A stretch of 48,543 nt of DNA from Betaproteobacteria bacterium (GTDB lineage Bacteria; Pseudomonadota; Gammaproteobacteria; Burkholderiales; Burkholderiaceae_C). The stretch lies in the NCBI GenBank assembly GCA_025358155.1, contig JANYKR010000062.1, forward strand, positions 1-48,543. Reading direction: 5' to 3'. The translations under genes were made by a program, and so were the position numbers. Below, in pieces: positions 1 to 48,543 of this stretch (position 1 is the stretch's first letter; each line of letters opens with the position of its first letter). The notes below the pieces were generated by a model. That model had not been told where the DNA came from, ran no database searches, and saw nothing but the letters and a program-made list of their open reading frames with translations.

Positions 1-1
1 C

Positions 2-379
2 TTCATCGTGCAGATCGACGGGCCCTGCCGGGCCGGTGAACGGGTGGCGGTGCACATGCACATCCCCGGCAAGGGCTTTCAACGCTACCAGGTGCGATTG
101 ACTGCGCTCGACGCTCCGCAGGTGTTTGCCTGGCTCGGGCATTTTCATTTGCGTGGCTTGATCGACGGCGACCATGCCTTTGAGCTCAGCGCAAGGCCCG
201 AGGGTGGCGTGCGCTTGCGCCAGCGCGAAAACTTCAGCGGTTTGCTGGTACCCATGGTCTGGGCCGGCTTCATCCAGCGCCACCTGTTGCCGAGTTTCGA
301 GGCGCTCAACCGCAACCTGAAGGCGTATTGCGAGGGCCAGGCCCTGCCGGTGGCCTTGCCGACGCGTTCGTTGGCTTAG
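2..379 (+). CDS. SRPBCC-fold protein, 3' part only
   Basis: The reading frame is open from the first bases of the window and ends at TAG 377-379, so the gene's start lies off the left edge; the GTG at position 8 is probably an internal valine. The visible 125 residues resemble the C-terminal half of small SRPBCC (polyketide cyclase/START-like) proteins: alternating beta strands, a tryptophan-leucine-glycine segment (AWLGHFHLRGL), a GDHAFEL strand and a long C-terminal amphipathic helix ending in NRNLKAYCE. Such proteins bind hydrophobic ligands, and the ligand cannot be predicted here. The gene converges on prsT, 50 bp away, and looks unrelated to the polysaccharide locus. The fold assignment is by resemblance only. 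Confidence 0.7.
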   Translation, partial: FIVQIDGPCRAGERVAVHMHIPGKGFQRYQVRLTALDAPQVFAWLGHFHLRGLIDGDHAFELSARPEGGVRLRQRENFSGLLVPMVWAGFIQRHLLPSFEALNRNLKAYCEGQALPVALPTRSLA

Positions 380-397
380 TGCTTAGGGGTGCTCGAC

Positions 398-417
398 CCA
401 CCGGTGGTTTCCACCGG
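398..417. terminator. Hairpin between convergent genes
   Basis: CCGGTGG (401-407) and CCACCGG (411-417) form a perfect 7-bp stem with a TTT loop. An overlapping palindrome CCACCGGTGG lies at 398-407. It sits in the 49-bp gap between the SRPBCC gene and the convergent prsT. There is no T-run on either side, so intrinsic termination is doubtful; it may only stabilise 3' ends. Confidence 0.3.
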
Positions 418-428
418 AAGGCTGTCCA

Positions 429-3209
429 TCAGGCCAATTTCTGGAGCAAGGTCGTCACTTCAGCGTGCTTGCGGAACTTGGTGCCCAGCTTGGCCAGGGT
501 CTCCAGTTCGATCTTGGCGCCGGGCTTGTCGCCTGACAGCATCAAGAGCCGCGCCAGATTGAAGCGGATGTTGGGGTCTGTGGGTGCAAGGCCCAACGCC
601 TTCTGAGACATGGCGATGGCGGCCTTGAGGTCACCTTCGTCGGCCAGCGCCATCGACAAGGTGTCGATCAAAGCGGGGTTGTCCGGCAACATGGCGCAGG
701 CTTTTTCTGCCAGCGCCCGACCGCCCGGCTTTTTCTGCAACAGGCGCAGATAAGCCATGTTGTTGAGGGCAAACGCGTTCTGGGGCTGAACGGCCAGCAC
801 TTTTTCGTAGCGGCTCTCGGCCAGCGCCAGTTGGCCTGCGGCCATCGCAGCGTCTCCCAGGTAGAACTGGAAACCGCTGTCTCGGGGGTGGTCCTTCATC
901 CATTGCTCAGCGAAGCGCTCGGCCGCAACGGCCTGCTTGGCAGCTTTCAAAGCCAGATGAGTGCGGCTGGGCAGGTTGCCCGCATTGTCCTTGCCCACGC
1001 CCTGCTGGTAGGCCGCTGCGGCGCGGTCCCAGTGACCTTGCTCGGCTTCGATATCGCCGGCAAAGGCGAAACCCACCGCGTCTCTGGGCAACTGCAACTG
1101 GATCGTCTTGGCGACATCCAGAGCGTCCTGCGGGCGTTTCAGGCTCAATGCAACCGACATCAACAAGCGTTGGGCTTCGGTCGAGCGGGGGTCGATTTCG
1201 AGCGCGCGCCGCAAGCTCAGCATCGCCACCACCGGGTTCTTGTTGGCGAGATGAACATTGGCGCTGTGGATGTGGGGCTGCGGTGACTTGGGGATCAGCG
1301 CGGCCAGTTTGCCGAAGGTGGCCAGGGCTTGATTGGGCTCGCCCGTCACCTGTTGGGCGCGGCCCAGCGCGTCAAGTACTTCGGGCGTACCCGGCATCGC
1401 AGACGCCGCTTGCTGGGCGGCGGACAAAGCGGCCTTGCCGTCATTGGCGGCCAGCAGATGGTCGACCAAGGCCACTCGGGCAGAGGCGTCTCCCGTGCTG
1501 GCCTTGATGGCAGCCTCGTAGACGGGCGTGACATCAGCACGTTTGGCGCCGCTCTGCAGTTGCAGCTCGGCCAGCGCCAGCGAGGCCTCGGTCCGGCGCG
1601 GATTGGCCTTGAGCACGTCCTCGAAGCGCTTTTGGGCCTCGGCGGGTTTCTTGTCGCGCAGGTCCAGGTTGGCCAGACCGGCGGCGGCGGCCACAAAGGC
1701 CGGGTCTTTCAGCAGAGCGGCCTCAAAATTTTTACGGGCCTCGGCAAACTCGCCGCGCTCAACCAGCACCCGTCCACGCAGGTTGCTGGGTGCCGGCGAA
1801 TCGGGGGTCTTTTGCGCCAGCACCTCGATGGCCTTGAGCGCAAGGTCGGTCTCTTTGCGCCGCAGCCGGGTGCTGATCAAGGCCAGGTCAGCCACCGTGC
1901 CCTTGTCGGTGGCCGCAATCGACTCCAGCGTGGTCAGCGCGGTCTGGTCCTCGCCCTTGGCAAACTGGGCCAAGGCCAGGGCCGTCTTGATCTTGGGGTC
2001 GTCGGGCCGGAGCTTGGCGGCGCGCACGTACAGGCCTTCAGCGGTGGCGCTCTCGCCCAGATTCAGGTAGACCTCGGCGGCTGTCTCCAGGGTGTCGGCG
2101 CTGCTGCCGCCGCGGTCGATGGACGACCGGATGACGCTCAGCGCCTTGGTCGGCTGGCCCATGCGCAGGTACACCTGGGCCAACAAGCGCCGCGGCAAGG
2201 CCAATTCTGGCGACAGGCTCATGGCCTTGCTGAGGTAGGTTTCGGCCTGTACCAGCCCCCCGCGCTGCAGCTCGGTCATGCCGGCGAGCTGCAACACCGA
2301 AAGATTCTCTGGAAAGCCCCGAAGCAGCATCAGGCAGACGTCGCGCGACTTGCCCAGATCGTTGCTCAGGAAGGCGAGTTGGGCCTCAAAGAGCTTGGTC
2401 TGGGGATGCTGGGGCAGCACCTTGCGCATGGCTTCAATTTGTGCCGTCGCGCCCTTGATGTCGCGCTGGTGCAGCGCAATGGCAACCAGCGAGCCTTGGG
2501 CCTGCGCATTGCGCGGGCTGATCGCCACCACTTTGCGGTAGGCCTCAGCTGCGCCTGGGATGTCGTTCTTGGCAAACATCCGCAAGTCACCCAGAAACTG
2601 CCATGCGTTTGCACTGCCGGGGTCCATTGCGACCAGGGCATTCAACTTGGCCAAACCGGTCTCGGCGTCGCCGCCCGAAACCAGCAGTTTGGCCTCCAGC
2701 AGCAGTGTCTCGGTGTGTTGGGGTGCAGTGACCTTGACGGCCTCGACAATTTTTCGCGCCTGCTCCTTCTGGTTGAGCATCGCGTAGGCGGTGCCCACCA
2801 ACGCCCTCAAATCGTTGTTGGCCTTGGGGTCGGTGAGCTGAAGTTGCCCAAACTCATCCACCACCTTGCGGTATTTGAGCCGCGCGCTGAGCGCTCTGGC
2901 CAGCGCCGGTGCAACCTCGTCTGGCGAGTAATTGACATCCCTGGCCCGGCGCAGCTCGATTTCGGCCTCGGCCGGTGCACCTTGGTCAATCAGCAGCAAG
3001 CCCAGCAGGTAGCGGGCCTCGCCAGACTCTGGCTTGGCCTGGAGAATGCTCTTGATTTGGAGAAAGGCCGATGTGGCGTCGCCCTGGGCGCGAAATTTGC
3101 GTGCCGAGGCCATTCGCTCGGTTTCGCTGGTGGTTGCCGTGCAGCCTGCCAGCACAAGGGCCACCAGGCAGGCGCCAGCAATGCGGCGCAAAGGGTGGTC
3201 AGGCTTCAT
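429..3209 (-). CDS. prsT: PEP-CTERM system TPR-repeat lipoprotein PrsT
   Basis: A 926-residue protein made almost entirely of tetratricopeptide repeats, behind a lipoprotein signal peptide: basic N-terminus, hydrophobic stretch, and lipobox Leu20-Ala-Gly-Cys23. Repeats run from about residue 30 to the C-terminus, visible as recurring A-LA/Y-LG helices with DP or NP turns. Length and architecture match the PrsT family, found specifically with exosortase A / PEP-CTERM loci. The family's biochemical role is not established; a lipid-anchored TPR scaffold for the export or sorting machinery is the usual guess. The gene is on the minus strand, divergent from the PEP-CTERM gene across a 495-bp regulatory gap. 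The ATG at 3209 places the signal peptide correctly. No frameshift or internal decay is visible. Confidence 0.92.
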   Translation of the reverse strand: MKPDHPLRRIAGACLVALVLAGCTATTSETERMASARKFRAQGDATSAFLQIKSILQAKPESGEARYLLGLLLIDQGAPAEAEIELRRARDVNYSPDEVAPALARALSARLKYRKVVDEFGQLQLTDPKANNDLRALVGTAYAMLNQKEQARKIVEAVKVTAPQHTETLLLEAKLLVSGGDAETGLAKLNALVAMDPGSANAWQFLGDLRMFAKNDIPGAAEAYRKVVAISPRNAQAQGSLVAIALHQRDIKGATAQIEAMRKVLPQHPQTKLFEAQLAFLSNDLGKSRDVCLMLLRGFPENLSVLQLAGMTELQRGGLVQAETYLSKAMSLSPELALPRRLLAQVYLRMGQPTKALSVIRSSIDRGGSSADTLETAAEVYLNLGESATAEGLYVRAAKLRPDDPKIKTALALAQFAKGEDQTALTTLESIAATDKGTVADLALISTRLRRKETDLALKAIEVLAQKTPDSPAPSNLRGRVLVERGEFAEARKNFEAALLKDPAFVAAAAGLANLDLRDKKPAEAQKRFEDVLKANPRRTEASLALAELQLQSGAKRADVTPVYEAAIKASTGDASARVALVDHLLAANDGKAALSAAQQAASAMPGTPEVLDALGRAQQVTGEPNQALATFGKLAALIPKSPQPHIHSANVHLANKNPVVAMLSLRRALEIDPRSTEAQRLLMSVALSLKRPQDALDVAKTIQLQLPRDAVGFAFAGDIEAEQGHWDRAAAAYQQGVGKDNAGNLPSRTHLALKAAKQAVAAERFAEQWMKDHPRDSGFQFYLGDAAMAAGQLALAESRYEKVLAVQPQNAFALNNMAYLRLLQKKPGGRALAEKACAMLPDNPALIDTLSMALADEGDLKAAIAMSQKALGLAPTDPNIRFNLARLLMLSGDKPGAKIELETLAKLGTKFRKHAEVTTLLQKLA

Positions 3210-3535
3210 CGGTGGATTCGGCTGCAGCAGTGCAGCGTGTTGTGGGCCAAGGGCAAGCGAACCAGGGCGACAGGAACGTTGCGCTCACACCCCCGGAATG
3301 GTCACGACGACAGTAACACGGGGCAGGGCATGACCCGGCCACCGCGCCAGCCGTGCAAGCGCGTCTTGGCAATGCTTGTGCAGCAATTCACGCCCCTTCG
3401 ACTGTGGTCTGTTGCCATCGGGGTGCGACACTCGCGCAAGCCGGGCTGGCCATGCAGGTTGTGGCGGGCGAACTTGTTGGGCTTGACCGGGGGTCGACAA
3501 AGGCGCCCGGGACCTGTTCAACATCAATGGCGGGG

Positions 3536-3573
3536 TGTCGGCCAAATTTACAACTTGGCGGTACGCTTCGACA
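3536..3573. promoter_or_regulatory. Nested inverted repeat, candidate activator site
   Basis: Outer arms TGTCG (3536-3540) and CGACA (3569-3573) enclose inner arms GCCAA (3541-3545) and TTGGC (3555-3559). The element ends about 40 bp upstream of the sigma-54 promoter, within the range where enhancer-binding activators of sigma-54 act. PEP-CTERM systems commonly encode such an activator, PrsR, but it is not in this window. Binding is inference; the dyad itself is visible. Confidence 0.3.
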
Positions 3574-3613
3574 CACTGACCAGCAAGTCTATGATTTTGA
3601 ACATTTAATTTCT

Positions 3614-3632
3614 TTGGCACGAGACATGCTTT
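3614..3632 (+). promoter_or_regulatory. Sigma-54 (RpoN) promoter of the PEP-CTERM gene
   Basis: TTGGCACG-AGAC-ATGCTTT matches the -24/-12 consensus TGGCACG-N4-TTGC at all but one position. The invariant GG (3616-3617) and GC (3628-3629) are separated by exactly 10 nt, as required. A start near 3641 would leave a leader of about 64 nt before the ATG at 3705. RpoN-dependent expression of PEP-CTERM genes through PrsK/PrsR is known in related bacteria, which fits. Confidence 0.82.
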
Positions 3633-3704
3633 AGTCCTGTCAAGGCGGTTCGGAAACGACGCCGTAGCCTATTTAGACCTCTGTACCACTTCCAGGATGC
3701 CACC

Positions 3705-4661
3705 ATGAAACGCTTCATCCCCCTGCTGACCGCACTTGCGCTGGCGATCCCATTGGCGGCTCAAGCCACCATCACCTTCAAGTTTGATCCCGATGGCACG
3801 GGCGGCGCCTTCTCGCCGATGGACATCGACGCGATCGACCAGGCCCCGGGCGGTGCCCTGTCGGTGGGTGGCAACCCGGTCGGCGGCATCGACTTGGGCC
3901 AAACCACCAAGTTGCTGTTCCAAGCCAACATGCAGGCCTTCACCAACAACAGCAGTATCGTGTTTGCCAACGGTACTGGCGGCATCAGGTTCACCACGGT
4001 AGCGGGTTTCACCGAAGTAGTGACCGGTATCAACAGCAACGCTAGCGGCACCACCGTGAATTTTGGTCTGGGCAGCACCAACGCGCAGTCAGCCGACAAC
4101 TTCTTCTACATCTACCGCGTACCGGCACTGGCTAACGCGCTGGCCGGCACGGGGTTCGTGAACAACGCGGCCAACCGGATCATGTCGGGTCATATTTCGT
4201 TCGTGGACAGCAGCCAGTTCACGGCCAACAACAGGGCGCCGGTCCCTCTGGATCAGTTCGGCGCCAACAACTGGGTTGGTACCCGGACCATCATCGGTTC
4301 AGGCGCAACATCGCTGATCCTGACGATCGACAGCGTCAACGCTGACTACTTCCCGGACATCAACACGAACACCCAGCTCACGCTGGGCTTCGTCAACACC
4401 AGCCTGGTTGACCCGTTCCGTCAAGTTGACCCTTCGCGCCGGTTCAGCACCGACGGCATCGCCAACGGCGACAAAGTCACGAATGTGGGTCCGGTCAACG
4501 GGTTCAACAGCAACGCAGCGGGTACTTCGCCGCTGGACTTCATCTTCCAGGCCGATGCCAACATGTCGCTCGACATCCCTGAGCCGGGCTCCCTGGCGCT
4601 GGCTGGTCTGGCACTGGCCGGTCTGGGCCTGTTGTCGCGTCGTCGGCAAGCTGCCAAATAA
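3705..4661 (+). CDS. PEP-CTERM sorting domain protein
   Basis: A 318-residue exported protein and probable exosortase A substrate. It has an N-terminal Sec signal peptide (MKRF, hydrophobic core, AQA cleavage site near residue 21) and a beta-rich, Asn/Gly/Thr-rich body with few charges and no cysteine. At the C-terminus is a textbook PEP-CTERM tripartite signal: Pro-Glu-Pro at 292-294, an Ala/Leu/Gly transmembrane helix, then an RRR cluster just before the end. XrtA is expected to cut near the PEP motif and release or transfer the body towards the cell surface. The body matches no enzyme I recognise; similar proteins have been linked to floc and biofilm formation. AGGA at 3694 is spaced 7 nt from the ATG. 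It has its own sigma-54 promoter and terminator, so it is monocistronic. Confidence 0.93.
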   Translation: MKRFIPLLTALALAIPLAAQATITFKFDPDGTGGAFSPMDIDAIDQAPGGALSVGGNPVGGIDLGQTTKLLFQANMQAFTNNSSIVFANGTGGIRFTTVAGFTEVVTGINSNASGTTVNFGLGSTNAQSADNFFYIYRVPALANALAGTGFVNNAANRIMSGHISFVDSSQFTANNRAPVPLDQFGANNWVGTRTIIGSGATSLILTIDSVNADYFPDINTNTQLTLGFVNTSLVDPFRQVDPSRRFSTDGIANGDKVTNVGPVNGFNSNAAGTSPLDFIFQADANMSLDIPEPGSLALAGLALAGLGLLSRRRQAAK

Positions 4662-4684
4662 TTCGGGTCAAACCTGAATCAAAA

Positions 4685-4706
4685 CAAGGGGCCTTCGGGC
4701 CCCTTG
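4685..4706. terminator. Bidirectional intrinsic terminator
   Basis: A perfect 9-bp stem CAAGGGGCC / GGCCCCTTG closed by a TTCG tetraloop. On the plus strand it is followed by CTTCGTTTTG; on the minus strand the stem is followed by TTTTGATT. It therefore serves both the PEP-CTERM gene, 24 nt upstream, and the convergent GMC oxidoreductase gene ending at 4728. Confidence 0.9.
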
Positions 4707-4727
4707 CTTCGTTTTGATAGGGTGGCT

Positions 4728-6401
4728 TCAGGCGGTCAGGTGATTGGCGACGCGCATAGCGTTGGCGGCGATCGTCAAACTTGGGTTGGTGCCGCCGCTG
4801 GACGGGAAAAACGATGCGTCAACCGCAAACAGGTTGTCCAGCCCATGCGCCCGGTTGTTGAGGTTCAGCACGCTGTTGGCGGCTGAGTTGCCAAAACGCA
4901 AGGTGCCGCAGACATGCGCCAGCCGCTGGTTGTTGTCGGCCTGCTTGAGCAAGCGCACCGGCAAGGGCCGCAGGCGGGCTGCGATCAGTTTGCGCAGCGT
5001 GGCCACGCGTTGGCGCTGGCCTGGGGTCATGCGGTAGTGCAGGTGCAGGCCGTCTGGTTGGGTCGGGCTCAGCGTGACCCGGTTGTTGGCGTTGGGCAAA
5101 TCTTCGAGTGTGGCGGCCAAGATCATCGACTCTTGCGCCAGTTGCCTCAGCGTGGGTGCCAGCAAGGGCTCGGCGCAGCGCAGCAACGGCAGCAGTGCCG
5201 CCCACGGGCTGTGCGCCACATCGTCGAGCAGGGTTGCGAACAACATCTGCTGCGGCGGCAAACAGCCAAAGGATTGCACTGACCCGAGTTTGCCGGCAGT
5301 GCCAGCATAAAAGTCATTGAAGGCCAGCTGCTTCTGGCGGTTTTCATCCGCCAATGGGCGGGCGTCGTTGGGCAGCGTGAGCGCATGCAGGTCAATGCAA
5401 TGCCGCATCAGGTTGCGGCCCACCAGCCCTGAGCGGTTGGCCAGTCCGTCGGGCCAGGCCTCGCTGGCCGAGCGCAACAGCAGGGCGGATGATTGCATCG
5501 CGCCCGCTGCCAGTGCCACCGTGCGGGCGCGCAGCGTGCGCAGGTTGCCATCGGCTTGGCGGCAGACCACGCCTGTTACCTGCTGCTGCCGGGCTTCGAG
5601 TTTGACGACCGTGCAGTCGGCCAGCAATTGGGCGCCATGCTCGGTGACGGCTGGGAGCAGACAAATGCGCGCGCTGTCGTTTTTGCAAGCTTTTGGGCAG
5701 AGGTAGCCCTGGCAACCCTGGCAGCCGGGCAAGAACTCGCAGGCCATCGGCAGGCGGTAGGGATGAAGCCCGGTGGCGGACAGGTGCTGCGCCAGCCAAT
5801 CGGCGGCAGGGGTGAGTGCAGGTGGTGCGGGCAGGGTGCGCGGAGGGTCAAACCCGGCGCGCAGCGGATCGACCGTGCCCCGCACCCGGTACAGGGCTTC
5901 GGCCTGGCTGTACCAGGGCGCAAGCTCGGCATAGCTCAGCGGCCAGGCGGCAGGCAAACTGTTGTCGCTGTCCCCGGGATGCTGCCCGCGAGGCTCAAAG
6001 TCGGCCGGGAAAAACCGCTCCATGGCCATGCCGTACAGCGCGCTGGACCCGCCCGTCCCCGAGCCCACAAACGGCACGAATGAGCGGGTTTTGCGGCCGG
6101 AGACATCGTCGAGCAGGTCGGTGGCCCGGCCGGCCTGTCGCAGCAGTTGCTGGTCCGGCGCCAAGTGCCGGGCGATGGCGTTGGGCAGGTCCTCCTCGGG
6201 GTAGTGGCCGGTCAGCGCCGTGCCACCGCCGCCGGACTGATCCAGATGCGCCGCGCCCCGCTCACAAAACAGCACCTGCTGGCCGGCGCGGGCCATTGCA
6301 TAGCCAAAAGTGGCCCCGCCGATACCGGTGCCGATGACGATCACATCCCAGTGCTGGCCCGCTGCCTCGTCCAGCGTCAACCGGCCCGCCAGGCTGCTCA
6401 C
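4728..6401 (-). CDS. GMC family FAD-dependent oxidoreductase
   Basis: A 557-residue flavoprotein predicted to oxidise an alcohol group. The ADP-binding Rossmann motif is near residues 21-36 (VIGTGIGGATFGYAMA), and GSGTGGSSALYG is the usual second GMC signature. The C-terminal block HVCGTLRFG...VDASFFPSSGGTNPSLTIAANA carries the His and Asn positions of the active site. A cysteine cluster C-x2-C-x4-C-x3-C (CQGCQGYLCPKAC) resembles that of long-chain alcohol and cholesterol oxidase-like GMC proteins. There is no signal peptide, so it is presumably cytoplasmic. It is the last gene of a three-gene minus-strand operon; its GTG start overlaps the upstream nitroreductase stop (GTGA, 6398-6401). The substrate is unknown. 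The gene ends 22 bp from a shared terminator. Confidence 0.88.
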   Translation of the reverse strand: MSSLAGRLTLDEAAGQHWDVIVIGTGIGGATFGYAMARAGQQVLFCERGAAHLDQSGGGGTALTGHYPEEDLPNAIARHLAPDQQLLRQAGRATDLLDDVSGRKTRSFVPFVGSGTGGSSALYGMAMERFFPADFEPRGQHPGDSDNSLPAAWPLSYAELAPWYSQAEALYRVRGTVDPLRAGFDPPRTLPAPPALTPAADWLAQHLSATGLHPYRLPMACEFLPGCQGCQGYLCPKACKNDSARICLLPAVTEHGAQLLADCTVVKLEARQQQVTGVVCRQADGNLRTLRARTVALAAGAMQSSALLLRSASEAWPDGLANRSGLVGRNLMRHCIDLHALTLPNDARPLADENRQKQLAFNDFYAGTAGKLGSVQSFGCLPPQQMLFATLLDDVAHSPWAALLPLLRCAEPLLAPTLRQLAQESMILAATLEDLPNANNRVTLSPTQPDGLHLHYRMTPGQRQRVATLRKLIAARLRPLPVRLLKQADNNQRLAHVCGTLRFGNSAANSVLNLNNRAHGLDNLFAVDASFFPSSGGTNPSLTIAANAMRVANHLTA

Positions 6402-7486
6402 GGGGTGCGGACCGGGCGCGGCAGGCTCAACTCGCTGCGGGATAGGCGCACCGACCGTGAACTGGCCACTGGTGATTGGCCAATGCGGGCAATCCAGACG
6501 GCGCGCGGCAGGTCGCTGCCGATCAAGCGCTGGGTCTGGTCGGCCAATTGCCGGGCCAGCGCCCGGGCGGGTGCCGAGTCGCTGAACGGTCGGCCTTCCC
6601 GCACGTAGCGGGCAAAAATCAGCGGTGTCAGCTCAGGCTGGTGCTGCAGGCCCAAAGCGGTGGCAGTGAGCCACAGGCGTTGCACGACCCGCCCGGCATC
6701 GACGTAGTCGTCCAACTGGCTGGGGGCGCTGCCGCGCAACAGCACAAAATGGGCGCCACACAAGAGGCCGGGCAACAAATCCATCTGCAGCCTGGGAGCC
6801 CAGGTGCCAGCCAGCCATTTGTTCAAAAACTGCAGGCGAGCCCAGTCCTGCATGGCCCAGCGCATGAGCTTGAGGGTCAGCGCGTCGGCGCCCAAGGCCT
6901 GGTCTGGCACCCGGTCGGGGCTGAACCGGCGGCCCCAGTGGATGATGCTGCGGTGCACCTCAAACGCTTCGCGCAGGGTCAGCCGCAGCCCGGCGTTGTT
7001 GAACATCAGGCGCGCCATCTGCCACTTGGCCGTCAAGCCCTCGAACCAGCGCAACTCGTAGCCCGGGCCGAGGCTGGCCTCCAGCGTTTGCTTTTCGGCC
7101 GGGGTCAGGGCGCGGGCACTGTACGGGCGGCGCTGCACACTGCGCAGCGGTATGGCGCTGATCAAGGGGCTGGGCTGCAGGTCAGGGTCGGGTGTGAACC
7201 GCAGGTCGAAGGTTGGCAAAGTTTCGGGCAGCCCGCCGCGCCGACTCACTGACACCCGCAGGCCGTGCCCGCTCGCGGCGATAGCGATGGTCTCGATCAG
7301 CGCACCCAGCGATAGCTGGCTGGGGTGGCCGTCAAGGTCATAGACACAATGCGTGCGGGTGTCCGAGCCATGCACGACCAGATGTGTCGCGTCTTGCACC
7401 TCGAACCGCCATGGCTGGGTGTTGTCGCCGCTGGGCGCCCAACGCGCCAGATCGAGAATCGGGGCCATCACGCCAACGTCGCTCAT
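6398..7486 (-). CDS. Nitroreductase-family (Acg-like) protein
   Basis: A 362-residue protein with the nitroreductase-fold N-terminal signature RWAPSGDNTQPWRF near residues 15-28, which lines the FMN site. A later segment LSLGALIETIAIAASGHGL corresponds to the second FMN-contact helix, and RSVQRRPYSARALTP marks the start of a second nitroreductase-like repeat. The length, about twice that of classic nitroreductases, fits the duplicated Acg/MoeY-type subgroup. These proteins bind flavin, but a redox substrate is rarely known. The ATG overlaps the stop of the ThiF-like gene (ATGA, 7483-7486), and its own stop overlaps the GMC start, so all three proteins are likely made in fixed ratio. The tail after about residue 340 is Ser/Arg-rich and looks disordered. 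Confidence 0.8.
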   Translation of the reverse strand: MSDVGVMAPILDLARWAPSGDNTQPWRFEVQDATHLVVHGSDTRTHCVYDLDGHPSQLSLGALIETIAIAASGHGLRVSVSRRGGLPETLPTFDLRFTPDPDLQPSPLISAIPLRSVQRRPYSARALTPAEKQTLEASLGPGYELRWFEGLTAKWQMARLMFNNAGLRLTLREAFEVHRSIIHWGRRFSPDRVPDQALGADALTLKLMRWAMQDWARLQFLNKWLAGTWAPRLQMDLLPGLLCGAHFVLLRGSAPSQLDDYVDAGRVVQRLWLTATALGLQHQPELTPLIFARYVREGRPFSDSAPARALARQLADQTQRLIGSDLPRAVWIARIGQSPVASSRSVRLSRSELSLPRPVRTP

Positions 7487-8361
7487 GCAGGCCTTGACAT
7501 CGCGTTGGCAAATTGCCGTCGGCCCATCGCCAAGGCCAGGCGCTGCATCGGGTGACGGTGGCCGCCGGGCCGCCAGGTTCGGGCCAAGCGGCCCAGGTAG
7601 GCATCAAACTGCATGCCGTGCGGCGCCCCTCGCACCGGGCCTCGGTGCAGCATCAACTTGAGGACTTCGGTGGCCACCACCCCGGCGCAAATCTGGCAGG
7701 CCATGCCGGTAGACGGCGTGCGGCGCTCGGCAAAATTGACCGCACTCGGGTCCACCATGTAACCCCGGTTCAGGCCTGCTGGCGCCAGGCCGATGACAAA
7801 ACGCAGGGCCTTTTCAGTCTCGGGCAGATCACCCCAGCCGAAATAGTCATCAAAGCTCATGCCGCCGGGCAAGAAGTTCAGCAAGGCCGCGCCCATGCCG
7901 ATCGGGGCAGCGGTGATCGCCGGGATGCCCAGTTCGGCGCAGGCCGCGAACACCGCTCGCCGCATGTCGAAAGCAAAAAAATCAAGACCATCCACGTAGA
8001 GATCGACGCCCGCCAGAAAGTCTCGCAGGTTGGCTGCGGTGACGCCCTCTGGAAAGGATTTGAGCCGGATCTCCGGGTTGATGTCCTGCGCCTGAGCCGC
8101 CATCACCTCGATTTTTGGCCGGCCCAGCGTGGACACCATCGCACCCGCTTGGCGGTTGAAATTCTGGACGTCGAAGCAGTCGAAGTCGGCGATGTGGAAG
8201 TTGGCTATGCCCAGGCGGCTGAGTGCCAGCAAGTGGACACCACCCACGCCGCCCATGCCGGCAATGGCAATGCGCTTGTGCCGCAGGATCTCTTGCTCAT
8301 GCTGGGCCAGCCAGCCGATGTTGCGAGAAAAGGCCAGCTCATAGCTGAATTCAGGGTGCAT
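7483..8361 (-). CDS. ThiF/MoeB/HesA-family adenylyltransferase
   Basis: A 292-residue E1-like protein. It has the family's N-terminal FSYELAFSRNIGW block, the nucleotide motif AIAGMGGVGG, then DFDCFDVQNFNRQ (Mg-ATP contact, Arg and Gln conserved), GRPKIEVM, and DGLDFFAFDMRR. Members adenylate a carboxylate, classically the C-terminal glycine of a ubiquitin-like sulfur carrier. Only one CxxC (ACQIC) is present and the second zinc-binding pair is missing, so the usual structural zinc is probably absent. No ubiquitin-like partner is encoded nearby. The ATG at 8361 gives the family-typical N-terminus; a GTG at 8442 would add 27 residues without better support. It is the first gene of the ThiF / nitroreductase / GMC operon. 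In mycobacterial MoeY the ThiF and nitroreductase domains are, to my recollection, fused in one chain. Confidence 0.85.
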   Translation of the reverse strand: MHPEFSYELAFSRNIGWLAQHEQEILRHKRIAIAGMGGVGGVHLLALSRLGIANFHIADFDCFDVQNFNRQAGAMVSTLGRPKIEVMAAQAQDINPEIRLKSFPEGVTAANLRDFLAGVDLYVDGLDFFAFDMRRAVFAACAELGIPAITAAPIGMGAALLNFLPGGMSFDDYFGWGDLPETEKALRFVIGLAPAGLNRGYMVDPSAVNFAERRTPSTGMACQICAGVVATEVLKLMLHRGPVRGAPHGMQFDAYLGRLARTWRPGGHRHPMQRLALAMGRRQFANAMSRPA

Positions 8362-8727
8362 TGTCTGCTGGGGCTGTTTAGGGCCGGCTGTGCGCGGGAT
8401 GGGTACCAGGGCCAAACCGAAATGCCGCATTTGACCGGGCACCGGCTGGAGCGACAGGGTACACCGACATCATGGCGTGGGTCGGCTCGGGTCAGCAACC
8501 GCAAGGATTGGCTTTTGCAAGCCAGCAGATCAAGAGTGTGAACTATGCGCGGGCTGGGCTCAACTTGTGAGGCTGCGCAGATGTCGCGTCGCTAACATGT
8601 GACATCATCGCGCCTCCTGGACCCGGCAGGTCAGATTGTCCGATCACGCCGGAGCTTGAGTGTGCTGGTCATTGTGCCGACATAGCCACCAAGCCCAGCC
8701 CCGCCCACTCTTTGCAAGGCTCGCCAA
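8362..8727. promoter_or_regulatory. Divergent control region, ThiF operon / export genes
   Basis: A 366-bp gap between the divergent ThiF operon and the export-gene operon. No gene is supported. A clear dyad lies at 8580-8606: GATGTC (8580-8585) and GACATC (8601-8606) with a 15-nt spacer containing the palindrome ACATGT. It is a plausible operator about 120 bp before the export gene. No good -35/-10 pair or sigma-54 box could be found on either strand, so promoter positions stay open. Confidence 0.4.
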
Positions 8728-9363
8728 GTGAAAGCATCGACCGCACTCACCACCCGTCGTCTTCTCGCTAGCCTCTTGGCTTGTGCCGCAGCGGTCTTTG
8801 GCGCCGGCTGTGCCACCCAGTCCAACTACCCGCCCGCGCCTGCGCAGGCTGCGGTTGACGATTACACCTACCTTATCGGCGCAGGTGACCTGCTCAACAT
8901 CATTGTCTGGCGCAACCCCGAGTTGTCGATGTCGGTGCCGGTCCGGCCCGACGGCAAGCTCGCAGCACCGCTGGTCGAGGAAATCGTCGCTCAGGGCAAA
9001 ACCTCAACGCAGTTGGCGCGGGATGTCGAGAAGCAACTCGGCAAATATGTCCGGGATCCGGTTGTCACGGTATTGGTAACCGCCTTTGTAGGGCCGTACA
9101 GCGAGCAGATCCGGGTGATCGGAGAGGCGGCGCGGCCACAGTTTCTTAACTACAAAAAGAACATGACCTTGCTCGACGTGATGATTGCGGTCGGCGGCTT
9201 GACCGACTTTGCAGCCGGCAACAACGCCACCATTTTGCGCACCGGCGATGGCGGCAAACAATACGCCGTGCGTCTGAAAGACCTGGTCAAGCGGGGCGAC
9301 GTGTCGGCCAATGTCGAAATGCGACCGGGCGACATTCTGGTGATTCCGCAAAGCCTGTTTTGA
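8728..9363 (+). CDS. XrtA-type polysaccharide export lipoprotein (Wza-like)
   Basis: A 211-residue periplasmic/outer-membrane lipoprotein that would form the export channel for the exopolysaccharide. It has a lipoprotein signal peptide with Ala-Gly-Cys28; the -3 position is Gly, so the lipobox is slightly weak. The polysaccharide-export domain spans about 45-125 (YLIGAGDLLNIIVWRNPELS, RPDGKLAAPLVEEI, RDPVVTVLV). One SLBB domain lies at about 130-200, with the typical MTLLDVMIAVGGLTDFAAGNNA and RPGDILVIPQS. It is shorter than Escherichia coli Wza, as usual for the PEP-CTERM-associated family. The start is GTG 8728. It is the first gene of a long plus-strand series and sits 52 bp before its Wzc-like partner. 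Confidence 0.9.
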   Translation: MKASTALTTRRLLASLLACAAAVFGAGCATQSNYPPAPAQAAVDDYTYLIGAGDLLNIIVWRNPELSMSVPVRPDGKLAAPLVEEIVAQGKTSTQLARDVEKQLGKYVRDPVVTVLVTAFVGPYSEQIRVIGEAARPQFLNYKKNMTLLDVMIAVGGLTDFAAGNNATILRTGDGGKQYAVRLKDLVKRGDVSANVEMRPGDILVIPQSLF

Positions 9364-9415
9364 GCGGAAAGCTCGCTAAGCCAGGCAAGCCCCTACACCG
9401 ACCAAGACAAGCGCA

Positions 9416-11011
9416 ATGGAAGAGCTGATCAGCCAACTGACCTCGATCGCCCGGGGTATGTGGAAATTTCGCTGGGCCGGGCTGGCGGTGGCCTGGATGG
9501 TGGGTTTGCTGGGGGCAGCGGTGGCGTTCAAGATTCCGGACCGCTACGAGGCCATGGCCCGCATTTTTGTTGATACCCAGTCCATCCTCAAGCCTTTGAT
9601 GAATGGCCTGGCGGTGCAACCCAATGTGGACCAGCAGGTCACGATGCTCAGCCGCACGCTGATCAGTCGGCCTAATATTGAAAAACTCGTGCGAATGGCC
9701 GACCTCGACCTCAAGAGCGAATCCAAATCCCAGCAGGAAACCTTGATCGAGTACTTGATGAAGAACATCGAGATCAAGAGTACGGGTCGAGACAACCTCT
9801 ATTCGCTGACCTATGTCGACCCGGACAAGGACAAATCGAAGCGGGTGATTCAGTCGATGGTGTCTATTTTTGTCGAGTCCAGCCTGGGCGCCAGCCGCAA
9901 GGATACCGACTCGGCCAAGGTTTTTCTCGACGAGCAGATCAAGACCTACGAGTCCAAACTCGAAGAGGCTGAAACCCGCCTCAAGGACTTCCGGCTGCGC
10001 AACCTGGACATGCAGACCGGCGACGGCAAGGATTCGGCCACCCGCCTGAGCGAGATCGGCCAGCAACTCGAAACCGCCAAGCTGGAATTGCGCGAGGCCG
10101 AAAATGCCCGTGATGCCGCAAAGAAGCAGCTCGAAGGAGGCGGCGTTGCGGCTGCAGGCAACGGCGGGATGGACTTGCTGCAAGGCCCTGCTGGCGGCAG
10201 TGCACCGGTGAGCACGCCGGAGATTGACGCTCGCATCGAGGCCCAGAAGCGCAGTCTGGATGGTTTGTTGCAGCGCTACACCGAGCAGCACCCCGACATC
10301 GTCAGCGCCCGCCGCATGATCGCCGACCTGGAGACCCAGAAAAAGCGCGAGGTGGCCGAATTGCGCAAGGCTGCAGCGGCTGCGCCGGCCGTGGTGGTAT
10401 CGGGCAGCAACAGCAGCCTGGCGGTGCAGGAAATGACCAAGCTGATGGCGACTGCCGAGGTTCAGGTCGCGTCGCTCAAGGCGCGGGTGGGTGAGTACCA
10501 GTCACGCTATGCCCAGGCCCGTGCGCTGTCCCGGACTTCCCCCCAAATCGAAGCCGAAGCCGCTCAGCTCAACCGCGACTATGCGATCGTCAAGAAGAAC
10601 TACGAGGACCTGGTGTCGCGCCGGCAATCGGCGGTGATGTCGGGTGATTTGGACATGGCCTCCGGGGTGGTGGACTTCCGGCTGATTGACCCGCCGCGGG
10701 TTTCGCCCCGGCCGGTTTCGCCCAACCGGCTGCTGTTGCTGCCGGCGGCACTGGTGGTGGCGTTGGCGGCGGGTTTGTTCACCGCCTTTGCCGCCAGCCA
10801 GTTGCGGCCGGTCTACAACGACGCACAGGAGTTGCGGGTCAAGACCGGCCTGCCCTTGCTGGGTGTGGTTTCCCTCATCTTGGACGATAGTGAACGCAAG
10901 CGTGAAGGCGCCTACCGGATGCGGTTCTACCTCGGTTCGGGCGGCCTGCTGGCGTCGTATCTGGTTGCGATGCTGACCGTCTCGATTCTTGCCGCCAGGC
11001 AAGTGGGTTGA
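9416..11011 (+). CDS. XrtA-type polysaccharide chain-length determinant
   Basis: A 531-residue inner-membrane protein of the Wzz/Wzc class that controls polymer length and links to the export lipoprotein. The first transmembrane helix is at about 19-38, followed by the conserved post-helix strand YEAMARIFVDTQSILKPLMNG. A large periplasmic part with coiled coils lies at about 165-245 and 275-325. A proline-rich PPRVSPRPVSPNR segment precedes transmembrane helix 2 (about 440-462), and a further hydrophobic segment closes the C-terminus. A Gly/Ala-rich insert (EGGGVAAAGNGG) breaks the coiled coil. There is no kinase domain; that is supplied by the next gene, whose TTG or ATG start overlaps or follows the TGA within a few bases. 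Confidence 0.9.
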   Translation: MEELISQLTSIARGMWKFRWAGLAVAWMVGLLGAAVAFKIPDRYEAMARIFVDTQSILKPLMNGLAVQPNVDQQVTMLSRTLISRPNIEKLVRMADLDLKSESKSQQETLIEYLMKNIEIKSTGRDNLYSLTYVDPDKDKSKRVIQSMVSIFVESSLGASRKDTDSAKVFLDEQIKTYESKLEEAETRLKDFRLRNLDMQTGDGKDSATRLSEIGQQLETAKLELREAENARDAAKKQLEGGGVAAAGNGGMDLLQGPAGGSAPVSTPEIDARIEAQKRSLDGLLQRYTEQHPDIVSARRMIADLETQKKREVAELRKAAAAAPAVVVSGSNSSLAVQEMTKLMATAEVQVASLKARVGEYQSRYAQARALSRTSPQIEAEAAQLNRDYAIVKKNYEDLVSRRQSAVMSGDLDMASGVVDFRLIDPPRVSPRPVSPNRLLLLPAALVVALAAGLFTAFAASQLRPVYNDAQELRVKTGLPLLGVVSLILDDSERKREGAYRMRFYLGSGGLLASYLVAMLTVSILAARQVG

Positions 11012-11016
11012 ACAAC

Positions 11017-12030
11017 ATGAGCAGCTTGATTGAGCAGGCGGCAGAACGGCTGGCGCAAATCCGCCGAGCCGGTATCAGTTTGCCAGACCTGGAAGAGCGG
11101 CCGACCAGCCCGATAGCCGGCGACAGGGCTGCGCCATCCGAGGCAATCGCCCGCGATCTGGCGGTGCCGCCTCAAGCCCCGACCAAAGCCGAAGCCACCC
11201 TTGATCCGCTGCGATCATCGGCCGCGCTGTTGTCCAAGCCGATCGAGCTGGACCTGTTGGCGCTGGCTGCCGCTGGCTTTCTGGTGCCCTCGGCGCCGCG
11301 GTCGCACATGGCGGATCAGTTCCGGGTGATCAAGCGCCCGTTGATAGCCAACGCCACCCGCAAGGGTCAGGCCAAGCTGCACAACGCCAACCTGATCATG
11401 ATGACCAGCGCGATGCCGGACGAAGGCAAGAGCTTCACTGCGATCAACCTGGCCATGAGCATCGCCTCCGAGCTAGACCACACGGTGATGCTGGTAGACG
11501 CCGACGTGGCACGGCCCTCGTTGCTGAAAAAGCTGGGTCTGGGAGAGGCCCCGGGCCTGCTCGACCTGCTCGAAGGCAAGGCCGAAATGAGCGATGTCCT
11601 GATGCGTACCAACATCGACAAGCTCACCCTGCTGCCCAGCGGCCGGCCGCACCCCAAGTCCACCGAGTTGCTGGCCAGTGACGCGATGCGCCAGTTGTTG
11701 CAGGACATGGCCACGCGCTACCCGGACCGCATCATCATCTTTGACTCGCCGCCGCTGTTGCTCACCACCGAAGCCCGCGTGCTGGCCTCCCAGATGGGCC
11801 AGGTGGTGATGGTGGTGCACGCTGGCAAGACCTTGCAGGCCGATGTCCAGCATGCCTTGTCCACCATCGAGAGTTGCCCTATCCGGATGATGTTGTTGAA
11901 CAAGGCGCGTACCGACTCGCAGGGCGCTTATGGCTACGGCTACGGCTATGGCTACAGTTATGGCTACGGCGATGAGGCGACAGCTGCAGCGCCTCAAGAG
12001 GGGCCGTCCCATGGGACCAAGCCAGCATGA
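11017..12030 (+). CDS. XrtA-associated BY-type tyrosine autokinase
   Basis: A 337-residue cytoplasmic ATPase/tyrosine kinase that regulates the chain-length determinant by cycling its own phosphorylation. Walker A (SAMPDEGKS, Lys138) and Walker A' (VMLVDADVARPSL, Asp161/Asp163) are of the bacterial BY-kinase type, and a Walker B-like IIIFDSPPLLLT follows. The C-terminus carries a strikingly regular Gly-Tyr run with seven tyrosines, the expected autophosphorylation cluster. The N-terminal SSLIEQAAERLAQIRRAG matches the PEP-CTERM-linked subfamily. I prefer ATG 11017; a TTG at 11008 overlapping the previous stop would add three residues. The last 20 nt overlap the start of the next gene. Confidence 0.9.
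   Translation: MSSLIEQAAERLAQIRRAGISLPDLEERPTSPIAGDRAAPSEAIARDLAVPPQAPTKAEATLDPLRSSAALLSKPIELDLLALAAAGFLVPSAPRSHMADQFRVIKRPLIANATRKGQAKLHNANLIMMTSAMPDEGKSFTAINLAMSIASELDHTVMLVDADVARPSLLKKLGLGEAPGLLDLLEGKAEMSDVLMRTNIDKLTLLPSGRPHPKSTELLASDAMRQLLQDMATRYPDRIIIFDSPPLLLTTEARVLASQMGQVVMVVHAGKTLQADVQHALSTIESCPIRMMLLNKARTDSQGAYGYGYGYGYSYGYGDEATAAAPQEGPSHGTKPA
11929..11970 (+). repeat. In-gene hexamer repeat coding Gly-Tyr cluster
   Basis: Seven consecutive copies of a Tyr-Gly codon pair (TAY GGC, once TAY AGT) at the 3' end of the tyrosine kinase gene, encoding Tyr-Gly x4, Tyr-Ser, Tyr-Gly x2. Such short tandem units can gain or lose copies by slippage in whole codons, which would tune the number of phosphorylatable tyrosines without breaking the frame. 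Confidence 0.85.
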
Positions 12031-13612
12031 CGCAACTGGGCGCGGCGGCGGGGTGAGGGTGCGAGTGCGGTCGATTGGCGCCGTTCGGGCCCTGGGTGCG
12101 GCGCGCCCCAAGAGGCTGCCAGCGCTGTGCATGGTGGCGGCAGCTTGCCTGCAGCCTGCGGCCTGGTCCGCTGACATTGGCGATGGCGCGACCAGGCTCA
12201 TGGTGGTTCCCAGCCTGTCGGTTACCCAGACCGCCAGCGACAACTACCTGGTCACGGGGTTGAATCCGGCCTATGACCAGATTACCCGTCTGACGGCGGG
12301 TGTCGGCCTGCGCGCGCAAACCGGCGTCTTGAGGGGCTTCCTCGACTACTCGCTGTCGCAACTGGCTTACCTGCGTCACCGTGACCGCAACACGCTGCAA
12401 AATTTATTGAACGCTGACTTGAACGCGGATCTGGCCGAAGGCCGCGCCAAGATCGATGTGGCCGCCAGCATCTCCCAACAGGCTTTGTCGGCGTTTGCGG
12501 CCCAGCCTGGCAGCAGTGGACTGCCGCAGGCCAATTCCACCGAGGTCAGAACCCTGCGAATCAGCCCCGCCTTTCGCGGGCCGGTGGGCCCGGACATGCG
12601 CTACACCGCGCAACTTGGCTACAACCTGACCGATGCCAAAGCCTCGGCGGTGGGCGACTCCAACACCGCCTCGGCGCTTTTGCATCTTGAACCCTCGAAC
12701 AAGCCCAGGCTGGGCTGGGCAGTTGATGCCTCTCACCTGAGATCGGACTTCAAGACCGGGCGGGTGACCACCGATGACCGGCTCACCGGCGCTCTCAACC
12801 TGGGCGTACCCCTGCTCGACCTTGAGCTCAGTGCCAACGCCGGAGCCGAGCTCACCGATCTCGCGACGATCGAGCGCCAGCGCTACAGCAATTGGGGCGT
12901 GGGCGCGGTCTGGACGCCGTCGGCCGTGACCAAGTTGACGGCGCAGTTTGACCACCGTTTTTTTGGTGGCTCGCATGCCGTGGTTTTCGAGCACCGGACT
13001 CCGCAAACCATCTGGCGCCTCAGCGACTCGCGCAGCCTGTCCACCAGCGGCACCCAAAACAGCGGCGGGCAGGGCACGGCCTACGATTTGTTCTACCGGC
13101 AATTTGCATCGGTAGAGCCTGACCCGGTACGCCGCGCCGCGCTGGTCAATGCCTTCTTGGCCAGCCGCGGCATCGAGTCTGGCACCGAAGCCAGTTTTTT
13201 GAGATCGACCGCCACCTTGCAGCGCCGCCAAGAAGCCTCGGTGGCCTGGCGAGGCGTGCGCAGCACCGCCCTTTTAACCTTCACCCAGTCGCTCACCGAG
13301 CGGGTGGGCGCCGTGGTCAATGCGCGCGACGACTTGTCTCAGTCTTCGCGGGTGAAGCTGCGGGGCCTGTCGCTGGACCTGTCGCACCGCCTGACGCCGC
13401 TGTCGTCGGTGTCCCTGCTGCTCAATGCCCAGCAAGGTGACGGCAACCTGGCCAATCAGCACAACCGTCAGCGCCAGCTTGGCCTGACCTACAACCTGCG
13501 GCCACGCGCTGACAGCACACTGGTGCTTGGATTGCGGCGCGCGCTCTTCGAGACCGCCCTGTTGCCCTATGGCGAGACGGCCTTGTTTGCCACCTACGGC
13601 ATCCGGTTCTAG
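12011..13612 (+). CDS. PEP-CTERM-associated outer-membrane beta-barrel protein
   Basis: A 533-residue exported protein of the family linked to exosortase A loci. After a long basic N-terminal region, a hydrophobic stretch (LPALCMVAAACLQPAAWSA) ends with a signal-peptidase site near residue 53. The mature part alternates short amphipathic strands and ends in Phe (GIRF), the hallmark of outer-membrane beta-barrels; strands such as TQTASDNYLV and RAKIDVAASISQQAL recur. Its role is unknown; it may help pass polymer or PEP-CTERM proteins across the outer membrane. ATG 12011 is chosen because AAGAGGGG lies 7 nt before it; the frame is open further upstream inside the kinase gene, but that part would be a Met/Ala/Thr artefact of the Gly-Tyr repeat. 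Confidence 0.82.
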   Translation: MGPSQHDATGRGGGVRVRVRSIGAVRALGAARPKRLPALCMVAAACLQPAAWSADIGDGATRLMVVPSLSVTQTASDNYLVTGLNPAYDQITRLTAGVGLRAQTGVLRGFLDYSLSQLAYLRHRDRNTLQNLLNADLNADLAEGRAKIDVAASISQQALSAFAAQPGSSGLPQANSTEVRTLRISPAFRGPVGPDMRYTAQLGYNLTDAKASAVGDSNTASALLHLEPSNKPRLGWAVDASHLRSDFKTGRVTTDDRLTGALNLGVPLLDLELSANAGAELTDLATIERQRYSNWGVGAVWTPSAVTKLTAQFDHRFFGGSHAVVFEHRTPQTIWRLSDSRSLSTSGTQNSGGQGTAYDLFYRQFASVEPDPVRRAALVNAFLASRGIESGTEASFLRSTATLQRRQEASVAWRGVRSTALLTFTQSLTERVGAVVNARDDLSQSSRVKLRGLSLDLSHRLTPLSSVSLLLNAQQGDGNLANQHNRQRQLGLTYNLRPRADSTLVLGLRRALFETALLPYGETALFATYGIRF

Positions 13613-13615
13613 ACC

Positions 13616-14728
13616 ATGTACGAAGCGTTCTACGGGCTCAACAACAAGCCTTTCCAGCTCAACCCGGACCCGAGCTTTTACTTCGGCAGCAAGCAACACC
13701 GCCGCGCCAAGGCCTATCTCGACTACGGCGTGTCCCGCAACGAGGGATTCATCGTCATCACCGGCGAAATCGGTGCAGGCAAGACCACCTTGTTGCGCGC
13801 CCTGATCGAGGACCTGCACGGCAGCAACGTGGTGGTGGGGCACCTGGTGACCACCCAGCTGGGTGCAGAGGACACCTTGCGCATGGTGGGCGCGTCTTTT
13901 GGCTTCAAGGTCAAGGACGTGCCCAAGTCTGAATTGCTGATCACGCTGGAGGCGTTCTTGATCAGCCAGACCAGCAAGGGCAAACGCTGCCTGCTGATCG
14001 TTGATGAGGCGCAAAACCTGACGCCACGGGCGGTCGAAGAGCTGCGCATGCTGTCGAACTTCCAGTTTGGCAACCAGGCGCTGATGCAGAGCTTTTTGGT
14101 CGGCCAGCCCGAGTTCCGCGAGATCTTGCAGCGGCCCGAGATGGAGCAGTTCCGCCAGCGGGTTGCCGCCACCTGCCACATCGGCCCGCTTGATCTCGAC
14201 GAGACCCGGCACTACATCGAGCACCGGCTCAAGTGCGCCGGCTCAACCGGCAAGCCCAGCTTTGAGCCGGCAGCGTTCGAGGCCATCTTCAAGGCCAGTG
14301 GCGGCATTCCACGCCGCATCAACTCGGTTTGCGACCGGCTGTTGCTGGCGGGCTTTCTGGCCAACAAGGTGCATCTGGAATTGGCTGACGTCGATGAGGT
14401 GGTGCGTGAGTTCGCGCATGAAGCCGAGGTGCCGGTACGGCGTATCGCGGCGCCTCCCGACAGCGTGGCAGGTGAACTGGCCGCTGCCGGCCCGACCACC
14501 CATGCGGACGTGCTCGATGTGGATCTGGGCAAGCTGCAACTTGATCCGGCCGCTGCCGGCACGATGTCGCGACAGTTGAACCGCCTGGCCGGTGAGCAAC
14601 GCGGCGACCAGTTGCGGCGGGTTGAGCGCGGCCTGCTGCGGCTGGAGCGTACCAACCTGCAGTTGCTGGCGATGCTGCATCAATTGGTGAGCGCCGTGAA
14701 AAAACCGACTGACGAGGGCCCCAAGTGA
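13616..14728 (+). CDS. XrtA/PEP-CTERM-associated AAA ATPase
   Basis: A 370-residue P-loop ATPase of the ExeA/GspA-like group found in exosortase A loci. It begins MYEAFYGLNNKPFQLNPDP, the family's N-terminal signature. Walker A is GEIGAGKTT (Gly50-Thr58, Lys56) and Walker B is LLIVDEAQ (Asp130-Glu131), followed by a sensor region and the GGIPRRINSVCDRLLLAG box. The last 100 residues are less conserved and end in a helical stretch (LRRVERGLLRLERTNLQLLAMLHQL). It probably powers or regulates assembly of the envelope complex; the exact role is unknown. It starts 3 nt after the barrel gene, and its stop overlaps the GTG of the next gene (GTGA, 14725-14728). Confidence 0.9.
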   Translation: MYEAFYGLNNKPFQLNPDPSFYFGSKQHRRAKAYLDYGVSRNEGFIVITGEIGAGKTTLLRALIEDLHGSNVVVGHLVTTQLGAEDTLRMVGASFGFKVKDVPKSELLITLEAFLISQTSKGKRCLLIVDEAQNLTPRAVEELRMLSNFQFGNQALMQSFLVGQPEFREILQRPEMEQFRQRVAATCHIGPLDLDETRHYIEHRLKCAGSTGKPSFEPAAFEAIFKASGGIPRRINSVCDRLLLAGFLANKVHLELADVDEVVREFAHEAEVPVRRIAAPPDSVAGELAAAGPTTHADVLDVDLGKLQLDPAAAGTMSRQLNRLAGEQRGDQLRRVERGLLRLERTNLQLLAMLHQLVSAVKKPTDEGPK

Positions 14729-15906
14729 GCCTTGAACCCCATCCTGGCGCCGCAGCGCTTGAGCCCCGGCGTCGTGCGGGTCCGGTGATGTGCGTGGTGG
14801 GCGCCCGGCCCAATTTCATGAAGATGGCGCCGATCCTGCGCGCGCTCGCAGCGCACCAGCCACCCCTGGCGGCCCTGCTGGTGCACACCGGCCAGCACTA
14901 TGACCAGGGCATGAGCCACCAGCTGTTTGAAGACCTCGGCCTGCCCAGGCCCGACCTCAACCTGGAGGTGGGCTCAGGCAGCCACGCGGTACAGACCGCC
15001 GAGGTGATGCGCCGGTTCGAGCCTGCGCTCGATGCGCACCAGCCGGCCTGTGTGCTGGTGGTGGGCGATGTCAACTCCACGCTGGCCTGCACCCTGGTGG
15101 CGGTCAAGAAGGGGGTGCCGGTGGTGCACGTCGAGGCCGGCTTGCGCAGCTACGACCGCAAGATGCCCGAGGAGATCAACCGCGTGCTCACCGACCAGGT
15201 GGCTGATCGCCTCTACACCACCGAGCGCAGCGCACTCGACAACCTGCTGCGTGAAGGCATTGCGCCAGAGCGGGTATGTTTTGCCGGCAATGTGATGATC
15301 GACTCGCTGGTGGACAACCGGCCGCATGCCCGGCCGATCGCCGACACCCTGCGGGCCCATGGCATCGATCCGGCCTTGATTGCGCAGCCCCAGGGCTACG
15401 GCGTGGTCACCCTGCACCGTCCGTCCAACGTTGACGACGCCGAGACACTGCGTGGCCTGCTGGGCGTGCTGGGCGAGGTGGCGGCCCAGTTGCCGCTGGT
15501 GTTCGCCTTGCATCCGCGCACCCGCAACAACATCGAGCGCTTCGGCTTGGGCGGTTTGATCGACCCCCAGCGCATGGCCTTGTTGCCGCCCCAGGGTTAC
15601 CTGGAGATGCTGGGCCTGCTGCGCGACGCCACCTTGGTACTGACCGACTCGGGGGGACTGCAAGAAGAAACCACCGCGCTCGGCGTGCCCTGCCTGACGC
15701 TGCGCGAAAATACCGAACGCCCGATCACCGCTGAGCAAGGCACCAACACCCTGGTGGGCCGAGATGCGCAGGCTATCCGCAACGGCGTGGCCGAGATTCT
15801 GCGCGGCGACGGCAAGCGCGGCCGGGTGCCCGAGCTGTGGGACGGCCATGCCGCAGACCGCATCGCGGCCGATCTCTGGCAGTGGCTGGGCGCCGGCGCG
15901 CCTTGA
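14725..15906 (+). CDS. wecB: UDP-N-acetylglucosamine 2-epimerase (non-hydrolysing)
   Basis: A 393-residue cytoplasmic enzyme interconverting UDP-GlcNAc and UDP-ManNAc. Family motifs run in order: MCVVGARPNFMKMAP near the N-terminus, HTGQHYDQGMS, VVGDVNSTLA, HVEAGLRSYDRKMPEEINR, TLHRPSNVDD, DSGGLQEE and LRENTERP. These carry the conserved Asp, Glu and His residues of the active site. Length is normal after a short extra N-terminus. The product would supply ManNAc-type residues for the polymer. No ManNAc-specific dehydrogenase (WecC) is recognised nearby, although a TviB-type UDP-GlcNAc dehydrogenase is encoded 5 kb downstream. Confidence 0.94.
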   Translation: MSLEPHPGAAALEPRRRAGPVMCVVGARPNFMKMAPILRALAAHQPPLAALLVHTGQHYDQGMSHQLFEDLGLPRPDLNLEVGSGSHAVQTAEVMRRFEPALDAHQPACVLVVGDVNSTLACTLVAVKKGVPVVHVEAGLRSYDRKMPEEINRVLTDQVADRLYTTERSALDNLLREGIAPERVCFAGNVMIDSLVDNRPHARPIADTLRAHGIDPALIAQPQGYGVVTLHRPSNVDDAETLRGLLGVLGEVAAQLPLVFALHPRTRNNIERFGLGGLIDPQRMALLPPQGYLEMLGLLRDATLVLTDSGGLQEETTALGVPCLTLRENTERPITAEQGTNTLVGRDAQAIRNGVAEILRGDGKRGRVPELWDGHAADRIAADLWQWLGAGAP

Positions 15907-15971
15907 GCCGCTGAGCACCTGCCTGTCATCCCGCTGCGCTACAAACCCACCCACACTGACCTGGCCCCGAT

Positions 15972-16871
15972 ATGCTGGCCCCTGCCATCACCAACGCCCT
16001 GACCATCGACGTCGAAGACTATTTCCAGGTTTCGGCCATGGCGCCCTACATCCGGCGCAGCGACTGGGACAGCCGCGAGTGCCGGGTCGAGCGCAATGTC
16101 GACCGCATCCTGGCCCTGCTGGCGCGGCACAACACCCGGGCCACCTTTTTCACGCTGGGTTGGGTGGCCGAGCGCTATCCGCAGCTGGTGCGCCGCATCG
16201 TGGCGCAGGGCCATGAGCTGGCCAGCCACGGGTATGGCCATGAGCGCGCCAGCGACCTGAGCCGCGAGGCTTTCACCGACGACATCCGCCGCGCCAAGCA
16301 CCTGCTCGAAGACCTGGGCGGTGTGCCGGTGCTGGGCTACCGCGCGCCCAGTTTTTCGATCGGGCAGGACAACCTTTGGGCCTTCGATTGCCTGCATGCC
16401 ACCGGCCACCGCTACAGCTCCAGCATCTACCCGATTGCGCACGACCATTACGGCATGCCCGACGCACCGCGCTTTGCCCATACGGTGGCCGGTGGTTTGA
16501 TCGAGATCCCGATCACCACGCTGCGGCTGGGCGGCCGCAACCTGCCGTCCAGCGGTGGCGGGTACTTCCGTCTGCTGCCCTATGCGCTGTCACGCTGGAT
16601 GATCCGCCGGGTCAACGCCACCGACCGGCAGTCTGCGATCTTCTACTTCCACCCCTGGGAGATCGACCAGGGCCAGCCCCGGGTGGCCGGCATCAATTTG
16701 AAAACACGGTTCAGGCACTACGTCAACATCGACCGCATGGAGCGGCGGTTGGACCAACTGCTGCAGGACTTCCGCTGGGGCCGCATGGACGACATTTTTC
16801 TGGGCCAGCCGCGCCCGCTGGCGGCCGTGCCTGCGCCGCCCGCCGCCACGCCAGCACTGAGCACGCGCTGA
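15972..16871 (+). CDS. XrtA-type polysaccharide deacetylase (NodB fold)
   Basis: A 299-residue carbohydrate esterase family 4 protein. Motif 1 is TIDVEDYFQVSA, with the family's Asp-Val-Glu-Asp in place of TFDDG. Motif 2 is ELASHGYGHERASDL (His-x3-His metal ligands). Later come GYRAPSFSIG (motif 3), PSSGGGYFRLLPY and the DUF3473-type C-terminal IFYFHPWEIDQGQPR. It would remove N-acetyl groups from hexosamine residues of the polymer. There is no signal peptide, so it may act in the cytoplasm on lipid-linked intermediates, as is usual for this subfamily. It lies 65 bp after wecB and 3 bp before the FemAB-like gene. A second, different deacetylase occurs at 19530. Confidence 0.92.
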   Translation: MLAPAITNALTIDVEDYFQVSAMAPYIRRSDWDSRECRVERNVDRILALLARHNTRATFFTLGWVAERYPQLVRRIVAQGHELASHGYGHERASDLSREAFTDDIRRAKHLLEDLGGVPVLGYRAPSFSIGQDNLWAFDCLHATGHRYSSSIYPIAHDHYGMPDAPRFAHTVAGGLIEIPITTLRLGGRNLPSSGGGYFRLLPYALSRWMIRRVNATDRQSAIFYFHPWEIDQGQPRVAGINLKTRFRHYVNIDRMERRLDQLLQDFRWGRMDDIFLGQPRPLAAVPAPPAATPALSTR

Positions 16872-16874
16872 GCC

Positions 16875-17912
16875 GTGGTCGAGGTCAAGCGACTGTCCTT
16901 GCAGGACGCCGTCACCGCCGCGCGCTGGGACGAATTTGTACTGGCCTGCCCGCAAGCCGGCTTTTTTCACCGGGCGGGCTGGCAAAAGGTGGTGCACGGC
17001 GTTTTCAGCCACCCGACTTATTTTTTGTACGCCGAGCAGGCTGGCCAGATCGTGGGGGTGCTGCCACTGGCCCAGGTCAAGAGTTTCTTGTTTGGCCACT
17101 CGCTGGTGGGGCTGCCGTTTGTGGCCTACGGTGGTGTGGCCGCCAGCCAACCAGAGGCGGCCGATGCGCTGGAGGCCGAAGCCCAGAAGATTGCGCTGAG
17201 CCTGGGGGTTGAGCACCTGGAGCTGCGCAATGTGGCGCGCCGCCACGACGACTGGCCGCTGCAAGACCTGTACGTCACCTTCCGTAAGCCGATCCTGCCC
17301 GATGCAGAGGCCAACATGCTGGCCATTCCGCGCAAGCAGCGCGCCATGGTGCGCAAGGGCATCAAGCACAATCTGCGCAGCGAGATCGACCCGGGGGTGG
17401 ACCGTTTTTTCGCGCTGTTTGCCGACAACGTGCACCGGCACGGCACACCGGCCATGCCCAAGCGCTGGTTTCAGGCCCTGCGCGCCGAGTTTGGTGACGA
17501 TTGCGAGGTGCTGACCGTGGTTTCGCCCGACGGCAAGCCGCTCAGCAGTGTGATGAGTTTCTACTTTCGAGACGAAGTGCTCGCCTACTACGGCGGCGAC
17601 GACGAGGCCGCACGCGACCTGGCCGCCAATGACTTCAAATACTGGGAGTTGATGCGCCGGGCCTGCGCGCGCGGCCTCCAGGTTTTTGACTACGGTCGCA
17701 GCAAAGTCGGCACCGGCCCATACGCGTTCAAGAAAAACTGGGGCTTCGAGCCCACGCCCCTGCACTATGAATACCGGCTCTACAAGCGCGACGCCATCCC
17801 CCAGAACAACCCCAACAACAAGAAATACAAGTTGATGATCGAAGCCTGGCGTCGCATGCCGATTGGCCTGGCCAACTGGCTGGGTCCCTTTATCGTTCGC
17901 AGCCTGGGTTGA
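16875..17912 (+). CDS. FemAB-family XrtA/PEP-CTERM-associated protein
   Basis: A 345-residue protein of the FemAB/GNAT-like acyltransferase superfamily, found with exosortase A systems. Supporting segments are FFHRAGWQKVVHGVFSHP near residue 30, the GVLPLAQVKSFLFGHSLVGLPFVAYGG core strand, LELRNVARR, and a C-terminal domain with SVMSFYFRDEVLAYYGG and FDYGRSKVGTGPYAFKKNWGFE. True FemAB proteins transfer amino acids from aminoacyl-tRNA to peptidoglycan bridges; the substrate of this branch is unknown, and amino-acylation of the polysaccharide is a reasonable guess. The start is GTG 16875, 3 nt after the deacetylase stop. Confidence 0.88.
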   Translation: MVEVKRLSLQDAVTAARWDEFVLACPQAGFFHRAGWQKVVHGVFSHPTYFLYAEQAGQIVGVLPLAQVKSFLFGHSLVGLPFVAYGGVAASQPEAADALEAEAQKIALSLGVEHLELRNVARRHDDWPLQDLYVTFRKPILPDAEANMLAIPRKQRAMVRKGIKHNLRSEIDPGVDRFFALFADNVHRHGTPAMPKRWFQALRAEFGDDCEVLTVVSPDGKPLSSVMSFYFRDEVLAYYGGDDEAARDLAANDFKYWELMRRACARGLQVFDYGRSKVGTGPYAFKKNWGFEPTPLHYEYRLYKRDAIPQNNPNNKKYKLMIEAWRRMPIGLANWLGPFIVRSLG

Positions 17913-17938
17913 AGGCTGCATGCACAGATTGGTTGTCC

Positions 17939-19528
17939 ATGTCTAGCCTGCTCCAAGCGTTGCGAATCAAGGCGCTGACACCCTGGTCTGTGCCGCGGGT
18001 GTGGCAAGGCGCCTTGCTGCCCTTTGGCGGGGTGCTGGCCCTGCTGTTGCTGCTCTACCGCAGCACCGGCGAGGCGATGGTGTTGATCTGGACGCGCTCC
18101 GAGACCTACGCCCATGCCTACGTCGTGCCGCCGATCGTGCTCTGGCTGGTGTGGCGCCAGCGCCATGAACTGCGCCAGATCACGCCCAAACCCGATGGCT
18201 GGATGTTGCTGCCGCTGGCGCTGGCGGCGGGGGCCTGGCTGGTGGGTGACCTTGTCGCCGCCAACTCGGTAACTCAACTGGCGTTCATGGCGATGTTGGT
18301 GCTCAGCGTGCCACTGATGCTGGGCCGTCAGGTGGCCTGGTGCCTGCTGTTTCCGCTGGCCTTCGCGTTTTTTGCCGTGCCCGTGGGCGAGGCCCTCACC
18401 CCAACCTTGATGCAGTGGACCGCCGACTTCACCATAGCGGCACTACAGCTCAGCGGTGTGCCGGTCTACCGCGAGGGCTTTCGCTTTGTCATCCCGTCGG
18501 GGTCGTGGTCGGTGGTCGAGGCCTGCAGCGGCATCCGCTACCTGATGGCCTCGTTCATGGTCGGCAGCCTGTTTGCTTACCTGAACTACAACAGCCCCAA
18601 ACGTCGCCTGATTTTTGTGACTATCTCGCTGATCTTGCCGATTGCAGCCAACTGGGTGCGGGCTTACATGATCGTGATGCTGGGCCACTTGTCCAACAAC
18701 CGTATCGCTACCGGCGCCGACCACATCCTGTACGGCTGGGTGTTTTTTGGCATCGTCATCATGATGTTGTTCTGGATCGGGGCGCGCTGGGCCGAACCGA
18801 TGCAGGAGGGCCCTGTGCTGGCGCCGGCCAGCGGCGTTTGGCCGGTGGCCCTGGGCTGGAGCGTGGCCTGCTTGTCGCTGGCCGTGCTGGCCTTGCCTTT
18901 GTGGGCGTCGCAACGCATCGCGTCGATTGAGCCTGAGGTGGCGGTGAAGCTGGACTTGCCGGCCGAATTGGCCAAAAACTGGCGTGCCGCACCGGTAATG
19001 GCCCCGACCTGGGAGCCGGTGGTGGTAAATCCCACGGCCCGTGTGCGCGCCAGCTTTCAGGGCCCAGGTGGCGCCACGGTCGGGGTGGTGATCGGCTACT
19101 ACCGGCAGCAAACCCCGCTGCGCAAGCTGGTGAGTTCCACCAACGTGCTGGTGGCCTACGAGGACCACGACTGGATCGAGCTGCCCGGCGCCGAGCGCAG
19201 GCTGACCCTGGCCAGCGGCCCGCAAGACGTCAAGCAGGCCCGGGTGCTGCAGGTTGAGATGCCCGGATCATCGCGGCGCCAACGCTTGCTGGTCTGGAAG
19301 TTGTACTGGATTGACGGCCAGTGGGTGACGGGTGACCTGCGCGCCAAGTTGATGGGCGCATGGGCCCGGCTGGCAGGCCGTGGCGACGATGCTGCGCTTG
19401 TGCTCCTCTATGCCGACGAGCCGGATGATGCGCAGTCCGAGCGCGCCCTGACCCGCTTCATGGAGACTGCCGGCCCGGCCCTTGTCGGCCAGTTGGAGGC
19501 TGCGCGCAACCGTGCGCTGCCGCGCTGA
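17939..19528 (+). CDS. xrtA: Exosortase A with C-terminal EpsI domain
   Basis: A 530-residue polytopic membrane protease/transpeptidase that recognises PEP-CTERM signals. The N-terminal 290 residues contain about eight hydrophobic helices and the catalytic triad: Cys196 in VEACSGIRY, Arg241 in ANWVRAY and His262 in GADHILYGW. The C-terminal part from about residue 330 is an EpsI-type periplasmic domain (WRAAPVMAPTWEP..., VGVVIGYYRQQ, LVSSTNVLVAYEDHDW), a fusion typical of exosortase A. I chose ATG 17939, which gives MSSLLQALRI; an upstream TTG at 17909 overlapping the femAB stop would add ten residues. The PEP-CTERM protein at 3705 is a likely substrate. Confidence 0.95.
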   Translation: MSSLLQALRIKALTPWSVPRVWQGALLPFGGVLALLLLLYRSTGEAMVLIWTRSETYAHAYVVPPIVLWLVWRQRHELRQITPKPDGWMLLPLALAAGAWLVGDLVAANSVTQLAFMAMLVLSVPLMLGRQVAWCLLFPLAFAFFAVPVGEALTPTLMQWTADFTIAALQLSGVPVYREGFRFVIPSGSWSVVEACSGIRYLMASFMVGSLFAYLNYNSPKRRLIFVTISLILPIAANWVRAYMIVMLGHLSNNRIATGADHILYGWVFFGIVIMMLFWIGARWAEPMQEGPVLAPASGVWPVALGWSVACLSLAVLALPLWASQRIASIEPEVAVKLDLPAELAKNWRAAPVMAPTWEPVVVNPTARVRASFQGPGGATVGVVIGYYRQQTPLRKLVSSTNVLVAYEDHDWIELPGAERRLTLASGPQDVKQARVLQVEMPGSSRRQRLLVWKLYWIDGQWVTGDLRAKLMGAWARLAGRGDDAALVLLYADEPDDAQSERALTRFMETAGPALVGQLEAARNRALPR

Positions 19529-19529
19529 C

Positions 19530-20489
19530 ATGGCCGTGGTGCGCAGCCTGTTGTCTCTGGTTTCTCCGGCGGGCTCCGGCGGGCGTTTGTCGATCCTGGT
19601 GTTTCACCGCGTGTTGGCGCTGCCGGACCCGTTGTTTCCGGGCGAGGTGGATGCGGTCATGTTCAACCGCATCTGCGGCTGGCTGGCGGAATGGTTCCGG
19701 GTGCTCCCGCTGGACCAGGCGGTTCGGCATCTGCGTGCTGGCAGCCTGCCGGCACGGGCGCTGGCCATCACCTTTGACGACGGCTACGCCGACAACCACC
19801 TTGTCGCCCTGCCCATCCTCCAACGCCATGGCCTGTGCGCAACCTTCTACATCGCCACCGGTTTTCTGGACGGTGGCCGGATGTGGAACGACACGGTGAT
19901 CGAGTCGGTACGCCGCTGTACCCGGCCGGTGCTGGACCTGACAGCCCTGCAACTTGACGGCTTGCAGCAACTGCCCCTGGCCACAGGGGACCAGCGGCGC
20001 GCGGCGATTTCGGCCCTCATCGCCCGTATCAAGTACCTGCCCGTGGCCGAGCGACTGCAAAAGGTCGGCGCGCTGGCCGAGCTGTCGGGCGCCTTCCTGC
20101 CAGAGGATTTGATGATGACGTCCGGGCAGGTCAAGGCCATGCACCAGGCCGGCATGCTGATCGGCGCCCATACCGTCAGCCACCCGATCCTGGCGCGGCT
20201 GGACGCCGCCAGCGCACGCCTTGAGATCGAGCAGTCCCGGCAAACATTGGAGGGCTTGACGGGAGCGCGGGTGAGCCAATTTGCCTACCCCAACGGTGTA
20301 CCCGGGCGCGACTTTTCCGAGCAGACCACCGCCGTGGTGCGTGAGCTGGGTTTTGAAGGCGCCGTGACCACCGGCTGGGGCGCTGCACGCGGCAGTACCG
20401 ATTGCCTGCAGTTGCCGCGCTTCTCGCCGTGGGACCGCACGCGCCTGCGTTTCGCCGCCCGCATGGCGCGCAATCTTTGGGCATCGTGA
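19530..20489 (+). CDS. Polysaccharide deacetylase family protein (second)
   Basis: A 319-residue NodB-fold protein, different from the one at 15972. It has a classic motif 1, ITFDDGYADN, and motif 2, GAHTVSHPILARL (His-x3-His), then FAYPNG (motif 3). The N-terminal region LSILVFHRVLALPDPLFPGEVDA is typical of deacetylases in exopolysaccharide loci. No signal peptide is evident. ATG 19530 lies 1 nt after the xrtA stop, so the two are co-translated. It would act on N-acetyl groups of hexosamines, perhaps at a different stage or linkage from its partner; which sugar is unknown. It is the last gene before a 155-bp gap. Confidence 0.88.
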   Translation: MAVVRSLLSLVSPAGSGGRLSILVFHRVLALPDPLFPGEVDAVMFNRICGWLAEWFRVLPLDQAVRHLRAGSLPARALAITFDDGYADNHLVALPILQRHGLCATFYIATGFLDGGRMWNDTVIESVRRCTRPVLDLTALQLDGLQQLPLATGDQRRAAISALIARIKYLPVAERLQKVGALAELSGAFLPEDLMMTSGQVKAMHQAGMLIGAHTVSHPILARLDAASARLEIEQSRQTLEGLTGARVSQFAYPNGVPGRDFSEQTTAVVRELGFEGAVTTGWGAARGSTDCLQLPRFSPWDRTRLRFAARMARNLWAS

Positions 20490-20644
20490 CGTGGTGAGCG
20501 TGCGTTATTGAGCGACCTGCCAGGTCCGAGGCCTCTGGGCCTGAGTCAAAATGTCGGCTTGATCGAACCGTGTCACAGGGCTGTGGCAGATTGCAGTCTG
20601 TGTCGAGCGCGGCGCAAACATCAAAATATTGGGAAGCAGAGCAC
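20490..20644 (+). promoter_or_regulatory. Gap with dyads before the tviB operon
   Basis: A 155-bp non-coding gap inside the plus-strand cluster. It contains a perfect palindrome GACCTG-C-CAGGTC (20514-20526), a small stem AGGCC-TCTG-GGCCT (20529-20542) and a near-perfect dyad TGTCACAG-GG-CTGTGGCA (20571-20588, one mismatch). There is no T-run, so a strong terminator is unlikely, but the density of dyads and the AT-rich AAACATCAAAATATT before the next gene suggest a secondary promoter. GGAAGCAGAG at about 20631 is the ribosome-binding site of the next gene. Confidence 0.4.
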
Positions 20645-21925
<1,281 letters not shown>

Positions 21926-22010
21926 TCTGCGGAGTGAGTCGCGGGCTGAGCCTCGTGCTGCTCAGGATCGAATTGCCGGTCGGCGGCGGGCTGGTGGCAG
22001 CTTCACCCCG

Positions 22011-23261
22011 GTGACGCTGCCGCCGTCGCCACAGCCAGTGCCAACCTTGCCAGTGCCGACCTTGCCAGTGCCGACGCTGCCCGCAGCGCCAGACCTGCGC
22101 CCCTGTGTCATGCACATCGTCTACCGATTTGATGTCGGCGGCCTGGAAAACGGCATCGTCAACCTCATCAACCACATGCCCTGGCAGGCCTACCGCCATG
22201 TGGTGGTGTCGCTGACTGAGGTGTCCGAGGGCTTTGCCCGTCGCATCGAGCGGACTGACGTGCAGTACCTCGCCATGCACAAGCCGCCCGGGCAGGGCTT
22301 CTGGCTCTATCCGCGTCTGGTGCGCCTGATGCGCGAGCTGCGGCCTGCGATCGTGCACACCCGCAACCTGGCCGCGCTGGAGATGGCCGTGCCGGCCTGG
22401 CTGGCCGGCGTGCCAGTGCGCATCCACGGCGAGCATGGCCGTGATGTCGAGGATTTGCACGGCACGCTGCGGCGCTACCAGTGGCTGCGCCGCCTCTACC
22501 GGCCGTTTGTCAGCCACTACTTGGCTTTGTCGCGCGACCTGGCGGTTTACCTGACCCGCAAGGTCGGGGTGCAGCCGGGCCACCTGAGCCAGGTTTACAA
22601 CGGCGTCGATACCACCCGCTTTCGGCCGGCGGCGCCCGGGGAGGGAGTGATCCCGGGCTGCCCGTTTGCCGCACCCGAGCACTGGTTGATCGGCAGCGTG
22701 GGCCGGATGCAAACCGTCAAGGACCCGCTCACGCTGGCCCGGGCCTTTGTGATGTTGTTGCAGCAGCAACCCGCGCTGCGCGATCGGGCTCGTTTGGTGA
22801 TGGTGGGGGGTGGGCCTTTGCGGTCGGCCGCGCAGGCTTTGCTCACAGCGGCCGGCATCGCCGATTTGTGCTGGCTGCCCGGCGAGCGGGCCGACGTGCC
22901 TGAATTGATGCGCGGCCTGCAGTGTTTTGTGCTGCCCTCGCTGGCCGAAGGCGTGTCCAACACCATTCTTGAGGCAATGGCCACTGCGCTGCCGGTGATC
23001 GCCACCAACGTCGGCGGCAACGCCGAACTGGTGCTACACGGCCAGACCGGCGAGATCGTGCCTGCCGCTGACCCCCAGGCCCTGGCCGCCAGCCTGGCGG
23101 CTTTGGCCCGCCAGCCCGACCTGGCCGCCGCCTATGGACGGGCTGGCCGCAGTGAGGTTGAAGCGCGCTTCAGCCTGCCGGTGATGGTGGCCACGTACCA
23201 AGCGCTCTACGACCGCCTGCTGGCGCAGGCCGGCCACGGCGCAAACCGGGCGCGGCGATGA
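22011..23261 (+). CDS. PEP-CTERM/XrtA-associated glycosyltransferase (GT4)
   Basis: A 416-residue GT-B glycosyltransferase, cytoplasmic face. After an unusual proline-rich leader comes the family start CVMHIVYRFDVGGLENGIVNLINHMP. The donor-binding C-terminal domain carries GSVGRMQTVKDPLTL, PSLAEGVSNTILEAMATALPVIATNVGGNAELV (the E-x7-E region) and GQTGEIVPAADP. It adds one sugar to the lipid-linked repeat unit; donor and acceptor are unknown. The start is uncertain: GTG 22011 includes a three-fold PVPTL repeat, while ATG 22110 would remove it and begin right at MHIVYRF. Related proteins carry some residues before this point, so I keep the longer form. Confidence 0.87.
   Translation: MTLPPSPQPVPTLPVPTLPVPTLPAAPDLRPCVMHIVYRFDVGGLENGIVNLINHMPWQAYRHVVVSLTEVSEGFARRIERTDVQYLAMHKPPGQGFWLYPRLVRLMRELRPAIVHTRNLAALEMAVPAWLAGVPVRIHGEHGRDVEDLHGTLRRYQWLRRLYRPFVSHYLALSRDLAVYLTRKVGVQPGHLSQVYNGVDTTRFRPAAPGEGVIPGCPFAAPEHWLIGSVGRMQTVKDPLTLARAFVMLLQQQPALRDRARLVMVGGGPLRSAAQALLTAAGIADLCWLPGERADVPELMRGLQCFVLPSLAEGVSNTILEAMATALPVIATNVGGNAELVLHGQTGEIVPAADPQALAASLAALARQPDLAAAYGRAGRSEVEARFSLPVMVATYQALYDRLLAQAGHGANRARR
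22035..22079 (+). repeat. Three tandem 15-bp units (PVPTL) in a GT gene
   Basis: Three head-to-tail 15-nt units, CCAGTGCCAACCTTG, CCAGTGCCGACCTTG and CCAGTGCCGACGCTG, encode Pro-Val-Pro-Thr-Leu three times near the glycosyltransferase N-terminus. They differ only at third codon positions and one leucine codon, so either the repeat is translated and under purifying selection or it is a young duplication. Confidence 0.9.
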
Positions 23262-23550
23262 GCTCAGCAAACCTGCCGGATCGCTACAAGACCGCCACGG
23301 TGCCCGTGCTGCCGCCTTGGCTCCCGCCAGTGGTCCCGCTTGCATGCCGGCTTGTCAGCCCGCTTGCAGGTCCGCTGGTGACCCCAGACGCCAAGACACA
23401 AGTTGTGGCAAATGTCGGGCCTGCCGCACCATTGGCGTGGCAACTTGCGGCCAGGGCAGGCCCGAGTCCTCTAGCATCCAGGGTTTTCGAAATGCGGGTT
23501 TTGGCCTGATCCGGCCCCAGTCGGCCTCCCAACACACCACAGGCTCCACC

Positions 23551-25488
23551 ATGTGCGGCATCACCGGCATTTTTGACACCCGCAGCGGCAGCGCCATCGA
23601 GCGCGCCGTGCTGCAGCGCATGAACGACTCGCAGCACCACCGGGGCCCCGATGAAGGCAGCCTGCACCTGGAGCCCGGCCTGGGGTTTGGCCACCGCCGT
23701 TTGTCGATCATCGACATCGCCACCGGCCAGCAGCCCTTGTTCAACGAGGACGGCTCGGTGGTGGTGGTGTTCAACGGCGAGATCTACAACTACCAGTCGC
23801 TGATCCCCGAGTTGCAGGCGCTGGGCCATGTGTTCCACACCCGCAGCGATACCGAAGTGATCGTGCATGCCTGGGAGTCCTGGGGCCCGGATTGTGTGCA
23901 GCGCTTTCGCGGCATGTTTGCCTTTGCACTGTGGGACCGCAACCAGCAGACGCTGTTCATGGCGCGCGACCGACTGGGTGTCAAGCCCTTGCACTACACC
24001 GTGCTGGACAACGGCCAGTTGCTGTTTGGTTCGGAGTTGAAGTCGGTGTTGGCGCATGGCGGCATGCGGCGTGACCTCGACCCGCTGGCTGTCGAGGAGT
24101 ACTTTGCGCTCGGCTATGCCGCCGAACCCCGCACGGTCTTCGCCCAGGCCTTCAAGCTGCCGCCCGGCCACACCCTGACCTGGCGGCGTGGCCAGGCCGC
24201 TCCGGTGATCCGTGAGTTCTGGGATGTGCGCTTCACCGGCGACAACCCGATCAGCGAGCAGGACGCCTGCGCCGAGCTGACGGCACGGCTGCAAGAGTCG
24301 GTGCGCCTGCGCATGATCGCCGAGGTACCGCTCGGGGCGTTTTTGTCCGGCGGGGTCGATTCAAGCGCCGTGGTGGCCGTGATGGCCGGGCAATCGAGCG
24401 AGCCCGTCAACACCTGTTCGATCGGCTTTGCCGACCCCAAATTCAACGAGTCGGCGTTTGCCCAGACCGTGGCCGACCGGTACCGCACCCAGCACCGGCT
24501 GGAGGTGGTGCAGAGTGACGACTTCGACCTGATCGACATGCTGGCCCGCTTGTACGACGAGCCCTACGCCGACAGTTCGGCCATCCCCACCTACCGGGTC
24601 TGCCAGCTCGCCCGCAAGCATGTGACGGTGGCGCTGTCGGGAGACGGCGGCGACGAGGGCTTTGGCGGCTACCGCCGTTACCGCATGCACCTGATGGAAG
24701 AGCGCATGCGGGCCTCATTGCCCGAGGCCGTGCGCAAGCCGCTTTTCGGCGTGCTCGGCCGCATTTACCCCAAGGCCGATTGGGCGCCCCGGATGTTCCG
24801 GGCCAAGACCACCTTCGAGGGCATGGCGCGCAGCTCGGTGCAGGCGTACTTCCATTCGGTCTCGATTCTGCGCGCACCGATGCGCGAGCGCCTGTTCACC
24901 CACAAGTTCAAGCATGAGCTGGCCGGCTACAACGCGCTGGAGGTGTTTGAGCGCCATGCCGCCAAGGCCGGCACCGACGACCCCTTGTCGCTGGTGCAGT
25001 ACCTCGACATGAAGACTTACCTGGTGGGCGATATCAACACCAAGGTCGACCGCGCCAGCATGGCGCACTCGCTGGAGGTGCGTGAGCCCCTGATGGACCA
25101 TGAGCTGATCGAGTGGCTGGGCACCTTGCCCGCGTCGCTCAAAGTGCGCGGCCAGGAGGGCAAATACTTGCTGAAAAAAGCGATGGAGCCGCTGCTGCCC
25201 AACGACGTGCTGTACCGGCCCAAGATGGGTTTTGCGGTGCCGCTGGCGGGCTGGTTTCGCGGCCCGCTCAAGGCCCGGGTGCGCGAGGCCGTGCTGGGCC
25301 CGCGCCTGGCCGATACCGGCTGGTTCAACCGCGACTACCTCAGCCACCTGGTCAATGCCCACCAGTCGGGCGCCAGTGACTACAGCGCGCCGCTCTGGAC
25401 GCTGATGATGTTCGAGGCTTTTTTGCGCCAGGTGGTGGACGGCGGCGCCGGGCCGGCAATCTCGGTGCCGCAGGTGGCCACCGCATGA
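23551..25488 (+). CDS. XrtA-system amidotransferase 1 (AsnB-like)
   Basis: A 645-residue glutamine-dependent asparagine-synthase homologue of the exosortase A type. The start at ATG 23551 is fixed by chemistry: it exposes Cys2 (MCGITGIF), the Ntn-glutaminase nucleophile, after Met removal. The frame is open further upstream, but that extension would bury Cys2. The glutaminase domain shows RGPDEG, NGEIYN and DRLGVKPLHY; the synthetase domain shows the PP-loop SGGVDSSAV, SGDGGDEGFGGYRRY and the C-terminal KMGFAVPLAGWFRG. Real asparagine synthesis is improbable in this setting; transfer of ammonia to a uronate carboxyl of the polymer, giving a uronamide, fits the two dehydrogenases nearby. It follows a 289-bp gap after the previous gene. 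Confidence 0.9.
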   Translation: MCGITGIFDTRSGSAIERAVLQRMNDSQHHRGPDEGSLHLEPGLGFGHRRLSIIDIATGQQPLFNEDGSVVVVFNGEIYNYQSLIPELQALGHVFHTRSDTEVIVHAWESWGPDCVQRFRGMFAFALWDRNQQTLFMARDRLGVKPLHYTVLDNGQLLFGSELKSVLAHGGMRRDLDPLAVEEYFALGYAAEPRTVFAQAFKLPPGHTLTWRRGQAAPVIREFWDVRFTGDNPISEQDACAELTARLQESVRLRMIAEVPLGAFLSGGVDSSAVVAVMAGQSSEPVNTCSIGFADPKFNESAFAQTVADRYRTQHRLEVVQSDDFDLIDMLARLYDEPYADSSAIPTYRVCQLARKHVTVALSGDGGDEGFGGYRRYRMHLMEERMRASLPEAVRKPLFGVLGRIYPKADWAPRMFRAKTTFEGMARSSVQAYFHSVSILRAPMRERLFTHKFKHELAGYNALEVFERHAAKAGTDDPLSLVQYLDMKTYLVGDINTKVDRASMAHSLEVREPLMDHELIEWLGTLPASLKVRGQEGKYLLKKAMEPLLPNDVLYRPKMGFAVPLAGWFRGPLKARVREAVLGPRLADTGWFNRDYLSHLVNAHQSGASDYSAPLWTLMMFEAFLRQVVDGGAGPAISVPQVATA

Positions 25489-25546
25489 GCCCGCGCGGCC
25501 AATCCCGCGGGCAAATCGCCGCAACGCCAAGCGCGGGGGATTTGCA

Positions 25547-26779
25547 GTGACTGCCTTGCGTGTGCTGCATGTGCTGGACCACTCGATTCCGCTGCACAGC
25601 GGTTACTCGTTCCGTACCTTGTCCATCCTGCGCGAGCAGCGCAAGCTGGGCTGGCAGACCTTTCAGCTGACGACACCCAAGCAGGGGCCGGGCAGTGCCT
25701 TGATCGAGTCGGCCGACGGCTGGACTTTCCACCGCACACCGAGCGGCGAGGGCGCCGGCCTGGTGGCACAAATGAAGCTCAGCGCCCGGCGTCTGGACGA
25801 GGTCATCAGTGAGGTTCAACCTGACCTGATTCACGCCCATTCGCCGGTGCTCAACGCGCTGCCCAGCCTGTGGGTGGGCCGGCGGCGGCGCCTGCCGGTG
25901 GTCTACGAGATGCGGGCGTCTTGGGAGGACGCCGCGGTGGACCACGGCACCACCACCGAGGGCAGCCTGCGCTACCGCGTCTCGCGCGGGCTGGAGTCAC
26001 TGGCGCTGCACTGGGCCGACCAGGTCACGACCATTTGCGAGGGGCTGCGCGGCGACATTGCCGCACGCGGCGTGTCGCCCGACAAGATCACCGTGATCCC
26101 CAATGCGGTAGACGCCACCACCTTCAGCTTTGGCGTGCCGCCCGATGAGTCGCTGCGCCAGCGCCTGGGCCTGCAGGGCGCCACTGTGCTGGGTTTTGCC
26201 GGCTCGTTTTATGGCTACGAAGGCATTGGCCTGCTGCTCGACGCGGCCCAGCGCATGCTGCCGCGCCACCCCGAGTTGCGGGTGCTGCTGGTGGGCGGCG
26301 GGCCGCAGGACGAGGCACTCAAGGTCCAGGCGGCTGCATTGGGCTTGGGCGGCCGGGTCATCTTCACCGGCCGGGTACCGCATGCCGAGGTGCAGCGCTA
26401 CTACGAATTGATCGATGTGCTGGCCTACCCCCGGCTGCCGATCCGTCTGACCGAGCTGGTGACACCGCTCAAGCCACTCGAGGCCATGGCGCAGGGGCGT
26501 TTGTTCGTGGCCTCTGATGTTGGCGGCCACCGCGAGCTGGTGCGCGACGGCCAGACCGGCTACCTGTTCAAGGCGGGGGATGTGGGCGCGCTGGTCAGCA
26601 AGCTCGAAGAGGTGCTGGCCCAAAAGGCGCAGTGGCAGCGCATCCGCGAGCAAGCGCGCCGCTTCGTTGAAGTGGAGCGAACCTGGTCCGGCAGCGTGGC
26701 GCGGTACGGCGAGGTGTACCGCCGTGCGCTGACCGGCAAGGGCCGCAGCGTGGCCGCTCTGAACCTGGGCAGCCCCTGA
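25547..26779 (+). CDS. XrtA-associated glycosyltransferase (GT4)
   Basis: A 410-residue GT-B glycosyltransferase whose N-terminus (LRVLHVLDHSIPLHSGYSFRTLSILREQ) marks the exosortase A-associated subfamily. It has VYEMRASWEDAAVDHGT in the acceptor domain, then IPNAVD, GFAGSFYGYEGIGLLLDA, TGRVPHAEVQRYYELIDVL and EAMAQGRLFVASDVGGHRELV (the donor-site region). It uses a nucleotide sugar that cannot be named from sequence. The start is GTG 25547, preceded by GGGGG; the stop is 1 nt before the next ATG, so translation is coupled. Confidence 0.88.
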   Translation: MTALRVLHVLDHSIPLHSGYSFRTLSILREQRKLGWQTFQLTTPKQGPGSALIESADGWTFHRTPSGEGAGLVAQMKLSARRLDEVISEVQPDLIHAHSPVLNALPSLWVGRRRRLPVVYEMRASWEDAAVDHGTTTEGSLRYRVSRGLESLALHWADQVTTICEGLRGDIAARGVSPDKITVIPNAVDATTFSFGVPPDESLRQRLGLQGATVLGFAGSFYGYEGIGLLLDAAQRMLPRHPELRVLLVGGGPQDEALKVQAAALGLGGRVIFTGRVPHAEVQRYYELIDVLAYPRLPIRLTELVTPLKPLEAMAQGRLFVASDVGGHRELVRDGQTGYLFKAGDVGALVSKLEEVLAQKAQWQRIREQARRFVEVERTWSGSVARYGEVYRRALTGKGRSVAALNLGSP

Positions 26780-26780
26780 C

Positions 26781-28709
26781 ATGTGCGGCATACACGGCAT
26801 ATTTCAGTTTGACGGCCAGGCGGTGCAGCCAGGCCAGCTCACGGCCATGGGCAACATCACCCGGCACCGCGGGCCGGACGACGAGGGCCAGCATATCGAC
26901 GGCGATTGCGGCATCGCGATGCGCCGCCTCTCGATCATCGACCTGGCCGGCGGCCACCAGCCGATCAGCAGCGCCGATGGCACGCGGGTACTGGTGTGCA
27001 ACGGCGAGATTTACAACTTTCGTGAACTCCGCGCCGAGTTGCAGGCCAAGGGTTACGGCTTCAAGACCGGGTCCGACAGCGAGGTCTTGCTGCACCTGTA
27101 CGACGCCGAGGGCGACGATTTTGTGCAGCGCCTCAATGGCATGTTCGACTTTGCGCTGTGGGATGCCCGCCGCCGCCGCTTGCTGATCGGGCGTGACCGC
27201 CTGGGCGTCAAGCCGCTTTACGTGCTGCAGGACCGGCATCGCCTGGCCTTTGCCACTGAGGCCAAGGCCTTGCTGGCGCTGCCCGGCGTGCGGGCCGAGA
27301 TCAACCGCGATGCCTTGCCGGGTTACCTGCAGCTGGGTTATGTGGCCGCGCCGCAAACCCTGTTCAAAGGCATCCGCAAGCTGCCGCCGGCCACCTTGCT
27401 GGCTATCGAGGGCGGGCAGGTCAAGGAGTGGCGCTACTGGCGCTTGCCGGCCCGCATCGACCGCCAATGCACGGCAGCCGACTGGCTGGAGCGCACCCGA
27501 AGCGGCCTGGAGCGCTCGGTGCGCATGCAGATGGTCAGCGACGTGCCGATCGGCGCCTTTTTGTCGGGCGGGGTCGACTCCAGCGCGGTGGTGGGCTACA
27601 TGGCCCGCCAGACCCAGCAACCGATCCGCACCTACGCGATCGGTTTCGAGGGTGGCGAGGCCGAGGCGCTGTACAACGAGCTGCCCTACGCCCGCCGGGT
27701 GGCCCAGCTCTTTGGCACCCAGCACCGCGAGATCGTGGTCAAGCCCGACGTGGTGGGTCTGCTGCCCAAGCTGCTGTGGCACATGGACGAGCCGGTGGCG
27801 GACACCGCCTTCATCACCACCTACCTGGTGTCGGAATTTGCCCGCCAGGATGTCAAGGTGATCCTGTCCGGTGTGGGCGGTGACGAGCTTTTTGGCGGCT
27901 ACCGGCGCTACCTGGGAGAACACTACGCCAGCCGCTTCAACCGCTTGCCCGGGCCGCTGCGCAGCCTGGCGGCGGCGGCGGCTGCGCGGCTGCCGGCGGA
28001 CCGCCATTCGGGCTTGCTCAACACCTTGCGCCTGGCCAAGGGCTTTGTGGCCAGCGCCGGCATGAACCCGGATGAGCGCTACCGCAGCTACCTGCAGATC
28101 ATGGCCGCTGACACGGTGCAGCAGTTGCTGGTTTCCGCCCCCAGCAGCGCGCCCGATGCGCTGGCGCTGGCCTTTGCCGCCGCCGGACAACACGACCCGC
28201 TGAACCGGATGTTTGCAGTCGATGCCGAGACCCAGCTGCCCGACGACCTGCTGATGCTCACCGACAAAATGAGCATGGCGGTCTCACTGGAATGTCGGGT
28301 GCCGTTTCTCGACCATGAGCTGGTGGAAATGGCAGCGGCCATGCCCGCCGACATCAAGATCCCGGGCGGTCAGCTCAAGTCGGTGCTCAAGACCGCCTTG
28401 GGTGATTTGCTGCCGGCCGACATCCTGCACCGCAAGAAACGGGGCTTCGGCACGCCGATGGGCGCCTGGCTCAAGCGGGAGCTGGCGCCGCTGTTGCGCG
28501 GCCTGCTGGCGCCCGACGTGCTGCGGGCGCGCGGCTTGTTCCAGCCGGCCGTGGTGGACCGGCTGGTGGCCGACCACCAGGCCAACCGTATCGACGGCAC
28601 CGACGCCTTGCTCGCCCTGATGAACCTGGAAATCTGGAGCCGGCTCTACCTCGACCAACGCTCGCCCGACGATGTGGCCGCCGAGCTTAGGCAGTGGGTG
28701 GTGGCATGA
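26781..28709 (+). CDS. Asparagine synthase (glutamine-hydrolysing) family protein
   Basis: A 642-residue second AsnB-like amidotransferase. It keeps Cys2 (MCGIHGIF), HRGPDDEG, NGEIYNF and DRLGVKPLY in the glutaminase domain, and SGGVDSSAV, SGVGGDELFGGYRRY and RKKRGFGTPMGAWLKR in the synthetase domain, so both activities should be intact. It differs clearly from the gene at 23551 and is therefore a paralogue of separate origin rather than a recent duplicate. With a uronate-rich polymer the probable acceptor is a second carboxyl group, either on sugar or on a linked amino acid; this is inference. It starts 1 nt after the glycosyltransferase and ends in an ATGA overlap with the next gene. Confidence 0.9.
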   Translation: MCGIHGIFQFDGQAVQPGQLTAMGNITRHRGPDDEGQHIDGDCGIAMRRLSIIDLAGGHQPISSADGTRVLVCNGEIYNFRELRAELQAKGYGFKTGSDSEVLLHLYDAEGDDFVQRLNGMFDFALWDARRRRLLIGRDRLGVKPLYVLQDRHRLAFATEAKALLALPGVRAEINRDALPGYLQLGYVAAPQTLFKGIRKLPPATLLAIEGGQVKEWRYWRLPARIDRQCTAADWLERTRSGLERSVRMQMVSDVPIGAFLSGGVDSSAVVGYMARQTQQPIRTYAIGFEGGEAEALYNELPYARRVAQLFGTQHREIVVKPDVVGLLPKLLWHMDEPVADTAFITTYLVSEFARQDVKVILSGVGGDELFGGYRRYLGEHYASRFNRLPGPLRSLAAAAAARLPADRHSGLLNTLRLAKGFVASAGMNPDERYRSYLQIMAADTVQQLLVSAPSSAPDALALAFAAAGQHDPLNRMFAVDAETQLPDDLLMLTDKMSMAVSLECRVPFLDHELVEMAAAMPADIKIPGGQLKSVLKTALGDLLPADILHRKKRGFGTPMGAWLKRELAPLLRGLLAPDVLRARGLFQPAVVDRLVADHQANRIDGTDALLALMNLEIWSRLYLDQRSPDDVAAELRQWVVA

Positions 28710-29920
28710 ACATCCTCTACCTGTGCCACCGCTTTCCTTTCCCGCCCAAGCGGGGCGGCAAGATCCGGCCTTTCAACATGATCCGCCACTTCAGCGCGTC
28801 CGGGCACCAGGTCACGGTGTGCTCGCTGCTGCGGTCCGAGGCCGAGGCTGAAGAGGGTCGCGGCATCGCGCCGTTTTGCGCTGGCTTTGCGTCGGGTTCG
28901 GTGCGCGAGCCGCTGCAGATGGCGCGCATGGTGGCCCGCCTGCCCTTGCTCACGCCCTCGTCGATGGGCTACTTCTACTCGCCGGAGTTGGCAGCCAAGG
29001 TGCGCGGGCTGCTGGCCAGCCAGACCTGGGACTTGATCTTTGTGCACTGCTCGTCGGTAGCGCAGTATGTTGAAGACGTTCAGGGCATCCCCAAGATTCT
29101 CGATTTTGGCGACATGGACTCGCAAAAGTGGCTGGAGTACGCGCACTACAAACCCTGGCCGCTGTCCTGGGGCTACACCCTCGAAGGCAGCAAGTTGCTG
29201 CGGGCCGAGAAGCGGCTCGCCCGCAAGTTTGACCTGTGCACCGCCACCACCCGGGCCGAGCGCGAGACCCTGGACGGCTACGCCACCGGCGCTACAACTG
29301 ACTGGTTCCCAAACGGCGTGGACGCCGAGTTTTTCAGCCCGGGGGGTGCGCCCTACGAGCCCGAGACCATCAGCTTCATCGGCCGCATGGACTACTACCC
29401 CAACCAGGAGTGCATGCAGCGCTTTTGCGACCAGGTCTGGCCGCTGTTGCGCCAGCAGCGGCCGGCGCTGCAGTTGCTGATCGTCGGCGCGGATCCCTCG
29501 CCCGAGATGAAAAAGCTCGGCGACTTACCGGGCGTCACGGTCACCGGTTCGGTGCCCGACGTGCGGCCGTTTGTGCGGCGCTCGGCGCTGATGGTCGCGC
29601 CGCTGGCGATTGCCCGGGGTACCCAGAACAAGATCCTGGAAGCGATGGCGATGGGCGTGCCGGTCGTCACCAGCAGCGTGGCCGCCGGCGGTGTGGACGC
29701 CGAAGCAGGCCACCACCTGCTGGTCGCCGACGATGCTGCCGCCACCGCCCAGGCGGTGCTGAAACTGCTGGCCCAGCCCGAGGAGCGCCGCCGTCTGGCC
29801 GAGGCTGGTCGGGCGCGGATGCTCAGCCACCATGCCTGGGCCCGCTCCATGGCCCGGCTCGACGACATCATTGCCGGCTGCACGGCCCGCTTCGCCACCT
29901 CAAAGGAACTACACGCATGA
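28706..29920 (+). CDS. PEP-CTERM/XrtA-associated glycosyltransferase
   Basis: A 404-residue GT-B glycosyltransferase beginning NILYLCHRFPFPPKRGGKIRPFNMIRHF, diagnostic of the exosortase A-linked branch. The middle has FVHCSSVAQYVED and DFGDMDSQKWLEYA; the donor domain has WFPNGVDAEFFSP, ISFIGRMDYYPNQECMQRF, VTGSVPDVRPFVR and NKILEAMAMGVPVVTSSVAAGG. ATG 28706 overlaps the previous stop (ATGA); an in-frame GTG at 28694 would add only MGGG. The stop likewise overlaps the next start. Confidence 0.9.
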   Translation: MNILYLCHRFPFPPKRGGKIRPFNMIRHFSASGHQVTVCSLLRSEAEAEEGRGIAPFCAGFASGSVREPLQMARMVARLPLLTPSSMGYFYSPELAAKVRGLLASQTWDLIFVHCSSVAQYVEDVQGIPKILDFGDMDSQKWLEYAHYKPWPLSWGYTLEGSKLLRAEKRLARKFDLCTATTRAERETLDGYATGATTDWFPNGVDAEFFSPGGAPYEPETISFIGRMDYYPNQECMQRFCDQVWPLLRQQRPALQLLIVGADPSPEMKKLGDLPGVTVTGSVPDVRPFVRRSALMVAPLAIARGTQNKILEAMAMGVPVVTSSVAAGGVDAEAGHHLLVADDAAATAQAVLKLLAQPEERRRLAEAGRARMLSHHAWARSMARLDDIIAGCTARFATSKELHA

Positions 29921-31233
29921 AGATCAGCATTTTTGGCCTGGGTTATGTGGGCGCGGTGTCGCTGGCCTGCCTGTCGCGTGACGGCCACGACGTCATCGGC
30001 GTTGACATCGACCGCACCAAACTCGACCTGATCGCTGCCGGCAAGACGCCCATCGTCGAAGAGGGCATGGTCGACCTGATGGCCGGCGTGGCCGCGAGTG
30101 GCCGTGTCACCGTGACCACCGATGCGGCCGAGGCGGTCCACGGCAGCGAGATGTCGCTGGTCTGCGTGGGCACGCCCTCGGCCGAGAACGGCAGCCAGGA
30201 CCAGGGCGCGATGCTGCGGCTGGCCGCAGAGATGGGCCGCGCGCTGGCGGTCAAGACCGCGCCGCATGTCATCGTTTTCCGCTCAACCCTGGTGCCCGGT
30301 ACGGTCGAAGACGTGCTGCGCCCGATCATCGAGCAGGCCTCTGGCAAGCGCGACGGTCAGGACTTTTTCTTGTGTTTCCAGCCCGAGTTCTTGCGCGAGG
30401 GCAGTTCCATCCGCGACTACGACAAGCCACCCTTCACGGTGGTCGGTGCCAACCACGACCATCCGGTCGAGCGCCTGCAGGCCTTGTTCGGCCACCTGCC
30501 GTGCAAGTTCTTGCGCACCTCGGTGCGCTCGGCCGAGATGATGAAGTACTGCTGCAACAACTTTCATGCGCTCAAGATCACCTTCGCCAACGAGACCGCC
30601 CGCTTGTGTGGTGCCCTGGGGGTGGACCCGTTCGAGGTGATGGACCTGGTCTGCCAGGACACCCAGCTCAATATCTCGCGCGCCTACCTCAAGCCAGGCT
30701 TTGCCTTTGGCGGCTCGTGCCTGCCCAAGGACTTGCGCGCCACCGCCTACCTGGCCAAGACACGCGATGTCGCGATCCCGATGATGGCCAGCATCCTGGC
30801 CTCCAACCGCGAGCACCTGGACCTGGCGCTGGCGCGCATCGTCAAAGCCGGCAAGCGCAAGATCGGTTTCATCGGCCTGTCCTTCAAGACCGGCACCGAC
30901 GACTTGCGCGAGAGCCCGCTGGTCACGCTGGCCGAGCAATTGATCGGCAAGGGCTACCAGATCCAGGTCTACGACCCCGAGGTGCACCTGGCCAGCTTGC
31001 TGGGCGCCAACAAGAACTTCATTGCCCAGCACTTGCCGCACATTGGCGAGATGGTGCGCGCTGACATCGCCGAGGTGATCGCCAATGCCGAGGTGCTGGT
31101 GCTGGGCAGCAACAGCCCGGCCGTGATCGCCGCAGTGGCGCGCGAGTGCCGCGCTGAGCAAATGCTGCTGGACCTGGTCAAACTCGATGAGCCCGGCGTG
31201 ATGCGGGCCCAGGTGCAAGGCCTGTGCTGGTGA
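29917..31233 (+). CDS. AlgD-type GDP-mannose 6-dehydrogenase
   Basis: A 438-residue NAD-dependent dehydrogenase that would make GDP-mannuronate. The N-terminus ISIFGLGYVGAVSLACLSRDGHDVIGVD, the FRSTLVPGTVEDV and FLREGSSIRDYDKPPFTVVG segments, GFAFGGSCLPKD and the extreme C-terminus VQGLCW all follow Pseudomonas AlgD closely. The catalytic cysteine falls at residue 268, the same number as in AlgD. I judge this much closer to GDP-mannose than to UDP-glucose dehydrogenases. AAAGGA at 29902 serves ATG 29917; the frame is open 500 nt upstream, but that lies inside the previous gene. No phosphomannomutase or GDP-mannose pyrophosphorylase is in the window, so GDP-mannose must come from elsewhere. 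Confidence 0.88.
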   Translation: MKISIFGLGYVGAVSLACLSRDGHDVIGVDIDRTKLDLIAAGKTPIVEEGMVDLMAGVAASGRVTVTTDAAEAVHGSEMSLVCVGTPSAENGSQDQGAMLRLAAEMGRALAVKTAPHVIVFRSTLVPGTVEDVLRPIIEQASGKRDGQDFFLCFQPEFLREGSSIRDYDKPPFTVVGANHDHPVERLQALFGHLPCKFLRTSVRSAEMMKYCCNNFHALKITFANETARLCGALGVDPFEVMDLVCQDTQLNISRAYLKPGFAFGGSCLPKDLRATAYLAKTRDVAIPMMASILASNREHLDLALARIVKAGKRKIGFIGLSFKTGTDDLRESPLVTLAEQLIGKGYQIQVYDPEVHLASLLGANKNFIAQHLPHIGEMVRADIAEVIANAEVLVLGSNSPAVIAAVARECRAEQMLLDLVKLDEPGVMRAQVQGLCW

Positions 31234-32258
31234 CATCGCCAAGTCAAGGCCTGCGGCGCTGGCGGCTGGCGACGCTGCTCGGCTTGCTGCTGATCGTCGG
31301 CCCCTTGCTGGCGATGCTGCCCTACCTCGCCAGCGGGACCGAGGCGGTGCGGCTGCGCAACTCGCTGCTGCTGGCCGAAGACCTGAGCGCGCCACCTGAC
31401 TGGACGCCGCCCAATTGGCCGGCGGGCTTCTTGCAAGAGAGTGCCGTGCCTGACCCGTACTTCGTCGCGGTGGCCCAGCGCCTGCAACTGGCGGCCCTGC
31501 CCGACGACTGGGCCAAAGCCCTGGCGATCAGCGCCCACCTGCTGGGCAGCCATGCCGAGCTGGGCGGCGGCGCCATACAGGGCAGTCTGGTCGAGACCCA
31601 CCGCGCCATCGTCGAGCGAGGCGATGGTTACTGCGCCGACTTCGTGCGGGCCTTCAACGCCATCGCCGCAGCGTCGGGCTTGCAGGTGCGCTCCTGGGCG
31701 TTTTCGTTCGACGGGTTTGGCGGCCATGGCCATGTCTGGTCCGAGCTCTGGAACCGGCAACGCCAGCGCTGGCAATTGATCGACGTGTTCGACAACTTCT
31801 ATTTTGTCGATGGCAGCGATGAGCCCTTGTCGGCGCTTGAGTTCCGCAAAGCGCTGAGCGCCGGGTCGGCCACACTGGCCTACCGGCCGCTCTACGCTGC
31901 GGCCCGGCCGGGCTACGAAATCCCGGCCAAGGCCTGGGACTACTTTCGCCGGGGCCTGCCGGAGTGGTACCTCTGGAACGGCAACAACGTCTTTGCGTAC
32001 GACGCCTCGCCGCTGGTGCGCAGCTTTGAGGGCAAGTCGCGGGCCGCAGCGCAGTTCGGTGCGATCTACGCCGGTGTGCACCCGGCCCTGCGCATGCTGG
32101 CCACGCCCGCCAACCAGGTCCAGCGCGAGCGCATGCGGGCCCTGCACTGGCAACTGGTCATCAGTGCGTGGCTGGCTGCGCTGGGGCTGGTGCTGACGCC
32201 GCTCTGCGCCCTGGGTTGGTGGCGGGCGCGTCGGGCCCGGGCCCTGGAGATTCGGTGA
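31230..32258 (+). CDS. Membrane-anchored transglutaminase-like protein
   Basis: A 342-residue protein with one helix at each end: LATLLGLLLIVGPLLAMLPYLA near the N-terminus and LVISAWLAALGLVLTPLCALGWW before a basic tail. The central domain holds a transglutaminase-fold Cys-His-Asp triad: Cys135 (GDGYCADFVRAF), His168 (GGHGHVWSELW) and Asp185 (LIDVFDNFYF). The domain is thus probably periplasmic and could cleave or form amide bonds. In this locus, acting on amide-bearing polymer or on surface proteins is conceivable but unproven. The start is GTG 31230, overlapping the previous TGA; a GTG at 31224 is possible. The same pattern joins it to the following gene. Confidence 0.75.
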   Translation: MTSPSQGLRRWRLATLLGLLLIVGPLLAMLPYLASGTEAVRLRNSLLLAEDLSAPPDWTPPNWPAGFLQESAVPDPYFVAVAQRLQLAALPDDWAKALAISAHLLGSHAELGGGAIQGSLVETHRAIVERGDGYCADFVRAFNAIAAASGLQVRSWAFSFDGFGGHGHVWSELWNRQRQRWQLIDVFDNFYFVDGSDEPLSALEFRKALSAGSATLAYRPLYAAARPGYEIPAKAWDYFRRGLPEWYLWNGNNVFAYDASPLVRSFEGKSRAAAQFGAIYAGVHPALRMLATPANQVQRERMRALHWQLVISAWLAALGLVLTPLCALGWWRARRARALEIR

Positions 32259-33379
32259 GTACCGACAACACCTGGCCGCGCATTGCGCTGGTCGGCCCCC
32301 TGCCGCCGCCCTCCGGGGGCATGGCCAATCAGTGCGAGCAGTTGCTGCGCCTGCTTCGGGCCGAGGGCGTGCGTGTCGAACTGGTCCGCACCAACGCACC
32401 GTACCGGCCGGCCTGGATCGGCCGGGTGCCGGTACTGCGGGCCGGGGCGCGCCTGCTGCCATTTTTGGTTGAACTGTGGCGCAGCATTGGCCGCGCCGAG
32501 GTGGTTCATGTCTTTGCCAACTCCGGTTGGGCCTGGCACTTGCTGGCGCTGCCTGCGGTGGTGATGGCCCGGTTGCGCGGCACAGCGGTGATCGTCAACT
32601 ACCGGGGCGGACTGGCCGATGAGTTCTTGCGCACCGGTCCGCGCCATGTGAAGGCCTGGCTGGCCCGCGCCACCTTGCGGGTCACGCCCTCGGCTTTTTT
32701 GTTGCGGGTGTTCGCCGAGCACGGGCTCGATGCCGAGGTGATCCCCAACATCATCGACCTGTCGCGCTTTGCGGTCGCGGCGCACCCGGGTCGGCGCGAT
32801 GCCCCGCACCTGATCGTCACCCGAAATCTGGAGCCGATTTACGACATTCCCACGGCCCTGCGGGCGTTTGCGCAAGTGCAGCTGCGCTACCCGGCTGCCC
32901 GCCTGACGGTGGCGGGCAGCGGACCGCAGCGCGCCGCACTGCTGCAGCTGGCCGCCGAGCTGGGCCTGGGCGAGGCGGTGCATTTTTCAGGGCGCATCGA
33001 CAACGCCCAGATCGGCGCGTTGTACGCCAGCGCCGATTGCCTGCTCAACCCCACCACCGCCGACAACATGCCGATCTCGATACTGGAGGCGCTGGCCAGT
33101 GGCGTGCCCGTGGTATCCACCAACGCGGGCGGTATCCCCGACCTGGTGCAGCACGGCGTGACTGCGCTGCTGGTGCCGGTGGGTAACCACGCGGCCATGG
33201 CCCATGAGGCGCTGCGTGTGCTGGACGACGCTGCTGTGGCATCTGCCCTGCGCCGGGCGGGTTTGGCGGAGGTACAGCGTTTTGCCTGGCCCCATGTCAA
33301 GCGCCAGTGGCAAAGTGCCTACCAGCGTGCCAGCCACGCTCGTGGCTCGGTCCGCCCCAGCCCGGAGCCGGCACCATGA
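32255..33379 (+). CDS. Glycosyltransferase family 4 protein
   Basis: A 374-residue GT-B glycosyltransferase. It starts with IALVGPLPPPSGGMANQCEQLLRLL, a glycine-rich acceptor-domain loop, followed by VIVNYRGGLADEFLRTGP and VIPNIIDLSRF. The donor domain has LTVAGSGPQRAALLQLAAELG, FSGRID and PTTADNMPISILEALASGVPVVSTNAGGIPDLV. Sugar specificity is unknown. GTG 32255 overlaps the preceding stop (GTGA); its own stop overlaps the next ATG. This is the fourth glycosyltransferase of the locus, suggesting a repeat unit of about four or five sugars once the absent initiating transferase is counted. Confidence 0.87.
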   Translation: MSTDNTWPRIALVGPLPPPSGGMANQCEQLLRLLRAEGVRVELVRTNAPYRPAWIGRVPVLRAGARLLPFLVELWRSIGRAEVVHVFANSGWAWHLLALPAVVMARLRGTAVIVNYRGGLADEFLRTGPRHVKAWLARATLRVTPSAFLLRVFAEHGLDAEVIPNIIDLSRFAVAAHPGRRDAPHLIVTRNLEPIYDIPTALRAFAQVQLRYPAARLTVAGSGPQRAALLQLAAELGLGEAVHFSGRIDNAQIGALYASADCLLNPTTADNMPISILEALASGVPVVSTNAGGIPDLVQHGVTALLVPVGNHAAMAHEALRVLDDAAVASALRRAGLAEVQRFAWPHVKRQWQSAYQRASHARGSVRPSPEPAP

Positions 33380-34722
33380 GGCCCTATACCGCCTTGTGTT
33401 CGGGCCTGCTGTTCCCGCTGCATGAACGGCTCAAGGGCCACGACTCGGTGGCCGTGCGGCGCCGGCTCGAAGCCAGCCAGTGGCACTCGCCTGCGCAGAT
33501 TGCTGCGGATCAGGGGCTGCGCCTGCGCGACTTCCTGGTCGACATCGGCGCCCGGGTGCCCTACTACCGCCAACTGTTCTCGACCCTGTCGTTTGATCCC
33601 GCGCAAGTGCGCAGCGCGGCCGATCTGCAACGCCTGCCCCTGCTGACCAAAGCTCTCATTCGTGCCAACACCGAGGCCTTGAAGGCCGACGGACATGGGC
33701 CGCTTAGCCGCTACAACACCGGCGGCTCGTCAGGCGAGCCGCTGATCTTTTTCATCGGCAAGGGCCGCACCAACCACGATGTGGGTGCCAAGTGGCGGGC
33801 CACGCGCTGGTGGGGCGTGGACATCGGCGACACCGAAGGGGTGGTCTGGGGCTCACCGATCGAATTGGGCGCTCAAGACCGGTTGCGGCGCCTGCGCGAC
33901 GGCGTGATGCGCAGCCATTTGCTGCCGGCTTTCGAGATGTCCGAGGCCAAGCTCGACGGTTTCATCACGACCCTTCAACGCCTGAAGCCGCGCATGCTGT
34001 TTGGTTACCCGTCCGCCCTGAACCTGATCGCCCGCCACGCCCACAAGCGCGGTCAGCGTCTGGACAATTTGGGCGTGCGGGTGGTTTTTGTCACCTCTGA
34101 GCGGCTCTACGACGAGCAGCGCAGGGTTATTTCAGCCGCGTTCGCCTGTCCGGTGGCCAATGGCTATGGGGGCCGTGATGCCGGTTTCATCGCCCATGAG
34201 TGCCCGTCGGGCGGCATGCATTTGATGGCCGAGGACATCGTCGTCGAGTTGCTCGATGCCCAGGGCCAGCCCGTGGCCGACGGCCAGGCTGGCGAGATTG
34301 TGGTCACCCACCTGGGTTCGGGCGACTTTCCGTTTGTGCGCTACCGCACCGGCGATGTCGCGGTGATGGACACCGGTCGCTGCGCCTGTGGCCGCGGCCT
34401 GCCGATGTTGCGCGAGATCCAGGGCCGCAGCACCGACTTTGTGATCGCCGCCGACGGCACGGTGATGCACGGCCTGTCGCTGATCTACATCCTGCGCGAC
34501 CTGCCCGGTGTCGGGGCCTTCAAGATCACCCAGACCTCGCGCACTCAAATCGGCGTGGAAATTGTCGAAGAAGCTGGCTTCGACCCGGCCTGCGAGGCCG
34601 ACATCATCCAGGGTTTCCGCAAGCGCCTGGGTGCAGACGTGGGGGTCGAGGTTCGGCGAGTGGCGCAAATTGCGCCTGAGAAGTCCGGCAAGTTCCGCTA
34701 CGTCATCAGCCACGCCACCTGA
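33376..34722 (+). CDS. PaaK/CapK-like adenylate-forming enzyme
   Basis: A 448-residue member of the phenylacetate-CoA ligase-like AMP-forming family, a branch common in capsule and exopolysaccharide clusters (CapK). The P-loop equivalent is YNTGGSSGEPLIFF near residue 115. A5-type NGYGGRDAGFIAHEC, then GEIVVTHLGSGDFPFVRYRTGD and GRCACGRGLPMLREIQGRSTDF, show an intact adenylation domain with a GxCxCG cysteine pair. It would activate a carboxylic acid, which could be an acyl donor for polymer decoration or be loaded on one of the two carrier proteins downstream. The substrate cannot be read from sequence. The start is ATG 33376 in an ATGA overlap. Confidence 0.85.
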   Translation: MRPYTALCSGLLFPLHERLKGHDSVAVRRRLEASQWHSPAQIAADQGLRLRDFLVDIGARVPYYRQLFSTLSFDPAQVRSAADLQRLPLLTKALIRANTEALKADGHGPLSRYNTGGSSGEPLIFFIGKGRTNHDVGAKWRATRWWGVDIGDTEGVVWGSPIELGAQDRLRRLRDGVMRSHLLPAFEMSEAKLDGFITTLQRLKPRMLFGYPSALNLIARHAHKRGQRLDNLGVRVVFVTSERLYDEQRRVISAAFACPVANGYGGRDAGFIAHECPSGGMHLMAEDIVVELLDAQGQPVADGQAGEIVVTHLGSGDFPFVRYRTGDVAVMDTGRCACGRGLPMLREIQGRSTDFVIAADGTVMHGLSLIYILRDLPGVGAFKITQTSRTQIGVEIVEEAGFDPACEADIIQGFRKRLGADVGVEVRRVAQIAPEKSGKFRYVISHAT

Positions 34723-34737
34723 TGCCAGATACCCACC

Positions 34738-36069
34738 ATGCGTGACGTCGTACTCACTGCCATCGTCTTCGGGCTGGTGCCGTTTTTCTTCACCAATCCG
34801 GTGCTGGGTACCTATGTCTGGGCCTGGCTGGGCATGATGAGTCCGCACCGCGCCACCTACGGCTTTGCGTACAACCTGCCGTTTGCCTACATCGTGGCCA
34901 TCGCCACGCTGGTGCCGTTTATCTTCTCCAAGCAGCGCCGGCCTTTGCCGGTCAATAGCATCACCGTGGTGTTGTTGCTGCTGCTCTGCTGGATGTGCGT
35001 CACCTCCGTCTTCGCCTTGAATGCTGCCGACGTGGTGCTGGAGCGGGTCATCTTTTTCGGCAAGATCCAGCTCATGTTGTTTGTCACGATGATGCTGGTA
35101 CGGGGCCGGCGCGACATTGAGCGGTTGATCTGGATCGTGACCTTTTCGATTGGCTTTTACGGCATCAAGGGCGGTATCTGGACCGTGCTGACCGGCGGCG
35201 GCAACCGGGTCTATGGGCCGCAGGGCAGTTTCTTTGAAGAAAACAATGGTTTGGCCGTCGCACTGGTCATGATTGCACCGTTTGTCTACTACCTCTACCA
35301 GACCGTTAAGCGAAGGTGGCTGCGGCCAGCCTTGATGTTTTCAGGGGTCGCGATCAGCTTCGCCATCCTGGGTTCGCAATCACGCGGGGCCCTGCTGGCG
35401 CTGGTGAGCATGGCCGCCTTGCTGGGGCTCAAGAGCCAGCGTCCGGTACGGGCCACCGTGTTGCTGGGTGTGCTGGTGGTAGGCGCAATTGCCTTCATGC
35501 CCGACTCGTGGACCAGCCGCATGGAAACTATCCAGACCTACGAGGCGGATGGCTCGGCGATGTCACGGGTCTACACCTGGCAGACCTTGTGGAACGTTGC
35601 GCTTGATCGGCCGATCTTGGGCGCCGGGTTTCGCACCGACACGCCTGAGATATTTGCCCGGTACGCGCCGTTTGATGGCTCAACCACCTTCGGCAACGGG
35701 GGTGTCTTTGTGGCCCACAGCATCTACTTTCAGGCGCTGGGTGAGCATGGGTTTCCGGGTTTGTTTCTGTTCGTGCTGCTGGGCCTGGTGACCTGGCGCA
35801 AAGCGGGGCAACTCGCCAAGCTGACCCGGGCTGACCCGGAGTTTGGCGACTGGGTGCCCGTGCTGATGCGAATGGTTCAAGTCAGTCTTCTGGGCTTCGC
35901 GGTGGGGGGTGCTTTTTTGAGCATGATGCAATTTGATATTCCGTACTACATCGTTGGCTACGTCGTGATGGTGGACGCCACGGTGCGAGATCGCCTCAAA
36001 GCCCGTGCCCTGGAGTTGCCGTCGGTGGCAAGCTCCCCCACACCACCCACCACCTCAATCGAAGGTTGA
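34738..36069 (+). CDS. O-antigen-ligase-like protein, exosortase A-associated
   Basis: A 443-residue polytopic membrane protein with ten or more hydrophobic helices and the Wzy_C/WaaL-like large periplasmic loop (SWTSRMETIQTYEADGSAMS ... LGAGFRTDTPEIFARYAP ... VAHSIYFQALGEHGFPG). The N-terminus RDVVLTAIVFGLVPFFFTNPVLGTYVW is the signature of the exosortase A O-glycosylation-ligase family. It could polymerise the repeat unit (no other Wzy is present) or ligate glycan to PEP-CTERM proteins; both are inference. It starts 15 nt after the previous gene and ends 6 nt before the methyltransferase. Confidence 0.9.
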   Translation: MRDVVLTAIVFGLVPFFFTNPVLGTYVWAWLGMMSPHRATYGFAYNLPFAYIVAIATLVPFIFSKQRRPLPVNSITVVLLLLLCWMCVTSVFALNAADVVLERVIFFGKIQLMLFVTMMLVRGRRDIERLIWIVTFSIGFYGIKGGIWTVLTGGGNRVYGPQGSFFEENNGLAVALVMIAPFVYYLYQTVKRRWLRPALMFSGVAISFAILGSQSRGALLALVSMAALLGLKSQRPVRATVLLGVLVVGAIAFMPDSWTSRMETIQTYEADGSAMSRVYTWQTLWNVALDRPILGAGFRTDTPEIFARYAPFDGSTTFGNGGVFVAHSIYFQALGEHGFPGLFLFVLLGLVTWRKAGQLAKLTRADPEFGDWVPVLMRMVQVSLLGFAVGGAFLSMMQFDIPYYIVGYVVMVDATVRDRLKARALELPSVASSPTPPTTSIEG

Positions 36070-36075
36070 CTACCC

Positions 36076-36798
36076 ATGACAGCGATGGCCGACCGCCTGC
36101 TCCGCAAGTACTACGCGAACAGCCCCCACCCTTACCGGTTGTTTGAGGTGGCCGTCGATCAGGCCCTGGGCACGGCCAAGCAAAAAGTGCTGCTCGACGC
36201 CGGTTGCGGCCGTACCGTGCCGGTGCTGCGCAAATACCTGGACCGGGCCAGCCACCTGATCGGCATCGAGCTGGTGGACTTCACGGACGTGCCCCCCGGC
36301 ATCGAGGCCCACAAGGCCGACCTGGCCCACATCCCATTGCCCGATGCCTGCGTGGATGTGATCATGTCGCGCAGTGTGTTCGAGCATCTGACCGACCCGG
36401 AGTCGGTGTACCGCGAGTTTCAACGCCTGCTCAAGCCGGGCGGCCAACTCATCTTTTTGACGGCCAACATGTGGGATTACGGCACCTTGGTGGCCCGTCT
36501 GGTGCCCAACCGGTTTCATTCAGGCATCGTCAAGCGGGTGGAGGGTCGGGCTGAAGAGGATACGTTTCCAACGGCGTACAAGACCAACACCCGCGCCGAT
36601 GTGAACCGCCTCGCACAGGGCGCCGGCTTGACGGTTCAGCGCTTTGAGTACCTGGGCCAGTACCCCAACTACCTGATGTTCAATGGCCCGCTGTTCTTGC
36701 TGGGCACAGCCTACGACAAGCTGATTTGCAGGTTCCACGCCTTGCGTATCCTGCGGGGCTGGATCCTGGTCACCTTGGGCAAGCCGCCCAAAGCCTGA
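36076..36798 (+). CDS. Class I SAM-dependent methyltransferase
   Basis: A 240-residue methyltransferase with motif I VLLDAGCGRTVPVLRKYL near residue 37, acidic motif II IGIELVDF, post-I HIPLPDACVDVIMSRSVFEHLTDPE and GGQLIFLTANMWDYG (motif III). It belongs to the family acting on sugars, lipids or quinones; here O-methylation of the polymer or of a lipid-linked intermediate is the likely job. The C-terminal 60 residues are hydrophobic (YLMFNGPLFLLGTAYDK), suggesting membrane association. It is the last gene of the 28-kb plus-strand series. Confidence 0.85.
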   Translation: MTAMADRLLRKYYANSPHPYRLFEVAVDQALGTAKQKVLLDAGCGRTVPVLRKYLDRASHLIGIELVDFTDVPPGIEAHKADLAHIPLPDACVDVIMSRSVFEHLTDPESVYREFQRLLKPGGQLIFLTANMWDYGTLVARLVPNRFHSGIVKRVEGRAEEDTFPTAYKTNTRADVNRLAQGAGLTVQRFEYLGQYPNYLMFNGPLFLLGTAYDKLICRFHALRILRGWILVTLGKPPKA

Positions 36799-36805
36799 AG
36801 GGGCA

Positions 36806-36819
36806 CGGCCCTGGGGCCG
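36806..36819 (+). terminator. GC-rich hairpin after the methyltransferase
   Basis: CGGCCC-TG-GGGCCG begins 7 nt after the stop at 36798. The loop is effectively CTGG with a GGCC stem. No T-run follows, so it is a weak candidate for the end of the long plus-strand operon; Rho-dependent ending in the following GC-rich repeat is equally possible. Confidence 0.3.
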
Positions 36820-36827
36820 GGGCGACT

Positions 36828-36872
36828 GGCGCTGGCGCTAGGGGTGGCGGGCGCTGGCGCTAGGGGCGGCGG
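36828..36872. repeat. Two tandem 22-bp GC-rich units
   Basis: GGCGCTGGCGCTAGGGG-T-GGCGG (36828-36850) is followed directly by the same sequence with C for T (36850-36872), period 22 with a shared G. Each unit also holds an internal GGCGCT duplication. It lies in the 115-bp convergent gap between the methyltransferase and the minus-strand carrier protein gene. It encodes nothing recognisable. Confidence 0.85.
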
Positions 36873-36913
36873 TTGCCGTTAAAAACCTCGCAAGGCCGGT
36901 TGCGCCAGTGAGC

Positions 36914-37177
36914 TCAGGCCGCGAGTTTTCGGGTGACGAATTCAACCAGCGTACCGAAGGTCTGAAACACCGAGCCATCGATTTCGCCATCGTCAATGGC
37001 GATGCCAAAACGCTCTTCGAGCGCGGCAATCAACGAGACAACGCCCATCGAGTCGAGCTCAGGCAGCGCGCCATGCAGCGGCGTTGTGGCGTTAAAACTG
37101 GCACTGCGTCCTCCCAAGTTGAGGGTGCCATCCACCAGTTCGGCGAGTTCGGAATCCAGGTTCACAGACGGTTCCAT
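36914..37177 (-). CDS. Acyl carrier protein (first)
   Basis: An 87-residue carrier protein. The phosphopantetheine attachment site is Ser43 in LPELDSMGVVSLIAALEE, followed by the acidic helix III region FGIAIDDGEIDGSVFQTFGTLVEFV. The start MEPSVNLDSELAELVDG gives normal ACP size; the frame is open a further 100 codons upstream, but that part is cysteine-rich and unlike any carrier, so ATG 37177 is preferred. It is divergent from the hydrolase fusion gene. Carrier proteins of this kind occur in exosortase A loci next to hydrolases 1 and 2. It probably holds an acyl or aminoacyl group used in decorating the polymer. Confidence 0.85.
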   Translation of the reverse strand: MEPSVNLDSELAELVDGTLNLGGRSASFNATTPLHGALPELDSMGVVSLIAALEERFGIAIDDGEIDGSVFQTFGTLVEFVTRKLAA

Positions 37178-37439
37178 CAAGAGACTGCAGCAGGTGAGGT
37201 CCGGGGTTCGCTGGAGGAACCTCTGACTGCGAGCCTCTGGTTGCTTGCAAGAAGCCTTCATCCTATCCAAGCTGCCGGCCAGGCGAACAGGATTACGAAA
37301 CAAATGACAACTTGCAGTGAACGACTGCGCGCCCGCCCACTGCTTTACATGGGCTTGCACCGGGCTGGTGTGAAGTCGAGTCAGCGATACTGCTTGCCCA
37401 TGAAAACAGCCCGCTGCCCGGCTGCAGTTTTGTCTTGCC
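37178..37439. promoter_or_regulatory. Divergent control region, ACP / hydrolase
   Basis: A 262-bp gap that must hold promoters for the minus-strand carrier protein and the plus-strand hydrolase fusion. The segment 37290-37320 (GGATTACGAAACAAATGACAACTTGC) is the most AT-rich part and could hold a minus-strand promoter (TTGCAA, 16 nt, TAATCC), but the match is poor. No sigma-54 box is present. No gene is supported. Confidence 0.3.
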
Positions 37440-39221
37440 ATGAACCCCATTGAACCCTCCTGCAAGCTGCGGCCCATCCTGTTGGAGGGCGGGCTCGGCG
37501 CGCTCGTCGGGTTCTACCATCCGCCCGAACCCGGGGTGGTTGTCAAAGGCGATGTGTTGGTCGTGCCGGCGTTTGCCGAGGAGATGAACCGCTGCCGGTC
37601 GATGGTGACGCTGCAGGCCCAAGCCTTTGCGGCGCTAGGCATGGGCACCTTGGTGGTGGACATGGGCGGTACCGGCGACAGCCTGGGCGAGTTTGACCAG
37701 GCGGACTGGACCGGTTGGCGTGCTGACCTGCAGCTGGGCATCGCCTGGTTGCGTCAGCATGGCAACGGCTGCAACACCCTCTTGGGTATACGTCTGGGCG
37801 CCCTGATGGCCGCCGAGTTGGCGCTTGAAGATGACCAGATCCAACAGCTGCTGCTGTGGGTGCCGGTGGTGGCTGGCAAGCCGTACTGGACCCAGTTTTT
37901 GCGCATCCGCATCGCCGCTGAAATGGGTCTGGTGGGCGGCATCAAAAGTACCGATGCGCTGCGCCAACAATCAGCCCGCGGTCAGGTGGTCGAGACCTCT
38001 GGCTACCTGGTGGGGCCGACGCTAGCGCTGCAACTCGACACCCTGGAAATGCCAGACGGTGAGCGTTTGCGGGGCCGCAAGGTGGCTTGGTTCGAAGTGG
38101 CGTCCCATGCCGACTCACCGCTGCCACGCGCCAACGCCAAGCTGGCTGAAGACTGGCGGGCCAAAGGCGTGGACGTGACCGTCAGCCAGGTGGTCGGCGC
38201 GTTGTTCTGGCAAGTGCATGAACGTGCTGAGGCGCCGGCGCTGGTGGAGGCGGGCGCCGCCGTGGCGCGCAGTTGGAGTGCGCCGGCGCCCTTGTTGCAA
38301 GTCAAAGCCAGACTTGCACCTGTTGCCATTGGTTACGATTCAGTCGCTGCTGAGTACCCGGTGGCGCTGCCTTGCGGCAACAGTGAACTGGCCGCCGTGG
38401 TGCACCGCAGCACAGTTGGTGCCCGACTGGGGGTGGTGATCGTGGTGGCGGGTGGGCCACAGTACCGGGTGGGCGCGCACCGTCAGTTTGTGTCGCTGGC
38501 CAGGATGTTTGCGACCAACGGCTACCCGGTGCTGCGTTTTGACCTGCGGGGCATGGGCGACAGCAGTGGCGAGCATCTGGGCTACGAGCACTCGCGCCCG
38601 GACATCCGTGCGGCCATCGACGCGCTCATGCGGCTGGAGCCTGGCTTGCAAGGGGTGGCGCTGTTTGGCGAATGTGCGTCGGCCAGCGGCATCCTGTTTT
38701 ACGCTGCACAAGACCTGCGGGTTGAGCAGATTGCCCTGGCCAACCCGTGGGTACGTACCGCAGAGGTGCAAGCCGAGGCGATCCTCAAACACTACTACCT
38801 TGACCGGCTCAAGTCCCGCGAGTTCTGGTTGCATGTGCGGCGCGGCAAGTTCGATGCAGTCGCCGCCCTGCGTTCGCTTCTTTCGTTGCTGATGACTTAC
38901 TGGCGTGGGCGCCAGAAGATGGGCAGCGATCAACCGGGTGCCACGGCAGACAACTTTGATCACTTGCCCTTGCCCAGCCGCACCGCAGAAGGGCTGCGGC
39001 GGTTTCGCGGCCGGGTGCTGTTCTTGATGAGTGGGCGAGATTTGATCGCCCGTGAGTTCGACGATGTCACCCAGTCTGCACCGGCCTGGCAGGGGCTGCT
39101 GAACGACCCGCGTGTCAGCCGCAAGGACATCGCCGATGCCGACCACACTTTCTCCAAGCCCGAAGTCAAGGCCGAGGCTCAAAAGGCCTTGCTGGATTGG
39201 ATGTCGGGCGTGCCGGTCTGA
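37440..39221 (+). CDS. Fused exosortase A-type hydrolases 2 and 1
   Basis: A 593-residue protein with two alpha/beta-hydrolase domains. Residues 10-270 match the exosortase A hydrolase 2 type (LEGGLGALVGFYHPP, VVPAFAEEMNRCRSMV, VVDMGGTGDSLGEF). Residues 300-590 match the hydrolase 1 type (GVVIVVAGGPQYRVGAHRQFVSL, RFDLRGMGDSSGEHLGYE). In other exosortase A loci these are two adjacent genes. The nucleophile elbows are unusual: domain 1 has GIRLG with Arg118 where Ser is expected, and domain 2 has GECAS with Cys412. A late His is present (DADHTFSKPE). Domain 1 may be non-catalytic; domain 2 might use Cys. Roles could be acyl release from the carrier protein encoded opposite. ATG 37440 follows CTTGCC; there is no strong ribosome-binding site. 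Confidence 0.87.
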   Translation: MNPIEPSCKLRPILLEGGLGALVGFYHPPEPGVVVKGDVLVVPAFAEEMNRCRSMVTLQAQAFAALGMGTLVVDMGGTGDSLGEFDQADWTGWRADLQLGIAWLRQHGNGCNTLLGIRLGALMAAELALEDDQIQQLLLWVPVVAGKPYWTQFLRIRIAAEMGLVGGIKSTDALRQQSARGQVVETSGYLVGPTLALQLDTLEMPDGERLRGRKVAWFEVASHADSPLPRANAKLAEDWRAKGVDVTVSQVVGALFWQVHERAEAPALVEAGAAVARSWSAPAPLLQVKARLAPVAIGYDSVAAEYPVALPCGNSELAAVVHRSTVGARLGVVIVVAGGPQYRVGAHRQFVSLARMFATNGYPVLRFDLRGMGDSSGEHLGYEHSRPDIRAAIDALMRLEPGLQGVALFGECASASGILFYAAQDLRVEQIALANPWVRTAEVQAEAILKHYYLDRLKSREFWLHVRRGKFDAVAALRSLLSLLMTYWRGRQKMGSDQPGATADNFDHLPLPSRTAEGLRRFRGRVLFLMSGRDLIAREFDDVTQSAPAWQGLLNDPRVSRKDIADADHTFSKPEVKAEAQKALLDWMSGVPV

Positions 39222-39233
39222 CCTACAGGTCAG
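39218..39233. terminator. Hairpin between convergent genes
   Basis: CTGACC-TACA-GGTCAG is a perfect 6-bp stem with a 4-nt loop overlapping the hydrolase stop codon (39219-39221). It lies in a 30-bp convergent gap. There is no T-run, so intrinsic termination is uncertain. Confidence 0.35.
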
Positions 39234-39251
39234 GGCGGGGCGGCAGGGCTG

Positions 39252-40103
39252 CTAGACATCCAGCGACATCAACTCGCTGTAAAGGTCCCGGATCTGGCCG
39301 GCTTTCAGGCTGGCGCTCTGGAACAGCTTGGGTTGGGTCCGGCGCTCCAGCAGCGACCAGGCGGGCTTGGTGTCGAGCCAGCGGGCTTCGACCGCCAGCG
39401 TCATCAGGCCGTGTTTGCGCCGCAAGTGCTGGCGCAGCAGGCCGTTGTGGCGCTCGAACGCGCCGGCATCGCTGACATGCATGACCCAGCCACTGCGCAT
39501 GCGCTTCCAGTGGCTGGGTTTGTAGATCACCCAGCACAAGTCGTCGCCCACGCCAAAGACCACAAAGTTCAGCCAGGCGATGGCCCGGTGGGCCTCAAAC
39601 GCCATCCGCTCCTTGCCCGACAGCCGGGCGGCGATGGTCGCCAGGTCTGAGCTGGCAAACCCGGCCTTGCGCCAACCGCCGAGGCTGGGCAGATTCAAGC
39701 AGCGGTACTGCCGATCATCCAGGTTCTTGAACTTCAGGCCCAGAAACACCTCGGTGACCTTGGGGTTGGGCGTGAACATCGTGAAGTGGTAACCCCGCTG
39801 CTTGACCAGGTTGAGCACCAGGCCAATACCTTGGCGGCGGTGGGATTCAAGCACGCACCAGCTGTGCGGGTTGCAAAACTTCTCCAGCCGGCCGTTGATC
39901 TGCTGGTCAGAATAAATCGCGCAGAACACGCCCACCAGTTGCTCGCCATCGCGCAATTGCATGCCGAAATTGGGAGAGGTCTCGGCCCAGTGGTGGGTGA
40001 CCGAACTGATCCAGCGCTCGGGCGTAAAACGCCGGTTCAGGTGCTCGTGCAGAAACTGGCCCACTTCCGCCAGGTGTTCGGCCTGGATGGCGCTGACTTT
40101 CAT
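39252..40103 (-). CDS. GNAT-fold acyltransferase-like protein
   Basis: A 283-residue protein with an N-terminal GNAT domain: VGQFLHEHLNRRFTPERW (motif C/D region), GMQLRDGEQLVGVFCAIYS (beta strands) and the acyl-CoA loop ESHRRQGIGLVLNLVKQRG (motif A). A second half (residues 150-283) continues with HRAIAWLNFVVFGVGDDLCWVIYKP and may be a further GNAT-like repeat or a C-terminal extension. It would transfer an acyl group from CoA or from an acyl carrier protein to an amine or hydroxyl. Its ATG overlaps the stop of the upstream MaoC-SDR gene (ATGA, 40100-40103). Specific substrates are unknown. Confidence 0.7.
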   Translation of the reverse strand: MKVSAIQAEHLAEVGQFLHEHLNRRFTPERWISSVTHHWAETSPNFGMQLRDGEQLVGVFCAIYSDQQINGRLEKFCNPHSWCVLESHRRQGIGLVLNLVKQRGYHFTMFTPNPKVTEVFLGLKFKNLDDRQYRCLNLPSLGGWRKAGFASSDLATIAARLSGKERMAFEAHRAIAWLNFVVFGVGDDLCWVIYKPSHWKRMRSGWVMHVSDAGAFERHNGLLRQHLRRKHGLMTLAVEARWLDTKPAWSLLERRTQPKLFQSASLKAGQIRDLYSELMSLDV

Positions 40104-41572
40104 GCGGTGTCCTTGGCCGCGGCGTCTGGATGCAAGCTCTGCAGCAGCGCCATCATCAGCGGCAAGGGCGCCGCACCTTCTACCCCCAGAAAACTGCTGT
40201 TTTGGTCAGTCTGCAGCCGGGGCAACCGGGGCTTGTGGATCTGGACGCCAGCGTCGAGTGCCAGGTGATCGCACAGCGCCTCGCCGGCCGACTTGGCCGC
40301 GCAGTATTCGGCAAAGCCGCGCGGCGGCGTGTCGAGGAACACGGTAGACGGGTACAGCACTTGCAGCGCAGGCGCGCCACTGCTGACGGGCGCGGCGGCC
40401 CGCACGATCTCGGCAAAGCCATGCAGGTACAGCCGGCAAAACGAATCGAACAGCGCCGGGCTCCAACCGCCGACCGGGCCTTTGCTGATTTGCGGCGTGG
40501 CAAAGTGGTAGACGTGGCTGAACTCGGCGGCGGCCAGGCCGGCTTTCAAGGCCTGCGTCAGTGGCAGGCTGGCGTCCAGGCCGAGGATTTGCACCTCCCG
40601 GCCGCTGGCCCGGGCTTCTTGCTGGACGCGATCGGCGTCGGCCTGGCCCCGGGCGTAAGTGAGCGTCACCCGGGCGCCACCCGCCAGCAGGATTTTGGCC
40701 ACCAGCTCACCCAGGCCCCGCGATCCGCCCACCACCAAAGCGTGTTGGCCGGCAAAGCGTTGGGCGGGGATTTGTTGCATCAAGTCAGCCAGACCCGGCT
40801 GGGCCACCGGTGGCGCCCTGAAAAACGCGTCCAAGATGCCGCTCAGCATCGCCCCGCTCACCGCCAGGCGCACGCTGCGAAAGCGTGGGTCGCAGCGCTG
40901 CACCTGGTAGGGCATGGTGGGCGCTTCGGGGGCGCCGGTCGTCGCGGGCGCGGGCCTGCGGCGCAGCTTGAGTTCGGCGTAGATGGAGTGCAGGCCCGGG
41001 CAGCGCATGCCGATGATGCGGGTGGTGGCCAGCAGGTCCGCGATGCACTGCAGGCCTTGCGGTGTGAGCGCCAGGGCGGGGAACAGCGACTGGGCCAGCG
41101 CCAGGTTCAGTTGCAGCGGCACCGAATCGGCCAGGCTGGCCAAGGCATCGGCCTGTGGGAACGCCGGGCACAGCGGCGTGCTGGGACGCTCGGGCTCGGC
41201 GAAGAGGGTGGCGGCTGACTCGGGCAGCGCCTCGGCCAGGCCGAGCTTGAGGGTGAACAGCGCCCGGCCCTCGGTACTGAGACTCAGCCGGGCCCGCTCT
41301 GGGCTGGTGTCGTGGCTGACCAGCACGCTGACCATTTGGCCGGTGTGCAGCGGCGCGCCAAACACGGCCGCCAAGGCGTCGATCCTGGCGGGCGCCAGTT
41401 GCCCGGCCGCCACGGCCAAATCCATGGCCTTGAGCACCTGGTGCATGCCGTGGCAGACCGTGCCGCCAAACTGCAGGCGGCGGGCCGCTACCGGGTCGAC
41501 ATGGAGGGGGTTGAAGTCGCCTGACAATTGGGCAAAGGCCCAGCTGTCAGCGGCCGTCAGGGTGAAGTCCAT
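40100..41572 (-). CDS. MaoC dehydratase - SDR fusion protein
   Basis: A 490-residue bifunctional protein. Residues 1-130 form a MaoC/R-hydratase hot-dog domain with the hydratase signature SGDFNPLHVDP (Asp19, His24) and FGGTVCHGMH. A linker-like second region at 140-270 may be a degenerate hot-dog repeat. Residues 280-480 are a short-chain dehydrogenase with GGSRGLGELVAKILL (NAD(P) site), a Ser at the SVFLD position and YCAAK (catalytic Tyr/Lys). Such a pair could hydrate and oxidise/reduce a thioester intermediate, as in fatty-acid or polyketide beta-processing. It is co-translated with the GNAT-like gene and lies 23 bp after the FkbH-like gene. The fusion is uncommon in polysaccharide loci. 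Confidence 0.82.
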   Translation of the reverse strand: MDFTLTAADSWAFAQLSGDFNPLHVDPVAARRLQFGGTVCHGMHQVLKAMDLAVAAGQLAPARIDALAAVFGAPLHTGQMVSVLVSHDTSPERARLSLSTEGRALFTLKLGLAEALPESAATLFAEPERPSTPLCPAFPQADALASLADSVPLQLNLALAQSLFPALALTPQGLQCIADLLATTRIIGMRCPGLHSIYAELKLRRRPAPATTGAPEAPTMPYQVQRCDPRFRSVRLAVSGAMLSGILDAFFRAPPVAQPGLADLMQQIPAQRFAGQHALVVGGSRGLGELVAKILLAGGARVTLTYARGQADADRVQQEARASGREVQILGLDASLPLTQALKAGLAAAEFSHVYHFATPQISKGPVGGWSPALFDSFCRLYLHGFAEIVRAAAPVSSGAPALQVLYPSTVFLDTPPRGFAEYCAAKSAGEALCDHLALDAGVQIHKPRLPRLQTDQNSSFLGVEGAAPLPLMMALLQSLHPDAAAKDTA

Positions 41573-41595
41573 GCCGGGAGTGGGCCAGGGTGGGG

Positions 41596-43533
41596 TCAGA
41601 CCGGGTGGGCCGGCATGGCGTGTTCGGCCACCGGCACGTCAAAGGGCTTGAAGTGGGCCAGGTCCAAGGCCCAGCGCTGGTCCTCCACCGGGCTGTCCAG
41701 GCGCTTGAAGCCGAGTTGCGCAAACAGACCAGCAACCAGACCGTTGCGCGCTGTCGGCCGGTAGACGCCGATCAGGCGCTGCGCGCCTGCCGCCTTTGCC
41801 GCCTGGGCCAGGTGGTTGCAGACCGATTCTTCGACCTTGCGGTTGAGCACCCGGCAGCTCATCAGCCAGCTGTCGATCTCCCATTCGTCGGCACGTCGGT
41901 CGCAGATGAGGGCGCTGATCATGCCGTTGTCACCAAAGCGGTCCAGTAACCCGACTTGCAGGGTGAAGATGGCGGCTGCACCCTCCATGTTGGCGATCTG
42001 GGCTTCGGTGTAGCGGCGCGTGGTGAGGTTGAACTGGTTGGTCTTGTTGATCAACTGCGCAATGCGCTTGCGGCCCTGCGGCTGGAACGGCGCAAACTGG
42101 ATCTGCATCTCCAGCGAGCGCAGAAACTGGCCCAGGTCGCGCGAGCCCTCTTGCAACTCGCTGCGCTGGGCATTGCCCCGGTACTGGTCGGCCCGCGCCA
42201 GGTCTTCGGGTGTGAAGGCGACCGACTCAAAATAGCCCGCCAGCAACAGGGTGCGGGCAAAACCCGAGGGGTCGTTGCCCAACTCGGGCACGGCCACCTG
42301 GGGCAATGCCTGGCGCACCTGCGCACGTTCAGCCGGGTTGTCGTCAAGCAAGACCAGCGCATCCAGGCCAATGTCCAGGCGTTGGGCAATGCGTTCGAGG
42401 TTCGAGGCCTTGTCCTCCCAGTTGGCGACAAAGACGGTGATGTCGGCTTCTTTGAGCAGCATGCCGGCATGCTGCTGAAACGGCAGCCGGGCAGTGGCTT
42501 CATCATTCTTGGAGCACACCGCCAGCACGATGCCACGCCGGCGCAAATCCAGTGCAACGGCCTGCACGGCGCGGTGCGCCTCGCCCCGGGCATCGCCCGG
42601 GTCCAGCGCGATGCCTTCGAGACCATCGTCGCCGATCACGCCGCCCCAGAGGGTGTTGTCCAGGTCCAGCACCAGGCATTTGCGCGACTTGCCCCGCAGG
42701 GCCGCGAGGGTGCGCAGCACCGCGTCCGCGTAGAGCGGCAATGCGTGCCGGCCAAACGGCAGCTTGGCCAAATTCCAGTCGCGGTCGTTGTGCCAGTCGT
42801 TCAGGCCCACGGCCTGGGCCAGCGCATCCACATCCACCAGCACATCGCCGCACGCCGCCATCTCCAGTGCCAGGCGGTTGTTGAAAGCCGCCACCGCCGA
42901 GCGCATCGACCCGGCCAGCGTGGCGTCCAGGCTGCCGAACAGCGGCGCCACCGGCGTCGGGATGGTCTGCACCAGGCAAATTGCGCCACTGTGACGGCGC
43001 ACCGCATCGCGAATGGCATGGAGCTCCTGCAGCGCGGCATCGGCCTGGTAGGGCGGCCACTGGCCGCTGTCGTCCTGGCGAAAGGGCAGGGCGCGGTGGT
43101 CCAGCAAGAGCAGCACCGCGTCGGGCCGGGCGGCGTTGACCGGCGAGGCCGGGTCAAGCGCGGCCTGCATCACCTGGCCAAACGGCCCGGTCACGACATC
43201 GAGGCAGATGCCGTAGCGCAGTGCCGTGGCCTCCAGCATCGGGACGATGAAGTCGATGGTCGCGTTGCTCAGGATGCCGAGCTTGAAGGGGGTCAGCGTC
43301 TTGGCCGGGCGCTGGTCTTGCCGCTGGTCTTGCGGTCCGGCCAGCAAGCGTTTGAGGGCCCGTGCCAGCGAGATTGCAGCGTTCAGTCCCAAGGCCTGCT
43401 GGGCCAAGCCTGCCAGCTCGCTGTCCCATTGCGGCGATGGGTTGGCCAGCACCGCCGCCAGCCGGGGCTTGAAGTCGGCCGAGAGCCGGGGCAACCAGGG
43501 CAGGTCGAGCAAGGGCAGGCGATCGGTGCTCAT
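41596..43533 (-). CDS. FkbH-like HAD-IIIC protein
   Basis: A 645-residue protein of the FkbH family. The N-terminal 260 residues form an SGNH-like domain (LGILSNATIDFIVPMLEA, VLLLLDHRALP). The HAD domain follows with DLDNTLWGG (nucleophile Asp290, Asp292), GIVLAVCSKNDE and LLDDNPAERAQVR. The C-terminal GNAT-like region has LINKTNQFNLTTRRYTEAQI, FGDNGMISALIC, WLMSCRVLNRKVE. FkbH proteins take 1,3-bisphosphoglycerate, remove phosphate and load glyceryl onto an acyl carrier protein; a carrier gene lies 91 bp upstream in the same direction. A glyceryl-derived acyl decoration is therefore plausible. The ATG at 43533 gives the full-length family N-terminus. Confidence 0.9.
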   Translation of the reverse strand: MSTDRLPLLDLPWLPRLSADFKPRLAAVLANPSPQWDSELAGLAQQALGLNAAISLARALKRLLAGPQDQRQDQRPAKTLTPFKLGILSNATIDFIVPMLEATALRYGICLDVVTGPFGQVMQAALDPASPVNAARPDAVLLLLDHRALPFRQDDSGQWPPYQADAALQELHAIRDAVRRHSGAICLVQTIPTPVAPLFGSLDATLAGSMRSAVAAFNNRLALEMAACGDVLVDVDALAQAVGLNDWHNDRDWNLAKLPFGRHALPLYADAVLRTLAALRGKSRKCLVLDLDNTLWGGVIGDDGLEGIALDPGDARGEAHRAVQAVALDLRRRGIVLAVCSKNDEATARLPFQQHAGMLLKEADITVFVANWEDKASNLERIAQRLDIGLDALVLLDDNPAERAQVRQALPQVAVPELGNDPSGFARTLLLAGYFESVAFTPEDLARADQYRGNAQRSELQEGSRDLGQFLRSLEMQIQFAPFQPQGRKRIAQLINKTNQFNLTTRRYTEAQIANMEGAAAIFTLQVGLLDRFGDNGMISALICDRRADEWEIDSWLMSCRVLNRKVEESVCNHLAQAAKAAGAQRLIGVYRPTARNGLVAGLFAQLGFKRLDSPVEDQRWALDLAHFKPFDVPVAEHAMPAHPV

Positions 43534-43624
43534 GGCTTGTGCCTTTGGGCGTACGGGGTGGCCGGGCGAAGGCGGCTAGGCACAGGGATCAAGGGGGGGC
43601 AGACCGAGGTTGGCAGTCGAGGCC

Positions 43625-43873
43625 TCAGGTCTTGTCGGCCAGCACGGCCAGGATCTTGGCCACCGAGCTCATGGCCTCAATCTCGTCGAGCGTGAAACTG
43701 AGCTGCAGCTCATCCTCCAGCGCAGAAATCAGGCGGATGTGACCCAGGCTGTCCCAGGCCGGCAGCGTCTCAGGGCTGAGCTCGTCGCGCAGTTGCAGCT
43801 GCTCGTCATCAAAGACGTCGCGAAAGATGTTCTGGAGTGAGTTTCGGGTGTTGTTGGGCATGGGATCCGCCAT
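43625..43873 (-). CDS. Acyl carrier protein (second), FkbH partner
   Basis: A carrier protein of 78-89 residues with NIFRDVFDDEQLQLRDELSP, the attachment serine in LPAWDSLGHIRLISALEDEL and the closing helix MSSVAKILAVLAD. The Trp-Asp-Ser-Leu-Gly-His form is typical of carrier proteins paired with FkbH-like enzymes, and differs from the DSMGV site of the carrier at 36914. Three in-frame ATGs exist (43894, 43873, 43861) with no decisive ribosome-binding site; I give the middle one. It is co-directional with the FkbH-like gene that follows. Confidence 0.85.
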   Translation of the reverse strand: MADPMPNNTRNSLQNIFRDVFDDEQLQLRDELSPETLPAWDSLGHIRLISALEDELQLSFTLDEIEAMSSVAKILAVLADKT

Positions 43874-44010
43874 TGCTAGAGTTTGGACGGGCATGATCCC
43901 GTCCGCGTGGCCAGCCCAATTGTCGGTGCATTGCCAAAGTCAACCCCGGCTGGCGCCTGGAAAAGCCGCAGCAGATTGCTCGAAAACAGGGCGAACAGCC
44001 TGGCCTGACT

Positions 44011-45804
44011 TCAGGCGGGATCCAGCGCAAAAGTGGGCGCGTGAGCTTCCAGCCATTGCTCCAGCGACAGCAGCAGCCAAACCATTTCACCGTAGTAGCC
44101 GGGCTGCTCTGCCAGGCGCTGGTCCAGCAACTCGCGCACAAACTCTGGCCGCACCACACCCCGCTCGGCCAGGCGTGTCAGCGAGGACTTTGCCAGCTTG
44201 GACAAACCCGCATGGCGCCCCACCCAAACCCCGAACGGCAGGCCGAAGCCGTGCTTCTTCTTGGTGATGATTTCGTCGGGCAGGAAGCCCCGCAGCGCCT
44301 CCTTGAAGAACCATCGCAGCTTGAAAGGACGCAGCTTCCAGCTGGGCGGCAGCCCCATTGAGAAATCGGTCAGCTCGTCGCTGAGCAGGGGGTAGCCCAC
44401 TTCAATGCCGGCCATCGTGGTGGCGCCGCGCACCTTGGGCAGATCGCTGTCGGCCAGGGTGTAGCGCCAGTCGTAGGCCAGCATCCGGTTGAGCAGGCTC
44501 GGCGCCTCGCACTGCGACCAGGTGTCACGCATGTGCTTTGCAGGGGCTTGCGGGTCGATGGCGGCAAGCAAGCCGGGCGTCAAGATCTGCTCCGGGCCCA
44601 GCACCATCAGCAGGTTCAGGTCTTGCAGCCGGTCGGGCATGGGCGTTTTGGAGTAGCGCACGTAGCCGATGGCCTGGCGCAGACCGGGGACACGTCTCAG
44701 CGCGCTCGATTCAGTGCAGTGAGGCTCTACCGCTTGTCGAACCCAGCCCGGCAATGATTGGTAGTGTTCGAAGAAAGTTTGCGTGCTGTAACGGCTGTTG
44801 CCACCAAACAGCTCGTCGCCGCCGTCGCCGGCCAGGATGCGGCTGCAGCCGTCGTCCTTGGCCATCAGTGCGCAGTAGTAGGACGGCAGGGCTGAGGAGT
44901 TGCCAAAGGGCTGGTCGTGAAATTGCGCCACCGCCGGGATGCTGCGCGCCAGGTCGTCGGGCGTGACGTAGTACTCGTGGTGTTCGCAGCCAAAGTGTTT
45001 GGCGGCCAGCCGGGCGTAGGACATCTCGTCATAGCCCTCGGCCTCAAAACCGATCGAGTAAGTGGGCGCGGCACCGCCGGTGGCTTGGCATAGCAGGCCC
45101 GCCACTGTGGAGCTGTCGGTCCCGCCCGACAAAAAGGCCCCCACCTTGGCCTGGCCATCGAGCTCGCGCGCCACCGAGCCCCGAAGGATGGCCATGAAAC
45201 GCGCTTGCGCTGTCTTGAACTCTGGCCGCTGGTTTTCAACGAAAGCCAGTGAGGCGTGATGGAACGGCCGGGCTGCGCCGCTGCCCATCATCAGGCCGCA
45301 ACCCATGGGCAGGCGCTGCACCGCGCAGAAAATGGTGCGCGGTGCCGGAATCATGTGGAAAAACAGGTAGTCGAAGATCGCCTGGGGGTCGATGCTGCGG
45401 TCTACGGCTGCAGCCACGCGGTCGGCGCGGTCCGAGAAGTGCAGCACCGTGCCAGACTGGCCATGGCAAAGCGTTTGTACCGAGAACCGGTCCACCGCCA
45501 GCAGCACCTGACGCCGCTCGGCGTCCACCACCACCACCGCGAAATCGCCGTGCAGCCGGCCAAATACCTGATCGCCGTGCTGCCGCCAAGCTTGGAAAAA
45601 AGCGCTTGCTGCGCCGTCGCGCTGCATCACGGCTTGGTCAGCGGCAGCTACAAACCGCGGCGTTCCGCTGATCACGCAGGCGCTGGCGCCGGAGCGGTAC
45701 AAGACGGCGTCGTTGCACTCGATCTCCGGGCCGACCTGTGTCGGGAGGGGCTCGTTGTGCAGCTGGTGCAGGTCGATGCTGCCGGCAAATCGGGGTGTAG
45801 GCAT
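44011..45804 (-). CDS. AsnB-like protein with degenerate glutaminase domain
   Basis: A 597-residue third asparagine-synthase homologue. It begins MPTPRFAGSID, so there is no Cys at position 2, and the NGEIYN loop of the Ntn domain is missing; only LHGDFAVVVVDAERRQVLLAVDRFSVQTL survives. Glutamine-derived ammonia is thus not expected. The synthetase half is intact: PP-loop SGGTDSSTV, the LAGDGGDELFGGNSRY motif and KKKHGFGLPFGVWVGR. Like beta-lactam synthetase or lasso-peptide cyclase relatives it may adenylate a carboxylate and let another amine attack. It lies 138 bp upstream of the ACP-FkbH-MaoC/SDR-GNAT series in the same orientation, which hints at a shared acyl or aminoacyl product. Confidence 0.87.
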   Translation of the reverse strand: MPTPRFAGSIDLHQLHNEPLPTQVGPEIECNDAVLYRSGASACVISGTPRFVAAADQAVMQRDGAASAFFQAWRQHGDQVFGRLHGDFAVVVVDAERRQVLLAVDRFSVQTLCHGQSGTVLHFSDRADRVAAAVDRSIDPQAIFDYLFFHMIPAPRTIFCAVQRLPMGCGLMMGSGAARPFHHASLAFVENQRPEFKTAQARFMAILRGSVARELDGQAKVGAFLSGGTDSSTVAGLLCQATGGAAPTYSIGFEAEGYDEMSYARLAAKHFGCEHHEYYVTPDDLARSIPAVAQFHDQPFGNSSALPSYYCALMAKDDGCSRILAGDGGDELFGGNSRYSTQTFFEHYQSLPGWVRQAVEPHCTESSALRRVPGLRQAIGYVRYSKTPMPDRLQDLNLLMVLGPEQILTPGLLAAIDPQAPAKHMRDTWSQCEAPSLLNRMLAYDWRYTLADSDLPKVRGATTMAGIEVGYPLLSDELTDFSMGLPPSWKLRPFKLRWFFKEALRGFLPDEIITKKKHGFGLPFGVWVGRHAGLSKLAKSSLTRLAERGVVRPEFVRELLDQRLAEQPGYYGEMVWLLLSLEQWLEAHAPTFALDPA

Positions 45805-45833
45805 GCGGGGAAGGTCCTGGGTGAGGCTTGTAA

Positions 45834-45878
45834 GGTCGGTGGGGTCGGCGCGGTCGGCGCGGTCAGCGCGGTCGGCAA
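45834..45878. repeat. Five tandem 9-bp units (GGTCGGCGC)
   Basis: GGTCGGTGG, GGTCGGCGC, GGTCGGCGC, GGTCAGCGC, GGTCGGCAA in direct succession. It lies in the 102-bp gap between the flippase gene and the AsnB-like gene, in the presumed leader of the latter, 30 bp before its ATG on the minus strand. It is a multiple of three and could be translated in some frames, but no protein is supported. Confidence 0.85.
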
Positions 45879-45906
45879 TGAAGGCAAACCGTCCGGCAAG
45901 CTGCCG

Positions 45907-47373
45907 TCAGGCGGGCGGTGCCACAGGCCCGCTCCGTGCGCGGATACGCGTTGCGACAACGCCCGCCACGGCGGCCAGTTCAGACCACAACGCATGCCGT
46001 GTGATGCGCAGAGCCAGCAGCCACATCAGCGCGGTGGCAGTGCCGCCAAAGATCATGAAACGGCCGTAGTTTGATTCAGTGGCGAAGACAAACGGCAGGC
46101 TGACCAGCATGGGTGTCAGGGTGATGGCAGTCACCACAAAACTACCTCTACAGGCTTGCCACAGGTGAGCCCAGCGCAGTTGCACTCCGGTCCTGAGGTG
46201 CCACTGCGAAATCAGCACCCCGGCGACCGACGCCGCCAGCACGCCCCAGCAGCCACCCAGCAGACCGAAGGGGATCACTGCGAGCAATCCCAAAACATGG
46301 CAGGCCTGCAGCAAGATTTGCAGGCGGCTGCTCAACTTGACCAGTCCATGGGCCAGCAAGGCCTCCTTGGCCAGGTAATGCACCAGTTCGACTGCGCCCG
46401 CCACGCACAAGATCTTGGCCAAAGGCACCGATTCAGCCCACTGGTCGCCGTAAACGATGCGGATGGACGGAAACGCTGCAAGCGCCATGAAACCCAGAAA
46501 CGGCCAGCCGATCACGGTGAAATAGGACACCCCGGCGACATAACCCCGCACCACGCTTTGCTCCTCGCGCACTGCCTTGGCAAAGTAGGGCAGGCACACC
46601 GGCATCACGGCCTTGACCACCAGTTGATGGAATATCTGCACCAAGCCGTTGGCGCGGCTGAACACGGCCACGCCAGCAATGCTCAGCGCCCGACCGATGA
46701 TCATTTCGGGTGCACCCTTGCCCAATTGGCCGAAAACATAAATACCGCTGGCGAATTTGCCGAAGTGCAACACCGCCGCAACCCCCTTCAGGCCGGGCAG
46801 TCGAGGAAAGGTCTTGGGCCGAAACCACATCGATACAGCCACCGTGACCGCCACCCCCGCCAGCGAAGACCAGGCCAGGCTCATCGCACCCAGGCCCTTG
46901 AGTGCGCAAGCCACCGAGACGCCGAAGCTGAGGGTGTTGGCGGCCAGTCCGGCTACAAACTGCGGCTTGAAGTCCATTTCGCGCCTGAACCAGGCCATGT
47001 TGATAGCGCCAAACGGGATCAATATAAAACTCAGCGCCTGCACCCGCATGACGTCGGTGATGCCGGGAGATCGGTAAAACTCACCTGTAAAGCCAGACGC
47101 TGAAAAAATCAGCAAGCCCATCAACCACGAAACTGCGATATTGACGCCAAAGGCCGCTCGGATTTTGTCGGGGGTCAGCGTCTGTTCCTGTATCAGGTAC
47201 TCAGCCACACCGAAATCCCTGAAATTGCTGGCCAACGATGAAAACACCGCTGCAATCGCGAATATGCCTACTTCAACCGGCGTCAGGATGCGAGACAGGA
47301 TCATGGTGCTGGCCAATTGCAGCACCAGACCGACATAACTGTCGGCGGCCGAAAAGGCCAGTGACCGGCGCAT
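45907..47373 (-). CDS. Wzx-type lipopolysaccharide/polysaccharide flippase
   Basis: A 488-residue integral membrane protein with about 12-14 hydrophobic helices, member of the MATE/MOP polysaccharide-transport family. The N-terminus RSLAFSAADSYVGLVLQLASTMILSRILTPVEVGIFAIAAVFSSLASNFRDFGV is characteristic, followed by AWFRREMDFKPQFVAGLAAN and FGKFASGIYVFGQLGKGAPEMIIGRALS. It would flip undecaprenyl-linked repeat units across the inner membrane and is the only flippase of the locus. It lies on the minus strand, 102 bp upstream of the degenerate AsnB gene and 57 bp downstream of the secreted TPR gene. Confidence 0.9.
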   Translation of the reverse strand: MRRSLAFSAADSYVGLVLQLASTMILSRILTPVEVGIFAIAAVFSSLASNFRDFGVAEYLIQEQTLTPDKIRAAFGVNIAVSWLMGLLIFSASGFTGEFYRSPGITDVMRVQALSFILIPFGAINMAWFRREMDFKPQFVAGLAANTLSFGVSVACALKGLGAMSLAWSSLAGVAVTVAVSMWFRPKTFPRLPGLKGVAAVLHFGKFASGIYVFGQLGKGAPEMIIGRALSIAGVAVFSRANGLVQIFHQLVVKAVMPVCLPYFAKAVREEQSVVRGYVAGVSYFTVIGWPFLGFMALAAFPSIRIVYGDQWAESVPLAKILCVAGAVELVHYLAKEALLAHGLVKLSSRLQILLQACHVLGLLAVIPFGLLGGCWGVLAASVAGVLISQWHLRTGVQLRWAHLWQACRGSFVVTAITLTPMLVSLPFVFATESNYGRFMIFGGTATALMWLLALRITRHALWSELAAVAGVVATRIRARSGPVAPPA

Positions 47374-47430
47374 TTCAGGCAGCGGCTGCAGGGCAGCTGT
47401 CGCTTGACCGGACGAGGCTGCGTTCGGGCT

Positions 47431-48177
47431 TCATCGGGTGCCGGACTGCGGGCTCGAGGCCGCCATGGCCGGCAGCTCGGGTGCCGAGGCTGGCGCGGCA
47501 GCCGGGTCCGTGCTGGACTGGCTAGCGGCGGGTGCCGGGGCTGCGGGCGGGACAACCGGCACGACAGTCTTGGGGTCGCCCCCCAATCTTTTGTACATGA
47601 CCTGCAGGTTCACAGCGGTGCTGTTGTATTCGAGTCCGGTCTTGAGCAGCGCTTTGGCCTCGTCTTTCTTGCCGGTGGCCACCAGGTACTCACTCCACAG
47701 CTGGTACGGCGGTGGGTAGCTGGGTTTGAGATTTCGTGCGGTGTTGAAATGCCCGTTGGCTGCGGCGGGGTTCTTGCGCAGCAGTTCCGCTTCGCCGAGA
47801 GCACTGTAAATCTCCGGCAGCATGATGAAATCGGGCGGTGTGTTGTTGATCACGTAGCCCAAGTCACCTACCACGCCACCCAGCAAACCAATTCTGAATT
47901 TGGGGTCGGTGCCGGGTGCCAATATTCGCCGTTGGTTGATCTTGGCCCAGCAATAGTGGTGCATGGTCCAGAAACTCTGGCCCATCAGCGACTCCCAATG
48001 CGAGGCCCTGGGCGAGCGGTTGGTTCTCTTGTCGCCATACCGCATGCCCATGGTGTCGTAGCAAAACGGCGGCAGCAAGGCCAGTTCCCCGTCGGTCACG
48101 TCCTTGGGGCTTTGAGCGCAGGTAGCGCCGGCAAGCGAGGCCAACAGCAGTCCCATCCAGCTTGTTCGAAGGGTCAT
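47431..48177 (-). CDS. Exported TPR-repeat protein
   Basis: A 248-residue protein with a Sec signal peptide (TLRTSWMGLLLASLAGATCA; cleavage expected near residue 21, with a Cys at 20 that is a poor lipobox). A conserved stretch FCYDTMGMRYGDKRTNRSPRASHWESLMGQSFWTMHHYCWAKI follows, then about three TPR-like helices (LPEIYSALGEAELLRKNPAAANGHFNTARNL, PYQLWSEYLVATGKKDEAKALLKTG). The last 45 residues are Pro/Ala/Ser-rich and likely disordered. It is probably periplasmic and may help polymer assembly, as TPR proteins do in alginate systems; no specific function is recognised. ATG 48177 overlaps the stop of the upstream esterase gene (ATGA). Confidence 0.75.
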   Translation of the reverse strand: MTLRTSWMGLLLASLAGATCAQSPKDVTDGELALLPPFCYDTMGMRYGDKRTNRSPRASHWESLMGQSFWTMHHYCWAKINQRRILAPGTDPKFRIGLLGGVVGDLGYVINNTPPDFIMLPEIYSALGEAELLRKNPAAANGHFNTARNLKPSYPPPYQLWSEYLVATGKKDEAKALLKTGLEYNSTAVNLQVMYKRLGGDPKTVVPVVPPAAPAPAASQSSTDPAAAPASAPELPAMAASSPQSGTR

Positions 48178-48543
48178 GGATGCGCTCCAGGCGATCGAGG
48201 CAGGTCCAGCAGGGCTATCTGCACCGCATCTGCCCAAAGCTCCGCAGACCGTGCAAGCCCTGCCCCGCTGAGGTGGCAGCCGTCGTGGCGCTGATCTTGC
48301 CGCAGGCCACGGTCCAAATCAGGGCCTTGACCGAAGCGCGGGTCGCTGGCTACCAGTTGGTTGATGGCCCCGCTCAGCGCCGCCGAGGCCTCGCTGCGGC
48401 ATACGGTGGAATGGGCCAGCAGGATTTTGCGAGGTGAGCCCGCTGCAGTCTGCAGGGCGCTGGCCAGTGCTTGCAAACCCAGGCGGTACTGGCTGGCCGG
48501 CGTGTTCAGGCCAGCGTCGGCTTCGCCCTGGTACCACAGCACC
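48174..48543 (-). CDS. SGNH / sialate O-acetylesterase-like protein, 3' part
   Basis: The frame is open at the right edge, so only the last 123 residues are seen; the apparent GTG at 48542 is an internal Val of VLWYQGEADA, the conserved WxQGE block of the SASA/acetylxylan-esterase branch. The final catalytic motif DGCHLSGAGLARSAELWADAV supplies the Asp-x-x-His pair (here Asp-Gly-Cys-His). The catalytic Ser lies beyond the window. It would remove acetyl groups from sugars. It is co-translated with the TPR gene and may trim O-acetylation of the polymer. Confidence 0.8.
   Translation of the reverse strand, partial: VLWYQGEADAGLNTPASQYRLGLQALASALQTAAGSPRKILLAHSTVCRSEASAALSGAINQLVASDPRFGQGPDLDRGLRQDQRHDGCHLSGAGLARSAELWADAVQIALLDLPRSPGAHP

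Follow-up and report, generated by a model that had tools for sequence, protein, structure and literature searches.

The ThiF-like protein and the nitroreductase encoded by adjoining genes in an XrtA/PEP-CTERM exopolysaccharide locus are predicted, with a probability of about 0.82, to function together as a two-part oxazolone synthase. Their substrate would be an N-acyl amino acid supplied by an N-acyl amino acid synthase (NAS) of the FeeM type, and the GMC oxidoreductase encoded next to them would serve a later oxidation. Observed here were the genes, their homology, their co-occurrence, a gene fusion and conserved sites. By analogy with the reactions published for its relatives the pair would catalyze the same cyclase and desaturase reactions, and we infer, rather than observe, the GMC substrate, a role in matrix or biofilm formation, and the identity of the amino acid and acyl chain. 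Together the three proteins look like finishing enzymes for small molecules built from fatty acid and amino acid: one that closes a ring, one that introduces a double bond and one that oxidizes an alcohol.

Results

The three-gene module and its locus

Features of the window (the whole 48,543-nucleotide stretch of DNA that was analyzed):
429..3209, minus strand: PrsT, XrtA/PEP-CTERM TPR lipoprotein (TIGR02917 6e-198, over cut-off)
3615..3630, plus strand: sigma-54-like site taken as the promoter of the PEP-CTERM gene (TGGCACGAGACATGCT), differing from the search pattern at one position
3705..4661, plus strand: PEP-CTERM protein, flocculation-PepA-like, convergent neighbor of the module (Pfam PEP-CTERM 1.6e-6, over cut-off)
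4680..4716, no strand assigned: hairpin AAGGGGCC-TTCG-GGCCCCTT in the gap where the GMC and PEP-CTERM genes converge, read straight from the sequence
4728..6401, minus strand: 557-aa FAD oxidoreductase of the GMC family, predicted to oxidize an alcohol or sugar as a tailoring step (Pfam GMC_oxred_N/C)
6398..7486, minus strand: 362-aa flavin-dependent oxidase with the Acg fold (nitroreductase superfamily), a predicted desaturase (profile matches, AlphaFold2 model, Foldseek)
7483..8361, minus strand: ThiF/E1-like protein, 292 aa, PRK08223 family, predicted ATP-dependent N-acyl amino acid cyclase (NF006077 445 bits, cut-off 266)
8728-9363, plus strand: XrtA export protein, first gene of the XrtA-locus core (model over cut-off)
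8728..19528, plus strand: XrtA-locus core (nine models over cut-off)
17909-19528, plus strand: exosortase A (XrtA; model over cut-off)

Examination of the ORFs confirmed the claim of the initial annotation that the three genes form one overlapping unit. ThiF (8361-7483), the nitroreductase (7486-6398) and the GMC oxidoreductase (6401-4728) are joined on the minus strand by two 4-nt overlaps, an ATGA (7483-7486) common to the ThiF stop and the nitroreductase start and a GTGA (6398-6401) common to the nitroreductase stop and the GMC start. The best ThiF start is the ATG at 8361, with a longer frame to 8442 also present. The nitroreductase/GMC GTGA overlap was available in the relative G356 and the ThiF/nitroreductase overlap in G046, with both overlaps together seen in neither. 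In eight pairwise comparisons involving two to three relatives per gene, dN (0.19-0.50) was well below dS (0.94-1.78) for all three genes.

The setting was identified as an XrtA/PEP-CTERM locus by the presence of exosortase A, PrsT, a PEP-CTERM protein and polysaccharide genes, with PrsK and PrsR located on contig C180 of the source genome. Along with exosortase A, the core encodes the export protein, a chain-length determinant, a tyrosine autokinase, a TIGR03016 OMP, an ATPase, a UDP-GlcNAc epimerase, a deacetylase and FemAB. The PEP-CTERM protein also matched NF033554 (1.1e-15), under cut-off, and the hairpin following its gene is likely a terminator shared with the GMC gene. A loose sigma-54 pattern matched 37 times across the window as compared with a mean of 43 in shuffles, no excess over chance, and the promoter assigned at 3615-3630 is therefore argued for by its position. 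The same window scan gave no match in the interval between ThiF and the export gene.

The cyclase and desaturase candidates

The ThiF protein gave a Pfam match of 1.2e-41 and passed the cut-off of NF006077 (PRK08223), an NCBIfam family labeled hypothetical, while it fell below the curated cut-offs for adenyl_thiF (87 bits versus 275), for MoeB (NF004281, 72 versus 266) and for TcdA. Residues R13, G35-x-G37-G38, D61, R70, K83, D124 and D127 did not vary among the 16 aligned sequences, the window protein included, so that the residues of the adenylation site are kept. Both D124 and D127 lined up with an Asp in the ThiF of E. coli, and either could be the counterpart of TrzS D217. As a separate MoeB and a TcdA-like protein are also encoded in the source genome, the window ThiF is not the housekeeping copy.

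With respect to the nitroreductase, the Pfam match was 2e-8, and matches to the Acg family NF047509 (2.2e-32, 113 bits, cut-off 199) and to the Rv1355c-family model (2.5e-28) were both under cut-off. The AlphaFold2 model of all 362 residues (pLDDT 92.8) showed a double-length Acg fold, in agreement with the double-length flavoprotein first proposed, and its top PDB match by Foldseek was Acg 2ymv (E 1.6e-13). Invariant Arg and Gln residues include R115, R119, R270 and Q283, among which counterparts of TrzS R540 and Q651 may lie. Neither ThiF nor the nitroreductase alone exceeded the cut-off of the Rv1355c-family model, through which, in place of the TyzB, TyzC, OxzB and TrzS sequences, the comparison with biochemically tested proteins was made.

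In 26 of the 63 family loci a nitroreductase profile gave no match closer than 300 bp to ThiF, so ThiF can occur without an adjoining nitroreductase. When two ORFs beside such lone ThiF genes were put to Pfam as candidate hidden nitroreductases, one was without a match and the other was a PEP-CTERM protein.

The predicted acyltransferase partner

No NAS gene was found within the window, and two FeeM genes are present elsewhere in the source genome, on contigs C254 and C180. The latter also carries PrsK, PrsR, EpsB and a glycosyltransferase, and this row of genes recurs on the ThiF contig itself, roughly 10-20 kb from ThiF, in the relatives G356 and G296; the fetched part of G143 holds four of the five. 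Judged by synteny with these relatives, not by the assembly, C180 should precede the window.

Using our own profile (Pfam FeeM was checked for L028 and L010), 17 of 29 named loci and 11 of 63 family loci had a FeeM gene no more than 1 kb away from ThiF. Compact NAS-ThiF-nitroreductase trios were present in 13/29 named, 6/63 family and 1/14 phylum loci, and on a Nitratidesulfovibrio plasmid the FeeM, ThiF and nitroreductase domains are fused in a single 989-aa chain, encoded inside that plasmid's own XrtA locus. The TIGR03694 exosortase acyltransferase was also considered as a partner and rejected, the one match (28 bits) being under cut-off and lying in a frame which we take to be OlsB-like.

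Co-occurrence across genomes

ThiF was present in 63 of 399 genomes of the family. A strong FeeM match, set by us at E <=1e-20 and thereby counting 101/399 genomes (173/399 at the family's own cut-off), was found in 57 of the 63 ThiF genomes versus 44 of the 336 others, leaving six ThiF genomes with none. Counting as proposed in the initial annotation bore out the co-occurrence with XrtA, which was over cut-off in 48 of the 63 ThiF genomes and absent at that threshold from 15. Where both lay on one contig they were within 20 kb of each other in 33 of 37 genomes, with each genome contributing a single ThiF position and a single XrtA position. In 32/63 family loci, carrying 21 genus labels, no more than 1 kb separated ThiF from the XrtA export gene.

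Neither FeeM nor XrtA-locus families were detected in the fetched stretch of 7/29 named, 10/63 family and 3/14 phylum loci, as scanned with profiles made from the very loci scanned and at thresholds of our choosing. Four of these seven named loci (L003, L005, L008 and L020) showed ThiF and nitroreductase with only PEP-CTERM-protein-like and glycosyltransferase matches. L001 was left out since it shares a contig with L071, the length being 1,046,955 for both, and several loci are short contigs on which neighbors can be missed (e.g. L026, L045, L099, L100).

The GMC oxidoreductase

Pfam matches of the GMC protein were over cut-off (GMC_oxred_C 1.2e-18), and its closest solved relatives were FAD glucose and fructose dehydrogenases (E 7e-21 to 3e-17). 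In six of six full-length sequences, the window's included, six Cys residues were conserved together with the His of an AHVCGT-type motif and the Asn of a GGTNPS motif. These C-terminal His and Asn residues, which presumably are those expected for catalysis, aligned with the same residues in a sugar dehydrogenase. The AlphaFold2 model (pLDDT 54) was kept out of the analysis.

That GMC is a constant third partner in the three-gene module initially described did not hold and was rejected: it was contiguous with ThiF-nitroreductase in just 3 of 399 family genomes, and was present in seven as compared with 63 for ThiF. This rarity, together with the sugar dehydrogenase homology, lends weight to a competing explanation in which GMC serves the exopolysaccharide in place of the oxazolone pathway, acting with a short-chain dehydrogenase (SDR) to oxidize and re-reduce a sugar or lipid-linked sugar, and merely shares an operon with ThiF in this lineage. 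An SDR gene indeed adjoins the GMC relative in L010, L017, L021, L030, L074, L164 and L165, of which L164 (G118) and L165 (G374) are from genomes outside the 63 with ThiF, and L165 has an exosortase match 5 kb away. Against this explanation, GMC directly follows ThiF-nitroreductase in the window, G356 and G046, comes after NAS, ThiF-nitroreductase and a glycosyltransferase in L026, and had no SDR detected beside it in the window, G356, L026, L163 (G127) or L166 (G056). We regard service to the exopolysaccharide as a serious contender for GMC, at somewhat under even odds.

Discussion

Proposed pathway

In the oxazolone synthase reading, an N-acyl amino acid would come from a FeeM-type synthase whose gene lies in another part of the extended locus or genome, and ThiF would adenylate the free carboxylate of this molecule. 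Attack by the amide oxygen would close the ring to a 2-alkyl-oxazol-5(4H)-one, from which the Acg-type flavoenzyme would take two hydrogens with O2 to give an alkylidene (dehydro-amino-acid) oxazolone. This may be the product, or hydrolysis may convert it into an N-acyl dehydro-amino acid like kyonggic acid or the stieleriacines. GMC would then carry out a later FAD-dependent alcohol oxidation, perhaps on a sugar that the glycosyltransferase from the neighboring contig has attached. Weighing against this reading are the want of an NAS in the window, the ThiF loci and genomes in which nitroreductase, FeeM or XrtA went undetected, the Rv1355c-family scores under cut-off, and the placement of C180 by synteny in place of assembly.

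The absence of an encoded ubiquitin-like partner, noted at the outset and upheld here, makes a small molecule the likelier substrate of ThiF. The E1 fold, the adjoining PEP-CTERM gene and the frequent XrtA linkage could bring to mind adenylation of a protein C-terminus, such as the PEP-CTERM end freed by exosortase, with the flavoenzyme oxidizing the tail. However, exosortase cleavage is thought to occur outside the cytoplasm, where there is no ATP, ThiF is fused to a small-molecule acyltransferase in Nitratidesulfovibrio, some ThiF loci were found without XrtA genes, and the biochemically tested relatives use small molecules, making a protein tail very improbable. Canonical sulfur-carrier or molybdopterin activation (ThiF, MoeB, MoeY), for which the common fold and ATP site speak, was rejected as next to impossible on the ThiF and MoeB scores far under cut-off, the separate MoeB gene, and the assignment of Rv1355c to oxazolone synthesis (PMC12856293).

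Significance for exosortase loci

Where PMC7293339 and PMC11072679 cite the 2011 report of Craig, they still leave open why NAS genes lie in exosortase loci. As described in PMC11072679, disruption of one such NAS in Methylomonas LW13 abolished a distinct polysaccharide band and growth in a gradient system while planktonic growth was kept, and the NAS product thus matters there. The predicted cyclase gene lying so close to the export gene in about half of the family loci suggests that the NAS pathway in XrtA loci often continues to an oxazolone or dehydro-amino acid. A definite chemical hypothesis is thus at hand for the known but unexplained link between such lipids and biofilm loci, and makes that link testable, with GMC as a possible extra tailoring oxidase.

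Oxazolones are electrophiles which are ring-opened by nucleophiles, and both alcoholysis and hydrolysis have been reported for tryptazolones (PMC12856293). A long shot is that the exosortase/exopolysaccharide system uses the oxazolone as its own built-in reagent for chemical ligation. A fatty-acyl azlactone, whether or not a catalyst is involved, would acylate a PEP-CTERM protein or newly made matrix polymer, and the N-acyl (dehydro)amino acid group would tie the matrix to the surface of the cell. The polysaccharide deacetylase of the XrtA locus would expose amines, and GMC would create or tune acceptor or donor. If true, this would explain why acyltransferase, ThiF and XrtA travel together.

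Comparison with known systems

The initial annotation had the ThiF-nitroreductase pair without a known job and undescribed, which must be revised, as the pair has the same anatomy as the described oxazolone synthases OxzB, TyzB with TyzC, and TrzS. TyzB/TyzC of Mycobacterium tuberculosis and TrzS cyclize and desaturate N-acyl amino acids made by NAS (PMC10404671, PMC12856293). The resemblance to mycobacterial MoeY was well seen, this protein being Rv1355c, now reassigned as the tryptazolone synthase TrzS (PMC12856293). TrzS of mycobacteria and Rhodococcus likewise combines a ThiF-like cyclase having a conserved Asp in its adenylation motif with an Acg-like flavin-dependent oxidase, Acg 2ymv being the closest solved oxidase structure for both systems, but it is a fused single chain with TrzA adjoining, whereas the window has two genes, a GMC gene and an XrtA locus, with NAS elsewhere. 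In the tyrazolone system TyzA-TyzB-TyzC the cyclase and flavin-dependent oxidase are separate genes as in the window, although NAS and an mmpL gene are near (PMC10404671); GMC and exosortase are not mentioned in the part of that account consulted.

The kyonggic acid, thalassotalic acid and stieleriacine clusters hold NAS, ThiF and nitroreductase together, with genes overlapping or less than 10 bp apart in two producers, and the Stieleria maiorica cluster has a PEP-CTERM gene inside and polysaccharide genes upstream (PMC12479983, PMC7293339); unlike the window, NAS lies inside the cluster. The Massilia kyonggiensis, Thalassotalea and Stieleria producers have all three genes, while a saturated-only producer is without ThiF and nitroreductase genes (PMC12479983). 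A term search of the main text of PMC12479983 gave no mention of GMC, exosortase or PEP-CTERM. The PRK14852 fusion of Nitratidesulfovibrio, labeled hypothetical in NCBIfam, has all three catalytic domains within an XrtA locus but on one chain, and no GMC gene was found in the 18.8 kb stretch around it. The linkage of NAS to PEP-CTERM/exosortase made by Craig 2011, as cited in passages of PMC7293339 and PMC11072679, concerns the genomic setting of the acyltransferase step, the later cyclase and desaturase steps being absent from those passages. We found neither the recurrent placement of ThiF-nitroreductase in XrtA loci nor the addition of GMC in print; these two are what is new here, the ThiF-nitroreductase pair itself being of an already described type.

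Gene organization

The initial annotation had described ThiF, nitroreductase (NR) and GMC oxidoreductase genes joined by overlaps, and this arrangement was confirmed as three minus-strand open reading frames.

Features of the module
8361-7483, minus strand: ThiF, overlapping NR by ATGA
7486-6398, minus strand: NR, overlapping GMC by GTGA
6401-4728, minus strand: GMC oxidoreductase
4680-4716: hairpin between GMC and the PEP-CTERM gene, which converge; identified by reading the sequence

Eight gene pairs between the window and its relatives (family genomes G356, a congener, and G046 for all three genes, G296 for ThiF and NR only) gave dN values of 0.19-0.50 against dS values of 0.94-1.78. The module lies within an exosortase A (XrtA)/PEP-CTERM exopolysaccharide locus, which in the window encodes PrsT, a PEP-CTERM protein, export, chain length and autokinase proteins, TIGR03016, an ATPase, an epimerase, a deacetylase, FemAB and XrtA, with more XrtA-associated glycosyltransferases and amidotransferases beyond XrtA. 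A small open reading frame at the contig end before PrsT (8-379; G356 counterpart 51% over 119 aa) gave no match in an NCBIfam search and looks SRPBCC-like by eye. The right part of the locus (33307-43533) encodes an AMP-binding enzyme, an alpha/beta hydrolase, a MaoC-SDR fusion and a protein that matches FkbH_N below cut-off, which suggests more acyl chemistry in the same region.

Assignment of ThiF and the nitroreductase

The ThiF protein scored above the NF006077 cut-off and well under the cut-offs of the canonical ThiF, MoeB and TcdA models; the same genome also encodes a separate MoeB that exceeds the NF004281 cut-off and a TcdA-like protein scoring below cut-off. Two fused families, PRK14851 and PRK14852, aligned to the full length of ThiF at 315 and 286 bits, scores that fall short of cut-offs defined for whole fusions. 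Residues R13, the glycine loop, D61, R70, K83, D124 and D127, which we take to be those of the E1 ATP site, were invariant in 16/16 aligned sequences, including a fusion protein from Nitratidesulfovibrio, and the site therefore looks intact from the alignment. NR belongs to the double-length enzymes of the Acg type. It matched the Rv1355c-family model with an E value of 2.5e-28, and its AlphaFold2 model (pLDDT 92.8) had Acg 2ymv as best PDB match (E 1.6e-13; runner-up 2e-4), the same closest structure as that given for the oxidase domain of TrzS (Rv1355c) in PMC12856293.

TyzA acylates L-Tyr, TyzB (a ThiF protein) cyclizes the product with ATP and TyzC (nitroreductase superfamily) desaturates it with O2 (PMC10404671), while tryptazolones are produced by TrzA and the fused ThiF-oxidase TrzS, in which D217A blocked cyclization and R540A impaired desaturation (PMC12856293). 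In two subclusters, most ThiF nodes have a gene for an oxidase, for an acyltransferase or for each of these next to them (PMC12856293). By analogy, ThiF would cyclize and NR desaturate N-acyl amino acids. The assignment of both proteins by family and linkage is well supported; the product is predicted from sequence.

Linkage to N-acyl amino acid synthase and XrtA genes

A scan of named genomes returned 30 loci, 29 of them distinct, and ThiF was found in 63/399 genomes (37/141 genera) of the window's family (E up to 1e-40) and in 16/398 genomes across the phylum (E up to 1e-50), from which 14 loci were newly fetched. FeeM denotes the acyltransferase family of the N-acyl amino acid synthase (NAS).

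Genes near ThiF (named loci, n=29; family loci other than the window, n=63; phylum loci, n=14)
Nitroreductase within 300 bp: 23; 37; 6
FeeM within 1 kb: 17 named; 11 family
FeeM in fetched stretch: 20; 26; 2
XrtA-locus families: at least two in 16; at least two in 36; at least one in 10
Compact NAS-ThiF-NR trio: 13; 6; 1
Neither FeeM nor XrtA family in fetched stretch: 7; 10 (one a 3.5 kb contig); 3

GMC was present in 5 of the named loci. FeeM or two XrtA-locus families accompanied ThiF in 51 of the family loci, and an XrtA export gene lay within 1 kb of ThiF in 32/63 (21 genus labels). The initial annotation had proposed a co-occurrence check on the module, and linkage of ThiF to XrtA was borne out: XrtA scored above cut-off in 48/63 ThiF genomes versus 54/336 others. 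ThiF, NR and GMC in a row did not recur widely (3/399 genomes). FeeM (E up to 1e-20) was present in 57/63 versus 44/336 genomes. The Fisher values, 1e-20 for XrtA and 4e-34 for FeeM, overstate these associations because the counts ignore kinship among genomes. Strong FeeM matches occurred in 81/102 XrtA genomes; XrtA and FeeM thus go together in general, and ThiF is therefore an addition to an existing link. ThiF and XrtA occurred together in 48 genomes; in 37 of these the two shared a contig, 33 of them with 9-15 kb between.

A single 989-aa protein on Nitratidesulfovibrio vulgaris plasmid pDVUL01 combines FeeM (43-198), ThiF (316-565) and nitroreductase domains (609-638 in Pfam, 620-985 to an Acg-family model). 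XrtA-associated genes and PEP-CTERM genes flank its gene, and a sigma-54 regulator is encoded nearby. The fusion's record belongs to Thermodesulfobacteriota, another phylum than that of the window.

Twelve of the 63 family loci had the XrtA export gene within 1 kb of ThiF and no nitroreductase within 300 bp (L079, L085, L088, L089, L091, L095, L098, L104, L116, L117, L124 and L129). These are perhaps a cyclase-only version giving saturated oxazolones, or have the oxidase further off, as is seen in L088, L104 and L116. Four Oxalobacteraceae-type loci (L003, L005, L008, L020) carried ThiF-NR and a UGT-like glycosyltransferase match with no NAS or XrtA-locus gene found within 10 kb; in L005, genes for a hexapeptide acyltransferase and for CstA were also identified. 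On a Rhodococcus plasmid (L139, 3846-6729) an IS256 transposase gene separates a GNAT N-acyltransferase from ThiF, possibly an interrupted Trz/Tyz-type locus.

Location of the acyltransferase

No NAS/FeeM gene was found in the window, which spans its entire contig. The genome has two FeeM genes, on contigs C254 and C180. On C180 (16.2 kb) FeeM stands in a row with EpsB (TIGR03013), PrsK, PrsR and a UGT-like glycosyltransferase. The same row shares a contig with ThiF, at a distance of roughly 10-20 kb, in G356 and G296, which have all five genes, and in G143, which has 4/5 in the fetched part; G046 has PrsR, PrsK, EpsB, a glycosyltransferase and a short FeeM on one contig about 16 kb from ThiF-NR-GMC. 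By synteny, C180 would lie ahead of the left end of the window. The long FeeM protein of the window's genome (483 aa; L038, 6770-8221) has a C-terminal extension weakly matching PilZ (sub-cut-off, E 0.00056), hinting at possible c-di-GMP control; FeeM matches in frames of 430-490 aa recur among family genomes.

The GMC gene

The GMC protein has both Pfam GMC domains, and a stretch with six cysteines is conserved. At E up to 1e-60, close relatives were present in 7/399 family genomes; in three of these, the window genome, G356 and G046, the gene directly adjoins ThiF-NR. The order in G046 was ThiF-NR-GMC-SDR; an SDR gene also adjoined GMC in L010, L017, L021, L030, L164 and L165, and none was found beside it in the window, G356, L026, L163 or L166. 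In L026 the order was FeeM, fused ThiF-NR, glycosyltransferase and a GMC gene cut by the contig end. The SDR-GMC pair was recurrent (e.g., L010 14486-16977, L074 5910-8447), occurring also in two genomes without this ThiF, and resembles an oxidize-then-reduce enzyme pair such as DprE1/DprE2. Because of the gene overlap, we lean slightly towards the window GMC tailoring the acyl-amino-acid product; redox chemistry on a matrix sugar is somewhat less probable, and the nearest solved relatives are sugar dehydrogenases.

Comparison with known systems

Among the papers searched, none brings exosortase, ThiF and nitroreductase together, and a single one mentions both oxazolone and exosortase, once each. 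Nor was a paper found on the general placement of ThiF(-NR) steps inside XrtA loci or on the addition of GMC, a weak negative from a search that covered few subscription papers. According to PMC12479983, NAS, ThiF and nitroreductase genes are present in producers of N-acyl dehydro-amino acids, including Massilia kyonggiensis, a producer limited to saturated forms has candidate clusters without ThiF or nitroreductase, and oxazolones have not been observed for the compound families of that paper. In Stieleria maiorica, PMC7293339 describes a NAS cluster with a PEP-CTERM gene as well as polysaccharide genes in its vicinity, proposes a functional link and a cyclized intermediate, and attributes the double bond to the cluster oxidoreductase Mal15_37310, listed as a nitroreductase in PMC12479983. 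Both the chemistry and the NAS-PEP-CTERM link are therefore known, and the S. maiorica cluster, already described with its ThiF unnamed, unites all of these parts.
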